Of a stretch of 64,000 nucleotides of DNA, positions 1-64,000 are shown piece by piece. The translations under genes were made by a program, and so were the position numbers. The DNA comes from Acanthococcus lagerstroemiae (lineage: Eukaryota; Arthropoda; Insecta; Hemiptera; Eriococcidae), in NCBI GenBank assembly GCA_031841125.1, contig CM063110.1, positions 17,479,626-17,543,625 on the forward strand, read 5' to 3'. Below the pieces are notes generated by a model. It had not been told where the DNA came from. It searched no databases and saw only the letters and a list, made by a program, of their open reading frames with translations. Positions within the stretch are counted from its first letter, which is position 1. Each line of letters begins with the position of its first letter.

Positions 1-885
1 CTTTTATACTCATCCAGACTTACGTAAAGCTTTTTGAAACTTATTTTAAACCTATTTAAGGCTTGCTCAAACTGTGAAAAACTCTTTGAAGACTTCTTTC
101 AACTCGCCCAGATTTTATCAGGTCTTTTGAAAACTTTTTAAAGATTGACACGATGCTTCCATGCTTGTTGGGCCCAAATAAGCCCTTCTCTTGAACTTTT
201 ATGTTTAGCTAAGCGAGGCTCTCTATGATTCTTCCACTCTAAATCACGACTTTTCAAAATGCACACTGAATGAGGTTAGTCAGGGGATTTGATTCTAGAG
301 TGGTTACTGAAGAGATTTTGGACAGAGAATTTTACGTACAAGTGAAGCACTGTAGTGTCTGCGGTGACGTAAAAATTGAATAACAGTATGCTAAAGAACG
401 GTGAAAAAATTGTTGGTTAGCATATTGTCATAGGATTTTTAAAGCCGAGCCAAATCGTCAGCGTAGCCTTGTGTGTGTATTATTTGACAATTTAGTTCAT
501 CCAGCAAACTGTCCATCACTTACGCTTCACAGTAGGGGAGAGAATACTTCCCACTGTGGGCAGCCCCTGATGGTCTTTGCATGGATTTTTTTTTTTTTTT
601 TGGTAAGTTATCTGGATTTTCCTGCCTTTTAGCCCAGCTTATTAAACTTTCCTTTACTTCCCTTTCTCTCAAAGCTGTTTCTATATTGATTCATAGAAGG
701 CCCCATCAAATGCTTCCTGTATCTATGAATTTTGCCAGGGCATAATTTCCGTCAGTCATCCCTCTGTAAATTACCATAACAAGCGAGTGCAGTGACGACT
801 TCGCTGACCTACCTGCCCTGTATGCATGTTAGTTCCCTTGTAGTGGAACCTTTTCAAGGTAACCTCTCTTAGGTGCCTATCAGCC
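1..885. other. No recognisable gene or repeat
   Basis: AT-rich sequence with a short poly-T run near 588-601. I see no protein similarity, splice-framed exon or inverted repeat here. Probably intergenic or intronic. Confidence 0.4.
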
Positions 886-889
886 TTTC

Positions 890-2450
890 CTGGTTTTAGC
901 ATTTTATATGCCTTTACTACTGGGTATACTTGAGCGAAAACCATAACGCTCCTGTTACTCTGATGTCATACTACTGAGTATACTTGAGCGAAAATCATGT
1001 TTATATTATGTACATATCATGGAAATTTATTTCTTCTAACCCGGGTTATACTTGAGCGAAAACTGTAACGCCCCCTTTGACACGAAACCAGTGCCCTTTC
1101 GAGCATTACCTCTGAGACGTCGAGGTTCTGATTTCCGGCTCAATTCAGCTCACAGTTCTTTAGCTCTTGATGGTGACAGCTTAGTTCAGTGGTTGACATT
1201 TCAATTTTCTTCCAGCCATGGGTATACTTGAGCGGAAACCAAAATGCTCTTTCCGACACGAATTCAGTTATTGACACTGTCTGCGCCCTGCGCGACTGCA
1301 ATTTGCAGCCGCACCCATTGGGATTAAGGTACTATATACCAAGTGCGAACATCCGCCATTTTGGATCCAACCGCGCCCGTTGATGCCGAATTGACTACAA
1401 GGTACGCTCCGCGTAGTCGGATTTGGTATCCACGGGCACTGTAAGATCCAAAATGGCGGATATCCGCACCTGGTATATAGTACTTTATTGGAATGTGGAA
1501 TGGAACGTAGGAGCGCTAATGTGCACTTCCTAATGAAAGGTTGAGTGATCACAGACGTAAATAACATTGTCGTAAATGGAGTATAGGGTTTGTCCAAAAT
1601 TCATAAATTTAAGTCATGACGGACATGCTTCAGATTTGAACTGTAGGGAGCTACATATTCGAACTTGCAATTAAAAATTTAATATGTCAGGTAGCAGAAT
1701 TAATAGAAGCGCGGCGATGTAAAAAATGAGAGGTACGTTATCAGTTGCCGGCCCGACTCACGCCACCTATTTATTTTTTCCTCTATTTATCACTCAGTGA
1801 GTGTTCACAGAACATCCGCTAGATGTCAGCCACTTGGTTTCGAGTCCCAATGGAAATTTCCATGTCCCCCGACACAAAGCAAGTCCGTACAATTTAACTC
1901 TTTATGGTGACAATTCAGTGCCGTGGTTGACATTTCCATGAAAATTTTATTTTTCTTCCAGCCATGTGTTCATTGATCTTGATTTTTACTACGTCCTGCG
2001 CGACTACAGTCTGCAACCGTGTTGTTAATAGAAATTTCCATGGACTTTTTTTTTTTATTAGGGTATGAAAGCATATAAAATGTTACACTGTGTCTCTGTA
2101 GGAGACACGTATTTTCTCTTCCAGCCATGTGCTCATTGATATACATATGTATTGATCTTGCAGCAGCCTACGCGACTACAATCTGCAGCCGTGTTGTTGC
2201 TGCGCGATTGCAGTCTGCAGCCATGTTGTTAATAGAAATTTCCATGGATGGTATCAAATGTTACGCTCCCCCCCCCCCGACATTTTTCCATCCATGTATA
2301 CTGACGTGGTTGAATTTTTAGCATTTTATATACTTTTACTAGTATCCTTGAGCGAAAACCGTAATGGTGTCCCTGTAACGGTCCCCCGACATGAATTCAG
2401 TGGCTGCTTTTCAACTGTAATTGATCTGCCTACACCGTTCTGACTGTATT
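890..2450. repeat. Degenerate dispersed/tandem repeat block
   Basis: The motif TATACTTGAGCGAAAA recurs near 926, 974, 1047 and 1221, with a diverged form near 2343. A second motif, CTTCCAGCCATG, recurs near 1212, 1956 and 2118. The stretch GGTGACA...AGTGGTTGACATTTC also occurs twice (near 1170 and 1910). These are scrambled, diverged copies of the same few hundred bases. There is no coding signal. Possibly a decayed satellite or a decayed repetitive transposon. Confidence 0.55.
1320..1492. mobile_element. Hairpin MITE-like inverted repeat
   Basis: About 54 bp at 1327-1380 (beginning GGTACTATATACCAAG and containing ATCCGCCATTTTGGATC) is the inverse of 1432-1486. The interior is itself partly self-complementary (GACTACA...CGTAGTC), so the whole ~165 bp could fold into one long hairpin. 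No coding potential. Likely a small foldback/MITE; no target duplication was identified. Confidence 0.55.
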
Positions 2451-2660
2451 CTACTTCAAAAGATAAGCAATTTCATACTGATGGTCTCATGCTCAATGCG
2501 CACAAGTGACATTTTTGATGAAATTGAATTGAGTAGAGGAAAATGTAGTTTATCATGGTTCTTTCTTCATTCAATGGTCTAAACCTGTAATTATTTTCTC
2601 CAATCTTCCAGTTGATGCAGGAACAAGAAACTGAGTGCTGATTGGCTCTTCTCGGCTTAC

Positions 2661-2941
2661 TATACACTGGTGGGTTTGTGCAATTCTGCCTTAGGCGGCA
2701 TCTCTTGAAGAGATTCCTCAGTATTTCCTGGAACTTTACGGACTTTCTTCTTTTTACGTAACGTATCTTTGATATGCTTTGGGCTAATTTCTTCTTCTGG
2801 TCGTTCAGTATCTGATGGAGTGAATTTACACATATCGGGCCGTTTTTCGCTCTCCTGGTCGTCGAGTTTCTTCTTTGGAATTGGCTTCAAAGAGATCGGC
2901 TGTGGAACTTCTTCAGGAGCTGGCCCTTGTTTCTTCTTAAG
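2661..2941 (-). CDS. Candidate exon of a Lys/Pro/Glu-rich (PEVK-like) protein
   Basis: An uninterrupted minus-strand frame encodes a charged, low-complexity polypeptide rich in K, P and E, with PEEVPQPISLKPIPKKK near its start and KKKKVRKVPGN further on. It is bounded by a possible acceptor (..AATCAAG, just above 2941) and a good donor (GTAAGC at 2660-2655). The composition and the LKPIPKK phrase resemble PEVK segments of insect titin/sallimus-type muscle proteins. That family link is from memory and unverified. The acceptor has a poor pyrimidine tract and an in-frame stop lies just upstream, so it could instead be a retroposed fragment. No partner exon was found nearby. Confidence 0.4.
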
Positions 2942-3054
2942 CTTGATTCAGGGATTTCTCCCAGGTTTTGTAGTTTCCGAGTTTTCCAGATTAGTTGTGT
3001 ATGTTTCTAGTTTCTCTTTTTTAGGTCTTCTCGGCGAATCTCAGGCTCTCTGAT

Positions 3055-3865
3055 CTACTTGTTTATGTCCTTGCTTCCCCCGATCCACCCGTTAAACTGT
3101 TTCGGTTCGCTTCCCCCAGAGTCGACCCTGAATCTGTTTCCGTCAGCTTCTCCCCAGAGTCCTCGGTCCATCCTATCCGTCACCTCTCCCCTTGTTGCCA
3201 TCACTTCCACAACCCCTGTTGTCCGTCGGCTTTAGCCCAGCCCTACACGGCTTTTCCTCCCCTAAAATACTTTACTTCAAAAGCCCATACCGCATTGTCC
3301 CACGATCGCGGAAGAATACAGTACCGTGCGTGTCGCAAGCTACTGAGGAGTCAGCGTATCCCTCAGTTCCTATGTAGCAGATGTTCTAGCCCCATAGCCA
3401 TTGGCATCCACCTAGGTAACACCAACCCTGGGATTAGGCTCGCTGCTGTACTGAGATACGGACTATACGGAAAAAAGGGGGTAGGCAACTTTCTCGAAAA
3501 TCCTAACGGGCAAACGGTATCTTGTCCCTGCACAGTTTTGCCCCATGTCATTGTCTTCAAATGGTGTCTATCGTTTATTGGTCCTAAGTCCTCAGAAAAA
3601 AATTTCTGACCAATTAAGATCTAACTAAGCAAATGTGTGTGGATTTTTTCATGAACGACCCAACAAAAAAAAAAAGTGGTGTACCCAAAGAAATCACTGA
3701 CAATTTTACTCCGGTCGCACCTTCCTGCGGCTTCCCGAGGACGTGCTCAGAACGAAAAATTCGGCTAAGTCCGACCAAGAAAAGCCCAAAGACCTGAGGA
3801 AGCATCCGACTAGCTCCAGGCCTCTCAGTGTGGTATTGCCAGGGAAAGGAAGGTAATTACCCAGA
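3055..3865. other. Pyrimidine-rich stretch, no gene recognised
   Basis: 3060-3250 is rich in CT and contains repeated CCCCCAGAGTC-type phrases. The remaining sequence has short frames in several directions with no recognisable domain. I see nothing I can name. Confidence 0.35.
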
Positions 3866-3869
3866 TCAC

Positions 3870-4300
3870 ATGTTAAAGTCGTTCAAATTCCGGACGAAAC
3901 AAATATAGGAGAAATTAAAAAGCACATTTCAATTCTCCAGCAAATTGCCCAAATCCTCCCCTCACAAAAAGACCTTACAACATTATACACAACATTTTAT
4001 TCCATTAAAGAAAAAGGACAAACAAAACTGGATGCTCCGCGAATGAAAGAAACCACATGGCGGGTGGCGGACACTAAAACATAACACTCCGAAAAGCGGA
4101 GGAAAAGAAAAACTGAAAATAATAAGACTTCCGGAGGCGGAAAGTTCCTGGACCCGCGAAAACGACAGTCCAAAAAAGGGTTTCAAAAAAATATAAAAAG
4201 AGAAAAAGAAAAAAAAATCGAACTCGCAAAACAGCACCGAGCTCAATGGAGCAGGAAATTGAAGTATCACCGAAAAAACATTTTGCGGATTACATGACAC
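3870..4300 (+). pseudogene. Lysine-rich coding-like remnant, unrecognised
   Basis: One plus-strand frame reads about 140 codons with a single internal stop (TAA near 4080). The first part is an ordinary mixed sequence (VKVVQIPDETNIGEIKKHI...). The second is very basic (RRKRKTE..., KNIKREKEKK). Such a layout could be the C-terminal end of a LINE ORF1/gag or a nuclear protein, but no motif identifies it. Called a remnant because of the stop, a second stop near 4300 and the lack of clear boundaries. Confidence 0.3.
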
Positions 4301-4439
4301 AACTAAAATTATCAGGAAAACAGGTAGAAGGAGGGAAAGGAGAAAGAAATTGGAAAACGTCACTCCCTATGCAGATTCTCACCTGCATACGGAATGAGAA
4401 GGGTAAAGGGAAAGTAGCTCGGTGCGTTCCTACATAATC

Positions 4440-5984
4440 AATTTAGTTCGAACTGCAGTTATCGCGTTTTACCTGCCACATGTGTAAGCTCCATCCATGA
4501 GTCAGTGGGGCGCTTTCCCCAGCACTTTCTATAACACATATTTTGCCTTCCGACAACTCCCCCCCCCCCTCCAATGACTCGACCTTCATTTGCTATAGTT
4601 GGACTTAGCTTGGATTTAATGAAAAAAATATCACGAGCAATTACATAAGGTGTATAAAAAACGTGCAAAACTATTGTAGCAAGAAAATATGTGTGATTTC
4701 GGGGTTTTCAAACCTAAAGGCACGTGTAGTTACGGGAGGAGTTTTGGAATTCAAGCGCCCCCTCCCCCAGATAGAAAAACGGTACTGTATCGCTTAAATT
4801 TGTCGAGAATTCGATGAATATCTGCTCGCAAACACGTTTTTTAAACATATTTATCAATTTAAAACCCATTCTTTCCGATAGCCCAGCTTCAGCCCTGCCC
4901 GAAGGTAGGGGGGCACTTTCCCCCTCCCGCCTCATGATCAGCTTCTGATTTGGGTTTTTCTTCTATTATATGTATAATTCTTTTTTCAATAAGAATCCGA
5001 ATGTTTGGATGCCGATTCTGGACTGCTCTGGTTTGGAGAAGAATCTGAATCCGCATGTATTCAAATTTGTCTTCAATTGTAAGCTATGCGTGCTGCTGCG
5101 ATGTCGTGTCCCTGCATTCCCCCAAAGCATTTAAGTGGAAAATTTTACCTTCTCGAGCCTTTTTAAATATATCTACGTTTCCTGAAAGACGTCACGTCGC
5201 TGATGAAGGTCGATTCCCAATAACGCGCGTTCATTACCCTCTCGAGTTATCAGTTGCATCTTGATTTATCTCGAATACAATGTTGGTTTCTAAATTATTA
5301 CTCGATATGACTCTCCTTACTACTTCCATTTTATTATACGTTTGTTTTATGTTCTCATCTCTTCAGTTCTTCAGATCAGGTACGAATGCACGGAGAAGGC
5401 AATAGTGGCACTTGCCCCTCTCAGAGAAAAATACTAAAATCAGAAACGCTTCACCAATGGTAACGGCTTACGGAGTCTGTAACGAGCGTTGTAGAATTTT
5501 TTTTTTTAGAAAAAACTTCGAGAAATCCTAAGGAAATATGAAGGAGCCTCGAAAGTCGTAAGTTAGTTTCCAAGAGATGTAGCGGATTGTAAACAATTAA
5601 AGAAAAGCCTTACAGAGTTAATTTCAATCAAGTTTCCGAGGATTTTAAGCAAAGCTTGAAAAACTGGAAGAATCTTGAGGAATTTTAAAGGTGATGATCA
5701 TGTCTTGGAGACAGGGGCAGATGGGCCATAGGGCAATGCGGGCAAATCCCGGTGGACCGCCGCCATTTTGACGCTGCGGCGCCGGTACGTTGAAGGGAAA
5801 AAAGTATGCGTTTATAAAATACTTACAAAAATAAAATAAGCGTATGTTGCGATGACAGTCGAAAAACGTGCGGCGGCGCTGATCAATTTAAAGAGAAATA
5901 AAGTGATTGAAAAATTTTAACGGGCAGGCACATTTTGCGCTGACTGTCAACCAAACGTGTGTGCGAGTTACCTCCGCCCATTTT
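4440..5984. other. No recognisable gene
   Basis: AT-rich non-coding sequence with a C-run near 4560. Nothing resembling an exon, TIR or LINE motif was seen before the RTE remnant that starts near 5985. Confidence 0.35.
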
Positions 5985-6479
5985 TGGGCATACGCCTCCA
6001 CGTAGCTTCTCCATTATCTTTTATCCAGCGCTAATCTTTGCCACCTGGGGCCCCAGTTCTCTGACGAGTTCATCTCTCTATCTAGTTACTGGCCTACCTA
6101 TCTTTCTTTTCCTTTGCAGCGTATCCAGTTGAGTACTTTTACTCCCCATCTGTTGCTATCCGCCCTCGCCAGATGCCCCACATTTTTCCACTTTATTGGT
6201 TTGACATTATATCCTATATCCCCACGTCCAACCATTTCCTGTAGTTTTGCACTTGAGATTTTGTCTACCTATCTCAGTGCTAGAAGTTTCCTCAATAATT
6301 TGTAGCTTCACCATTTGCTTTCCTGTAAGGGACCAGGTTTGCGCTTCATGCTCGAGGGCTGGTACCGTTGAGATATTTAGTATTTCCATTTTGAGGGCGG
6401 TGTTGAAATTCCGGGAAAAATAGATTTTAATGCCCAGAAGTTGATCCACCCCTTTTTTAATACGCCTCATAATTTCTTT

Positions 6480-7660
6480 GTTGTCTCTTTCTTCAAAACT
6501 AATAACCTGTCCTACAGATATTCGATTTCTGTTACCTCTTCTATCTCTTGCCCATCGATTATCAGATTTTTCCTTTCTCCTCTTCCGATTATTTTTGATT
6601 TGCTACTATTCAGCTTGAGGCCAGCTTTTTTGCATTCCCTCAATAGCTCTTCTGTCATTTTCTTCAACTCCTTACTATTTTCTGCAAATAAGATAATATA
6701 GTTTGCGTACCTTAAATGACTTAGAAATTCTCCAGTTATTTTTAGTCCCCTTCTTTTCCACTTCAGATTACGAAATACTTATTCCAGAATGCAGTTGAAG
6801 AGGTTTGGCGAAAAGGTATCTTCTTGTCGACTGCCCAATTTTGAATTCCCTCCCTCTGCTTTTAAGGCTGGCTCTTGCACTCGAATTTGCATAGCAATTC
6901 TGTATGACTTTCATAAACCCACATTCAATTCCCTTATTTTCCAGTGCTTTTAACATATATTTATGATCCACTGAATAAAATGTCTTATGAAAGCCCCTAT
7001 GCAAAGCATTTCAATTTCCACATCATATTCATGTGTTTTTTCAATAATTTGGTTCACAACGAAAATATTCTCTGCAGTTGAGAAGCCTTTTCTGAATCCC
7101 GCCTGTTCATTCCCCTGATGATTTGAATCCAAATGGTTATACATACGTCTTTTTAAGACTACCATAAATACTTTACAGATGTTCGATGTTAAGCATATTG
7201 GCCTGTAATTTTCAATGCGCCCCCCCCCCACTTTTTGTATAATAATATTCTTTCGGCCAAGTTCCACTGTTTTGGACATATTTTCATAATTAGAATTTTG
7301 TTAGATATTTTAGCCAGGTGTGGCACTCTCTGATCGCCAAACTTTTTCAGCATTTCGTTCGTAATTCCATCCGGTCATGGGGCTACGAGTATGTCATTTT
7401 TCAGTCTGTTCAGTACGTATTCCACTTCTCTCTCCATTATTTCCGGGATTCCTTCCTCCTTTCATCCTCCAGTTTTTGCTATTTTTGTTAGCTCGTTTCG
7501 CTCGCGGTAAAAGTCCTCGTAAAAACTTATTGCTGTCTCTACAATTTCTTCTTGATTTTGAGTCACTTTTCCTGTCTGATCTTTTAGCTTCAGCATAACG
7601 TCTCTCCTGCCATCGAGTTCGAGCCTAACTCTTTTAGTGGACCAACTTTCTTCCAAAATA
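6480..7660 (-). pseudogene. Reverse transcriptase domain of RTE-A, broken
   Basis: Short frames at 7660-7462, 7279-6950 and 7004-6768 together cover RT fingers and palm: ENYRPICLTS, EQAGFRKGFSTAENI and the motif-A region (FHKTFYSVDH). The active-site dipeptide aspartates are lost (YANY in place of FADD). Multiple frameshifts make it non-functional. Confidence 0.7.
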
Positions 7661-7978
7661 TCTTGAATTTTTTCCTAATTATATATTTTTCAATATCTTC
7701 TCTAACATTTTTCTTCACCAGTTTTTGTATTTTAGTTAGCTCAGTTTTGTCTAATGACGTTTTATTTCTATTTTTCCAAAGGTTATTCTTTCTGACTCGA
7801 GAGTCTATTTTGAAAGCTTACCCCTGGTTTTCACTTTAGCCCTCGTCACTCCAAACTCTCCAACCGTGTTTTTTAAAGCTCGGACCATACTGTCGTAGAA
7901 ATTTTCCTCGACTTTCATTTCCTCTAGCACTGATTTTAGTTCTTGGCGTGCATCCTCTATCTTTCTGACTGGGATGAT

Positions 7979-8560
7979 CTACCTTCCTCTCCCTTTACCC
8001 TTCCTGTGATTTTTATACTGGACTTTCTGCGGGATGCTCAATTTATAGCGTGATATGCAGTACTCTGATGAGAAACCAAATTTTGACAGTGTTGTTACAT
8101 CTTTAACTACTGACAGGTCATTTATTAGTAGGTGGTCAGTCTCATTTTTAGTTTTCTCGTCTGGCGATGTCCATGTCCATTTCCTTTTGACTTTTTTTCT
8201 TTTCTTGTAACAAGTGTTTACTGTACATAAGTTTAATTTTTGGTCAATTTCTACTAATCTTTCCCCCCTGTCGTTTCTCTCCCCCACACCAGATGGGACG
8301 CAGTGTTTTGAATTAGCCTCCCTTCCTACTTTTACGTTGAAGTTCCCCATTATTACCTGATAGTATTCCTTCTCTTTTTGAATTGTTGCCTCCAATTCGT
8401 CATAAAATTTATCTGCTTCTGACTTGTCTGCTCCGGCTATCTATGCATACACTTGCAGGATTAGCATTTTTGTCTTCTCATCTATTTTCAGTTTTAGTTG
8501 GCATATTCTTTCAGATATTATTTTATAAAATTCCACAACACTATTTTTGATATTCTTGTT
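7979..8560 (-). pseudogene. Endonuclease domain of RTE-A, broken
   Basis: Encodes the middle and C-terminal part of an AP-type endonuclease used by LINEs to nick target DNA: FYINKNIKNSVVEFYK, then KMLILQVYA followed by a stop, GNFNVKVG, KRKWTWTSPD, and DHLLIND. The GNFN and WTW...D order is characteristic of RTE endonucleases. The frame is interrupted near 8440, and no start codon suits an independent gene. Confidence 0.7.
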
Positions 8561-8715
8561 AATATAAAAACCCACCCCCTGTAACCTTTTGTGGAACCAA
8601 AGTAGTATAGATAGCTGCATCTCCTCCTTTCTGCCAGTCTTTCCCCATATTTTCTAACTTCCGACTCGTTTTTAAATATTTTTCATTATTACTTATCATT
8701 TTTTAAACATTTTCT

Positions 8716-9119
8716 GGGTGTTCTCCCTTATAAATACATTTTATTAAAAAAGTCAATTTAATTTATATGTGTGTATTGGGGGGGGGGGAGACAAAACTCT
8801 TAAGGCGCCGCACCACTCCAAATGCCCGGGAATAATTTTAGCGCTCATCCGCCCCTGGTATTACTATCGTGGCTCACATCTGGCCTAAATGTAGTAATTA
8901 GCGATACTAAACATTCTTTCGCTCGTTTGATCTTTCAGTTTTTTTTTTATTTTGGGGAAGGAGTTCTCAGAGGATTTAGGGGAGCCCTCAACTCAAATCT
9001 CAAAGGAGCTATAATGGGGAGGAGAAAAACTCAATTTTTGTTGCAAAACCGAGTGGGGTTTCTAAATATTTGTTTTTTACCACCCTAAACACATTTCTGA
9101 AGTATATTGTTCAAAGTGT
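8716..9119. other. Non-coding spacer with G-run
   Basis: AT-rich and G-rich low-complexity segment separating two parts of the RTE-A remnant. It contains a run of 9-10 G near 8778. No TIRs recognised. Confidence 0.3.
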
Positions 9120-9340
9120 GAAAAAGGGCTCCAGGGAGGGGGAGGCGAGAATTTTACTGCTGGGGATTGACATATGATATGGATCGAGGTTTCTTCCTCT
9201 TTTCCACAGTACCTACAGGAGCCGCTTCTTACTTCTCCTATCTTTTACCACTTGTGTTTTGTGGCCCTATGGCCGGTTAGTAGTCCAACCATGAGCCTTG
9301 CATATTTCCTGTCAAGCCCTAATAAGAAAGGTTGGATATA
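9120..9340 (-). mobile_element. C-terminal fragment of the RNase-H LINE family; unoccupied FB-1 target
   Basis: On the minus strand this reads ARLMVGLLTGHRATKHKW and then CRYCGKEEETSIHIICQ. This is the Cys/His knuckle and tail shared with the LINE at 56700-60193. It is valuable because the same nucleotide site (ATATGGATCGAGGTTTCTTCC, near 9178-9198) is uninterrupted here. In the 57 kb copy it is split by a foldback element, giving a pre-insertion reference. Confidence 0.75.
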
Positions 9341-9569
9341 ACTTAGCACTCTATTCCCTACAGTCTTGTACATAATAATATTTGTACGTACGTCTGCTTG
9401 CCCACTTTCCGCCGCTGTATTAATTATTCTATACTCCCTCGTTCAAAAATAATTTTCTTCTGGCCACCTCACTTCACTAATCCCTACTATATCTAATTTT
9501 GATCTTTTCATCTCTTTTTTAAAGTTTTCTAACTTAACTACCTCATTTTGTAGCCTTACATTCCATGCA
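9330..9569 (-). mobile_element. RTE endonuclease N-terminal fragment
   Basis: Minus-strand frame beginning WNVRLQNEVVKLENF... and continuing with LDIVGISEVRWPEENYF. These are the N-terminal endonuclease motifs of RTE elements (the WNVR box and the catalytic E in SEVRW). It is probably the missing 5' portion of RTE-A at 5985-8715, displaced by later insertions. Confidence 0.7.
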
Positions 9570-9808
9570 GAGGCGAAACTTGACTTTCAGTTTGGAGGGG
9601 GGGGGGGGTGGAGAAGGAAAATTTGCCGACAAAATTTTCTAAAAATTCGCCGATTTTTCAATCAAACTTTTTTTTAATTGGAAAAAAAATAATAATGAAC
9701 AAACAAACAAACGTTCTTAGAAAGTGAAAAATTCAAATAAACAGTTTCGAAATTTGCTAACTGCTTAATTATTGGGGGTGTTTCAGCCCCTCTCTATAGT
9801 TTCGCCCC
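9570..9808. mobile_element. MITE with GAGGCGAAACT ends
   Basis: A 239 bp element starts GAGGCGAAACT and ends AGTTTCGCCCC, an imperfect TIR, and is flanked on both sides by TGCA. It interrupts the RTE endonuclease coding sequence immediately beside the WNVR motif. The interior has a long G-run and no ORF. The superfamily is uncertain. Confidence 0.6.
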
Positions 9809-9819
9809 TGCAAATGCAG

Positions 9820-10600
9820 ATTCGAACCTTATCCCCCAAGCACTCACATCTGCGCCCATGAGCATACCCTATTCTGGGAGGGTAAGGTGGAAGGATGTTC
9901 GGAATACTTGAGAGAAACACACAACTTCCTTTATACATTGAGGTGGTCGTTGTTTACTCTTGGTGATTGTTTTTTTCTGAATTTCCTCTGATTCTTCTCC
10001 TAAATTGATTCCAATAAAATCAAATCAAATAAATAAATTTAATTTTAAAAAAATACTACAAAGTTTCTTGTTGCTTGGATTAGGGGAATCCGGGTCAGAA
10101 GTTCCCTTTCATTCTTATCGGGCCGTACAGAGCTAGTATCGACTACTCTTATCAGCGACCAAAAGGTGAAGTTTTTGACACATGTAGCAGAATTTTGGAA
10201 TCTAGGTGTAAAAATTGTCCTAATCGAAAGAAAATTCTTTGTTCGAAAAATTCGTTTCTCTTAAATACTTCAAACGCGTATTAATTTTCGAGATATTTCA
10301 ACTTTAATGAGTACAATGGAGAAAATGTATAGATTTACCTTTATTTGCTACTTATCTCTTCGACTCGATAGTGACGCGCTCTGACGGATGTATGTATGGC
10401 CCGAATATTCACCAGGACCAAAGACCGTAAATTAAACAATAGAACATTTGCTATCGGATTCAGCTTGTGACATTGGAAGATAAGTCTTTTGCTTTCAACT
10501 TTTAAATTTTAATAAAATGTTCAACTTCCTCAAATTTCAGGCTCTAGGTCAAATAGAGAATCTAGTAAGAACAGATTTCGGGCTGCTCAAAGCGATGGTG
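9820..10600. other. Non-coding; part related to the 52 kb TIR element
   Basis: Mostly AT-rich and featureless. About 10490-10580 (TTCAGGCTCTAGGTCA context) is the inverse of about 52660-52765 inside the TIR element at 52026-52794, so this is probably a diverged fragment of that family. Confidence 0.45.
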
Positions 10601-10609
10601 CGCTGTAGT

Positions 10610-11415
10610 CGTTTACGAATGAGTGAGTGAGTTGAATCACTGACTCATTGAGTAAGTGACGAAGTGAGGAAGTGAATGAATAAATGACTGAGTGAGTGAG
10701 TGAATCACTGCGTGACTGAGTACGTGATTGAGTAACTGTGTGAATGACTGACTGAGTGAATCATTAACTCATTGTGTGAGTGATGGAGTGAGGAAGCGAA
10801 TGAATAACTGAATTAGAGAATGAATGAATAACTGAGTAAGTGAGTGAACCACCGAATAGGTAAGCGAGTGACTGAGTGAATCACTGACTTATTGGGTAAG
10901 TGGTGGTGTGAAGAAGTGAATGAATGACTAAATTAGAAAATGAGTGAATGCCTAAGTAAGTGAGTGGAATCACTGAATCACCGAGTAAGTGATTGAGTAA
11001 CCGAGTAAATCAATAAATAAGTAAGCGAATGCCTGAGTGAGTGAGTGAATCACTGACTTATTGAGTGAGTGGCGGAGTGAGGAAGTGAATGAATAACTAC
11101 ACTGCAGAATTAGTACTGAGTCAGTAAGTGAATTACTAAATGGAGTAAGCGAGTGACTGAATGAATCACTGAGTCACTGAGTAAATGATTGGGTTCAACT
11201 GTGTGAATATCTGAATAAGTAAGCAAGTAACTGAGTGAATCACCAAGTCATTGAGTACTGAGTAAATGATTGAGTGAATCGCTGACTCATTGAATGAGTG
11301 ACAGAGTAACTGAGTGAATAACTTAATAAATAAGCGAGTGACCGAATCACTGAGTCATTGAGTACGTGAATGAGTAACTGTGTGAATAACTGAATAAGTA
11401 AGCGAGTGACTAAGC
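10610..11415 (+). repeat. TGAG/TGAA/TGAC-type tetranucleotide array
   Basis: About 800 bp built almost entirely of 4-base steps of the form TGAN or AGTN. Longer phrases such as AATCACTGACTCATTGAG recur at irregular 60-130 base spacing, implying a higher-order unit. The array is diverged, so it is not a young microsatellite. No coding function is apparent. Confidence 0.8.
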
Positions 11416-11479
11416 CTTAAAATTAGCCGACTGCCAAATTCTTTTGGGTGGGTGGGGAGGGGGTTCAACCCCCACACCC

Positions 11480-11986
11480 CCTATAGTTTTGCCCCCTGAT
11501 TTCCCTATTCTCAATTCTGGTAGTTTCTCACTAGGTAGTCAATCTCCACCCGGACATCCGAATGGAAGACTTTTTACTTTCAGAATTATCATTTCCACTT
11601 TGTGGGTTGTGACCATAACTGTGGTGGTGGAGACACATCTGCAGGAAAGAATACTGATGTAATATCCCCTTAGTTTCATCTGGGTTTAGTTTTCCTTCTC
11701 CGATGTGCCTTTAGCTTTAAGCCCCTCACCACGCCAAGGTAGCACACACAAACAGGGAATCTCGTTTTTTAAATTCCCCAATTTGCCTACCTCATTCAGT
11801 GTCCTTTCATTCCATGTCCTTATTCTCCGTGTACGAGTAGAAGTAGTCTCCGCCCGGACATCCGAATGGGAGGCTTTTTACGTCCAGAATTACGAGTATT
11901 ATTTATTTTGTGAGTTGCCAACATAATTGTGACGGCGGAGACAGATCCTCCGAGGAAGAATACTGATGTAGTTTCCCCTCTTGCCT
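11480..11986 (+). repeat. Tandem ~315 bp repeat, interrupted by FB-2
   Basis: The phrase CCCGGACATCCGAATGG occurs near 11550 and again near 11853, about 305-315 bp apart, with matching downstream text (AATACTGATGTA near 11650 and 11959). The second unit is cut at 11989 by FB-2 and resumes at 16795 (TCATCTGTCAGAGGTGCC...CACCACGCCGAGG), paralleling the first unit at 11676-11735. Confidence 0.65.
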
Positions 11987-12413
11987 TCATAGTCCAGGAG
12001 AATTAGCATTTTTGATGGAATTAATTGCAGCACAGCTGAAACTTGGTACGATTATTTAGTACCCTCTTCGGAAAAGCCCTGTAATTTCCCCCTCCCCCGG
12101 TGTGAGCATCACCCCTCAGAGTTCAAAAAGTGCCCCCGGATACAGTTTTTGGCTTGTATCTAGTTTAAAATTGAGTTATAGGTAAAAATATTCCGTACCA
12201 AAATTAAAGAACGTAAAATTCTCTACAAAAATGGTATCTATGTTTTTTTTTTCGTGAATCCCATGCCAACCAAGATAATCGGCGTTCAAGATCACACGAG
12301 CATGTAAATATGGAGTAACCTACAACGTACGCGGTATAGGAACGCTGAAATAATCGCTAAAACACATGACTGGATGCATAGAATGTTACTTGATATAATT
12401 TCAATTTATTGTC

Positions 12414-12417
<4 letters not shown>

Positions 12418-12449
<32 letters not shown>

Positions 12450-12450
12450 A
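12418..12450 (+). repeat. (ATT)n microsatellite
   Basis: About ten uninterrupted TTA/ATT triplets lying just inside the left arm of FB-2. Confidence 0.9.
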
Positions 12451-12739
12451 GAATTCATCTTCATCCGAGTCTACATGTATACAATTTTCTGCGTTTAAAC
12501 AACCTCCTCTACAAACGTGTGGCTACAAGAGATACTCACTTTACGGTAACCACAAGTTCGTGATCCCAATGCGGAAAACTTAAGTTCGTGTAAACCCGCT
12601 CGAGACCCTTGGGAAATCGACCCTCGTTAGCCCTGTCTGAACCCGGTATGTTTCCCTCCAGCAGCCAATCAGAGCGCTCCATTCGAGGGGAGCCATCAGG
12701 TTAGACAATCACAGTACTTCATTTACGTGTAGCCTTCTC

Positions 12740-13060
12740 ACTACCCGAGCTATACACTGGCGTTGAGACACCCGTGCTATACCCTTTATGGTATGCCCTT
12801 TGTAGACTCGTCGTATAGCCCCTCTGTATGCCTCTAAGTATCCCCTTTGTAAACTGTCGTATAGCACCTCTGTATACCCGTTATGTATGCCATTTGTGGA
12901 CTCGTCGTATAGCCCCTCTGTTTCCCCTTGCATGGATCCCCTTTGTAGACTCGATGTATATTCCTTTGTTTCCCCTTGCATGGACCCCTTTGTAGACCCG
13001 TGGTACAGCCCTTCCATATCCCCTCCGTAAACCCGGGTAGATCCCCTCTTGTAATTCAGA
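12740..13060. repeat. Minisatellite, ~60 bp related units
   Basis: Phrases such as CGTATAGCCCCTCTGT, CCCCTTTGTAGACTCG and TTTCCCCTTGCATGGA recur several times with substitutions. Read on the minus strand it gives a long open frame of repeating GSMQGETxGLY-like peptide. The frame is most simply a by-product of a unit length divisible by three. Located in the FB-2 interior. Confidence 0.6.
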
Positions 13061-13619
13061 TACATATAAGAAGGGATGTTAAAAAGTTCGAACATCCCTT
13101 CTATCATGCTGCACTCGCGATTCCCTCGATTCTTTATGCTGAGTACTCGTTTCTGGTTGACAGTTTGTGAATTTTTCCAAACCTTAGCAAAGATGAAGCA
13201 TATGACAGGGGCACTAAGAATCCATTGCTGTAAAACGCTATAGGTAACACCGCGTCGACGAGTCAGTCCGCCTGCACTCTTCAGAATTCGCCATGACTGT
13301 TTGTTCGATTCGCGTTTGGATGCTAAAGAGTCGCTCTCTAGCGGCCTAATGAAATGCGGCGCGCTGATTGGTGTATTTGGACGAGAAGATGATCAGGGAC
13401 AAAAATGTTCTGCAAAAAAATTCAAGTTGGGCTCATCTGAAAGGAAATGATAAGGGCTGACACTTTAGTTCTCTTCAATACTGAAAATGCTAGGAGCTCA
13501 TTTCACATGTACATGTTTTGGTGGTAAAAATACCTGGGTCTTATTTTCGTCCACTACACTAGCGCACCTACAGGAGTGTCCAAATGCCAATAGTATAGTC
13601 ATGTCGCTCCATCTGTTGT

Positions 13620-13800
13620 CTATTCGGACTTCCCAAGATTCAACAGAACCTTATCAACGTTAGGATTACATGAGGTGCTAGGCATTGTTTACGTACAGTG
13701 TATCCTAACGTTGATAAGAATTCTATGGCACTATTTCCTGAAGTGCGGAAAGGGAGGAAGGCCGGATGCTAGCGCGCCATCGGTCTGGGAAGTCCGAATC
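13620..13800. repeat. Nested inverted repeat in FB-2 interior
   Basis: TTATCAACGTTAGGATTACA (about 13649-13668) pairs with TGTATCCTAACGTTGATAA (about 13698-13716). Further out, CGGACTTCCCA (13625) pairs with TGGGAAGTCCG (13787). The two nested stems could be the ends of a small hairpin element. No ORF of note. Confidence 0.55.
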
Positions 13801-14259
13801 TTCAATCCGGTTTCTAAAAATAGGGCGACACTAAAACAAGCTGGTCCATCGAGTATAGGGATTTAAAATTACAGCGTTCAACGCTTGTCGCACAGTGTCG
13901 CGGCAGCACTGCCGCCGCGAGTTGCGATGTGGCAGCACTGAAAATTCAAATATTATGATTTACGAAATCACGGTTTTCGGGCGCTCTGTTCGTTCTTCCT
14001 TTCGAGTAAGAAAGAAAATGTATTTTTTTACCGAAAATAAATAGATAAAAAGTTCAAAAGTCTCTTTTGGTCGACATGACACTCGGGAGTGACGAGTTCG
14101 GCGTTCGTATACCGCGTACGTTGTAGGTTACTCCATATTTACATGTTAGTGTGATCTTGAACGCCAATTATCTTGGTTGGTATGGGATTCACGAAAAAAA
14201 CATAGATATCATTTTTGTAGAGAATTTTACGCTCTTTAATTTTGGTAGGGAATATTTTT

Positions 14260-16577
14260 TTTTATTATTATTATTAGCACTAGTTAACACAGTTAGTTAA
14301 TAGCATTTTTATTTTGTTTTGTTAGGTAAAGCCCTATTTTGGGCGAATGCCTCCCTCAACCTCTCCCATTCGGCCCGGTCATTGGCTATGCGGTGGAACA
14401 GTCTTGTTTTCAAGATTCTCCCCGAAGGGTAAATTACCTTTATGAAGTTATAGAAGTCGTCTGACCACCTGGCCTTCTGCGTACCCCGCCTTCTTACTTT
14501 CATAGGTTGCCAAAATGTAATTTTTTGAGTCCAGCGATCGTGCTTCAGTCTACCCAAATGGCCTGCCCAATCCCATTTCAACCTTCTGACAAAGTGTATG
14601 ATGTTTTTGTTTCGCTTGAATTTTTCTTTGATTTTTCCTACCCTTACTTTGTCTTTCAGTTTTATTCCGAGCATGGCTCTCTCCATTGAGTTCTGGGTAG
14701 TTTGAAGTTTTCTTTCTAGCCATGTTTGGCAGCCATAGGTGAGTGCTGGAAGAACGCAGTTGTTAAAAAGATGGCTCTTATATCTTAGTGGGTAACTATT
14801 TTTCAGAATGAGTTTTGAACTCCAGAATTTTTTCCAAGCTATTGCGATCCTCCTATTGATTTCCTTTTCCATTTGATTTTGAAATGAAACTGTTTGCCCT
14901 AGATATATAATACTATCGACTATTTCAATTTTTTTGTTTTCAATGTTGATATCTTCCAAAAGTCCTGAATTTGTGAGGATTTTAGTTTTAGATAGGTTGA
15001 TTTCCATACCTGCTAATTTACTTTGGCAGTTGAGTTCCTCCAGCATCTCTTGCAAGTCTTCCCAGGTCCCAGCCATCACTGTCAAGTCGTCCGCAAATCT
15101 CAAATTATTTAGAAAGTCACCGTTAATATTAACTCCTTTTTTTTCCCAATTTAAGTTTTTGAATATTTCGTTTAGTGCACAATTGAACAGCAGTGGTGAG
15201 ACCGGGTCCCCTTGCCTCACCCCTCTTTTGATGTCGAACTCCTCGCCTTCGACATCAGTGATAATCTGCGCTTTCAGATTGGTGTACATTTCTTTTATGA
15301 TTCCGATCATGGAGGGGTGAGCCCCATGGCTGGCCAAGGCCTTGAGCATGTAATTATGTTTTAAGAGGTCGAAAGCCTTGGTGAAATCTATGAAGGCCAG
15401 GTGGACAGTGACCCGGTATTCCGTTGCTTTTTGCATGAGCAGGTTGACCGCATGGAGGTGGTCGGTCGTGGAGAAGCCCCTCCTGAAGCCTGCTTGGCAG
15501 GGGGTTTGTTGCAGCTCAAGCATCCCTCTTAGACGGAAGTCCAGCAGAGCAGACAAAATTTTTGCCAGGATTGGGATCAAACTTATTGGTCTGAAGTTTT
15601 TGATGTCGTAACGACATCCTTTTTTGTAGAGTAAAATAATTTTTGAAGTTTTCCATTCTGGTGGGATAACTTTTGATACTAGAATTTCGTTGTAAAGAGT
15701 TGTTAACGTTTTTATCATTTTTTCTCCTCCATATTTAATTTGCTCGTTAGTGATCCCATCGTGCCCTGCGGCCTTGCCGTCCTTGAGAGCCAGCACTGCT
15801 CTTCTTATTTCGCTTTCGGTGAAACTTGGTAGTTTTTCTTCCTCTTCCACCATTTTTAATGGTTCTGAGTACTCCGAGTTGTCAGAATAGAGCGTCGTGT
15901 AAAATTCTGTGGCTATTTTGTTAATTTGGCGCCTCTCATACTGTTTTATACCTTCCTGGTTTTTTAAACACGTCATGAGACTACTGCATGTCGCGCTATC
16001 CTTCTTAATTTTTTTTTGTGCTTTTGGAGTCTTCCATGACTGAAGTTACACTATCTCGGATATTCTTTTCTGATTAAACTCTCTCAGAAGTTTATTAATT
16101 AGTTTGCAAATTACATTTAGCTCTATTCTGTTTTCCCTCGAGTTTGGCGCTCTATTTAGTCTTTCTCTTTTGTCAATTAGTTCCCTAATATTTTTCGGAA
16201 GTGCTAGCGAACGCTTTTCAGAATCTGGTGGAGGGAGGTTTTCTGTTGCTGTTTTTATTATTTTTTTGAGCTGTTCCCAGCTGGGGGGCTCCCCACTTTC
16301 CGCCATCTCCCCTGGTCTCTGCTCCACTTCCTTCTGGTATTCGAGTTTATTTGCACTGTTGACTTTTTGTGGGGGGAGTTTCTCAATCGGTAAGAACCTT
16401 TTTTTTTCTCATGTCTATTTCACAGTAAATGAGGCGATGGTCGGAGTGGAACTGGAAATTTTTCAGGGTATCGAAATTGCGTATATTCTTAAATGTTTCT
16501 GGTGGGGCCAGAATATAGTCGATTTGTGATTTGAACCCATAGTTGGGCGCACGCCAGGTCCATCTCTTCCCCGCTCT
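14260..16577 (-). mobile_element. 5'-truncated RTE-clade LINE (RTE-C) with target duplication
   Basis: Insertion bounded by GAATATTTTT at 14250-14259 and 16578-16587. The 3' end on the minus strand terminates in TAATAATAATAATAAAA, a simple-repeat tail as RTE elements have. The 5' end is truncated inside the endonuclease. It sits in the right arm of FB-2, so it is younger than that element. Confidence 0.9.
14309..16577 (-). pseudogene. RTE-C endonuclease/reverse transcriptase polyprotein, nearly intact
   Basis: The end of the endonuclease comes first (RWTWRAPNYGFKSQIDYIL..., SDHRLIY). After it a frameshift lies in an A-run near 16400, then 93 open codons, one TAA stop at 16046-16048, and 555 open codons to the natural stop at 14309. 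The RT motifs are intact: GHDGITNEQIK, NFRPISL, QAGFRRGFST, LAFIDFTKAFD, GVRQGDPVSPLLF and the catalytic FADD (near 15100). The C-terminal RTE tail follows (CVLPALTYGCQTW..., WAGHLGRL). Of the LINE copies here it is the least damaged: one frameshift and one stop, plus 5' truncation. Not active. Confidence 0.85.
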
Positions 16578-16797
16578 GAATATTTTTATCTATAACTTAA
16601 TCTTAAGCTAGATACAAGCCACTGTTTCCGGGGACACTTTTTGAACTCTGAGGGGTGATGCTCACACCGGGGGTGAGGGGGGGGGGAATAACGGGGCTTT
16701 TCCGAAGAGGGTACTAAACAATCGTACCAAGTTGCAGCTGTGCTGCAATTAATTCCATCAAACACCCCTTTTTTTAGCTAACTCTCCTGGACTATCA

Positions 16798-17570
16798 TCA
16801 GGGTTCATCTGTCAGAGGTGCCTGTAGTTCCCCTTTGGGCCCCATCACCACGCCGAGGGAGCATACGTAAATGGGGATTTTGTCTTTATAGTTCTTTGGT
16901 TTTTCAAACTAGATTCCGATCGTTGACAGTCTTCGGTCATCTCGAACGAGTCTTACAGGCCGAACTCATTAGCAAGCGAAACGCGGCAAAATAGTCGCAT
17001 TGGTGCGTTTTTCGCCCGATAGACGGTACAAAAAAATGGAAGTACAGCGTGTTCAATACAATATGTTTGTATCTCTGAGCTCGTGTCCTCGAAGAATAGT
17101 GGTGTTACATGAAAAAAGAAGAGAACATGAATTATTGAAAATTTAAATTACTTCGATTTGCGTCTGATACTTTTTTCCTTGAGAACATTGTATGAGAAAT
17201 TACTCACGAAAATGAGTTTTCGGTCGCCATTTTTCCGGAATGACGGCCGACACCGGTATTGGATTCTTCAGAACTTTTACCATGGTTCATTAGAGCAGTC
17301 TAGACAGCTGTACCCGATTTCAGCTCTCGTCGATCTGACTGCCTGAACTATTCCCGGTCGAAGTCAAGTCCAGCGGTGAGATTCGCGAGTATAGAGCTCG
17401 GGGTCGCACTGAAGCCAGGCGGATACATGCATCCGAGGTACACACACGAATGTTGTGAAACGTGGAAGACGCCGAACGAAAAAAAATCGTTTATAGGAAA
17501 CGATGCGTCGATAAGGCATCGCACCGCATCCGATATACGCACACTAATTAACCGATCTAATCCGGAACAC
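16798..17570. other. Rest of tandem unit and upstream region of the EGF gene
   Basis: 16798-16900 continues the 315 bp repeat unit interrupted by FB-2. From about 16920 the sequence is less repetitive and richer in CpG, running into the 5' side of the signal-peptide exon. No separate exon recognised. Confidence 0.4.
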
Positions 17571-17576
17571 AAGGAA

Positions 17577-17625
17577 GCATATAATTGATAAGGAAGTCTT
17601 CGCTCTTGTTTGCTCGGTCAGAGTG
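17577..17625 (+). promoter_or_regulatory. Possible core promoter of the EGF gene
   Basis: A TATA-like box CATATAATTG (17579-17588) is followed about 35 bases later by GGTCAGAGTG (17616-17625), close to the arthropod initiator consensus TCAGTY. It lies about 110 bases upstream of the ATG at 17731, a plausible 5' UTR. Inference only. Confidence 0.35.
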
Positions 17626-17730
17626 TTGCCGCGTATGTTCAAATCGACGCTCGTATGTTACGTGTCTCGCTATCCGTTTTGAGCGACTGTCGAGTGCGGG
17701 TTTTTGTCTTCCACGATTACCGAAACGAAA

Positions 17731-17797
17731 ATGTCAGCGCAATTCGCGGGTACCTGTTCGCTCTTCTTCTTCCTCGTCTTACTCTGCCTGCTCTTAG
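17731..17797 (+). CDS. Exon 1 of a secreted or membrane EGF-domain gene (signal peptide)
   Basis: ATG at 17731 in a favourable context (ACGAAAATG) begins 22 codons, MSAQFAGTC followed by a strongly hydrophobic SLFFFLVLLCLLL: a classic signal peptide. The exon ends TTAG with a consensus donor GTAAGTG at 17798, interrupting the reading frame after the first base of a codon (phase 1). The next recognised exon, at 37086, also begins in phase 1 and completes a GAT codon, so the two join cleanly. The upstream frame lacks another ATG. Surrounding sequence is CpG-richer than the rest of the window. The gene's full identity cannot be determined from this piece. Confidence 0.75.
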
Positions 17798-18106
17798 GTA
17801 AGTGCATCGAGCTTTGCTCGCGCCTATCAGTTTCACCGCGACCAATGCGTGACCAGCGATCAGCGATCGTCGGTGGTTCCGAGCAAACTTAATTACTCGT
17901 GGCAGTGATGGCCTGTCGTGATCTTCGGTCGTTGGTCGGACGGTTCGTATATTGTGGGTAGATTAGATAAGTTGAGCTGGCGATAAGAATCGGCTGCAGC
18001 GATTTTGGCGCGCTGACCTCACGCCCTTTGCCCCCCCCCCCGGTACGGCACGATAGACGTGAAAACTGCGTTGAGCGGGGAGAGGTTAACATGCAAAATT
18101 CTGTTA

Positions 18107-18332
18107 AGGTGGGTCCACACGAGGATGATCAACTTGTTCTTCTTGGATGATCAGCCGAAGATGAATGCAGTGTGGACGTTGAGATGATCAGCTAACTGAA
18201 GCTGAGCAGCCACGATCAGCCTTTCGTCTTCGATAGACCTGATATAGGTCTGCTCAAAAAGATGGTGGTCAGCCTAGGCTGATCAAGTAGAACACGCTGA
18301 TCATTCTTGATCATACTCGTGTGGACCCACCT
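18107..18332. mobile_element. 226 bp MITE with TTA target duplication (Harbinger-like)
   Basis: Ends AGGTGGGTCCACACGAG and its inverse CTCGTGTGGACCCACCT are flanked by TTA on both sides (18104-18106 and 18333-18335). A 3 bp TWA target duplication is typical of PIF/Harbinger elements. The interior is crowded with TGATCA/GATCAGC motifs in both orientations. No ORF. Lies about 310 bp into intron 1. Confidence 0.8.
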
Positions 18333-18339
18333 TTAGATG

Positions 18340-19135
18340 GGCTTTAAATCAGAGAGGGTACTTCGGAAAGGAAGGAATACCAAAAAAATAAAAGTGAGAT
18401 AGAAAAACAAATTTGAAACACATGTAAACATGTGTTAAAAGGTTCGAATATTCGAACTACGCGGGTTATATTGTTCGTGTTTCCGGTGCCGCAGATGTGT
18501 TACAGATTCGTGCATTTCGGCGTCATTGGTCCTTAAAACTGAGTGACGGCTTCGTATGTGCAATAACTGTCGCTACAGAGAGAGCAAATTATTGAAAATC
18601 ATGATTTTTAAAGTCATTTAAAAATCAAAAATGATTTCTCTAAAGCTGATTACAAATTACGGTGAAAATAATTTTTTACGTGCTTTTTCTGATTTTAAAA
18701 TCGAGAAAATCCTCGAAAAAATATTTAAATCTCGAAATAGAACTCAATATAGCCAAGCATAGGTACTGACCCTGAAAACTGCAGACCAATAACAATACTA
18801 CCGTATGTCGAAAGCTGAAACGCATATAGCCAAAATCCGGGAAAATTTTTGCGGAATTATGAAATAATTAGCGACCTGCAATTAGAATTCCAAAGGGGGA
18901 AGGGAACCAAAGTTACCATGCGTTTTAACTGAATTCGTGAATAAGAACCTAAACTCTGGGAAGTACGTGGGAGCAGCATTTATCTCTATCTCTAATCTCT
19001 GATGCATGTAAAAGTGTTGGTATGTTTGTGTGTTTGTTCAAGTTAGGCGGATGAACCGTTAGAGCTGGGGGGAGGGGGGTGTTGTACTTCCTGAATGTGT
19101 TTGTGTGAACGCTGGAAAAGCTTTACGCTAAAGAA
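18340..19135. other. Intronic sequence, nothing recognised
   Basis: AT-rich, with no repeat boundary or coding motif I could identify. Confidence 0.35.
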
Positions 19136-19151
19136 TGAGGCACCAGATTTG

Positions 19152-19378
19152 AGGGATCTGGTTGGCTGAGTGGATAGCGCGCCGGCCTCGGGATTCCGGA
19201 GGTCCCGGGTTCGAGCCGACGTAACAACTCGCTACGTTTCGACCTAGGCCGGGTTTTCGGCCAGAAGAGAAAAGAACTAGAACAGCCCTAACAACCTCCC
19301 CGACGTTTCTGAGGTAATGCTCGAAAGGGCGGATTCCAGGGTTCGGGTTGAGAGCCAAATGAAAAAGAGAAAAAGAGA
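19152..19378 (+). mobile_element. tRNA-derived SINE, copy 1
   Basis: Contains RNA polymerase III A box TGGCTGAGTGG (19163-19173) and B box GGTTCGAGCC (19208-19217) at tRNA spacing, followed by a ~150 bp tRNA-unrelated body and an A-rich tail (AAATGAAAAAGAGAAAAAGAGA). It is bordered by a perfect 11 bp target duplication CACCAGATTTG (19141-19151 and 19379-19389). A second, diverged copy lies at 61796-62030. It is not a functional tRNA gene: the tRNA-like part does not form a full cloverleaf. Confidence 0.9.
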
Positions 19379-19680
19379 CACCAGATTTGGCCTCCTTTGG
19401 ATCCCCTAACTTTTTCGACTTTTACTTGCCGAAAGTATTTTACATTGAAGTTCTACACATTATGTTAAAATTTGGTAGCTACAACTGTGTCTCCCTGCAG
19501 AAATTTTTTATTTTACAGCCTTAAGGTAGGGTCGCACTGAAATTTGTTCCAATGGACCTAGAAACTCGCCATAAAAAATTCGAGCTCAATCAGGTCATTA
19601 ACCCGTGCCGCTTTGACCTTGAAGTTAAGTGAAATACTGAGATTTTACAAAAAAACCGCGAATATCTCGGACCGTATCAA

Positions 19681-20060
19681 CTTCAGACCAAAATGTATGG
19701 CACATAAAATGTTCCCTGTGAAATTTTTTATAAAAAGGATTCTATACAACTTTTCTCTAAAACGCATATTTACCGAGGTAATCGCCATAATGTGTGAAAG
19801 TTTCGAGGAACGTGGATTTTGTTATTTTTTCTTTCATAGCCTATCTTCACTCGCTAAATCGTAGTTATCTAAAAAAAAATATTCACTTTAGGACCAAAAT
19901 GCAAATAACATAAAATGTTCCTCGTTAAATTTTCTGTAAAAAAGATTCTATACAACTTTTCTTCAGAAAACATATTTATCGAGATAATCGTGAAAATGTG
20001 TAAAATTTTCGAAGAACATAGGTTTTTTAAATTATTTTAGAGTTGAAATCTATTAATATC
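19681..20060 (+). repeat. Two tandem ~204 bp units
   Basis: GACCAAAATG begins two parallel stretches at 19687 and 19891, each continuing ACATAAAATGTTCC, GATTCTATACAACTTTTC and CATATTTA. The copies are diverged. No coding meaning. Confidence 0.7.
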
Positions 20061-20194
20061 GGGTAATGCATATTACAATATAACTTCAGTCTCTGTCTAC
20101 TGGGGAAAACGCTCCAGTTTGCCCCCCCCCCTAGCTACGCCCATAACAGTTTGTTGGTTACCTCCTATACCTAGAACAGACCTAGGATTATGTC

Positions 20195-21616
20195 ATAATC
20201 ATAATCACCTTTATTGTTAATAAATTCTTATTAATATCTACAACTGTATTTCCATTTCCGATTTGGAACCCGGATCAGGGCTCACGCAGTTATTCCCGGC
20301 CCATGAAGAGCAAAGGTTTCTTGCAACCGATCCCATTCTTGCCTGTTTTTTAAAATTTTTTGATAATTTTGCGTTTTTAGGAATTTGTTAAAGTCGTCCT
20401 TTCACCTTAGTTTTTAACGCCCCTTTTTCCTCTTGTAGTTTAGAGGTTGCCAAAAGGTGGCTCTGTAGGTCCATCGGTCGTCCGTGAGGCGGGAGACGTG
20501 CCTTGCCCACTTCATTTCATGCGACGGATGTGCCTTATTACGTCAACGTTATGTCTCAGTTTGCTCCTTATCGTTTCTATTTTAATACGATCTTTTTCCT
20601 TAATACCTAGTATGGAGCGTTCCAAGGAGTTTTGGGTAGTCCTTATTCTATTACGGATTTTTTCACTTAAGGTCCAGGTTTGGCATCCATATGTTAACGT
20701 TGTGACTACATATGCGTTAAAAATTTGACTTTTGTGGGTGAGATTGAAGGGGCCTTTGAAGATTTCTCTTAGTGACCAGTATTCGGCCCAAGCTTTAGTG
20801 ATTCTTGTATTAATTTCTTTTTCCATTTGTTTTGTGAAAGCTATTTTTTGGCCAAGATAAGTCCTTTCGCTTGCTGTGCCTAAAATTTTTCCATCTATTT
20901 CTATTGGTTTTAGTTTTTATCTTTAGTTAATACTATTGTTTTCTGAGCGTTGATATGAAGTCCTGCTTTTGCACTGTATTCACTCAATTCGTTTATCATT
21001 TCTACTAGTTCTATTTCTGATTCGGAAAATAGGGTGACATCATGAGCGAATCTTAAATTTATGATTTTTGTAATATTCATGTTCAGTCCTTTTTCTCTCC
21101 CAGTTTAAGTTTCTCAATATTTGATCAAGTGCGTAGTTAAAAAGGATCGACGATAGTGGATCTCCTTGGCGAAGTCCTTTTTTAATTTCAAAGTAGTGTC
21201 CTTTTATATCCGTTTTTATCCTTGCTTTTAATCCTTTGTACATTTCTCCTATTAGTTGGATATTTTTTGATGGGACCCCTTGGTTTTTCAACGCTGATAT
21301 CATAAAGTCGTGTCTTATGGAGTCAAATGCCTTACTATAGTCTATTATCCCAATAAAAAGATTTGTATTGTATTCGTTGCTTTTTTCTATGATTTGATTA
21401 ACTGTATGTATATGGTCCACAGTTGAAAAGGATCTGCGAAAGCCTGCCTGCTCTATTGGTTGTTGTTCTAATAGAATGGGTCTGGGTCTGTTTTCTATTG
21501 CTTTTGATAAAAATTTTGCTACAGTAGGGCTGAGCGTTATGGGGCGATAGTTTTCCACTTTATGTCTATCTCCCTTTTTAAATATTATTATTATATTCGA
21601 AAATTCCCAGTCTGCT
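20195..21616 (-). mobile_element. 3' half of RTE-B LINE, left of FB-1
   Basis: Minus-strand RT palm, thumb and C-terminal tail of an RTE element: FKKGDRHKVENYRPITL, QAGFRRSFSTVDH, IDYSKAFDS, GLRQGDPLSSILF, then TLTYGCQTWTL and a terminal HGPGITA before the stop near 20290. The 3' end has ATTATGATTATGAC repeats near 20200. The active site reads FAHD instead of FADD (near 21040), and frameshifts occur near 20826 and 21040, so it is dead. The other half continues at 27714 across FB-1. Confidence 0.85.
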
Positions 21617-22122
21617 AGGTGCATTTCCTCGGCCCCCCCACTTACCCAGATAGACTTGAAACATACGCCATTCGTTTGTGCTACGTTTGTGCTGGTTTGT
21701 GCTGAAAACCCCATCGTTTGTGCTGCTCCCCTTCCTGAGATATTCGAGAAAACTTTTGGGGGGGCTGTAGAAACGGGAGCCCCCCCACTTTCTCCTAGGG
21801 GATCAAAAATGGTGTCAATCGTTTGTGCTACGTTTGTGCTGGTTTGTGCTGAAAACCCCGTCGTTTGTGCTGCTCCCCTTCCTAAGTTGTTGAGGTTTAT
21901 TTTTGGGGGGGCTGAAGAAATGGTCTTTGAAAAAGTAGTTAGATAAAGAGTTGAAAGGGGAAAAGTGGATGCAATAGTTTGTGCTCCGTTTGTGCTGGTT
22001 TGTGCTGCCATCCATAATCTCCTATACCCCATAGACCCGTCGAGAGGGGGCTCTTTGTCGTACAGTAGGATACAAATCAGGTTTGCCTGAAAATTAAGGA
22101 GTAGGCAAACATATGTAAGCAA
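21040..22122 (-). other. Chimeric ORF joining FB-1 arm to RTE-B reverse transcriptase
   Basis: A 360-codon open frame starts inside the FB-1 left arm (MLTYVCLLLNFQANL...). It then runs through three blocks of AQTSTN-type peptide encoded by the GCACAAAC subrepeats, crosses the element end at 21617 and continues in frame into RTE-B RT (ADWEFSNIIII...). It is probably fortuitous, as the repeat peptide has no recognised domain. Homologous openings occur in the other arm (27209-27649) and in FB-1b (57543-57857), where they shift frame. Confidence 0.5.
21670..22015. repeat. GCACAAAC-type terminal subrepeats (left), mirrored at 27310-27660
   Basis: Clusters reading CGTTTGTGCTACGTTTGTGC followed by TGGTTTGTGCTG begin at 21673, 21820 and (as AGTTTGTGCTCC) 21976, spaced 147 and 156 bp. 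Each cluster holds three to four copies of the octamer GTTTGTGC. The same set is mirrored in the right arm and in FB-1b. Such clustered octamers could bind a transposase or host protein; that is inference. Confidence 0.8.
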
Positions 22123-22454
22123 TAAGGGAATGCGATAGAAAAGTTGTTTCTGTGTTTATTAGCTCAATTATTTTGCCGAAGTTTGTTTCATACGTACCTA
22201 GACCCACTTACTTACATAATTCATTTATGGACATGAATTTATTAATTATTATTGTCGTTACAGCGCACTGATATTTTCACCAAAACATTATTATTCAAAC
22301 GAACGCTAAAATCTAATATGTCTTGATTTTCACCAAGATCAAATCACTTGCTCAGTTACTTAATTACTTCAAAATTTAGTTTTTTTTTTTTTTTTTTTTT
22401 GGTTGTTAAGAATGAATTTTGAAAATTCATAACAGTGCTACTAGCTGCATTGCG

Positions 22455-23000
22455 CCTCATTTGGGTCTACTGTCATTACACCCTCTTACAAAATCTGCAT
22501 TTCCCGCTCCGTGGTCCTTTCATTCTTTTCGGCTCTTACCATATTTTTGTGCAGTCAACTTAATTGTGCGTTTCGCGGATTATAAGGTAATGACGACCTG
22601 GACCATCTTCCATCTTCGGTCATTCACCTTCTTTTCAAAACTATATTCTTTCACTGTGGCGTGTTTTTTATCGCTTTCGCTTGTGCCACCTTTTTGTGTG
22701 GAATCAAATTAATCTTACTTTCGGCGGATTATAAGGTCCATGACTTTCCGGGCCATCTTGGTCTACTGTCATTACACCCTCTTACAAAATCTGCATTTCC
22801 CGCTCCGTGGTCCTTTCATTCTTTTTGGCTCCTAACATCTTTTTGTGTAGTCAAATGAATCTTACGTTTCGTGGATTATAAGGTTCACGACTTCCTGGAC
22901 CATCTTCCATTTTTGGTCATTTCTCCCTCTTTCTGAAACTATATAATATATTCTTTCGCTCTGTCTTTGATACTGCCTTTTTAGACTATTCTTTCAAAAA
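22455..23000. repeat. ~148 bp tandem subrepeats in FB-1 left arm
   Basis: The GTCATT-type landmark recurs at 22474, 22621, 22770 and 22918 (steps 147, 149, 148). Each unit also carries GGATTATAAGGT and a CCATCTTCC/TTGG phrase, giving three and a half diverged units. The 97-codon frame through them is a product of the repeat, not a gene. Mirrored at about 26330-26880. Confidence 0.8.
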
Positions 23001-23346
23001 TGACATTTTCGCCTAAAATTGACGATTTTATATACGTATTGGGACTACGTCGGGTGGAAATTCAATTTTCGAAACTATTTCGTCAGTTTCTAATTTTTCA
23101 AGAAAAAATTTTTAATTTTTAATTTTTTGAGAAAACCGTTTTTAAAAATCCATTTTACTTGAAAATAAACTTTGAAAAATTGTACCACCCTTATTATTTG
23201 CTGCAATAAAGTACTTATTTTGATGTAAAATTGTTACATTGCACATAGTTTGGGAGGAATAGAAATATAAACATTAGGTTCAGTTTTCCAAGACCTTTAA
23301 TTTGATATCATTAAAGCCATAGTTTTACCGGGACTTTTTGAGACTG

Positions 23347-24134
23347 CAGTAGACTTCCAATTATCCGCCCGAATTGGGCCTACAGATTGGGCGGATAACC
23401 TGAAAACATGTAATTTTGATAAGAAAAAGATTGAGAAAGGGAGGAAAACCATTTATATTGAATTAGTTACGTAAGGTAATAAGTTATTTTATACAAAAAA
23501 AAACTTCAATATTAAAAAAAAAATCGGCAATTTTAGCCTTTTTGATCAGTGGGGGAGGGGGCAACATTGTAAAAAAACAACTAAAAACAGTCAGTTCATT
23601 TTTTTTTTTAATCTGTAGTTTTTCTTTGCTTCTTCATGATATGCCGCTCTTTTCAGCAGCATAATTTCTCTACTTTCTTTGTGAATTTCATAATCTGCAG
23701 CAGTAATTACTGGCTGTTGTTTAAACACCAGTAACTTTCCCAATGCTGAAAAAGCACTGTCATAATGTGTATCAGCCTTGGGCTTACTTACGAGCACAAC
23801 AAGCGCACCGGATGGGAGCAGCCGATTTTGAGGGGTGGCCGAATTTTGAGAATGAGCTTTTTTCTAAGGTGGATGTTGGATAGGAACAGATACGAAAAAA
23901 AATTTCCGGCTAGGCAGTCGAGGGCCCCGAGTGCTTGTAACCGACCTTCATCATAATCCGGGGCTGATCCATATGTACTGACTGATGCATCTCCTACCCG
24001 TTCTTGATCATAATTATTATCAGGTGTGCTAAGGACTGAAGTTGTGATTTTAGTGAGATTTTGGACGGATAAATTCGTGGCGAGAACAATCTGGAAAGTG
24101 GATAAACCAATGGCGGATTATCGGGAGTCTACTG
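23347..24134. mobile_element. Pogo/Tigger-like non-autonomous element inside the FB-1 arm
   Basis: Starts CAGTAGACTTCCAATTATCC and ends with the inverse of CAGTAGACTCCCGATAATCC, the style of TIR found in Tigger/pogo elements. TA follows on the right and TG precedes on the left, so a TA duplication with one change is possible. A minus-strand frame (23797-23591) ends KRAAYHEEAKKNYRLKKKMN and might be the C-terminal rag of a transposase. That match is weak. Its far end persists at 26070 in the other arm. Confidence 0.6.
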
Positions 24135-24858
24135 TACTCCTTTTTTTTTTTTTTTTTTGAGACTATTTCATTTTTATAGGGATTTTTATAGACTCTTCAA
24201 GTCTTTTTAGAGACTTTTAATACGACCTTTTTTTGAGTTTTGAGCGCCTAAAAATCCGAGCCTTGATGATAATCTTCAAGGATTTAACAACATTAAAACG
24301 GTTAACGAGCAAAACTTTTATTGGGTATCTGTAAGAACCGTATCTGTTGTATGTTTGTAATTTAAGCCCATTTGCCTCTCTTTTTTCCACTGCACGAATT
24401 TTTTATTGAAACCTTGAAATTCATTGATTAGTCTTTTCTCCAGGGAGAGCATAGCAAAGGGCAATAGGCGTTTCTCTTCCATTGTGTTTCTTATAAAATT
24501 TTGATTCTTTCTACTCGTACATACAAGAAACGTCTTTCAACTTCGTCAGATGACATTAGCATCATTATATAAAATTTTCAGAAGCTTAATAAATTCATAG
24601 AAATAAGTACCTATTCAGAATATCCTTAAGGAAGAAGTACCGTAAATCAGTTGTTTTTACACTTTAGAAATCTTGCCTTTCATAGATTATTTTCAGTTCA
24701 ATCTTCAATTTTTTTTCATGAAGGATGGAATAGCATGCCACTGTATTCTTCAATAGTTAATTCGCCAGAGATTTTTGTTTTTTTCAAATTTGAAAAATCA
24801 AACAAATTAGCCACAAGCGAATGCCCGGTGTAATTAAATCTGTCAGTAATTTCGCAAA

Positions 24859-25344
24859 TTATGATATCGCATTCACGCGAATGTCGGATATCGGAATGAT
24901 ATCGTGCCGATATCAGTGTCGGTTGAATATCGGACGATGAGCATAAAGATACACGTTTAAATATTGATGCTTTATGTTTTACATTGAAGAATTTTCCAGA
25001 TTCGTACAAGCGCGAAAAATAATATTGTGATACAACAGACATCAGGAATCATGTTTTCGAAATCACTGAATTCGTTTTTCACCTGTTAACCCCTAGGTAG
25101 AAATTTGGATCCCATCGGGAAAGGGGGCGACAGGCAAAAAATGCATTAAATGTAATATGCGTATCGTTTCGCAGGGTTTTGGGGCCGTAAAATTCATGTA
25201 CCGATTTTCAGATTACCGTGAAAATTGAGGGACCTGTAGTGGGGCGAGGCTGAAAATAAGAATAAATAAACAATTTGGAAGTGGATTTCATTTTTTCTGT
25301 TTTCGAGATGATTTTTCGAATTTGAGCTTCAGTCAAGAGGAAGC
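24859..25344. other. Unique centre (loop) of FB-1
   Basis: 486 bp with no inverse partner. It contains several GATATC/CCGATATC motifs (24860-24940). A minus-strand frame of 108 codons spans loop and left arm (25042-24716) but has no recognisable domain. The loop may have been captured from host DNA. Confidence 0.7.
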
Positions 25345-27713
25345 TTTGCGAAATTACTGACAGATTTAATTACACCGGGCATTCGCTTGTGGCTAATTTG
25401 TTTGATTTTTCAAATTTGAAAAAAACAAAAATCTCTGGCGAATTAACTATTGAAGAATACAGTGGCATGCTATTCCATCCTTCATGAAAAAAAATTGAAG
25501 ATTGAACTGAAAATAATCTATGAAAGGCAAGATTTCTAAAGTGTAAAAACAACTGATTTACGGTACTTCTTCCTTAAGGATATTCTGAATAGGTACTTAT
25601 TTCTATGAATTTATTAAGCTTCTGAAAATTTTATATAATGATGCTAATGTCATCTGACGAAGTTGAAAGACGTTTCTTGTATGTACGAGTAGAAAGAATC
25701 AAAATTTTATAAGAAACACAATGGAAGAGAAACGCCTATTGCCCTTTGCTATGCTCTCCATGGAGAAAAGACTAATCAATGAATTTCAAGGTTTCAATAA
25801 AAAATTCGTGCAGTGGAAAAAAGAGAGGCAAATGGGCTTAAATTACAAACATACAACAGATACGGTTCTTACAGATACCCAATAAAAGTTTTGCTCGTTA
25901 ACCGTTTTAATGTTGTTAAATCCTTGAAGATTATCATCAAGGCTCGGATTTTTAGGCGCTAAAAACTCAAAAAAAGGTCGTATTAAAAGTCTCTAAAAAG
26001 ACTTGAAGAGTCTATAAAAATCCCTATAAAAATGAAATAGTCTCAAAAAAAAAAAAAAAAAAAAGGAGTACAGTAGACTCCCGATAATCCGCCATTGGTT
26101 TATCCACTTTCCAGATTGTTCTCGCCACGAAATAATAAGGGTGGTACAATTTTTCAAAGTTTATTTTCAAGTAAAATGGATTTTTAAAAAACGGTTTTCT
26201 CAAAAAATTAAAAATTAAAAATTTTTTCTTGAAAAATTAGAAACTGACGAAATAGTTTCGAAAATTGAATTTCCACCCGACGTAGTCCCAATACGTATAT
26301 AAAATCGTCAATTTTAGGCGAAAATGTCATTTTTGAAAGAATAGTCTAAAAAGGCAGTATCAAAGACAGAGCGAAAGAATATATTATATAGTTTCAGAAA
26401 GAGGGAGAAATGACCAAAAATGGAAGATGGTCCAGGAAGTCGTGAACCTTATAATCCACGAAACGTAAGATTCATTTGACTACACAAAAAGATGTTAGGA
26501 GCAAAAAGAATGAAAGGACCACGGAGCGGGAAATGCAGATTTTGTAAGAGGGTGTAATGACAGTAGACCAAGATGGCCCGGAAAGTCATGGACCTTATAA
26601 TCCGCCGAAAGTAAGATTAATTTGATTCCACACAAAAAGGTGGCACAAGCGAAAGCGATAAAAAACACGCCACAGTGAAAGAATATAGTTTTGAAAAGAA
26701 GGTGAATGACCGAAGATGGAAGATGGTCCAGGTCGTCATTACCTTATAATCCGCGAAACGCACAATTAAGTTGACTGCACAAAAATATGGTAAGAGCCGA
26801 AAAGAATGAAAGGACCACGGAGCGGGAAATGCAGATTTTGTAAGAGGGTGTAATGACAGTAGACCCAAATGAGGCGCAATGCAGCTAGTAGCACTGTTAT
26901 GAATTTTCAAAATTCATTCTTAACAACCAAAAAAAAAAAAAAAAAAAAAAACTAAATTTTGAAGTAATTAAGTAACTGAGCAAGTGATTTGATCTTGGTG
27001 AAAATCAAGACATATTAGATTTTAGCGTTCGTTTGAATAATAATGTTTTGGTGAAAATATCAGTGCGCTGTAACGACAATAATAATTAATAAATTCATGT
27101 CCATAAATGAATTATGTAAGTAAGTGGGTCTAGGTACGTATGAAACAAACTTCGGCAAAATAATTGAGCTAATAAACACAGAAACAACTTTTCTATCGCA
27201 TTCCCTTATTGCTTACATATGTTTGCCTACTCCTTAATTTTCAGGCAAACCTGATTTGTATCCTACTGTACGACAAAGAGCCCCCTCTCGACGGGTCTAT
27301 GGGGTATAGGAGATTATGGATGGCAGCACAAACCAGCACAAACGGAGCACAAACTATTGCATCCACTTTTCCCCTTTCAACTCTTTATCTAACTACTTTT
27401 TCAAAGACCATTTCTTCAGCCCCCCCAAAAATAAACCTCAACAACTTAGGAAGGGGGGCAGCACAAACGACGGAATTTTCAGCACAAACCAGCACAAACG
27501 TAGCACAAACAATTGACACAATTTTCAATCCCCTAGGTGAAAGTGGGGGGGCTCCTGTTTCTACAGCCCCCCAAAAGTTTTCTCGAATATCTCAGGAAGG
27601 GGAGCAGCACAAACGATGGGGTTTTCAGCACAAACCAGCACAAACGTAGCACAAACGAATGGCGTATGTTTCAAGTCTATCTGGGTAAGTGGGGGGGCCG
27701 AGGAAATGCACCT
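25345..27713 (-). repeat. Right arm of the FB-1 palindrome
   Basis: 2369 bp, the inverse of the left arm. Single-base differences are rare (for example CCATGGAGAGC against CCAGGGAGAGC near 25755/24440). Only the outer ~62 bp of the Tigger-like element remain here (26070-26130), joined directly to AATAATAAGGGTGG. The right arm therefore suffered an ~875 bp deletion after the palindrome formed. Confidence 0.9.
26330..26880. repeat. ~148 bp tandem subrepeats in FB-1 right arm
   Basis: Inverse copy of the left-arm array, with the same units, order and spacing, so the tandem array predates or was copied with the palindrome. Confidence 0.8.
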
Positions 27714-29363
27714 CAGTCAGCTGGTGTTTTACCCGAATCTAGGATCTTGTTGAATAGTTTTGTTAGTATTAATATCATTTCCTCTCCCCCATTTTTATGT
27801 TTTCATTGGTTATATTGTCATGGCCTGGACTTTTCCCTGGTTTCAGTTGGTCAACTATTGCTTTAATTTCTTTTTCGAAGAAATATGGTATTTCTCATTT
27901 TTCTTTGTAGTTGAAGTTGCAGTATTTATCGTCGTCGTATAATTTTGCATAATACTTCGTTATAAATTTGTTTATTCTTTTTCTATCGCAGATCCTTTCT
28001 CCTTGGGAGCCTATAAAGTGCGAAGTCCATTGCAGCGAGACATGTTTGTTTTTTCATTTTTTTAATATTTTTATTTGTTTCAATAGTTGTTCTGATGATA
28101 TCATTTTTTACCAGGAGATTTTCTCCCTCAATTTCTTACAGATTAGGTTTGAAACTTCGTTTAGTTCTGTTTTCTCTCTTGCCTCTTTCCTTCTAGTCCC
28201 TAAGAGTTGAGACATTTTTTAAAGTAATAGTTTGATATCATCCTTGATTTTTTCCACCTTTGGATTTTTTCTTTTGTTTACTACCGTTTCGTCTGTTGTA
28301 TTTTTTTGAGTGTATTTTATTATTCCTGTTATTGATTTGTACAGTGCTTCTATACTGGTTTCGACTTTTAATCCTAATTTCAGTTCTGCTATTTGTTCCT
28401 TCAACTCTTGTTGATATTTTTGGGGATTAATTTTTCCGTCGCCTTTGCTGTTCTTATTGCTAAATTTGATGTGCTTTTCAGTGTGCATTGCTATTGTTAT
28501 TAGTCGGTGGTCTGAATTATATTCGAATTTATTTTGAATGTCGAAATTTACTATTGATTTGTTTTCTACTGGGGTTATTATGTAGTCTATCAGGGTTTTA
28601 TATTCTTGGTTTGGTGAGATCCGTGTCCATCTTTTTTCTTTCCTTTTTTTGAAGAAACTCTATGAACTATTTTTAGATTGTGTTCTTGGCAAAATCTTAA
28701 GAGTTTCTAGCCTCTTTCGTTCCTGTTCTTGAATCCAAAATTGCCCATTGTACTACTCTCGTATTTTTGTTTTTGACCTACTTCGCTATTCCAGTCCCTC
28801 ATTAGTATGAGGTTCTTTCTTTTGCTGTTTTGCTCGTGTATTACTATTTCATCCACTTGTTCATAAAATTTATCTATTTCTTCCTCTTCGGCTGTGGAGG
28901 TGGGGGCGTAAACCTGAAGACATGTTACAATTGTTTTTTGGAATTCCATTTTCAGTATGGCTATCCTGTGAGAGATACCTCTTATTTTTTTTATTAAGGG
29001 TTGATAATTTGCTTTTATTAAAAAACCTTCTCCTTTTTGACCTTCGTTGTTACCAATGTGGTATAGCAGATTTCCTTTCTGGGTGACGTGGATTTTCTCC
29101 CCTCTTCTACGGACTCCCGACAGACCTACAATCGCCATGTTGGAATGCATGAATGCCTTCTCCAGTTCGATTAGGTTTTCAGGGGTACGGAGTGTTCTTA
29201 CGTTTATTGTGCCTATTTTTATTTCTGTGCGTTCAAATTTGGATTTGTTTAGCAAAAGTTTTTTGTTTTTGTTTTTGTTTTTAAAATGAGGGGTTTTCTC
29301 AACTGAGTTTTTCATATTATCGTCTTTTGCCAGTGAAAATTTTTGTGTTTTGAGTCCATGCAC
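27714..29363 (-). mobile_element. 5' half of RTE-B LINE, right of FB-1
   Basis: Minus-strand continuation of RTE-B. The endonuclease lies at about 29290-28710, linker sequence follows, and the start of RT ends LTKLFNKILDSGKTPA at the FB-1 junction (27722). Stops and frameshifts are present in the linker (28650-27730). Confidence 0.85.
28707..29363 (-). pseudogene. RTE-B AP-endonuclease domain, catalytic residues altered
   Basis: 218 open codons. Motifs in order: KIGTINVRTLRT, the region normally reading SEVRR that here reads LSGVRRRGE (the catalytic Glu replaced by Gly), FLIKANYQPLI, TCLQVYAPTSTAEEEE and LILMRDWNSEVG (usually GDWN). The domain is complete to about the GxxGFKNRNERG segment, then breaks. 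The altered Glu implies loss of nicking activity. Confidence 0.8.
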
Positions 29364-29366
29364 AAT

Positions 29367-31020
29367 TACTCACAGAAAATGAGAATTTTCTAAAAGAAAT
29401 TTGCGTCTCCTTTTGGAATTAAAATTTTGGCTAAGAAATTAATACATACTTGGAGAGGGAGGGGGCAGTGTGGCCGAAAATTTTGAAAATTCTTCAATTA
29501 TGCGCGAATTTGAATTCGTAGTCTTATTGCGTTATTGGCCATTAAATTGAGAAATTTGTGAAAAAATTCGCGTCGTCTTTTCATTTTTGAATGGCAGCTG
29601 AATGATTAGTTCTTATTTGAAAGCGGGGAGGGGGCTGTTTGTGACCAAAAATTTAGAAAATTGTTCGGTTTGGGCTCGTATCTGAGTGCAATTGCACACC
29701 AGAACTGAGAATTATCTGAAAAAAATTCTCGTAGTTTTTTAAATTTAGAATTTTGGCTGAATAATTAGTTCATGGTTCAGGGCGGAAAGGGGCTGTATGC
29801 AATCAAAAATTTTGAAAATTCTCCAGTTTAGGTGCGGATCTGAATTCTTGTCCACCAAAATTGAGAATTTCCTGAAAAATATTTGAGTCGCCTTTTAAAT
29901 TTTAAATTTTTGCTAAGAAATCAGTACATACTTGAAAAAAAAGGGGGGCACTGTGACCAAAAATGTTGAAAATTCTCCAGTTTGGGCTCGGATTTGAATT
30001 CTTAGCTTTATTGCTCAGGTACCCGCCAAAATTGAGAAATTTCGGGGGGAAATTGGCGTCGCTTTTTGGATTTAAAATTTTGGCTGAATAATTAGTTCAC
30101 AACTAACCGAGCGGGGGGGAGGGAGCGTTATTTGACCAAAAATTTTGAAAACTCCGGTTTAGGCACAGATCTGAATTCTTAACATTCTGCCGCAGTTATA
30201 TACACAAGAAAGGGGATTTTCTAAAAATTATTCGAGTCGCCTTTTGAATTTGAAGTTTTGGCAGAAAAATTACCGCATACTGAAAGGGGGTAATGTGACA
30301 GAAAATTTTGAAAATTCTCCAGTTTTTAGGCACGGATCTGAATTCTTAGCCTTATTGCGCAATTATGCACCGAAAATGGGAAATTACTGAAAAAATTCGC
30401 GTCGCTATTCAGTTTAAAATTATGGCTGAATAATTAGTTTACAGTTAAGAGCGGAGAGGAGGTTGTACGTGAGAAAATTTTTTTTAATTCTCTGGTTTAG
30501 GTGCGGATCTGAATTTTTAACATCCTTGTGTTGTTATACTAAGACTGCTATAAGAACGGGTAGAGGAGGGCCAACGTTGCCTGCTGAATACACGTAGCCT
30601 TATCGAGTTTTCACTGATTTTTTCGTTTACCGTTGAGTATCTCGAGAAATTTCGAATTACAAGTAAAATGAGAGAGAGTAAAAATTGTAGCTCATAAAAT
30701 TTCCTTTCAGTTGAGCCCATTTAAAATGGAATCCATGCAGTGACTTTCGAATTACGGTATTCTACAGCCCTAGTTATACCACAAAAATGAGAATTTTCTG
30801 AAAAAGAAATTCACATCGCCTTTTGAATTTAAGATTTTGGCTAAATAGTTAGTTCATAGTTAGCTATGAAGTAATTATTCAGCTCAATTTTAAAAATGAA
30901 AGGGCGACGCCATTTTTTCAGAAATTTCCCATTTTGGTGGGTAATGGCACAACAATGCTAAGAATTCAGATACGTGCCTAAACCGGAGTATTTCCCGGAT
31001 TTTTGGTTATATTACCCCCT
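29367..31020. repeat. ~165 bp diverged tandem array, last unit inverted
   Basis: A unit reading GAGAATTTTCTGAAAAAAAT, TCGCGTCGCCTTTTGAATT, TTTGGCTGAATAATTAGTT, GACCAAAAATTTTGAAAAT, GGCACGGATCTGAATTCTTAG recurs at about 29377, 29548, 29703, 29852, 30028, 30202, 30372 and 30790. At 30890-31020 the same text appears in inverse orientation (GGGCGACGCCATTTTTTCAG...). The structure is an array closed by an opposite-facing unit. A MITE interrupts one unit. Confidence 0.8.
30539..30773. mobile_element. 235 bp MITE in the tandem array
   Basis: Interrupts a unit of the array. Ends CTAAGACTGCTATA and the inverse of CTAGGGCTGTAGAATA give a short imperfect TIR, flanked by TTATA on both sides (30534-30538 and 30774-30778). 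No coding content worth naming. Confidence 0.6.
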
Positions 31021-31024
31021 TCAA

Positions 31025-31820
31025 GTATGAACTAATTTAAACTTAGATTTTCAAGTGTTGGTAGCCCTGTATATATGTGTGAGTGATTATGTACGATTTA
31101 CCTCAAGCGTGTAGCAAACTTCAACTATCATTAAGTCGATTAGAAATCCACTTTCAAAGAAAATTTGTCCTAAATTTAACTGCATCATCTCCAAAAAATT
31201 GAATTATAATTAGTTCTACTGGTAGAATAAGTTGTACTCGTTTTTTTAACCTCCTGAAGATAGTAGTTTTTCTATTTGAAAGTATACATGATCACTCACT
31301 CATTTTCACCCGCTAACACCCGCGCAGGTAATTCTGCAGCGCACTCTAGTGCAGATTTAAATACCAATACACTGTAGGGTATCTACTGAGGTCGAAAAAA
31401 ATTGACTAGGTAGTGGGAGACTTATGGGTTTCACTTTCGGATTTTAGACGCGTTTTTTTCAGTTTTGCATGTTCAATACTCGATGAAGTTTTCTATCAAA
31501 AAATTCAAGGGTTTTACTTTCATTTAAGGAAAGTTCTTACTTTCATTTTTTTGAGTTACTTTTAGGTGACTGGGGGGGGGACTTTCTTCAAAATGGGGAA
31601 ATTTTGGAGAACTTGGGGGACCGATAAGACACCTTGTATTACTGTTGAAGCTATATTACAAATTGGGACCCCAGCGAACCAAATAGGGGATTTATGATCA
31701 CTTATATCATGATGTGCATATGGAATTCTTAGGCACTGGTGATCGCTAAATCTACTGAATACCTGGCGTAATAATACCAACCTATGCTGTAATGCATGGC
31801 ATTTTTGCCGCTCAGCTTCT
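31025..31820. other. Intronic sequence, nothing recognised
   Basis: AT-rich. It contains a G-run near 31572. No coding or repeat structure identified. Confidence 0.35.
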
Positions 31821-31825
31821 TCCAG

Positions 31826-32202
31826 GGACGTACCGATAGTGGGGCAACTTACCCCCCCCCCCTCCATCCCCGTAGGAATTTTTCCCTCAGCAGTTGGGGA
31901 AATTTACCACATTTCAGTCATGTGGGTTGGAAAAACCCAACAAGTCAAAAGGTTTTTTTTTCTGCTTGGATACTTGAGAATTGAGTTGAGAAGTTGGGAA
32001 ACTCCAACAAGTCAAAAGGATTTTTCTTATTTTGGTTTGATACTTGGGAATTTTGAGTTGAATCAGTTAAAAAAGTCCAACAGTTTGAAAGTTTTTTTTT
32101 TTTGTTTGATATTTGGGAATTCTGAATTGAGTCAGTTGGAAATTTCACAATTTACCCCCCCCCCCCTCCTTCCATCCAGGAAAAACTTCGGCGCGTCCCC
32201 GG
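31826..32202 (+). mobile_element. G-rich MITE (GGGACGTACCGA ends), copy 1
   Basis: Starts AGGGACGTACCGATAG, has C-runs just inside both ends and repeated TTGGGAATTTTGAGTTGA phrases, and ends TTCGGCGCGTCCC (inverse GGGACGCGCCGAA). Related inserts lie at about 41045-41280 and 56292-56525. Non-coding. Confidence 0.6.
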
Positions 32203-32851
32203 CTCCTTCCTCTAGAGATCGCAATTTTATCTTCTGGGTGGAACTGGCATTAAAAGCGAGCTCAGCGATCTGAAAAACTGCGTAATATTATCCACTTTAT
32301 TCCTACACTTTCATCTTCATTTCTGTGTCATCTTCTCTCTTGGATACCATTAGTCTCACCCTAGGATGCTATTAGTCTCACTCTCGGATGAAACTGACAT
32401 TACAAACGAGTTCAGTAACTTTGAAACCTAGTAAACGGATAACCATATTCTAATGTACGAACTTTCAGAGCTCCGCCTCCTCGCTGGTGCTGCAATTTTA
32501 AATTTACAGACAAACTCATCCAAATCAAATTCTATGATCTTGAAACTTCCCTAGTCAGTATATCGATTCGATTCATCTCGTTAGTGAATGTTTCAAAAAG
32601 TTATGACAAAAAATGATTTCTGATGTTAAAAAACACTGAAAAACTTGTGTTTCACAATGTCATACGTACGAATAGGGAGAGAGGGGATCTCAGGGAAGAG
32701 AGACAAAGGTGTTCAGAAGCGAATTTTACGTTTTTCCAACAAAACGCCTGTGTAAATGTACGGAAAAGGAAAGAGCCATATTGCGTCTCCCCTTTTCAAC
32801 ATTTCTAGAACAGGTGCGAAAAAATTTTGAATGAAAACCTTCTTAGGTAGG

Positions 32852-33453
32852 CAGAGGCGGATCCAGAAGGAAATTCTAGGAGGAAGTCAGTCCAGATTTA
32901 GGTGTACAAAATTTTCGTACCTATAATCAGTTTCATTTCTAATACATTTAAATTGTGATCAGTGTTGCCAGACCTTTTTGTCATGGAGTCGCCGGTTCGA
33001 CTTCTCAGTGTCGCCTTAAACACTGTAAAAATCGCCGAAATTTGCAAACGCCCAACAAAATTATATAGGGGTGGCCAAAATTAGGCGACAAGCAACACTT
33101 TTCTTGTCGCCAGAGGGCACTTTACATAGCCCAATTGGCGAAAATTCACCCAATCTGGTAACACTATAGGTATCAGTTTTGTAAGTAATTTTCAATCAAT
33201 GACCAGAAGTATAAACTTGATGTTAACGCTTAAACCTATGGAATAAAATATTAATTACGAACGTTAAGTAATATTATATTATATAACATTTGAAAAAAAA
33301 TGGTTTAATTTTTAGACGTTCATAATAAATTTATGAATTCCAATGATTAAGTTCATACGTTTGTTTCTTCTTGTACATGTTGCCAAGTATACTATTTCTC
33401 TAATTGTTAGGGGGAGGGGATTTCCCTAATTTCCCCCCGGCGATCCGCCCCTG
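32852..33453. mobile_element. 602 bp MITE with CAGAGGCGGATCC ends
   Basis: Starts CAGAGGCGGATCCAG and ends CGATCCGCCCCTG, imperfect inverse ends, flanked by GTAGG on both sides (32847-32851 and 33454-33458). CAGRGGCGGATCC-type ends are common among non-autonomous insect DNA elements (from memory). Contains another nested element at 32960-33166. Confidence 0.65.
32960..33166. mobile_element. Nested MITE with CAGTGTTGCCAG ends
   Basis: Begins CAGTGTTGCCAGAC and ends with the inverse of TAGTGTTACCAGATT. The interior repeats GTCGCC/GGCGAC words. Lies wholly inside the 32852-33453 element, so it is younger. No clear target duplication. Confidence 0.5.
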
Positions 33454-33459
33454 GTAGGA

Positions 33460-35150
33460 CCTCACAAGGTACGATCATTCTTTTCTAAATTCGATAGTTC
33501 TTGTTGTTTCTGTAAAAAATCAATTTTGGGGGATTTGAGTCAACATCGAGAGTTTTTTGTGGGTCAACGATATTCTCGAAAAATCTTTGGGGTAAAAATT
33601 ATTTTTCTATGACCCCATTTTACTAGACTTATATCGATGTAAAGCCATGTCGAGTTCGTTATGAATAAAAAGAGCCAAGAATTCGGGCAGGCCACTGGTA
33701 AACCAGAAATTTTTTGGTAGGAAAAACCTACCCAGATTCGTCCCTGGTCATGTTACTAGTGCACATATTTCAGATCGTATACCTTTTCTCTGAGGAAATC
33801 TTGAGAACCCCTCGAGTTAACTTCACATCGCCGGTGTACGTGAAAAAAGACGAGTGTGATACGGCTCACTCCAATATTGTTGTAGTGTCAATATAATATT
33901 ATCTTCATTCCAAGAACTAGGGTACTCGATATGATATTCCGTTTCTAACACTTTTAAGAATGTCATTAGCAAACCATGACTAATGAACAGGAACGAACCT
34001 ACATTATATAGAATCAGGATTGTGCGATATTCGACACATAAATTCTTGCTCTTCAGTCACTAAAACCGTCATTAAGAAGGTTAGGTTACAGTAGCGTAAA
34101 TAAAAAGTTCTTATGGGGGGGGGGAGGATAAGAATTTTATAAGTAAAATAGCGGTGGATCTGCACCAACTAAGAGGGAAGAGGACCATCAGTTGATTACA
34201 CTAAACTACAAGGGAAGGGAAGTCCTGGTGAATAATCACGGTGATCACTCGAAATTTTAAGGGGAAAAAAGTGGAAAAATGATCTTATTATATTATTGGA
34301 AAAATGACCAGAATTAGAGACAATTTGCAATTTTATCCTCTTTTTTTTGTGCTTTCCTCTTTACGCACTACTTGTCATCATAATATATTTTCAACACAAC
34401 TGGAGTTGCGTTGGAAGTTTTTGCTGTAGTCTGCCAAAAAATTGAATTTTGGTTTTATTTACACTGCACAGCGGAAGCACAAGAATAAGTGGGAAAAAAT
34501 AGTCTTCTTAATAATCAGCAGAAGTTCCAGAATTTGAAGGAGAAACTTCCCCAGAAATGACTACTTTTATAAACAGTGGTATAAAATATTTGAAAAAAGG
34601 GCTGAAAGAAGATAGGTTAGACATTCAAACAGGAAAAAAAATTTTTTTTTCAATTCAAAATGGCAAAAACAACATGTGTTTTGAGATAATTACGATAAAA
34701 CGATAATTATTTCATGTAGCGCTCCAGCCTGTGAGCACCACCATACTTGCCGCCACTGTGAATAGCTATTCTAGGGGGGAAATGACCAAAAATGACCTTA
34801 GACGATTTAAAATAGAAAAAATCCCCACGCTTCCCGCGTAATGAATTTTGGACAAAAAGATTTGAGTTAAAATGTCGATTTATAATGGTTGGATGAGGAG
34901 GAGGTGCTTCTTAAGAAAAGCAATGGATTCTCAGAGCCAGTTGATGAAGGAGATGGCGATGATGTTCCCGTAATACATATATTTCTCAAAAGATTGATTA
35001 AAAAATCCCTTTAGAGCTTTCATAATGAAACTTATGAAACTTATGAAAAACTTTATTTGCGTCTTTTTTTTTCTTGCACTCACTGAGCGGAGCTCGTTTC
35101 GAGGCTGTATTATAATATTTTTTGAATTTTTTGTGTAATTACGCGGATTA
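33460..35150. other. AT-rich intronic sequence, nothing recognised
   Basis: A G-run lies near 34117. There are no exon-like or LINE-like frames. Confidence 0.35.
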
Positions 35151-35154
35151 AAAA

Positions 35155-35700
35155 AAATATAAAATGAGAAAAAAAAACTACTAGATAGAACAATTTGGAA
35201 AAGGAAAATCGGAAATCAAAAATACAAAAACAAAATAAAAAGGAATAAAAAAAAACAAACAAAAGAAAAGTAGAAAAGGAAACTAGAAAAAAAGAGGGAA
35301 AAAACTAGGAAAAAGAAATAAAAAAAAACAAGCCATGAAAAAAACTACCGATCCCCGCCCCCATCCGCCGTTTACAAATTAATGAATTGGGAACTAGGGA
35401 AACGAAAAGGAATTTTGTTATATTTATCCTCAACCAGAAAATTTACTGTTTATTTATTTATTTTCATTTATTTTTTAATGGTATTTATTTATTAGTTGTT
35501 GTTTATTTATTCATTTAGTGCGTGTTTATGCTATAGTAGGCTATTTATAAGTTTTTTTATTTTATTAGTATTTTTTGCTGGGGTACACATGATTTCTAGA
35601 ATGTTGTGTACAGCTTTGTTTGTAAATTTTCCTTTTTCTGTCATACAATACAGTTTTGTTTATTTATTTATTTATTTTATTTATAAATTTTATTACCAGT
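35155..35700. repeat. A-rich and (TTTA)n low-complexity tracts
   Basis: 35155-35340 is mostly A with scattered C/G. 35448-35700 is dominated by TTTATTTA words. Simple sequence, no function inferred. Confidence 0.8.
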
Positions 35701-35704
35701 TATT

Positions 35705-36980
35705 ACATAGCATGTCATGAGGGTTGGGTGGCTTTTGCCTCATTGCCCCCCCCCCGCATGACGAGATCTTAATAATTCAGTTACTTTTTATGTATTATGT
35801 AGTTTATACAATATGAGCTTATTGATCTAAGAGGTTATTTCCTTTTTCTTCTTTGTCTATCGTTTTTTTAAATTTAATTTCTTCCTTCTCTTGAAAATCT
35901 CCCTGACAAATTTATTTACTTATACCCTACAGCTTAACGTTCAGGTATCTGAATCCGAAAATCCAAAATCCAAATTGTGAATCATTTTTCCCTGGATTCG
36001 GATTCGTCTCGGATTCTTGAATCCTCTTTTCAGCAAAATTCGCGGATCCATGGGGTAAATAAGAAGGGGTGTGGGATATCTTTCCCCCCAGTCTTGGGGA
36101 AAAATAAATTTTTGGAGCTTCAACCAACTAATACTTCAGACTCCAGATGTTTTTGGCTTGTCGAATCAAAATTAGGACAAAATTTATGGCATTTTAGACT
36201 CGAACCCCTTTTTCTGTTTTTTTATCTTGTTTGCCTAGTCAGAATTATTTGTCCATAATTTTTTAGATCCACTGCTGTTTTACTCGCATAGAATATTGAC
36301 CTAGCCCCTTCCCTTCCCCTCCCGACAAGAGAACTTCTTGATTACGATATTGATTCGTAGGTATTTTAAAATCCTTTTTGAAAGAAAAATCTGGCTCTCT
36401 GGATTCGGATTCTAAAGTCCTCCTAGCTGAATTCGAATTTGGATGATTCTCTAATTCAAAATTAGTTTGATTTCTTACAAAGGCAACTAACCAAATAAGT
36501 TTTTAGAGGGGGGGGGGGAGTTACCGAGGCTCACGTGAACTGTAAATTTTCTCCAACTTCGGTCTGATTAATACGAGCCGGGAAATTGAATCTCGGGTGA
36601 AAGGGGGCAGTTACCCTCTGCATCTCCCTGTACTCCCTAGTTGTTATGCCCGTGTTATGATCTTTAATATTCAATAATGATTTGCGCCCAAGGAATTCCA
36701 TTGTGCTCTGTCTGAACAGTTGCTTGCTACGAAAATTATTCATTGTAATCTCTTATGTGCAAACCATTATCGCCGGCACTGTAGAACCGTAAATTATGTC
36801 GCTTATATGACAGACGACTTCAAATAACAGTGTGCAAGTCAAAGTACACCATAATCCATCAGCAGATGTCAGTGTCGCTTAGTACGCTCTGCGGTATAAG
36901 AGATGAAATGACTCGAAAAGTGTATCAGTATTTCTGAACTCTCTTTTTCATGCTACTCCGTAGCTGTCTTGACAGATTTC
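35705..36980. other. Intronic sequence preceding exon 2
   Basis: Contains C/G-runs near 35747 and 36507 and many GGATTCGGATTC-like words near 35950-36440. No gene recognised. Confidence 0.35.
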
Positions 36981-37085
36981 TGACCTCCCAGTTCTAACGC
37001 AGATGTCTGCAGAAAAGGCGGGAAAAGCTGTTTATAACTTCTTGGGTTACCGAAGTGTGCTAATTGATTTTGAATTTGACTGTAG

Positions 37086-37244
37086 ATGATACAAAGTGCC
37101 AGCACAGTGAAATAGTTGGAGAACATGATCTATGCAAAACTAATCCGTGTGCCAATAAAGGAATTTGTGTGCAGACCAACATCCCACCCGGTTTCAGATG
37201 TCAGTGCTATGGAACTGGCTTCTATGGAACGCGCTGTAGACAAG
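37086..37244 (+). CDS. Exon 2 of the EGF gene (EGF-like domain)
   Basis: 159 bp exon between acceptor TTTGACTGTAG and donor GTAAATTC. It is open only in the frame set by exon 1 (phase 1 in, phase 1 out). The peptide has the six-cysteine EGF pattern: LCKTNPCANKGICVQ, then a loop, then GFRCQCYGTGFYGTRC. It is preceded by an extra Cys (TKCQ) shortly after the signal peptide. The spacing NPC-x4-GxC and the GxGFYGxxC ending are diagnostic of EGF modules, which act outside the cell in adhesion or signalling. No Ca-binding Asp/Asn consensus is obvious. The symmetric 1-1 phase is typical of shuffled EGF exons. Which EGF protein this is cannot be told from one domain. Confidence 0.85.
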
Positions 37245-38430
37245 GTAAATTCTGTTTAGTTCTTTGAATCAGAAAAATTGGAACGCATTTGCTCTTTTTC
37301 TTGGGAAGATGAAGAACGGGCTACTGTAGACCTCGTTAGTGTACAAAAAGTTTGATTCTGTGACAGAAGATACTCGAAATCTCATCATATTCTCAGATTC
37401 GTCCACCAGGTTCAAGAATCCATATTATGGGCTCATGAAAAGCTGTTTTGACTCGCTGTATTAAGCATGTAGATACATGAAAGCTCGGGGAGGGGCATTC
37501 CAACTTCACTGAAAAATTTCTGATTCAAAATATGCTCATTTCTTTATTAAAAAAATAAATTTCGAATAAAAGAATGAACATATTTTCAAGCGCTATGCTC
37601 CTGTACACTAAATTTTGCTACCGGTATGAATCTCCCTCTTAACAAATCAATGGCTCATTTTGTTACTGTATTCAGCAAATTACTCAATTACTTGTTAAAA
37701 CGTAATAGAAGTATGAAAAAGGGCTTTATTAGCTGTTTTTTCTTTCTCTCCTCTTTCTTGATGGTGTAAGAATGATTTGATATCATAAGCACTCCGGGAT
37801 ATTCTGAGGAACTGTTTCAAAATCGTTTAAACTGTGTTCACATTTGTACACGTGCCAGTGCCTGCAATTTAATATCAAATTAAGCGATATAATTATCGGT
37901 GTAACAGCTACATCCTATCTGTGTGTTGTGTAAACTTGATGCAGTCATTAATCGGTATGAATGAACGTTGAAATTCTAACTGAATCGCCCTACACGCTTA
38001 TCTATGTATTCGTAGGCTCCAGATAGGTAATCAAGACGCGCTAAGATTATTTCGCGGTATTCAAGTACAGTGTGAAATAATCTGATTCTTGTATTATGGT
38101 GTACATACAATATAAAGCTTATGTAATTACTATTGAGAATGTGGACGCTAAAACAAAATTGTCAATTTCACAGGTTGTCCAAAACTAGGAGAAGTCAGCG
38201 TCCCGGGTAAAAGAAGACAAACTACGCCGATTGAATGCATAGTCATATAAGAGCTGCTGAAAATCAGTCCTGCATATTTTTTTATCGAGAAACTTAATTT
38301 ATTTATAATGTGCTCATTGATCCGCGAGTGCGCAATAATGTCTAACCCTTAATTTTAAAATAAATGTTTGTAAAAGCGATTTCATGTAAATTCATCATTT
38401 CGGCGCTTCAGTGATAACTTTGAAGCTACT
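37245..38430. other. Intron 2 start, nothing recognised
   Basis: AT-rich, with no second EGF module or other coding frame in phase. Confidence 0.4.
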
Positions 38431-38439
38431 CTGTAGCGA

Positions 38440-40425
38440 TGCATGGTAATACCACTGCAGAGAAGCCCTCGAGAATGTTGCAGGGAACCACATGGTATTC
38501 GATTCTTTTTCTTCTATCTACATATCTGTATCCGAGCATCTTTGACTGTAGAGATGTCGCATCCTATCTACATATATGGGGTAATCGGGATTGCTTGCCA
38601 TTACTTCCCCCATATGTCTTAACGCGTTCGAGTATTTTCTTCTCTGTACCAAAAAGAAATGTGGCTACCTGAATTGTTACTGCCCACGAGTTTGCCAACA
38701 TTATGTAAGCGACCCACAAGACCCTCATAACACAGCACCAGCTCTTCAGATACGGTATAATGCCTTGTTCCTGAGAACTGGCTGGGAACTGCAAAGTACG
38801 CTATCTATCAACCTAGATTGGTACTACGGTCGCTCTATTCACTAGGATGTTTACAAATTTTTCATGGGCCACGCCCCACAGCCCTCACTCAAGTTGGAAA
38901 TTTTACTAACATCTCCCCTTTCAATGCTGATCCCTTCGCTGCGCCTCTGACTGTAGAGATCTTGCCGCATCCCTATATATACGAGGAAGTCGACATTGTT
39001 TGCCATTAATTTCCTCGGGGTTTGACGCGTTCCAGTATTTTCTGTTCTGTGCCAAAGATATGTGCGTATGTGAATTGTTACTGCCCACGAGTCTCCCTAC
39101 GTTATGTAAGCAAGCACGCTATCTACCATCCTAGATTGGTACTGCAGTGGCTTTGTTCACTAGGATGTTTACATGAGAGACAAAACTGGTTCACTATGGC
39201 TTTTCGGCATCGAGAATCGAATCCGCGTTGCTAAGGTGCGAAGCGGGCGCGATACTGTAAAATTGGTAACTTGGGACAGATGTTACATTTTTAATGTAAG
39301 CCGCGGTAACACTGGTTAGGCACTCGCTAGCGCTCTGAAAAAGAAAGTGATAGCAGGGGATTGTGTTCTACACTGTGTAGAGCACTAACAGGTAGGTATG
39401 CAACCCTGTGTTACTGCGGCTTACACAAAAAATGTAACATCTGTCCCAAGTTTCCAACTTTACACTACCACTCAGCCACAAAGCAACTAGGAATTCAAAC
39501 TTGCATGATACTTTCCCCGGAACATTCCCTTGCATTTTGCAAGGAATCTCGTGGTATTCGATTCTTTTCCTTCTGGTGCCATATATCCATGTTCGGGCAT
39601 CTTTGACCATAGAGATCTTGTCAAATCTCTGTCTACCCAGGGTAGTTGATATTGTGTTTGTCGTTACTTTCCTCATGTTTTGATGTGTTCGAGTGTTTCC
39701 TCTTTCTGCCAGAGACATTTTCATACGTGCACTTGGTACTGCCCACGAGTCTCCCAATGTTACATAAGCGACTTATGAAACATATATGATAGCTCTAGTC
39801 CTTCAGATACTGTATAATACTTTGTTCCTGAGACCTGGCGAGGAACTGTAAGGCATCAGGCATGCTCTAAACCTTGATTACCACTGCGGTCGCTCTGTCC
39901 GCTGAGACGTTTGCATGGAGATAGGCGAAAGCGGTTCACTGGCTTTTCGACATCGAGAATCGTATCCACGTTGCTAAGGTGCGAGGCGTGCGTGATACCA
40001 CTCAGCCACAATGCGACTAAGAATGCAAACTAGCATTCTACTTTTCCCGAAACATTCTCTTGAATTTTGCAAGAAACCGCATAGTATTCGATTCTTTTTC
40101 TGCTAACATCATATCCATATCCGAGAATCTTTGACTGCAGAGATTTTACACCTCCTTTTATTTACGCGGGGTATTCGGGATTGTTTGCCACTACTTTCCC
40201 CATGTTTTGACGTGCGTTCGATTATTCTCTATGGCGAAGACAGGTGCATATGTGAATCGCTACAATCCACGAGTCTCCCAGTGTTATGTAAGCGACCCCC
40301 AAGCCACGCATGACACGACACCAATCTTTCAGATACAATACCTTGTTTCTAAGAACTGGCGGGGAACTGCAAAGTACGCTATCTATCAACCTGGATTGGT
40401 ACTGCGATCGCTAGGATGTTTGTGT
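38440..40425 (-). repeat. Head-to-tail array of tRNA-like SINE units (~530 bp)
   Basis: About four related units. Shared landmarks include GTATTCGATTCTTTT (38497, 39553, 40085; the steps are 2 x 528 and 532), TGACTGTAGAGAT, GTTACTGCCCACGAG and GGATGTTTACA. On the minus strand the unit heads carry an A-box-like TGTGGCTGAGTGGTA and a decayed B-box region, so they look like tRNA-derived SINEs. A single related copy lies at 44360-44830. Unit 2 is interrupted by a MITE at 39257. No coding role. Confidence 0.7.
39257..39463. mobile_element. 207 bp MITE with long TIRs in SINE array
   Basis: Left end GTAAAATTGGTAACTTGGGA is the near inverse of the right end, with about 57 bp of TIR, including ACAGATGTTACATTTTT and GTAAGCCGC. 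It is flanked by ACT on both sides (39254-39256 and 39464-39466) and splits the A-box head of a SINE unit that is intact near 40008. Confidence 0.75.
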
Positions 40426-40649
40426 CCACTGGTGGAGCGTATGATGATGCACGTATGCTAGATTGGTTCCCCAGTCACCGCGCCCTTGGTCCCGGAAACT
40501 ACCCTTTCGATTATCGCATCGATGACCAGAAGGATGTCTTGAGGCTGTCCGGGCCCCTAATACACCTCCCCTTTCTTCGGATTCGCGCTGTCCAGCCAGG
40601 GCCACTATGGGACACCCTACCGACTGAGGCAGTGCTTATCCAGCGTTAA
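40422..40649 (+). pseudogene. Coding-like segment homologous to the 45.3 kb exon
   Basis: Open frame of 75 codons ending in a stop. GGAYDDARMLDW, ALGPGNYPFDYRI, D-x-LR and FLRIRAV correspond, frame for frame, to the minus-strand exon at 45418-45244 (GGTYGDARIPKW, TLGSGNYTFEYRI, DALR, FHFRCAL). It starts directly at the broken end of the SINE array and lacks a convincing acceptor. Probably a diverged, non-functional duplicate of an unrecognised domain. Confidence 0.5.
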
Positions 40650-40659
40650 CCTGGAATGC

Positions 40660-42710
40660 GGTTGCACCACAGACGGACTGCGCTTCCTTCCTTCACCCCT
40701 CACTGCCTCGTCTTAACTGTGTCGGGGGGTCTGCAGCAGCTCTAGGATTGTACAGAGTCGTTTGGTCCAGTGTGGGCCGAGCTTTATTCATCGGTCCTCT
40801 CTCCATCTTCTTCATGAAGTCGAGACAAAGGCCGACGACTAGTTCCATTTGCTCCTATACTCTTCCGCATTTCGGGAACCAAGGTGCCCGGTGCGTGACG
40901 GTTGATCACGTTGTCGTCACTCTCCAGTTCCGCAGGTGAGAGCAAGGAAGCTGGTCTCCAATCAATCGGCATCGAGTTTCCTGACCGCCCACACATAAAG
41001 GTGATGGTCACTCCCTAACTCCTCATCCGACACGAACCAGCTCTTGTAGGAACGAACCGAAGAGTTTTTCCTGTGGAGGGGAAGCTTACATAGTAAAAGC
41101 CCTAACTTACTCAACTTAAAATTCCCAAGTATCAAGCAAAAAGAAGAAACTTGATTTGATGGATTTTCCCGAATCCGCCTGACAGCCTGACTGAAATGGT
41201 AAATTTTCCCAACTGCTGAGTGAAGTGAAAAACTCCTACAGAGGGAGGGGGTAAGTTGTCCTCTACCTCCCTATCGGTGCATCCCTGAGCCCTTGATCTA
41301 ACGCGTTAATTCGGATGACGCGAATGTGACGTCTATGACCAACCCCCATCCTTGATAGAATTGTGTTGGAGTTCTACCCGTGTTCATTGAAACCAGATCT
41401 ATCGGGGCGGCATGCTCCTCCAGGGCATATCCTAGAGGGTCGGTCCTGCCGGAGTGCCATTCCTTTGACTTGGCATTGAAATCTGGCAACGATCACTCTC
41501 GTTCACTTTCTCAGACAAGCGAGCTAGGCTTCAAACTCTTCCAATTTTCTGTTCGAAGGGAAATAGCAGCTGTAGATGGTGATGTCACCTACTTGGACAG
41601 CTACATACCCCTCTTTCTCCTTCTACCTCACCCAAAGCTATTGGACAGTCAGGGCATACGTCAACGGCTGTCAGTCCAGTACGGTCTCTATATCATCTTT
41701 TAACTTCCTCCAGCCTGTAGGTTTCACTCGCTACCACCAGATCAACCCGTCTTTCTCCCACTGTACTCAACAATAAGTCCTGGGTCATCGCACTGTGGTT
41801 TAGGTTGACCTGGAGAAAGGAGAGCGGCTTATTCAGCGGGTCCTGCGCCGCCTTTCGCGGTCTTTCCCTCCTTGGGCGCTCTCACGTCCTGACATCCTCT
41901 ACCACACAAGGACATGTGTGGAATTGCGCCCCTCCACCCTGCTACAACCTGGCTTTCTCTAGCGAGCGGACCCCACAGCTGCTTCACCCTATCGCTATCT
42001 TTCCGCGTCCTAGCGTTTCATGGGCCGCCTGGATGGGTTACCACTACCTTGTACGCTAGGGTGCCGCGTGACACCTCCTTCTTCAGGACTAGCGCCTCGG
42101 GTAGCTCCACTTCGATGTCCTCTTTGCTCACTGCCGGTTCCCAGTTCGGGAGGAATCGTGTGGTTTTGCCCAGAAGTTTACAGACGTCCGCTTCAGCACC
42201 CACTACTTCACCGCAGCTTGCTGGTGAAGTTATCTCCTGCTTCCTACTGCTCTGTTTGGAGTTCCAGTAGCATCTCACCCACCTTGGTGTACCAGGGCCC
42301 CGTCACCTGAACCCTGCACACCTTTGGGCCTATCGCCGCCCGACCCTTTCAGATGAGGGCCGCGCACTCTATGTCGGCGCTATTAACGCTATTATTAGCG
42401 TCATCATATGCGGTCTCCGGCTCTGTAGAAGTCTCACCGCAGACGTTCGATTTCCCGGGTGATCGGCGAGAGCTGTGGCAACTTCTACTCCTGCTGCCGC
42501 TGCTGCTGCCGACCCGGCTGGCGCTGTAATTGCTCCCAGATCTCCTGCAGCTCCTTCGTCAGCGCCCCGAGTTCTTTCTCGTGCTGCACGAGCATTAGCT
42601 TCATTTTCTAATTCACTTCTGCAATTTTCTGGACACGCTTCTCCAGCTCGTCCTTCAGTTGCCGGATTTTTTTTTCTCCCGGAGGTGGTGGTGGCAGTGG
42701 CCGCGGCGGA
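40660..42710 (-). mobile_element. LINE remnant with gag-like ORF1 and endonuclease (R1/Jockey group)
   Basis: Minus strand. A coiled-coil-like segment (QLKDELEKRVQKIAEV, HEKELGALTKELQEIWEQL) near 42660-42480 and further ORF1 debris to about 41800 precede endonuclease motifs: PDFNAKSKEWHSGRTDP, LVSMNTGRTPTQF and VIDVTFASSELTR (41489-41298). After an insertion at 41045-41280 the endonuclease end SWFVSDEELGSDHHLYV follows (41040-40990). No RT domain remains, and several stops are present. The GC content is higher than that of the surroundings. Gag-EN order and motifs fit the R1/Jockey superfamily. Confidence 0.7.
41045..41280 (-). mobile_element. G-rich MITE, copy 2, inside LINE endonuclease
   Basis: On the minus strand it starts AGGGATGCACCGATAGGGAG, has the TTGGGAATTTTAAGTTGAG phrase and ends near CTCTTCGGTTCGTTCCT. 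It matches the family at 31826-32202 and splits the endonuclease coding sequence. Confidence 0.6.
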
Positions 42711-44060
42711 TTTTACTTTTTTTAGTATATGGAAAGATATGTATGTTTATGTCGGTTATATGCTTTAAAACTTGGAGATCTTTTATGTTAGAACAGATGA
42801 TGTCCTTGAAAGTAGCTCATCTGCCCCTTTTTAGTATATAGAGAGATTTGTTTTTTTATTAGCGCGCCCCCCCTCCCAAGGGTAGGCTACCCCTGGAGAA
42901 ATAAGTAGTCAAGGGGCAGGGTAGGCAACCCGCCGTGAATTTTTTCTCCCGGAGGCAGGGGAGACGGCTGATTTTACTAAGCTTCCTCCCCCACCATGAA
43001 CCCCCTCCCAAGGGTAGGCAACCCGCAGTGGGTTATTTCTCCCGGAGGCTGTGGTGGCGGCAGCCCTCCTTCATCATGAACCCCCTCCCAAAAGTAGGCT
43101 ACCCCTGGAGAAATGAGCAATTAAGGGGCAGGGTAGGCAACCCGCAGTTTTTTTTTCCTCCCGGAGGCACCGTGCAGCCACGCAGCCGCCGCTCATGATT
43201 TATCTTAAGTTTGAATATGTGTTATAATTTTGCAACTTGAAATCTTGAAGATTATGGGTAGTTATTATTATGTCATTATATGACTTTTTATGCCTTATTA
43301 TGTCGGTTATACCTTAAAACTTGGAGATATTTTAGGTTAGAACAGATTATGTCCTTGAAAAAAGCTGACCTGCCCCTGCAATTTTTCTGATTTTCAGGTA
43401 GGCAACCCGCAGTGCTGAAGAAATGAGCAGTTTAGGGGCAGGGTAGGCAACCCGCAGTGGGTTTCTCCCGGAGACGGTGGGGCCCTCCCCTTCCGTGAAC
43501 CCCCTCCCAAGGGTGGGCTACCTCTGAAGAAATAAGAAATTAAGGGGCAGGGTAGGCAACCCACAGTGGGTATTATGTCATTATGTACCTTTTTATGTCT
43601 TATTATGTCGGTTATATCTTAAAACTTGGAGATCTTTCATGTTAGAACAGATTATGTCCTTGAAAAAAGCTGACCTGCCCCTGCAATTTTTCTGATTATC
43701 AGGTAGGCAACCCGCAGTGCTGAAGAAATGAGCAGTTAAGGGGCAGGGTAGGCAACCCGCAGTGGGTTTTTCTCCCGGAGACGGTGGGGGCCTCCTTCTC
43801 CGTGAACCCCCTCCCAAGGGTAGGCTACCCCTGAAGAAATAAGCAATTAAGGGGCAGGGTAGGCAAACCACAGTGGGTATTATGTCATTATGTACCTTTT
43901 TATGTCTTATTATGTCGGTTATGTCTTAAACCTTGGAGATCTTTCATGTTAGAACAGATTATGTCCTTAAAAGTAGCTGATCTGCGCCTGCAATTTTTCT
44001 AATTTTTAGATAGGCAACCCGCAGTGCGTTTTTTCAGGAGGGGGGAGGAGGCGTTTTGGT
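42710..44060. repeat. ~304 bp tandem repeat with TAGGCAACCCGCAGTG words
   Basis: GTTAGAACAGATTATGTCC recurs at about 43338, 43640 and 43946, with an earlier diverged copy near 42787. Each unit also holds TCTCCCGGAGRCGGTGG, AACCCCCTCCCAAGGGTAGG and several GGGTAGGCAACCCGCAGTG elements. The block abuts the 5' side of the minus-strand LINE ORF1, so it may be a tandemly repeated 5' UTR, as some LINEs carry. That is inference. Confidence 0.8.
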
Positions 44061-44359
44061 TTGTAATATATAGAGAGATATAGAGAGATGAGCGCCGGGG
44101 CAAATCATTAACCCCTTTCCCTTCTTCAATAAACACCTTCATACTTTCCCTCTCTTTGGACTCATCAGTAAGGTTGAGGCACTTCTTCAGCTATAAGCGT
44201 TCCTGAGCATGTATGTTGTTTAGTACAGACTTGACAAGCATATTCCAGACCACTTGGTTATACTATAACTTTCAATAACATATGGAAAACTCTTCATTCA
44301 AGATTTTCCGAACTTGTTTTAGTCTCATTAACACTTACAGATCTTTTTATGACACTAAC

Positions 44360-44830
44360 ATAGGTCATCATCATCAGTCCTCTCACTCATGTCTGAGTAC
44401 TAGTGGTCGCGGTTCCCGATGTGCCTCTCTCTTAGCAGGTTAGTTGGGGTAGTTTTCCATTGCTTTCCCCACGGCTTGTTGCGTTAGAGCATTTCCTTCT
44501 CTGTGCCGAAGAGTGTGCAGCCGCAGTTCGCCTACATGACGTTGAGTAAGCTGGCCACGACGTACACATGACAGTATCAGTCTGTTTAGATCCAGTGGTA
44601 CACGCCCGGCGAGTATAGTGCCTTGTTCGTTCGAACTGGCGGTTGGTACAGGGCGCATCTTTCCACCTCGATACTGTAGTCGCTGTGTTCTCTAGGATGT
44701 TAGCAGGGATATTCGAATATCGCTGGCTTTCCGGCGTTGGTGGGATTCGAACCGGAGATACAAGCAAGGATTGCAAAATGAACAAGTTACCACTTGTCCA
44801 CACAGCGACCCATTGGCATAGATACATAGA
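44360..44830 (-). mobile_element. tRNA-derived SINE, second family, single copy
   Basis: On the minus strand the head has A-box-like TGGACAAGTGG (44800-44790) and a perfect B box GGTTCGAATCC (44753-44743), then ~370 bp of body shared with the 38.4-40.4 kb array, ending in GACTGATGATGATGACC. The simple GAT repeat is a plausible SINE tail. Confidence 0.75.
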
Positions 44831-45243
44831 ATAACACAATTCGATTGCATTTAAAACCAAAATAACGCTTGTCCGAGACACAAAATTGGATCTATCGACA
44901 CCCCCCCCCCCCCGCCGCTTCATTCACGGACCCAACGAGTCGGTTTGGGATTAAATTTTATAGTTAGTTTTGGATCGAATTCCGTATATGTATGATTAAG
45001 TGTAACACTCGATCCAAGACTGACAATTGGGATCTTTTGAACTACTTTCACGGTAAGCGTGGATCACTTTACTCAAATTACGAGTGAATTTGGGATTTGA
45101 TTCACCTACCATCTACAAATACTTTGCATCCGAATAATGAATAGGTGTGACATCAACGCACCCTCGCGGCATCTCTTGCAATTCAGTGTTACCCTAGTTT
45201 GAGGCGGTGGAATTATCCAGAATACATAACGATATAACTTGAC

Positions 45244-45418
45244 CTGGGTCAGCGCGCACCGGAAGTGGAACGGCGAAATGGGAGCTCGGGCCGGCCTCAA
45301 AGCGTCCCTCCGGCCACTGATGCGGTACTCGAAAGTGTAGTTTCCGGAGCCGAGGGTGCGGGGCCACTTTGGTATGCGTGCATCGCCATACGTCCCACCA
45401 CACCATACATGAGTGATA
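45244..45418 (-). CDS. Candidate exon, unrecognised conserved segment
   Basis: 175 bp between an acceptor (TTTTCATATCCTGTCAAG) and donor CAG/GTCAAGT. The frame encodes THVWCGGTYGDARIPKW, LGSGNYTFEYRI, DALRPARAPI and FHFRCALTQ. The same peptide pattern is preserved at 40422-40649 although the DNA has diverged, which suggests past protein-level constraint. I do not recognise the domain. It could belong to a host gene on the minus strand or to an unknown mobile element. Splice phases are 2 in and 0 out. Confidence 0.4.
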
Positions 45419-45479
45419 CTTGACAGGATATGAAAATCAAAACTGAAATAAACGTTGCACATAAGAGCGTTACCAAGCA

Positions 45480-46075
45480 CGCCCTCAGCAAATACTAGCG
45501 ATTATTTTACTATTACAAATGTTCGTTTAGTTGCGTTATTTATATGGAAGGCGCGTGGGTTGAATGAAATACAAACGACGTCACGTATACAAGTTTTACC
45601 GAAGCTAGTGATAAGAAAACGGGGCAAATACCTGTAATTAGTACGAAGATAAAACGTTATCACGACTAGTGTAATGGTAAATGTAACTCATATGTGATAC
45701 GTGCTTACGTATTAGACTAAAATGGTAATATGTTTCCTAAAAAGTTAGAACACTGATGTATCGATGTGTAGCAATCGCCCCCCCCCCCAAATTAAGTCAG
45801 TCACTTGGGAAAATATCTTTCCGGTTTAAAATTCCAACCTAAAAAGTTCGAACGAAGTTAATTTTTCCAGTTCCTAAATTAGTGTAAGAAACTTCAAACA
45901 TTTTTTCAGAACACTTTGCTTGGGAAAATTACATACGCCCCTATACCGGGTGTTCCACGAAAGTTACCCCCCCCCCATTTTTTCCCCGAACCGATCGACT
46001 GATCTTTGCCGGACAAATTGCCATCTTCCTGAAGTAAGGTCTAGTTTCTCTAGGGCTTGAAAAATTTTCTCACCC
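45480..46075. other. Non-coding with C-runs
   Basis: C-runs lie near 45779 and 45969, and a GGGTGTTCCACGAAAGT phrase near 45955. No gene recognised. Confidence 0.35.
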
Positions 46076-46086
46076 ATTTATGGGGG

Positions 46087-48500
46087 GCGCCCGCCACGCT
46101 ATCGACTCCAATGCAACGACTTTACACAGCTTTTCCACCAACTAGGAGCTAGGTTCCTACTGGGTGGTGACTTTAATTCAAAATACACCTGTTGGGGTTC
46201 TCGCCTCATCAATCCCAAAGAGCGGGAACTCTCCAAGACAATAAATGCTGCCCATCTTGAGGTTGCTACATCACGCAGACCCATCTACTGGCCAACTGAT
46301 CCGGACAAGGTGCCAGATCTGCTCGACTTCTTCGTGCTGCGCGGAATTCCTGCATCGCACGTCTGGGCGGAGAATATCAACGACCTGACATCGGACTACG
46401 TTCCAGTTCTCCTCTCACTGAACAGCACTGTCGTTCAAAAACCAGCTAAACAACTCTATAATAAGCTGACCGACTAGGATCTCTTTCGAACACTTGTTGA
46501 TAGTCGCTTGAACATCTCTCGGCCACGCTCCATACTGAAAGTGGAGGAACTCACGTAGATCCTGCAAATGACAGCTCAAGAAGCTACTCCCACGCTACCC
46601 ACAACCGTACGCGTCATCTCTTTTCCCGAAGAAATTCGGAAGATGGTTGCTCTGAAGAGGAAGACACGCAGTACCTGGCATTGTACACGCCTCCCCAGTG
46701 ACCAATCTGTTCTCAACAGATTGACTAGAACCCTAACCCACCGCCTTAGCGAATTTAAAAATCAAGAATTCCGCAGGTTTGTAGCTCAGCTGGACTCGAC
46801 TGCCAAGGCCGACTACACCATGTGGAAAGCGTGTCGACGACTCCGCTCCCCTCAGGAGCAAACACCTGTGCGATCCGCTGCTGGCACCTGGGCACGCAGC
46901 GATGCAGAAATTGCTGAAACTTTCGCTGCCCACCTTCAGGAAACGTTCCAGCCGCATGACATGCCAACACAGGTAGCCTGCACTCCTGTCCCATCAGGAC
47001 AGGCTGACTCTATTGGCAGCTTCAGCCCCCTTGAGGTAGCACGAGAGATAGACCAGTACGCTAAGAAGAAGAAGAAGGCCCCAGGCAACGATCTCTTAAC
47101 AAGCCAGCTGCTACGGGAACTTCCGCGCAAGGCATTGCTCCAGCTCACTGCCATCTTTAATGCAGTTCTCGAATTTCGGTACTTTCCAACCTCTTGGAAG
47201 AAAGCTACAGTAATTATGATCTGTAAACCAGACAAGCCTAAAGACTCTCCGTCATCGTATCGTCCAATCTCGCTCCTGCCAGTTCTTGGGAAACTCTTCG
47301 AAAAACTCCTCCTGCAGAAACTGGAACCTCTGCTGGAGCAAAAGAACCTCATCCCATCATACCAGTTTGGCTTCCGACGCAAGCCCTCGACAATTGACCA
47401 AGCTCTTGGCGTCCTCCAAAAAGCCAGTGCTGTTCTTGAGGAACGCAAATACTGCTGTGCCGTCTTTCTAGACATAGCCCAGTCTTTCAATAGGGTCTGG
47501 CATAGCGGCCTATTGCATGAGCTCCAACCAGTGCTCCCTTTATCCTACTGCCAACTATTGCAGTCGTATCTCAGCAATAGACAATATCGTGTACAGGCTG
47601 GGACGGCTCAATCGTCCTGGAATCCGGTTCGTGCAGGTGTGCCCCAAGGCAGCATGCTGAGACCCATCCTATATGTTCTCTATATGGCTAACCTCCCGGT
47701 GGCCGATAACGTCTCAAACCTTGTGTTTTCTGATGATACAGCCCTCCTTCCGTCGTCACACAGCTTAGAAATCGCTACTCAGGCAGTACAGACGCACCTT
47801 GAGCCAAGTCGTCTCACATCAACTTTACGATGCGTCACTCGGTCGATATACCACTTTATGCAGGAGGAGAGCGGATTCCCGCAAAGTGGGAAGTGAAATA
47901 CCGTGGGTTTCACTGTGACCGACACCTCACCTGGACAGCCCATATGAGAGCCAAATGCGACTTTCTTCGACGCAAAACCAAAATGTACTATTGGCTGCTT
48001 GGAAGGCGTTAGGAGACTCTCTCCTTGGCAAACAAGAGGCTTTTCTACCTGTCAATCCTAAAACCGATCTGACTATACGGCATCCAGCTCTGGGGGAAAG
48101 CCAGTGCCTCTAATCTTCGGGAGATCCAACAGCGCCAGAATGTAATTCTTCGTACGCTCGGCAATGCCTATCGGTTTACCCGCAACGACGATCTTCATCG
48201 GGACCTCTGCGTACCAACAGTCGCGGAGGAAGTTACTCTGCACTCCACCCGCTATGAGGCTAGACTCCACAAGCACATCAATCCGTCTGTGCTCGTGCTG
48301 CTCGACAGCTCGCGTCTCACTCGTAGATCGAAACGCCCACGCTACCGCTTCTAAACAAGCACTGATACACTTTAGCTCTGCTACTTTTCCTTTTTCTCGT
48401 TTTACATCGTAATTGTACGACTGCCTACATCGTCTTTATGCGTACTGCTTAATACCCTAGTAAAGTGTAGATTGCAATAATAAAAAATATTTAAAAAAAA
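46087..48500 (+). mobile_element. 5'-truncated Jockey-clade LINE with 11 bp target duplication
   Basis: Bounded by ATTTATGGGGG on both sides (46076-46086 and 48501-48511). The 3' end has a short A-rich tail (TTAAAAAAAA) after AATAATAAAAAATA. The content is the C-terminal half of the endonuclease, the RT and the C-terminal region. Higher GC than its neighbours. It inserted next to the tandem repeat at 48512. Confidence 0.92.
46090..48353 (+). pseudogene. Jockey-type endonuclease/reverse transcriptase, broken
   Basis: The endonuclease remnant reads LGGDFNSKYTCWGSRL, PDLLDFFV and SDYVPVLL, with a stop near 46478. The RT, in a 442-codon frame (46568-47896), has KKKAPGNDLL, SSYRPISLLPVLGKLFEKLL, YQFGFRRKPSTIDQ, FLDIAQSFNRVWH (the usual AFD is SFN), RAGVPQGSMLRPILY and the active site FSDD (near 47730). 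A frameshift near 47830 moves the tail (HLTWTAHMRAKC..., YGIQLWGKAS) to another frame, with stops at about 48010 and 48070. The tail ends RYRF before a stop at 48353. Inactive. Confidence 0.88.
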
Positions 48501-48511
48501 ATTTATGGGGG

Positions 48512-49008
48512 CTGTAACGTGCCACCAACTTTGGAATCTTAAATGGAAAGGTATGCCTTTATGCACATCGCTGGAAAGAGCATATCCTGCAAAATACGAA
48601 TCTGTGAAAAAAAAATTCAGAATTCATCAATTTGGGGGGAAAGGGGCCTAAAGATGACCAAAATCCATCAAAAATCAAAGTGTCATAACCTAGAGAGGTT
48701 TTCGAGGTCACGGATTCCAAATACACGATTTAACCCGGTTTAAGGCTTTAAAATCTAAATTTTCAACCTAAAATTGGTTCCATATTCACAAATTTTCGAC
48801 TTTCTGAATGCAGATTATTTAAGTGGCTCCACGCACATGGTTGAATAGGGAACTTCCTCCAAAGTATGAATCCATGAAAAAAATTTCAAAATTCCACAAA
48901 TTTGGGGGTAAGGGGCCTAGAGATGACCAAAATCCGTCCAAAATTGAAGTATCATGACCTAGCAAACAGACTATCGAAAAGGAGGTTTTCGAGGTCGCTG
49001 ATTCCGAA
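48512..49008 (+). repeat. Two tandem ~290 bp units
   Basis: AATTTGGGGGTAAGGGGCCT plus AGATGACCAAAATCC occurs near 48900, and a close variant near 48630. The upstream parts (GGAAAG/AGGGAACTTCCTCC, AATCCATGAAAAAAA) and the downstream GAGGTTTTCGAGGTC also repeat. Non-coding. Confidence 0.7.
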
Positions 49009-49009
49009 T

Positions 49010-50690
49010 GTCACACGGAAACATTTCCGCTGATTTTTAAGGAATTTCACCGGAATTTTGTTGGGACAAAATTCCAAGAATTTCCAAAGAATTTTTTTGG
49101 AAACGTCGGGGTATTGGATGATTTTAAAGGAATTTCATCGGAAATTGTTGGAGAAAATTCGATAACGTCCGGAGAATCTCATTGGAAATCTTTAGAAAAA
49201 ATTTCCAATGATTTCCAAGAAATTTCATCAAAATTCTTCAAGAAAATTTTTCGATAATTTTTGAAGTATTTCTGGGAAATACTCGGGAAAAATCTCTGAT
49301 AATTTTTACAGAATTTCATTGGAACTCGGGAAGAATCTCCGATAAATTTTAAGAAATTTTATCGGAAAAATTGTTGAAAAAAATTCCAATAATTTCCAAA
49401 GAATTTTTTCCTAAACGTTGGAAAAAATCTCCAATAAATTTTAAGGAATTTTATGGGAACTCGGGAAAATTCTCCGATAAATTTTAAGAAATTTTATCGA
49501 TTTTTTTTTTTAAATTATTACGAGACATTTGAATATTCGATCAAATGAGCTAGATATTCGATTCCAAGGCTGGTGGATAATGATTGGCTCCGATGTGGTT
49601 GATAGGTGACGCATTCGTGTATGGTATGATGGACCGTAAGAGGGGTGTCACAGGCCGTGCACCGTGGAGGGGGTTGCCGTGATAGTATGTATTCATGGAT
49701 AGCGCGAGTGTGTCCAAGTATAGTATTCGATTAATCGTAGTTTCCAGCTGGCGAGATTGATTGGATATGGTACTAATTGATTTGGTGCAATCACGAACAT
49801 GTCCTTGAAGCGGCGAAGTTTGTTAATGGTCTTCTGCATTCTAGCATTTACTGTGATTCGGAGACAGCCACAAGTCTTTGGTGGATCCATCAAGGATTAT
49901 TGTGTGTGCTGGATGATGGATGGTATTGTGATTCTAGACATGATTCCACAGTGCTGGGTCTCGAGGATTATTGTTGAAGTATTAATAGGTTCAGACTTGT
50001 GTGTCAAAAGTTAGGTTTGAAGGTTGATGACGATGTTAGAAGGCATTGGTGAAAAGTAGTTTGGAAACGATTGCCGATAATTCCGAAGAATGCATCGTGT
50101 AATATTTGAAAATAATTCCATGAATTTCCGATAAAATTTCATTAAACTCTTCGAGAATATTTCCCGATAATTTTTGAATTATCAAACCATTGGAGTATTC
50201 CCCCGAATATTTCCTATGACAAGTTTCAAAAATTATCGGAAAAACTTCCTCGAAGAATTTTGATGAAACTATTTTGGAAATCATTGGAAATCTTTCTGCA
50301 GATTTCCGATGAGATTCTATGGACAGTATCGGAATTTTTTCCAAAAATTTCCGATGAAATCCCCGAATAATCATATCCGAGATTTTTCCCTTTACAATTT
50401 ATCGCCTCGGAGACTTTCCCGAGTTCCGATAAAATTCATTAAAAATGATCGGAGATTTTCCCCGAGTTCCGATGAATTTTTTTAATAATCATAGGAAATT
50501 TTCCTACCATTTCCGATGAAACTCCTTAAAATTTATCGGAGATTTTTCCCAAGTTCCGATGAAATTCCGTAAAATTTATCGGAGATTTTCCCCGACGTTT
50601 CCGAAGAAATTCTCCGGAGATTATCGAACATTTTTCCTGACGAGTTTCGGTAAAATTCTTCAAAAACCATCGAAGTTTCCCCCCCCCCGA
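49010..50690. mobile_element. Foldback FB-3: arms of short tandem repeats around a LINE fragment
   Basis: The left arm (about 49010-49510) consists of diverged ~45-50 bp units reading AAGGAATTTTATCGGAACTC, GGGAAAAATCTCCGATAAA. The right arm (about 50040-50690) consists of the same units in inverse orientation (TTTATCGGAGATTTTCCCC, GAGTTCCGATGAAATTCC). The ~530 bp between is non-repetitive LINE-derived DNA. Opposite-facing subrepeat arrays are the hallmark of foldback elements. Exact termini and target duplication could not be fixed. Confidence 0.7.
49515..50035 (-). mobile_element. LINE C-terminal fragment in the FB-3 centre
   Basis: Minus-strand frame includes DPPKTCGCLRITVNARMQKTI and, after a shift, NPLHGARPVTPLL. 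This resembles the region beyond RT in Jockey-type ORF2. Weakly coding-like, no full domain. Possibly the captured centre of FB-3. Confidence 0.4.
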
Positions 50691-50699
50691 ATTGTTGCG

Positions 50700-52020
50700 T
50701 TTTCTGTTGTCCGTCACGGCGCCACAGAGCACAATACAATAATGTTGCGTTTAAATCTGAATATACGGCCATCGTGTGCCCGCTTATTAACACGCAACTT
50801 GCCGGGTTTTCCTTGCAACGAAAACTGAATAACCCGGTATGTCTTGTAAGTCCCAAGATGTCAAGAATTTGTACTTGACTCCACCTTTCTCATTCAAATT
50901 TCGGATTTCGGGGCCCTAGGATCTGCTGGATGTAGGAAATCACGTGATGAACCCAAATTTTTTTCGCACAGATTCGTTTTTGGGGGAAGTTTACTTTCCA
51001 ATGACGTGCATAAAGCCATTCGGATAATCTGCAATGAGAAATTCAAAAATTTGTAAATGGCAGCACTTTTAGGTATCTGAAACAAGATAACTAACTTTCA
51101 AATTATAAGGGAAAAGAACGAGAACAAAACCAAAACAGTCAGCCAAAAACAAACAAAATTTTTTCGTTAATTCAAGTGGTTGGCAATAATTTCGTAATAC
51201 TGCCATAGAATCACAATCACCTGAATATGGGGGAAAACTTTTCTCATTATTCATAACCATAAGACCATAACCCAGCTGGTTCGTCTGCCCATGTGAACAG
51301 TAATTTGTTAGACCTAGATTCTTTAGTCTATGTAATTAACATTCCTCCTCATCACTAAATTAATACCCCTAGAGTGTTACAGCAAATAGAAAAGATACCA
51401 GCATTTCCCAATGTAATTTTGTACTAAGTGAAATTTATTTTATGAAAATCAATTTCAACTACTTTCCATGATCTTTAATTTTTTTTCTGTATGGTGACCA
51501 CAACAGTCATCTTGCCCCTCCTTCCCATCAAAATGCGCCACAAAGAATATGGCCAAAATGTGACAATTTAGCGACCTTTGGAACCAGTTATGGGGCACCA
51601 ATATTAAATTTTACAAAATACTAACCCCCCCCCTCCACTCATTCTCAACATCAAGTATGGACAATCTCTAGCATTATATAATATTATTACCCAAAAAGAC
51701 CCTGGGATGGACGTATTCTTCATGAGTAGGAGACCGTATATTTCATCAGTCATTAACGTACTCGAGAGTATGTAGGTCCTAGTCTCTGCAGTTCTTTCCC
51801 TTATACCGCACAAGTGTGGTTTGTTTCGGCCCCTCGGCTTCCTTCAACCCTTAGTTCTCAATTCACAATTCTCAACTGCCACTCGTGGACCTGCAAGCCC
51901 CTCACCCCCGCTCTGCCCTTCCTTTGGTGCCTGTCTCTCCCTCCCTCTTTCTTTCATCTTTTTCTTTTCTTTATCCTCCACCCTTCACTTGAAAAGTATT
52001 TTTTGTTTTTAAGAATTATT
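50700..52020. other. Nothing recognised
   Basis: AT-rich non-coding sequence with a C-run near 51626. No exon, LINE motif or TIR seen. Confidence 0.35.
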
Positions 52021-52025
52021 ATAAT

Positions 52026-52794
52026 GTGGCAGTTTCTATAAAAAGGGGTAACTTTGTCGACTGATCAAAGTCTTAGGAAACGCAAAAACAGAAAAACAAA
52101 ATTTTTTGGTCGAAAAAATAAAATTTTGGTTGATTCCTATAGAAAAAACATCGCAATAACAAAGAGACAAAAGTTAGGGGTGTAAGAAAGAAGAGAGAGA
52201 GAAAGAGAATTATGAAAGAGAATGAGAAAAGAATGCGAATATCTGCGTTCGCTTCTTCGTGGTTTTTCGGAGCTCACGAATAAATCCGATGTTCTGAATT
52301 GTTACCACGTAGAAGAGCGAAAAATTACCTTTCCAACAAGCCCTCGTCGAGGCTGGTAACGTGACTCCGTGGCGAGTTACGGCCGCTTGAAGGGGTGGGA
52401 GAAAAGGTGTGTCTAACTTTAGACACATTTTTCTCGAAAACGTGTTTTCGCGCGTTCTCGTTACACTCATCTTTGGCCGCTTGTATCTCCGCAAAGAAAA
52501 ACGCTACAGATCTCGCCTATAGCTCCGTGGAACGGGCATTCATTCCTCTATTACGCACTATCCGTAACTCATCTGAAAGGTTGAAACAAAACTGAAATGT
52601 GGAAGATATTTCGAAAACCTGAAAGTCGATAGCAAATTTTGAATTTCGAATTTCAATAACTATTCTATTTTTACTAGATTCTCTCTCTGACCTAGAGCCT
52701 GAAATTTGAGAAAGTTGAACAACATTTTATTAAAATCTAAAAGTTGAAAGCTCGTCAGATCGACAAAATTACCCCTTTTTATAGAAACTGCCAC
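52026..52794. mobile_element. 769 bp TIR element
   Basis: Left end GTGGCAGTTTCTATAAAAAG (through about 52062) and the right end are inverse copies over ~37 bp. The interior is non-coding and holds GAGA-rich DNA and a palindromic TGTCTAACTTTAGACAC (52411-52427). Part of the interior is shared with 10490-10580. The target duplication is unclear, so the superfamily is unknown. Non-autonomous. Confidence 0.75.
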
Positions 52795-52799
52795 CTGTA

Positions 52800-53230
52800 C
52801 CTACTGTCCCTCCCTGTCAATGGGACCCTCGGGCACCTGTTGCGGGGGACTCAAATATAAATAAATAAATGCGTGTATCCTGATAAACTGTCGAAATTAC
52901 TGTACCAGTCAACAGTCGTCGGCGTAGGGTGAGCAATACACCCAACCTGGCTGGGGTGTATCACGTGGAACATCTGCTATATAGAAGTCACCCACCGCCT
53001 CTGTGCATGTAATATGGTTAAGTCAGAAATCAAAATTGAAAAATGATGCCACGCTGTAAAAGTATTCATGGGTACGTAGAGCAGGCAGACTGGCTCTCAT
53101 CAAGATGCGCGATGTCAGTTGTAGACGAAATGTATCCAGTACAGTTGCTATGAAACTCTTCTCGCGTTCCTCACACGGTCTCATCTCCACGAAGACGGCT
53201 AATCTCGATAAATGATTCCAAGATTCGTTC
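52800..53230. other. Nothing recognised
   Basis: Short non-coding stretch before the CpG-richer block. Confidence 0.35.
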
Positions 53231-53820
53231 AATTTAAGAACACGAGCACGTGACTGGACGTCGCCTTACGGCCGTCACGACGAAGACAACATCGCCAGCG
53301 CTCAGCATCCGCGGTGGTCGGCGAATCGGCGAGAGACGAAATGGAAATTCAGCAACGTTACGGAAACATTCAATTGAGACAATCAAAACGAGCACAATGG
53401 TTTTAAGTTGGAAACAGCTTGTTCGACTTCGCTCGAGCTTTACACGGATGCCTATCACGAACGATATCGTCGCGTTCTGTACTTCAGCCCCGGCCGGGAC
53501 CTCGATCGTTCAGCAAATGCTACCTGTTTCCGCTCCTCCGCCGGGCACTGATATGCCTCAAAACGGTGATCTCGGATCGGCACCGAAACTCGACGGTCGC
53601 CGGCGGTCCTCAGTCGGTCTCGCAGGCTCAAAAGCGTGAACCGGCAACCGGGAACACGAAATGTGAGCGAAGTTGACGTCCGCGCGAGTTCCTCGAGCTG
53701 GCACATGTCTAGCCCCCATCCCCCGCCATTCCGGGGGAACGTGGAACCATGAAAACCTATTCGATTGTACGCTGCCGTGAAACCGAATTTACAAACTCGA
53801 CTCATCGCCGCTACTACGGT
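53230..53820. other. CpG-rich, GC-elevated block
   Basis: About 590 bp with many CG dinucleotides and higher GC than all its neighbours, open in several frames on both strands (for example 53250-53639 plus and 53805-53455 minus). None shows a recognisable domain or clear splice sites. It resembles the region around exon 1 at 17.6 kb and could be a promoter or 5' exon. Function unproven. Confidence 0.4.
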
Positions 53821-54030
53821 CAGTTTGATAATGCGAAGACGATAAGCGTCAAAAAAAAAATAATAATAAAATAAATGGCCTCACTTTCTTGATTACAAGC
53901 GCCGTGGCCACTTCGTTACGAAACACTTACTCGTTTGTAGAGTCGGTTATCTGTATTACGTTGTGTGTTTCGTTTCATATAGGAAATAGAAACAGAAATT
54001 TTTTTTTACATTTTTCTCTTTTCGTGTAAG

Positions 54031-54239
54031 TTTTGTGGCGTACGCTCTGCTGGTGCGATTTATGCTGGAGGACGATGGTGAGGAGGTGCTGCGAACGAAA
54101 TGCGACAGACGATGACGATGGATCGACGTATTCGGCGAACAACGCCACGTGTGGACAACGTCCGAATGGAAGAGGATGCCAGTCGAAGACGCATAACGAT
54201 GATGAAGAGAACAAGGAGCCTTTCCTCTCCAAAGGTTAG
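54031..54239 (+). CDS. Candidate third exon of the EGF gene
   Basis: A good acceptor (TTTTTCTCTTTTCGTGTAAG) precedes 204 bp open in phase 1, the phase left by exon 2. The frame then either meets a possible donor (AAAG/GTTAGG) again in phase 1, or ends at TAG 54237-54239. The peptide starts VLWRTLCWCDLCW, then a polar acidic stretch (NATDDDDGSTYSANN), and ends NDDEENKEPFLSKG, like a cytoplasmic tail. No known domain. GC-richer than its surroundings. Linkage to 37086 rests only on strand and phase. Confidence 0.35.
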
Positions 54240-54244
54240 GATTT

Positions 54245-55110
54245 AGAGACTATATGGCTGCGTGTAAACCGGCTCAGTACGAGGCTGGGTATGGCACTGG
54301 CGATGAAATACGTGTCCTAGTGTCGCGAGTGTCACAGGGATCATTCGCCTCTAGCAGAGCATCATTTTGTCACGCATAAGATTTTCCCCACTTCTCTCTT
54401 ATATGTACCTCAAAAATATACGTGAATCGTAATAGTAGAGGAAATACGTCAAATATGCATGGGTGTCTTTGTTCTTGATCTATCTCAAAGACTATCCGTG
54501 AGAATTAATCGCGCTCAAGCTCAAAATGTAGCTATATTTATCTATTTTGAAATTCTGATTTTTGAGTTTCCAATGCCTAGCACCATTGTCGCAAAATTTT
54601 TTTTTTTTTTTTTTTTTGAAAAACGTCAAAAATCGAAAAATTAAAGAATGACGCCAAATATGGAATGAAGAATATGTATTTTCTTCGAAAAACTCATTTT
54701 ATACGGTATTACAAAGCTTCGTCTTATTTTCGTAGCTTACTCTCCTTTTTCTCCCGCGATTTACCATGTAGGACAACAATTACAGTTCATACTCAGCACT
54801 CTCCACATTATTCACGTAATTTTTGTTATATCATCACGCCATATTGTACCTCGGCTTTCTCTCCTCCTTTTCTTGTCCTAAGATTCCCACTCACTAATAA
54901 TTTTGTTCCATCCGGTCCCTTCTTCATGTGCGATGTGTCCCGCATAATCCCATTTTAATTTCTTCAATCAATCAATATTTTATAATTTACGTCGCTTTTA
55001 ACATGTATGGTCTTACGCGACGAGTATCGACGAAAGGAGTTACAGCTGTGATCTTAAATTACAGTCCTTTAAAAAATAGAGAAATCTACATATCTCTGCA
55101 AGTGTGTCAT
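54245..55110. other. Nothing recognised
   Basis: AT-rich with a poly-T run at 54597-54617. No AATAAA close behind the candidate exon. Confidence 0.35.
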
Positions 55111-55114
55111 TAAG

Positions 55115-56175
55115 TGACTCGAAAGGCATGGTAGTGGATGAGATGGATCAGATCAAACCAAATGTCACACGTTTCGCATATGGGGGGGGGGGGCGGTAGT
55201 CGATTGTAGAAGAAGCTGTGCGTGAGTATGGTATGGCCTATCCTGAGGCCGGTTAGTATTTTCTCTATTTTGCGCTCTCTGTGGTAGGATGTGTCCCATT
55301 CTGCGAGCGTAGGTTTGATTAAGTGAAGATGAGTCGGAGGGCTTGCTGCCCATTCTTGTTGCCATGTTGCCAGTATTGCTGGTATGAGATCAGTCTTAGT
55401 TACATGTTGCTGTCCATTGAAAGTTTGTATTGCTGGAGTAGTTGCTGGCAGTGTTGACGAAACTTGAAGTATGAAGTGGCACTAGATGTCAGTCTGAAGG
55501 CATTTATGCGATTTGGTATCGTGTACTCGAGAATAGTACAGAGTAGAGCAGCCAGATTTTATTGATGTTGCAGAGGCATGGTGTTACTTTCTACATGTAA
55601 GCTGGTGATGGGGCTGGAGCGTAGGGCACCTATAGCCAGTCTTATAGCAGTGTTCTGTGTAGTATTTAGCTGATTGAGCGTGCTCAGCGAGGCTGTGGAG
55701 TAAACGATGTTGCCATAGTTCACAAGTGGGCGGATGTAGAAGGTGTACAGGCGAAGAAGGCATTTTTTATCCGATCCTCAGGAGGTACCATTGAGAACTT
55801 TGAGAATGTTCAACTTTTGAGTATATTTTTTCTTGAGCTGACGTTTGTGTGAAGCCCATCTTAACCTGCTATCGAAGATCAGTCCAAGGAAAACTGTCTC
55901 TGTAACTTGTTCGAGAGGCTTATTGTAAAGCTTTAGTTTCAGGTTCATTTGGTGCATCTTTCTGGTGAAGTTTAGTATCTTTTTGGTTTGGAAGATGAAA
56001 ATTTGAGGCCTCTTTCAACTCCCCATTTGGTAAGACGGTCAACGGTGGTCTGTAATTTGATGTTAGCTCTTGCTCGATTATTGTGGCGTAGAAATACCAC
56101 CCAATCGTCAGCGTAGAAGAGATGTTGTGTATTACGAGATAGAGCTTCAGTGATGGAGTTTAGTGCCAAGACTTG
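55115..56175 (-). mobile_element. Jockey-like LINE fragment (RT palm to C-terminus)
   Basis: Minus strand: SITEALS...QHLFYADDWVVFLRHNN is the RT active-site region (YADD intact, near 56110). It is followed by LTKWGVERGLKFSSSKP (thumb), TVFLGLIFDSRLRWASHK, IRPLVNYGNIVYSTAS and a C-terminal region to about 55120. Upstream RT and endonuclease are missing (5' truncation at about 56175, next to an RTE fragment). A few stops and frameshifts are present. Confidence 0.75.
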
Positions 56176-56179
56176 ACCT

Positions 56180-56660
56180 CCTAACTTACCTCTTTTATAC
56201 CCGTTTCCTCTCTTATTTTTTTGTTTTCGCTCTGTCTTTTATTCTTCACCCTAATATACTTCATTCCATCTTTCTCACTCAGAAATATAGCAAAGAGTTT
56301 TTTCGGGGGGGGGGGGGGGATTGTTAAAATTCCCAACTGACTCAACTCAAAATTCTCTCAGGTATCAACTTTTTTTGTATTACCTAAAAAAAATCAAAAA
56401 AACTATAAATCTCTTTCAACTAGTTGAATTTTCCCAATTTTTGATACATCTACTAAAATTTCCCAACTCCAGCGGAGGTTTGGGAGGGGGAACTGCCATC
56501 CCATGCTCCCCCTTAGTTTCGTCCCTGATCTCACTGTGCATTTGCTTCTTCGTTAGGGCCCAGGTTTGTGCTCCATAGGTAAGGACTGGTAGGGTGCATC
56601 TTTCCAATATTTTCATCTTCGTTCCAATCTTCATTTTACCGTTTTATATAAATATATGGT
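56180..56660 (-). mobile_element. RTE C-terminal fragment split by a G-rich MITE
   Basis: Minus strand: KMKILERCTLPVLTYGAQTW, then ALTKKQMH at 56634-56530, and after the MITE, KNKRQSENKKIREETG (about 56270-56190). Both are pieces of the RTE region downstream of RT. Confidence 0.65.
56292..56525 (-). mobile_element. G-rich MITE, copy 3
   Basis: On the minus strand it starts AGGGACGAAACTAAGGGGGA, carries TTGGGAAATTTTAGTAG and TTTTGAGTTGAGTCAGTTGG phrases, and ends in a 14-C run. Related to 31826-32202. Interrupts the RTE fragment. Confidence 0.6.
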
Positions 56661-56926
56661 TTTTAAATTCCAGAAGTTTGCCCATGCCTTATTTGATTCA
56701 CTCATTTGTGTGTGAGGTTGCGCCGTGTGCTCAGACTTTGCAGACCATTGCACTATTCCTCAAGTTGCTGTTAAGGATCAGCTCAGTTGCCTCACTTTTA
56801 TAGCCAAAGTGAAAATTTTACTGAGCTCTGTCCCTTTGACTTCATTGGGTGCTGGATACTCCACTCCCAGTGCTTCGCGTCTTGTCCCGGCTATTGCTGG
56901 GCATTGACATATGATATGGATCGAGG

Positions 56927-58192
56927 AGGTGCATTTCCTCGCCCCCCCCCACTTACCCAGATAGACTTGAAACATACGCCATTCGTTTGTGCTACGTTTG
57001 TGCTGGTTTGTGCTGAAAACCCCATCGTTTGTGCTGCTCCCCTTCCTGAGATATTCGAGAAAACTTTTGGGGGGGCTGTAGAAATGGGAGCCCCCACTTT
57101 CACCTAGGGGATTGAAAATGGTGTCAATCGTTTGTGCTACGTTTGTGCTGGTTTGTGCTGAAAATTCCGTCTCTTCCTAAGTTGTTGAGGTTTTTTTTTG
57201 GGGGGGGGGGAGCTGAAGAAATGGTCTTGAAAAAGAAGTAGATAAAGAGTAAAGGAAAATGATGCAATGTTGTGCTCCGTTTGTCTGGTTTGTGCTGCAT
57301 CCTAATCTCCTTGCCATCGACCTCGAAGGGTCTTGTCTACAGAGGATACAATCAGGTTTGCCTGAAAATTAAGGAGTAGGCAAACATATGTAAGCAATAA
57401 GGGAATGCGATAGAAAAGTTGTTTCTGTATTTATTAGCTCAATTATTTTGCCGAAGTTTGTTTCATACGTACCTAGACCCACTTACTTACATAATTCATT
57501 TTTGGACATGAATTTATTAATTATTATTGTCGTTACAGCGCATTGATATTTTCGCAAAACAATTATTATTCTAATTTTCAGGCAAACCTGATTTGTATCC
57601 TACTGTACGACAAAGAGCCCCCTCTCGACGGGTTGATGGGGTATAGGAGATTATGGAGGGCAGCACAAACCAGCACAAACGGAGCACAAACTATTGCATC
57701 CACTTTTCCCCTTTCAACTCTTTATCTAACTCCTTTTTCAAAGACCATTTCTTCAGCGCCCCCCCCCCAAAAAAAAAACCTCAACAACTTAGGAAGGGGG
57801 CAGCACAAACCAGCACAAACGCAGCACAAACGATTGACACCATTTTCAATCCCCTAGGTGAAAGTGGGGGCTCCCATTTCTACAGCCCCCCAGAAGTTTT
57901 CCCGAGTATCTCAGGAAGGAGAGCAGCACAAACGACGGGGTCTTCAGCACAAACTAGCACAAACGTAGCACAAACGATTGACACCATTTTCCATCCCCTA
58001 GGAGAAAGTGGGGGCTCCCGTTTCTACAGCCCCCCCCCCCCAAAAAAAAAAAAGTTTTCTTAAATATCTCAGGAAGGGGAGCAGCACAAACGATGGGGTT
58101 TTCAGCACAAACCAGCACAAACGTAGCACAAACGAATGGCGTATGTTTCAAGTCTATCTGGGTAAGTGGGGGGGGGGCGAGGAAATGCACCT
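56927..58192. mobile_element. FB-1b: short second copy of the FB-1 foldback
   Basis: 1266 bp with the same ends (AGGTGCATTTCCTCG and inverse), flanked by a perfect 9 bp duplication GGATCGAGG (56918-56926 and 58193-58201). The left arm (56927 to about 57570) matches FB-1 21617 to about 22300. The right arm (57573-58192) is its inverse. All deeper parts, including the ~148 bp array, Tigger-like insert and loop, are missing: an internal-deletion derivative. The GCACAAAC subrepeats are present in both arms with small indels. The undisrupted target is seen at 9178-9198. Confidence 0.92.
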
Positions 58193-58221
58193 GGATCGAG
58201 GTTTCTTCCTCTTCTCCACAG

Positions 58222-59367
58222 GACAACGGCCGAATTGCGCCAAATATAGGTTGAATTGCGCCTACTGCTCTTGGGAAGATAGGCTGAATTGCGCCAACTC
58301 CGGGTCATATGATGGGCCGAATTGCGCCGCGAACGATTAATCGGAAAGTCTTATAAAAGAATCATTCTTCTAGTCACACTTTATGCAGACTTCGAACTGC
58401 CAGAATAAGCGTAAACAGTATATTACGCAGCATGGCTTGAAAGTGTGTGTTTACATGAAGAAGACAAGTGTGCGGAGTGAGCCAAAGGCGAGTGTAGCAA
58501 AACGCACCCATTTACGGGCATGGGCCTCTTCCACCCTGTTCGAGCGGTTTTCGACTCGAGCATCTGTCCCCCATGCATCTCCCGCATGTTGTTTTTAATT
58601 CATCCTCCCACCTTGTTGCTGGTTTCCCTATCTTCCTTTTTGAGTCTCTGGGTATCCTCTGCAAAATTTTCCTGTCCCATCTGCCTCCCCCTCTGGCCAC
58701 CCGGCCTGCATAATCAAATTTTAGTTTGTTCATTGTGTATCTGTAGTCCTTAGTTCTTGATTTTTCCCTCACCCATTTATTACTTAGCCTGTCTCTTCGT
58801 TTCACTCTGACCATTGCCCTCTCCATAGCTATTTGGATTCTAGCAAGTTTCAGGTTCTGTCTTTCTGTTGTTATCCAAGTTTGGGACCCATACAGCAAGA
58901 CCGGAACTATACACGATTCCAAAATCTTTTTCTTAATTTCCTATGGCATTTTGCTGCTGTATATATTTTGAAGAGCCCAAAAGATTTTCCAAGCTTGGGC
59001 TCTTCTCTTTGATATCTTTTTTTCATATTGTCTTCAAATGACAATTTTGCCTAGGTATGTTGAATTTTCAGCTACTTTTATTAGCTCACTTTCAATCTTG
59101 ATTCCTTTACATAGTTTCGTTTTGTTGGCATTTGCAGTCTTCAGTATAACTTTTCTCGTTCTTACGGTAAAATGGATCGTTCGCGGCGCAATTCGACCCA
59201 TACCTTTTCTGTTGCTTGGCGCAATTCAACCGATACCTTTTTCGCTGTCCGGCGCAATTCGACCAGAGCCGGTCGGACTACTAACTGGTCATGGGGCCAC
59301 AAAACACATGTGGTATGAAATAGGAGCGGTGAAAAGCGGCTCCTGTAGGTACTGTTCGACCAGAGCC
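58222..59367. mobile_element. FB-4: TIR element with GAATTGCGCC subrepeats
   Basis: The left end carries GAATTGCGCC at about 58232, 58254, 58287 and 58320, then GCGAACGAT. The right end carries the inverse GGCGCAATTC near 59187, 59219 and 59251, again beside ATCGTTCGC. The flanks share CTCCACAG (58214-58221 and 59368-59375), an 8 bp target duplication. The interior (about 58512-59160) is a minus-strand RTE fragment. No transposase. Located in the knuckle region of the RNase-H LINE. Confidence 0.75.
58512..58940 (-). pseudogene. RTE C-terminal fragment within FB-4
   Basis: Minus-strand frame: SCIVPVLLYGSQTWITTERQ, KLDFDYAGR-like segment (KLKFDYAGRVARGGGRW) and KRKIGKPATRWEDELK. This is the conserved post-RT region of RTE elements, related to the tail of RTE-A at 6.0-6.2 kb. 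Either FB-4 captured it, or an RTE inserted into FB-4. Confidence 0.7.
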
Positions 59368-59456
59368 CTCCACAGTACCTACAGGAGCCACTTTTCACCG
59401 CTCCTATTTCATACCACATGTGTTTTGTGGCCCCATGACCAGTTAGTAGTCCGACC
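59271..59456. repeat. 84 bp inverted duplication of LINE sequence at the FB-4 end
   Basis: 59271-59354 is the inverse of 59373-59456 with about one mismatch, separated by 18 bp. The right copy is the genuine LINE sequence. The left copy sits between two copies of CGACCAGAGCC (59260-59270 and 59357-59367) at the FB-4 right end. Confidence 0.85.
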
Positions 59457-60199
59457 ATGAGCCTTGCATGTTTCCTGCCAAGCCCTAGTAGGAACTTGGC
59501 ATACTAACGGTGGCGTCCCCTATCAGTGTTTTGCTGACTTTCATGCCACTGGCCAACCGCCAGTGCATTTCCGTCTACCTACTTAAAGCTTTCACTTTGG
59601 ATTTTATGACGCTGTATGCTGCCGGAAGACACGACCTGGGTGTTTCCAGTTCCTTTTCTATGCCCTCCTTCGCCAGCTGGCCAGCGATCATGTTCCCTTT
59701 TATGCCGCCGTGTTACGGTGTCCATAGTATGGTGGCACGGTTCTCCTGAGCTAGGGTGTATAATTTGTTAACACACTCCGTCACCAGTGCTTTAATGGCC
59801 CATTGACTGTCTGTACAAATATAGATCTGCTTATTAACATGGCCCTTCTGCTGGTTTCTATCAATGGCTACCGTGATCGCTATTACCTCTGCTTGGAGGA
59901 TGGTGACGCTCTCACCCAAAGCCACTGAATATTTGTCAGCGCCTTTTGCATTCGTGATTCCAATTCCTACACCTTGGTCATTCTTAGAGGCATCTGCAAA
60001 CCACGCATTCTCCACTTTTCCTAGAACGCTTGACCACCTCTTTTCCCAAGCCTCCCGTGTAGGTATCAGCGCACGGTACGGCTTGTCAAAAAAGTGTTCC
60101 ATCGCGATTCTGTCCTTCTGTAGCCTGTTTTTTGGGCCTGAAGGTTTGATTGGCCCAGACGATAAGCCCCCATTATCGCAGCTGCTTGTATAGCAGTAT

Positions 60200-61005
60200 G
60201 AAGTGCTGGCAAGTCTAGGGACCTTTCCAGTGCCGTGTTGTCACGATGTAGTTCAGATATTGTCCTTCCAGTTGACCTATTCGATTTCGTGTTTGGTGTT
60301 TATTTTTTTTATTTTTTTTAAATTTCAAAATTGTGTGGCAATCAACCCTTTTTCAAAAAGTGCAAGGTACATTCCAATAGATGCTGGGGTGCATTGGAAC
60401 GTATAGGTATAAACCATTTTTAAAAAAAAAACGTGTCTAAACGTATGACTTTTGAAAACCTAGGCCTACATTAGCTTAAATTACTTACCTATGTAGATAG
60501 AACTTCTCTTTTTTCTGCCTAATAATTTTGAATAAGATAAAATGCCAGTTATTGGTCAGATTTTCAAAGGGTCCTCACCCCAATGTAAATGTATTAAGAG
60601 AAACAGTTTTTTTTTTTTGGACAATCTCGGTACCGTAAACCGGGGTGACTTAGCCGAAAATTTTGGCGTTTTCAAACTTTGAACAGCAGTAGCGCGTGAT
60701 ATATTGGAGATACTGGGAATCTAAAATCTGTTCCGGATTGGTTGAAGCTTTGGGAATAGGATTAACTAGGAGAATCAAAATTTCCCTCTCCTTCCCCCCT
60801 CCCAGAAAGGCTTAGAGATGAATCAGCAAAGTTACCTGCGCACGGGGTGACATTGCCGGCACATAAAAAATGCAGAGAAAGTGGGTGAAAATGTTCAACA
60901 TTTATTGCGAAAGGCCATACAAACGAAAGAAAAATTGCAATTTAAATTAAATTACATCTTCGGGGAAGATAAATATTCCTCGGGATTCAGTGGGTTCAGG
61001 TAAAA
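60200..61005. other. Nothing recognised
   Basis: AT-rich. A CCGTAAACCGGGGTGAC phrase near 60632 and GTCACCCCAGGGCAG near 61725 are partly inverse and might bound an old element, but I could not confirm it. Confidence 0.3.
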
Positions 61006-61008
61006 CTC

Positions 61009-61338
61009 CAGGATGTCTACCGGTCACGGAGAACCTGGGAAGTCACGATTTTTGAAAGTAGGTCACGGAAAATCGCGGAATTTTCATTGGAAAAAATTGT
61101 GGGGAAATCAAAACTGTTTGAATATTGACAGCATGTGAACAGTTTTTTCTTTTCATGCTGACTTAAGTATTATTGGGTATTAATTCTTCAAAGATCCTTT
61201 ATATTTGTTACTTTTTTTATGATTGAATTTGTTATGATAAACTCTGCAAAAGGATATCCATATCGGTATTAGAAGAAAATCTTTGGAGGTCGCGAGAAAG
61301 TCACGGATTTTAATTCTTTTGATCTGGTAGACACCCTG
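61009..61338. mobile_element. 330 bp hAT-like MITE
   Basis: Begins CAGGATGTCTACCGGTCACG and ends TCTGGTAGACACCCTG, an inverse pair. CAGGGTGTCTAC-type ends are widespread in non-autonomous hAT elements of animals (from memory). The interior repeats GGTCACGGA words. No 8 bp duplication is evident. Confidence 0.6.
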
Positions 61339-61339
61339 A

Positions 61340-61793
61340 TACTCTTGATGGCAGCATCAAAATCATCCTCCAGGGGATAGCGAAATTCGTTTTTTCTATT
61401 TTGATATTGCTCGTCCTCCTGGATTCCGATGGATATCTTTTACCTGTTTTGTGAAGATAATTATAAATTGTTTTGAAGCTTCGTCTCTGGCCGTGTCACC
61501 ATTTCGAATTTTCTGTGAGACACTCTTTAAGTGTTTCTCGGGTGTAATCGGAATAGGTGTGACACCCTACTTGTCTTTTATTTATGTTCTTGGTATCTCA
61601 AGACAACGTCAAATGACATAGGTATAGGTAAATTCAAATCTCGCTAATGTAGCCAAAGCTCGCGAATTCGTCGCGAATTGTAACTTTTCAAACTGATAAC
61701 GACAGAAATTAACATGCGGGAAAGTCACCCCAGGGCAGTTATTTGCTTATACCTTGTGATTGCAGACTGGAAAAAGCTTAGACCTATAGGGGA
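61340..61793. other. Nothing recognised
   Basis: Non-coding AT-rich sequence. Confidence 0.35.
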
Positions 61794-61795
61794 GG

Positions 61796-62030
61796 GGTCT
61801 GGTTGGCCGAGTGGATAGCGCACTCCGGAGGTCCCGGGTTCGAGCCCACGTAGCAACTCACTACATTTCGACCTAGGCCGGTTTTTCGGCAAGCAGAGAA
61901 GAGGGCTAAGACAGCCCTAACAGCCTCCCCGACGTCTCTCTGAGGTCATGCTTGAAATGGCGGATTGCAGGGCTCGGGTTGCGACTTCGAGCGTACATAT
62001 ACAAGTATGGAGAGCCAATGCTTACATTAC
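61796..62030 (+). mobile_element. tRNA-derived SINE, copy 2
   Basis: Shares with 19152-19378 the A box (TGGCCGAGTGG), B box (GGTTCGAGCC) and body words TTTCGACCTAGGCCGG, CCTCCCCGACGT and GGCGGATT. An internal gap near the anticodon-loop position and an extra ~29 bp before the tail distinguish it. The A-tail and target duplication are not evident, so it is older than copy 1. Confidence 0.85.
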
Positions 62031-62049
62031 GGGAAGTGATACATACAGG

Positions 62050-64000
62050 GCGTTGTTCTGAGAGCGAAAGACCCCATTCATGGCACCGCGTGAATGCGTA
62101 TTCTTAAAAATGATTATTCCAAAAAGGTTTTCAGCTTTTCAAGTCAGGATTATTTTCATAATTGAATTTTCTTATTGTCGCTTGTTGGGGATTATCACTT
62201 TTTCTCTAATGAGTACTTTGTTAAAAGACAGACGTATAAATTAATGAAAATTGATGTTGAACAAGAAAGGAATGCGAATATTATTCAAAAAATTGTGATA
62301 TAATGTGATCGAAGAGAATAACTAGTTTTCTGGGGCATGTATTTTTCGGCACGCAAAACAAAATTATCACGCAAAAAAATCGTACAAAAAAAAAGGAAAA
62401 AGTGAACGCAACCGTAACAATTTTACAATACATTTTAGGGGCCTGCGGAAAACGAAAATTTTGAACGCGCGGGCAAAAAAAAAAGGTAAAAAAAGAAAGA
62501 AAACGTGAGGCAATTTCAGATTTAGTATACACACATTCAAATTTTCAGAACTCCCTGGCTGAGTAACCTAGTAATTATTTATAAGGAAACCCATGCTTGT
62601 GATAGTCCTGTTGCCCACCATCAACAATGGGAAATTAGGGTATAATTTGTCTCAGTTTTCATCCATTAGGTTTGAACAGGGTTGTACTGAAATGACTGTT
62701 TAGTGGCGTGGAGGGGGATGGAACAAACCTGATTTTGCCAACTGACCATACAGATTTTTCCCCCGCTGAGAGTACAATTTTCCTGCTGAAAAACTTCTTT
62801 GAAATTGATAAGCGAAAGAAGAAAAAAGAAAATAACCATTAATAAACATTAATTTGAAACTGATCGAGCAAAAAAAAAATGAAATCAACGCTTTTGAAAC
62901 CTGGCAGGGCACTCGATGTTGCCAACTAAAGGCCAATTTCACTAAATTTGTTTGCCCTGAAGGTGGGGCTGCTCCCTCTCTCCTATCGGTACATCCGTGG
63001 TCTTGAAATTGGATATTCTCAAATATTAAGAACTCAGAACTCCATAACTATCGTGAATTTGGATCATAATCATACATAAAACTTGCTTCAGTGTTCTTCA
63101 TACCTTTAGTCTTCTCCGAGACACCCTGTATACTGACAACTGGTCCTCATATTCCCCTTCCTTTATTACATTTCAGTTCTTTCTTGTAAGAAGGAGGAAA
63201 TTAGCGAGAGATAATATTAAACAAAGTTATTAAATATTCTGCTGTAATCGTGGTTTTCATGTAGGACGTTAAGCTTTCTGAAAACTCAATAGCCACACCC
63301 CCTCCTTCCCCATACTAATTTTAGCAGACTGCAAAGGGGCGTTCACTGACTGAGCCCACATCCAAAATTGGCCTTCTGAGCCCCAGCTTCGTAGCCAGAG
63401 TTTGTGTGGGTGGGGCTCTGTGAACCTTTTGGGGGGCTGAGGCCGACATTTTTTAACAAGCGAACAGAAAAGTGTACATGGGTTTCATATTTTATTTCAA
63501 TGGGTGTCCGGCCTCTTTGTCTAAACAGGCTCTGGTGACTTAGCGGGAGTGTACTGGAGCCATTACATAGAAATCCTATTCCCAATCCAAGAGTCCCAAA
63601 TTAGTTAACCAAGTTTTTGTTCTAAATTTTAAAATGTTTCTGTGATATTAATTCTCTTTACCCCTTTTTTCTGCCTCGTTCATTGTAATATGATGATTTT
63701 TTAATGGTAGTATCTTTGCCTAGGGGGGCTCAAGATACCTTCAGAGGGGGCTCGGCCCCAGTTTACCCCTCTCCATGGCTACAGAGCTGCTGAGTCCTCG
63801 ACTGCTTGGAAATAAAAGAGAAAATGATGGCCTATATTCCTACAGAGCCAGGTCAAGATCGTCTGTTCTTTTTTTTTGTTCGCAAAATTCCTCACTGAAT
63901 CAGCTTTATATAGTGGCAGCCTAGATTTTTTTGAGGCGTAGCAAAACCCCATTGTGACGAGAGTAAAAAATTTTTGATTTTTCGGGGTATAGTAAAAATT
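62050..64000. other. Nothing recognised to the window end
   Basis: AT-rich with A-runs near 62390-62490 and 62870. A phrase CTATCGGTACATCC near 62981 resembles the G-rich MITE end and may mark another decayed copy. ACACCCTGTATA near 63121 is a common arthropod repeat end. No exon seen. Confidence 0.35.

Follow-up and report, generated by a model that had tools for sequence, protein, structure and literature searches.

Foldback (FB) elements of Drosophila melanogaster are characterized by long subrepeated inverted repeats and 9-bp target duplications. Galileo, a member of the P superfamily found in Drosophila mojavensis and D. willistoni, also has terminal repeats that are long and, in some groups, contain subrepeats, with fragments of other transposable elements (TEs) in both repeats and chimeric copies among its members (PMC3573991, PMC4168063). 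Within a single D. mojavensis copy the repeats are 98-100% alike; in D. willistoni, one copy has repeats of 4.2 and 4.7 kb, and the duplications are 7-8 bp long with the consensus GTATTAC. The Galileo transposase is known (PMC3573991, PMC4168063). The Galileo authors suggested that interior sequence is recruited into the repeats, along a TIR1-F1-F1-TIR2 route through break repair (PMC3573991, PMC4168063). Tm1 of root-knot nematodes, a Mutator/foldback element with a Phantom-like transposase encoded by some members, has composite inverted repeats of variable length built of ~14-bp units (average 93% identity within a copy), 9-bp duplications and MITE-like members (PMC3169594). Tetris / DAIBAM, from Drosophila virilis and D. 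americana, is an apparently non-autonomous foldback element with ~220-bp tandem subrepeats, inverted repeats of up to 1.7 kb, 8-10-bp duplications and short relatives with common ends (PMC4079207).

The locus described here lies in a 64,000-nucleotide stretch of the Acanthococcus lagerstroemiae genome (the window; Table 1), the palindrome having the assembly coordinates C5:17501242-17507338. An earlier reading made from the letters alone (the sequence-only reading) had described a near-perfect 6.1-kb palindrome at 21617-27713 with inverse ends and a 486-bp loop, and self-alignment of the arms supports this description, with 11 mismatches in 2,364 aligned bases. The element starts with AGGTGCATTTCCTCGG... 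at 21617 and finishes with the reverse complement at 27713. Its arms, put at ~2.4 kb each and almost identical, are indeed nearly identical but unequal in length, the left one retaining 876 bp lost from the right. This block is also found in L014, another element of the family, and the loss therefore occurred from the right arm of the palindrome. The other gaps between the arms are five of 1-2 bp, and 9 of the 11 mismatches crowd into element positions 159-258. Arm identity in such palindromes could be inflated by assembly or polishing. Each left-arm subrepeat contains a triple GTTTGTGCT motif, the 9-mer core of which has 22 copies in the palindrome versus 1 in the window's other 56.6 kb (outside both family copies); the subrepeats that bear it are probable transposase-binding sites.

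Table 1 Features of the two family copies and the interrupted gene, in window positions
Feature	Position	Strand	Description
3' part of interrupted reverse-transcriptase gene	21040..21616	-	
Left 9-bp target duplication of palindrome	21608..21616	.	CAGTCTGCT
Left arm	21617..24858	+	3,242 bp; matches L014 from element position 6980 back to about 3747
Three left-arm subrepeats	21674..22007	+	Starts 21674, 21821, 21977; spacing 147 and 156 bp
Internal tandem repeat	22464..22907	+	Period about 147 bp; sequence unlike terminal subrepeats; mirror copy 26424-26865
876-bp block	23198..24073	+	Left arm only, without right-arm partner; found in L014
Block with CAGTAGACTYCC... ends	23347..24134	+	Also in L014; right arm keeps just its end; ends presumably pogo/Tigger-like
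Loop	24859..25344	+	486 bp; single-copy inside element; L014 positions ~3260-3746
Right arm	25345..27713	-	2,369 bp
Three right-arm subrepeats	27323..27656	-	Mirror of left-arm set
Right target duplication of palindrome	27714..27722	.	CAGTCAGCT; 8/9 match to CAGTCTGCT
5' part of interrupted reverse-transcriptase gene	27714..29363	-	Several frame breaks; holds ORF 28707-29363
Left target duplication of second member	56918..56926	.	GGATCGAGG
Second family member	56927..58192	+	1,266 bp; 2 subrepeats in one inverted arm and 4 in the other; arms 88-92% alike
Right target duplication of second member	58193..58201	.	GGATCGAGG; perfect 9-bp match with left

The palindrome interrupts a reverse-transcriptase (RT) gene. 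The 9-bp flanking duplication with an 8/9 match noted earlier was confirmed (CAGTCTGCT / CAGTCAGCT), and removal of the palindrome together with one 9-mer restores, as had been claimed, an open frame over the junction (...LFNKILDSGKTPADWEFSNIIIIFKKGDRHKVENYRPITL...), which by eye looks like the neighbouring RT ORF at 14309-15976 (Pfam RVT_1, 1.8e-31). Away from the junction the interrupted gene keeps frame breaks; its ORF 28707-29363 is endonuclease-like by eye, and homologues of the neighbouring RT ORF have RVT_1 with or without endonuclease domains. Named relatives of this neighbouring RT are nearly all from insects (three hemipterans), with one from a nematode. Some long-read libraries are known to yield near-perfect palindromes as artefacts, and a hairpin read or a mis-joined inverted repeat might be suspected here for that reason. 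An assembly artefact is, however, extremely improbable: the flanks are non-palindromic and continue one interrupted gene, an 876-bp deletion separates the arms, a target duplication stands at the ends, and palindromes elsewhere share centres but have different duplications.

The 1,266-bp member at 56927-58192 is absent from the sequence-only reading. Within the window, the exact 15-base end is found only at the four ends of these two copies. The 658-Mb source assembly contains 119 occurrences of the terminal 21-mer (57 forward and 62 reverse; reversed control 0), and 34 element pairs of 0.9-20.7 kb were found among the 100 (of 119) end matches listed. This search by ends, accompanied by a list of target duplications, had been suggested beforehand, and duplications of 9 bp flank all 22 checked elements: 20 are perfect, all 22 match at 8/9 or better (two with one mismatch), and a perfect 10-mer was found in 0, while mispaired flanks gave 8/9 or better in 0 of 462. 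The duplications show no clear consensus. The arms of the 22 elements carry 3-5 subrepeats at ~147/156-bp spacing, the exceptions being one L021 arm (1) and one W2 arm (2). Long inverted repeats with variable-number tandem subrepeats, a target duplication of fixed length and constant ends, whose constancy is partly built in as the elements were retrieved through them, bear out across these 22 elements the proposed TE family of foldback type. Two family patterns had 0 matches in viral contigs, a collection from which records of the insect's own genome may be left out; Rfam gave no match at the gathering score, and no account of the family was found among the open-access papers listed by literature searches.

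Among the 24 fetched elements, the biggest group comprises 8 non-coding copies of ~7 kb, whose inverted repeats of 0.8-1.4 kb contain 3-5 subrepeats and enclose a unique interior of ~5 kb. With L014 as a stand-in for the parent element, the palindrome maps in three blocks that are 96.3% alike and have 2 bp in common at the turn: it follows one half of L014 from 6980 to 3260, and then the same half inverted, from 3747 to 6980 less 876 bp. Its own centre has a single occurrence in the assembly when up to 2 mismatches are allowed. The sequence-only reading proposed a new foldback family. In a classical family of this type, akin to Drosophila FB, the 6.1-kb palindrome would be the basic mobile unit, and the 9-bp duplications, long inverted repeats and variable-number tandem subrepeats all accord with this. 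The unique interior of the largest group and the solitary centre nevertheless make this very unlikely, and the palindrome is instead a half-plus-inverted-half derivative.

In our judgement, it is probably a copy of a non-autonomous foldback-type element, with AGGTGCATTTCCTCG ends and 9-bp duplications, in which one half and its inverted counterpart were joined via break repair and the arms then underwent gene conversion. Such palindromes most likely originate in break repair. A broken end bearing one terminal repeat would pair with the opposite terminal repeat, copy inward past it and then be end-joined; the outer tips and the target duplication would remain through the repair. The palindrome at 21617-27713 may have resulted from such repair directly, or via a longer palindrome of this origin that later underwent central deletion, and gene conversion would afterwards keep the arms alike.

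Six palindrome centres were distinguished, those of the 21617-27713 copy, L015, L017, L036/C7p, L009/L013 and L027/C5p. L009 and L013 share one centre junction, and L027 and C5p share another (one A in a run differs), in each case with different target duplications, showing that some palindromes moved as palindromes. The turns lie at 2625/1555 in L036/C7p, 2652/1752 in L017, 3260/3747 in the 21617-27713 copy and 3685/4527 in L015; no single central deletion would convert any of the other centres into those of L009/L013 or L027/C5p. Since four of the six centres can be linked by central deletions, we claim only that palindromes formed independently at least three times in this family. A deletion across the L036/C7p turn could give the centres of L017, the 21617-27713 copy and L015, so the 21617-27713 copy may derive from an older and longer palindrome like L036/L017, its present centre and 486-bp loop having been produced by asymmetric deletion across the middle rather than by an inverted duplication of its own. 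In a tree, L017 clusters with L036 and one C7p arm (support 0.98), and therefore central revision probably occurred for L017. For the left arm of our palindrome, the nearest arms of other copies are those of L015 (1.06%) and L036 (1.10%), and L014 groups apart with its kin. However, L009, from a different palindrome lineage, is almost as near (1.18%), and the branching order around the 21617-27713 copy is poorly supported. Such a revision is possible, if on balance doubtful; it is a variant of the break-repair reading and differs in when the palindrome formed.

In both lineages that moved in palindromic form, every one of the 64 informative sites joins the arms of the same copy, with 16:0:0 in L009/L013 (10:0:0 without the outer 700 bp) and 48:0:0 in L027/C5p (16:0:0 without the outer 700 bp), and the arms in both lineages have therefore been homogenised. 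Subrepeat number has shifted in both arms jointly (L027 5/5, C5p 3/3). For L036 and C7p, which have a common centre, the 3,117 inner columns contain no informative site and the outer 1.1 kb gives 1:1:0, so this pair provides no test of homogenisation; one C7p tip has been swapped for divergent sequence. Across 375 bp of the terminal repeat, the arms are closest to each other in 6 of 17 copies, with 7 ties and 4 nearer another copy, and in two deeper segments they are closest in 3/4 and 7/7 copies. A ~2.3-kb tree places the arms as sisters in 6 of the 9 copies with both arms; the exceptions, L015, C7p and C4p, perhaps reflect repeat contraction that misplaced letters in the projection. The arms of the 56927-58192 copy (88-92% alike) are not homogenised.

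The grouping of all 64 sites by copy would also be expected if palindromes were remade at each transposition, one half being mobile (as a hairpin or snap-back) and the second arm being copied from the first, with arms initially identical. L009 and L027 agree with this: in either copy the two arms differ at a single site over about 3 kb, against divergences between copies of one lineage of 0.6-0.9% (arms) and 0.8-1.4% (loop). However, arm differences fall in clusters instead of being spread out: 12 of 13 in C5p lie within 109 bp, and the inner 731 bp of L013 hold 8 of its 11 (p = 6e-4, with the boundary picked post hoc and three of the eight adjacent). Outer and inner arm identity can also diverge strongly, as in C7p (87.6% outside versus 99.6% inside), and the unpalindromic ~7-kb copies likewise have near-identical terminal repeats, so that no special intermediate is needed. 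We find remaking at every transposition improbable, and a self-palindromising transposon, one half of which would template the other at each move or repair so that kilobase palindromes are regenerated and homogenised in its life cycle and not by chance conversion, is similarly unlikely. Under the preferred break-repair reading, gene conversion would be the homogenising agent.

An autonomous relative with the same ends, which the sequence-only reading proposed to look for, was not found among the MULE and hAT domains compared with the 34 pairs, the ends without the C-run or the 20.7-kb copy. With at least 150 MULE-domain matches in the assembly, 0 of the 150 scored (of 773 candidates) lay between the 34 paired ends (100 of 119 ends listed), and in neither of two repeated MULE types did the one fetched copy have an end matching AGGTGCATTTCC with at most one mismatch. 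No hAT domain scored inside the 34 pairs (148 of 150 matches checked), and ends without the C-run occurred at 13 places and formed no pairs. The 20.7-kb copy, C6:36954942-36975640, was considered as an autonomous partner and rejected: its target duplication is perfect, but an LTR retrotransposon and an ORF resembling hAT lie in its extra DNA (element positions 983-13747). No frame of at least 130 aa was found outside the terminal and subterminal repeats of 15 elements, save one of 131 aa in L025, and 18 element fragments gave no Pfam match above cut-off. A likeness by eye of the interior to remnants of hAT and mariner transposases had no support from Pfam, and we claim neither. The duplication length, 9 bp in 22/22 (two with one mismatch), differs from the 7-8 bp of the P superfamily and Galileo and from the 8 bp of hAT elements. 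It does fall within the about 8-11 bp given for Mutator-like elements (MULE, including Phantom/Rehavkus) in a published table (PMC6446971). The proposal of a Mutator-like transposase is thus compatible with the duplication, whereas no MULE was found in a member with these ends (150 scored against 34 pairs). It is because of the 9-bp duplication, and this feature only, that we suggest such a transposase, which may mobilise the family in trans.

Multi-kilobase natural palindromes are unstable. In a single genome, this family provides palindromes of at least three independent origins, several revised centres and, alongside them, relatives that are not palindromic. The growth of terminal repeats by interior recruitment is a step already suggested for Galileo (PMC3573991, PMC4168063). 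Arm homogenisation can be counted site by site in two lineages, and break-repair, central-deletion and arm-to-arm-conversion models become testable in this family.

The family resembles FB structurally, in its long subrepeated inverted repeats and 9-bp duplications; unlike in FB, the repeats are modest in its largest group, an element of 7 kb. With Tm1 it shares 9-bp duplications, MITE-like members and inverted repeats that are composite and vary in length; Tm1 differs in its ~14-bp repeat units, its ends, its average within-copy identity of 93% and its transposase-encoding members. As far as the accessible description of Tetris / DAIBAM allows comparison, both are apparently non-autonomous, foldback in structure and subrepeated, with short relatives that share their ends, whereas subrepeat size differs and that description presents no multi-kb palindromes for Tetris (PMC4079207). 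Like Galileo, the family has long repeats, an apparent recruitment of interior sequence into them, near-identical arms, pieces of other TEs in the repeats and chimeric copies; unlike Galileo, its duplications are 9 bp without clear consensus and its arms reach 6.8 kb. The family is a further case of a known kind, with Galileo of Drosophila as a close precedent.

Self-comparison of the window recovered the inverted matches composing the palindrome at 21617-27713, which interrupts a reverse-transcriptase gene (hereafter the main palindrome), and arm alignment confirmed it as near-perfect around a 486-bp loop, as the sequence-only reading had described. The arm length of about 2.4 kb claimed there holds for the right arm (2,369 bp), but the left reaches 3,242 bp; the two differ by 11 mismatches, five 1-2-bp gaps and one 876-bp gap. 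The claims of a 9-bp flanking duplication and of a frame restored by excision were also borne out: the flanks, CAGTCTGCT and CAGTCAGCT, are identical at 8/9 positions, and joined minus one 9-mer they give a single minus-strand frame across the junction. In the window, the terminal 15-mer occurs at four ends only, two of the main palindrome and two of a second member at 56927-58192 (W2; 1,266 bp, perfect 9-bp duplication). This short copy shows no homogenisation: its arms are just 88-92% alike.

The terminal 21-mer matched the assembly (658 Mb, 438 contigs) 119 times (57 forward, 62 reverse), and its reversed control nowhere. Among the matches listed (100 of 119), neighbouring forward and reverse ends form 34 pairs, 934-20,699 bp apart; two fetched stretches, L019 and L022, hold a single end each within their 10 kb. 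This genome search, of a kind proposed earlier as a check, returned a constant 9-bp duplication. It is perfect in 20 of the 22 elements examined, both window members included, and 8/9 in the remaining two (the main palindrome and the member L015); no perfect 10-mer was found in the 22, and none of 462 mispaired control flanks reached 8/9. Two members examined later, C7p and C4p, carry TATCAAAAT and CGTAGTTTT, respectively, at both sides, bringing the complete elements to 24. The duplications of the 22 elements showed no clear target-site consensus.

The largest group comprises eight of the 24 elements (L010, L012, L014, L016, L023, L024, L025 and L028), 6.7-7.7 kb long with inverted repeats of 0.84-1.37 kb and non-coding in ORF and Pfam searches. 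Over most of their length, six members are 98.7-98.9% identical to the unpalindromic L014, and L024 97.2%. Terminal repeats open with 3-5 units spaced about 147 bp apart (about 156 for the last), each with a triple GTTTGTGCT motif; short copies have fewer units in one arm (one in L021; two in W2, with four in the other). The triple motif was absent beyond 1.2 kb from the ends in 20 elements longer than 2.6 kb. For such repeats in Galileo, secondary transposase-binding sites are cited in the relevant passage of PMC3573991, and the motifs here are putative binding sites.

The main palindrome aligns to L014 as 6980-3260, then 3747-4535, then 5398-6980, and so consists of one half of the element and then, inverted, the greater part of that half again; L014 4536-5397, absent from the second part, is the right-arm deletion. 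At the turn both sequences have 2 bp in common, and a 30-base pattern spanning it matched the assembly (up to 2 mismatches) only at the main palindrome itself. The block that we take, from its ends, to be pogo-like is also present in L014 and is therefore not a late insertion.

Palindrome centres (L014 coordinates) and other features of the window and family
Feature	Position	Detail
Centre, main palindrome	3260/3747	
Centre, L015	3685/4527	
Centre, L017	2652/1752	
Centre, L036 and C7p	2625/1555	
Centre, L027 and C5p	5635/1939	
Centre, L009 and L013	2644/3970	
L017+L018	C3:68591622-68607682	one 16-kb copy
C7p (L032+L039)	C7:11964121-11973099	palindromic
Reverse-transcriptase ORF	14309-15976	555 aa; RVT_1
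Reverse-transcriptase ORF	46568-47896	442 aa; RVT_1
Diverged repeats	29376-31038	adjoin 5' part of interrupted retrotransposon gene
Tandem repeat	29544-29999	period 158, 72% matches (Tandem Repeats Finder); 74-79% matches reach further
Direct repeats	43266-44027	about 305 bp apart; 93% alike across 457 bp
Self-inverted repeat	59271-59456	186 bp, 92.6%
Surroundings of self-inverted repeat	59369-59494	matches 9203-9328 at 86.5%
MULE transposase fragment	L029 3738-4361	PF10551, 1.1e-15; adjoins outer side of left end of 20.7-kb copy

Same-end arms occur at four centres (main palindrome, L015, L017 and L036/C7p). Since the shorter of these palindromes could derive from the longest by central deletion, at least three formations count as independent, those of the same-end group and of the L009 and L027 lineages. 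L017, whose 6.8-kb arms are 99.9% alike and contain 3.9 and 3.3 kb without a match to L014, groups in the tree with L036 and one C7p arm (support 0.98) and is therefore probably a revised L036-type palindrome; around the main palindrome, the branching order has poor support in the tree. The L009 lineage has multiplied, since its join is present 10 times, in nine elements spread over six contigs; much of the palindrome is gone from two of these elements, L011 and L026. C4p, with two L009-type joins inverted relative to each other, is a palindrome built from a palindrome.

In our assessment, the family documents the formation of palindromes and the homogenisation of their arms with unusual clarity. 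All informative sites united the two arms of one element in L009/L013 (16/16 in 3,213 columns, none uniting same-side arms of different elements) and L027/C5p (48/48 in 2,683 columns), as they did without the outer 700 bp (10/10 and 16/16). L020 gave 15/15 against L009 and 16/16 against L013, comparisons that overlap the L009/L013 test. For L036/C7p, the 3,117 inner columns held no informative site, and the outer 1.1 kb gave one site of each kind. The outer arms of C7p are 87.6% alike and the inner 99.6%; one tip has 98 private differences and looks to have been swapped with a divergent copy. By distance to all other copies, own arms were nearest each other in 7/7 and 3/4 copies in the deeper segments; in the terminal repeat they were nearest in 6/17, tied in seven and further apart than another copy in four. 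The tree joined sister arms in 6/9 copies (exceptions L015, C7p and C4p). At positions 131-290, the left arm of the main palindrome is nearest to L017, L014 and L025 and the right to L020 and L011; outside positions 159-258, its arms differ at 2 of 2,264 sites. Its tips thus have separate histories and its interior a shared one. Private arm differences are clustered in the main palindrome (9/11 within 100 bp), in C5p (12/13 at positions 150-258) and in L013 (8/11 in the inner 731 bp; p = 6e-4, boundary picked post hoc). Such clusters suit conversion tracts; they also allow for the copying of arms at each move, a less likely alternative.

For Galileo, its authors suggest, in the passage of PMC3573991 on the subject, a break in one terminal repeat repaired from the other, with copying that runs past the inner edge of the template repeat to give TIR1-F1-F1-TIR2. 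The palindromes here would have formed likewise, a broken terminal repeat being repaired off the opposite one with copying past its inner edge. We infer this break-repair origin from the anatomy, since the tips are homologous, few bases are shared at the join, the duplication is confined to one side and the target duplication is intact, all of which fit it. In the main palindrome, the join now present may date from a subsequent central deletion and not from the original repair.

As to the mobilising enzyme, the proposed Mutator-like transposase agrees with the 9-bp duplication, which fits Mutator-like groups in the superfamily table of PMC6446971, but none of 150 scored MULE-domain hits fell inside the 34 pairs formed from the matches listed; one lay 0.6 kb outside the 20.7-kb copy, the largest paired element. 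That copy is a family member (terminal repeats 92% alike) whose extra length comes from an LTR retrotransposon, with LTRs matching at 96.9%, and a hAT-like ORF, whose Pfam E of 0.0019 fails the cut-off.

No description of the family was found in the open-access literature searched. In D. willistoni, the portions of PMC4168063 on Galileo describe one copy with 4.2- and 4.7-kb repeats and a recruited interior, with TE fragments in both repeats. As far as the relevant sections of their descriptions go, Tm1 (PMC3169594) and Tetris (PMC4079207) have 8-10-bp duplications and subrepeated ends in common with the family presented here.
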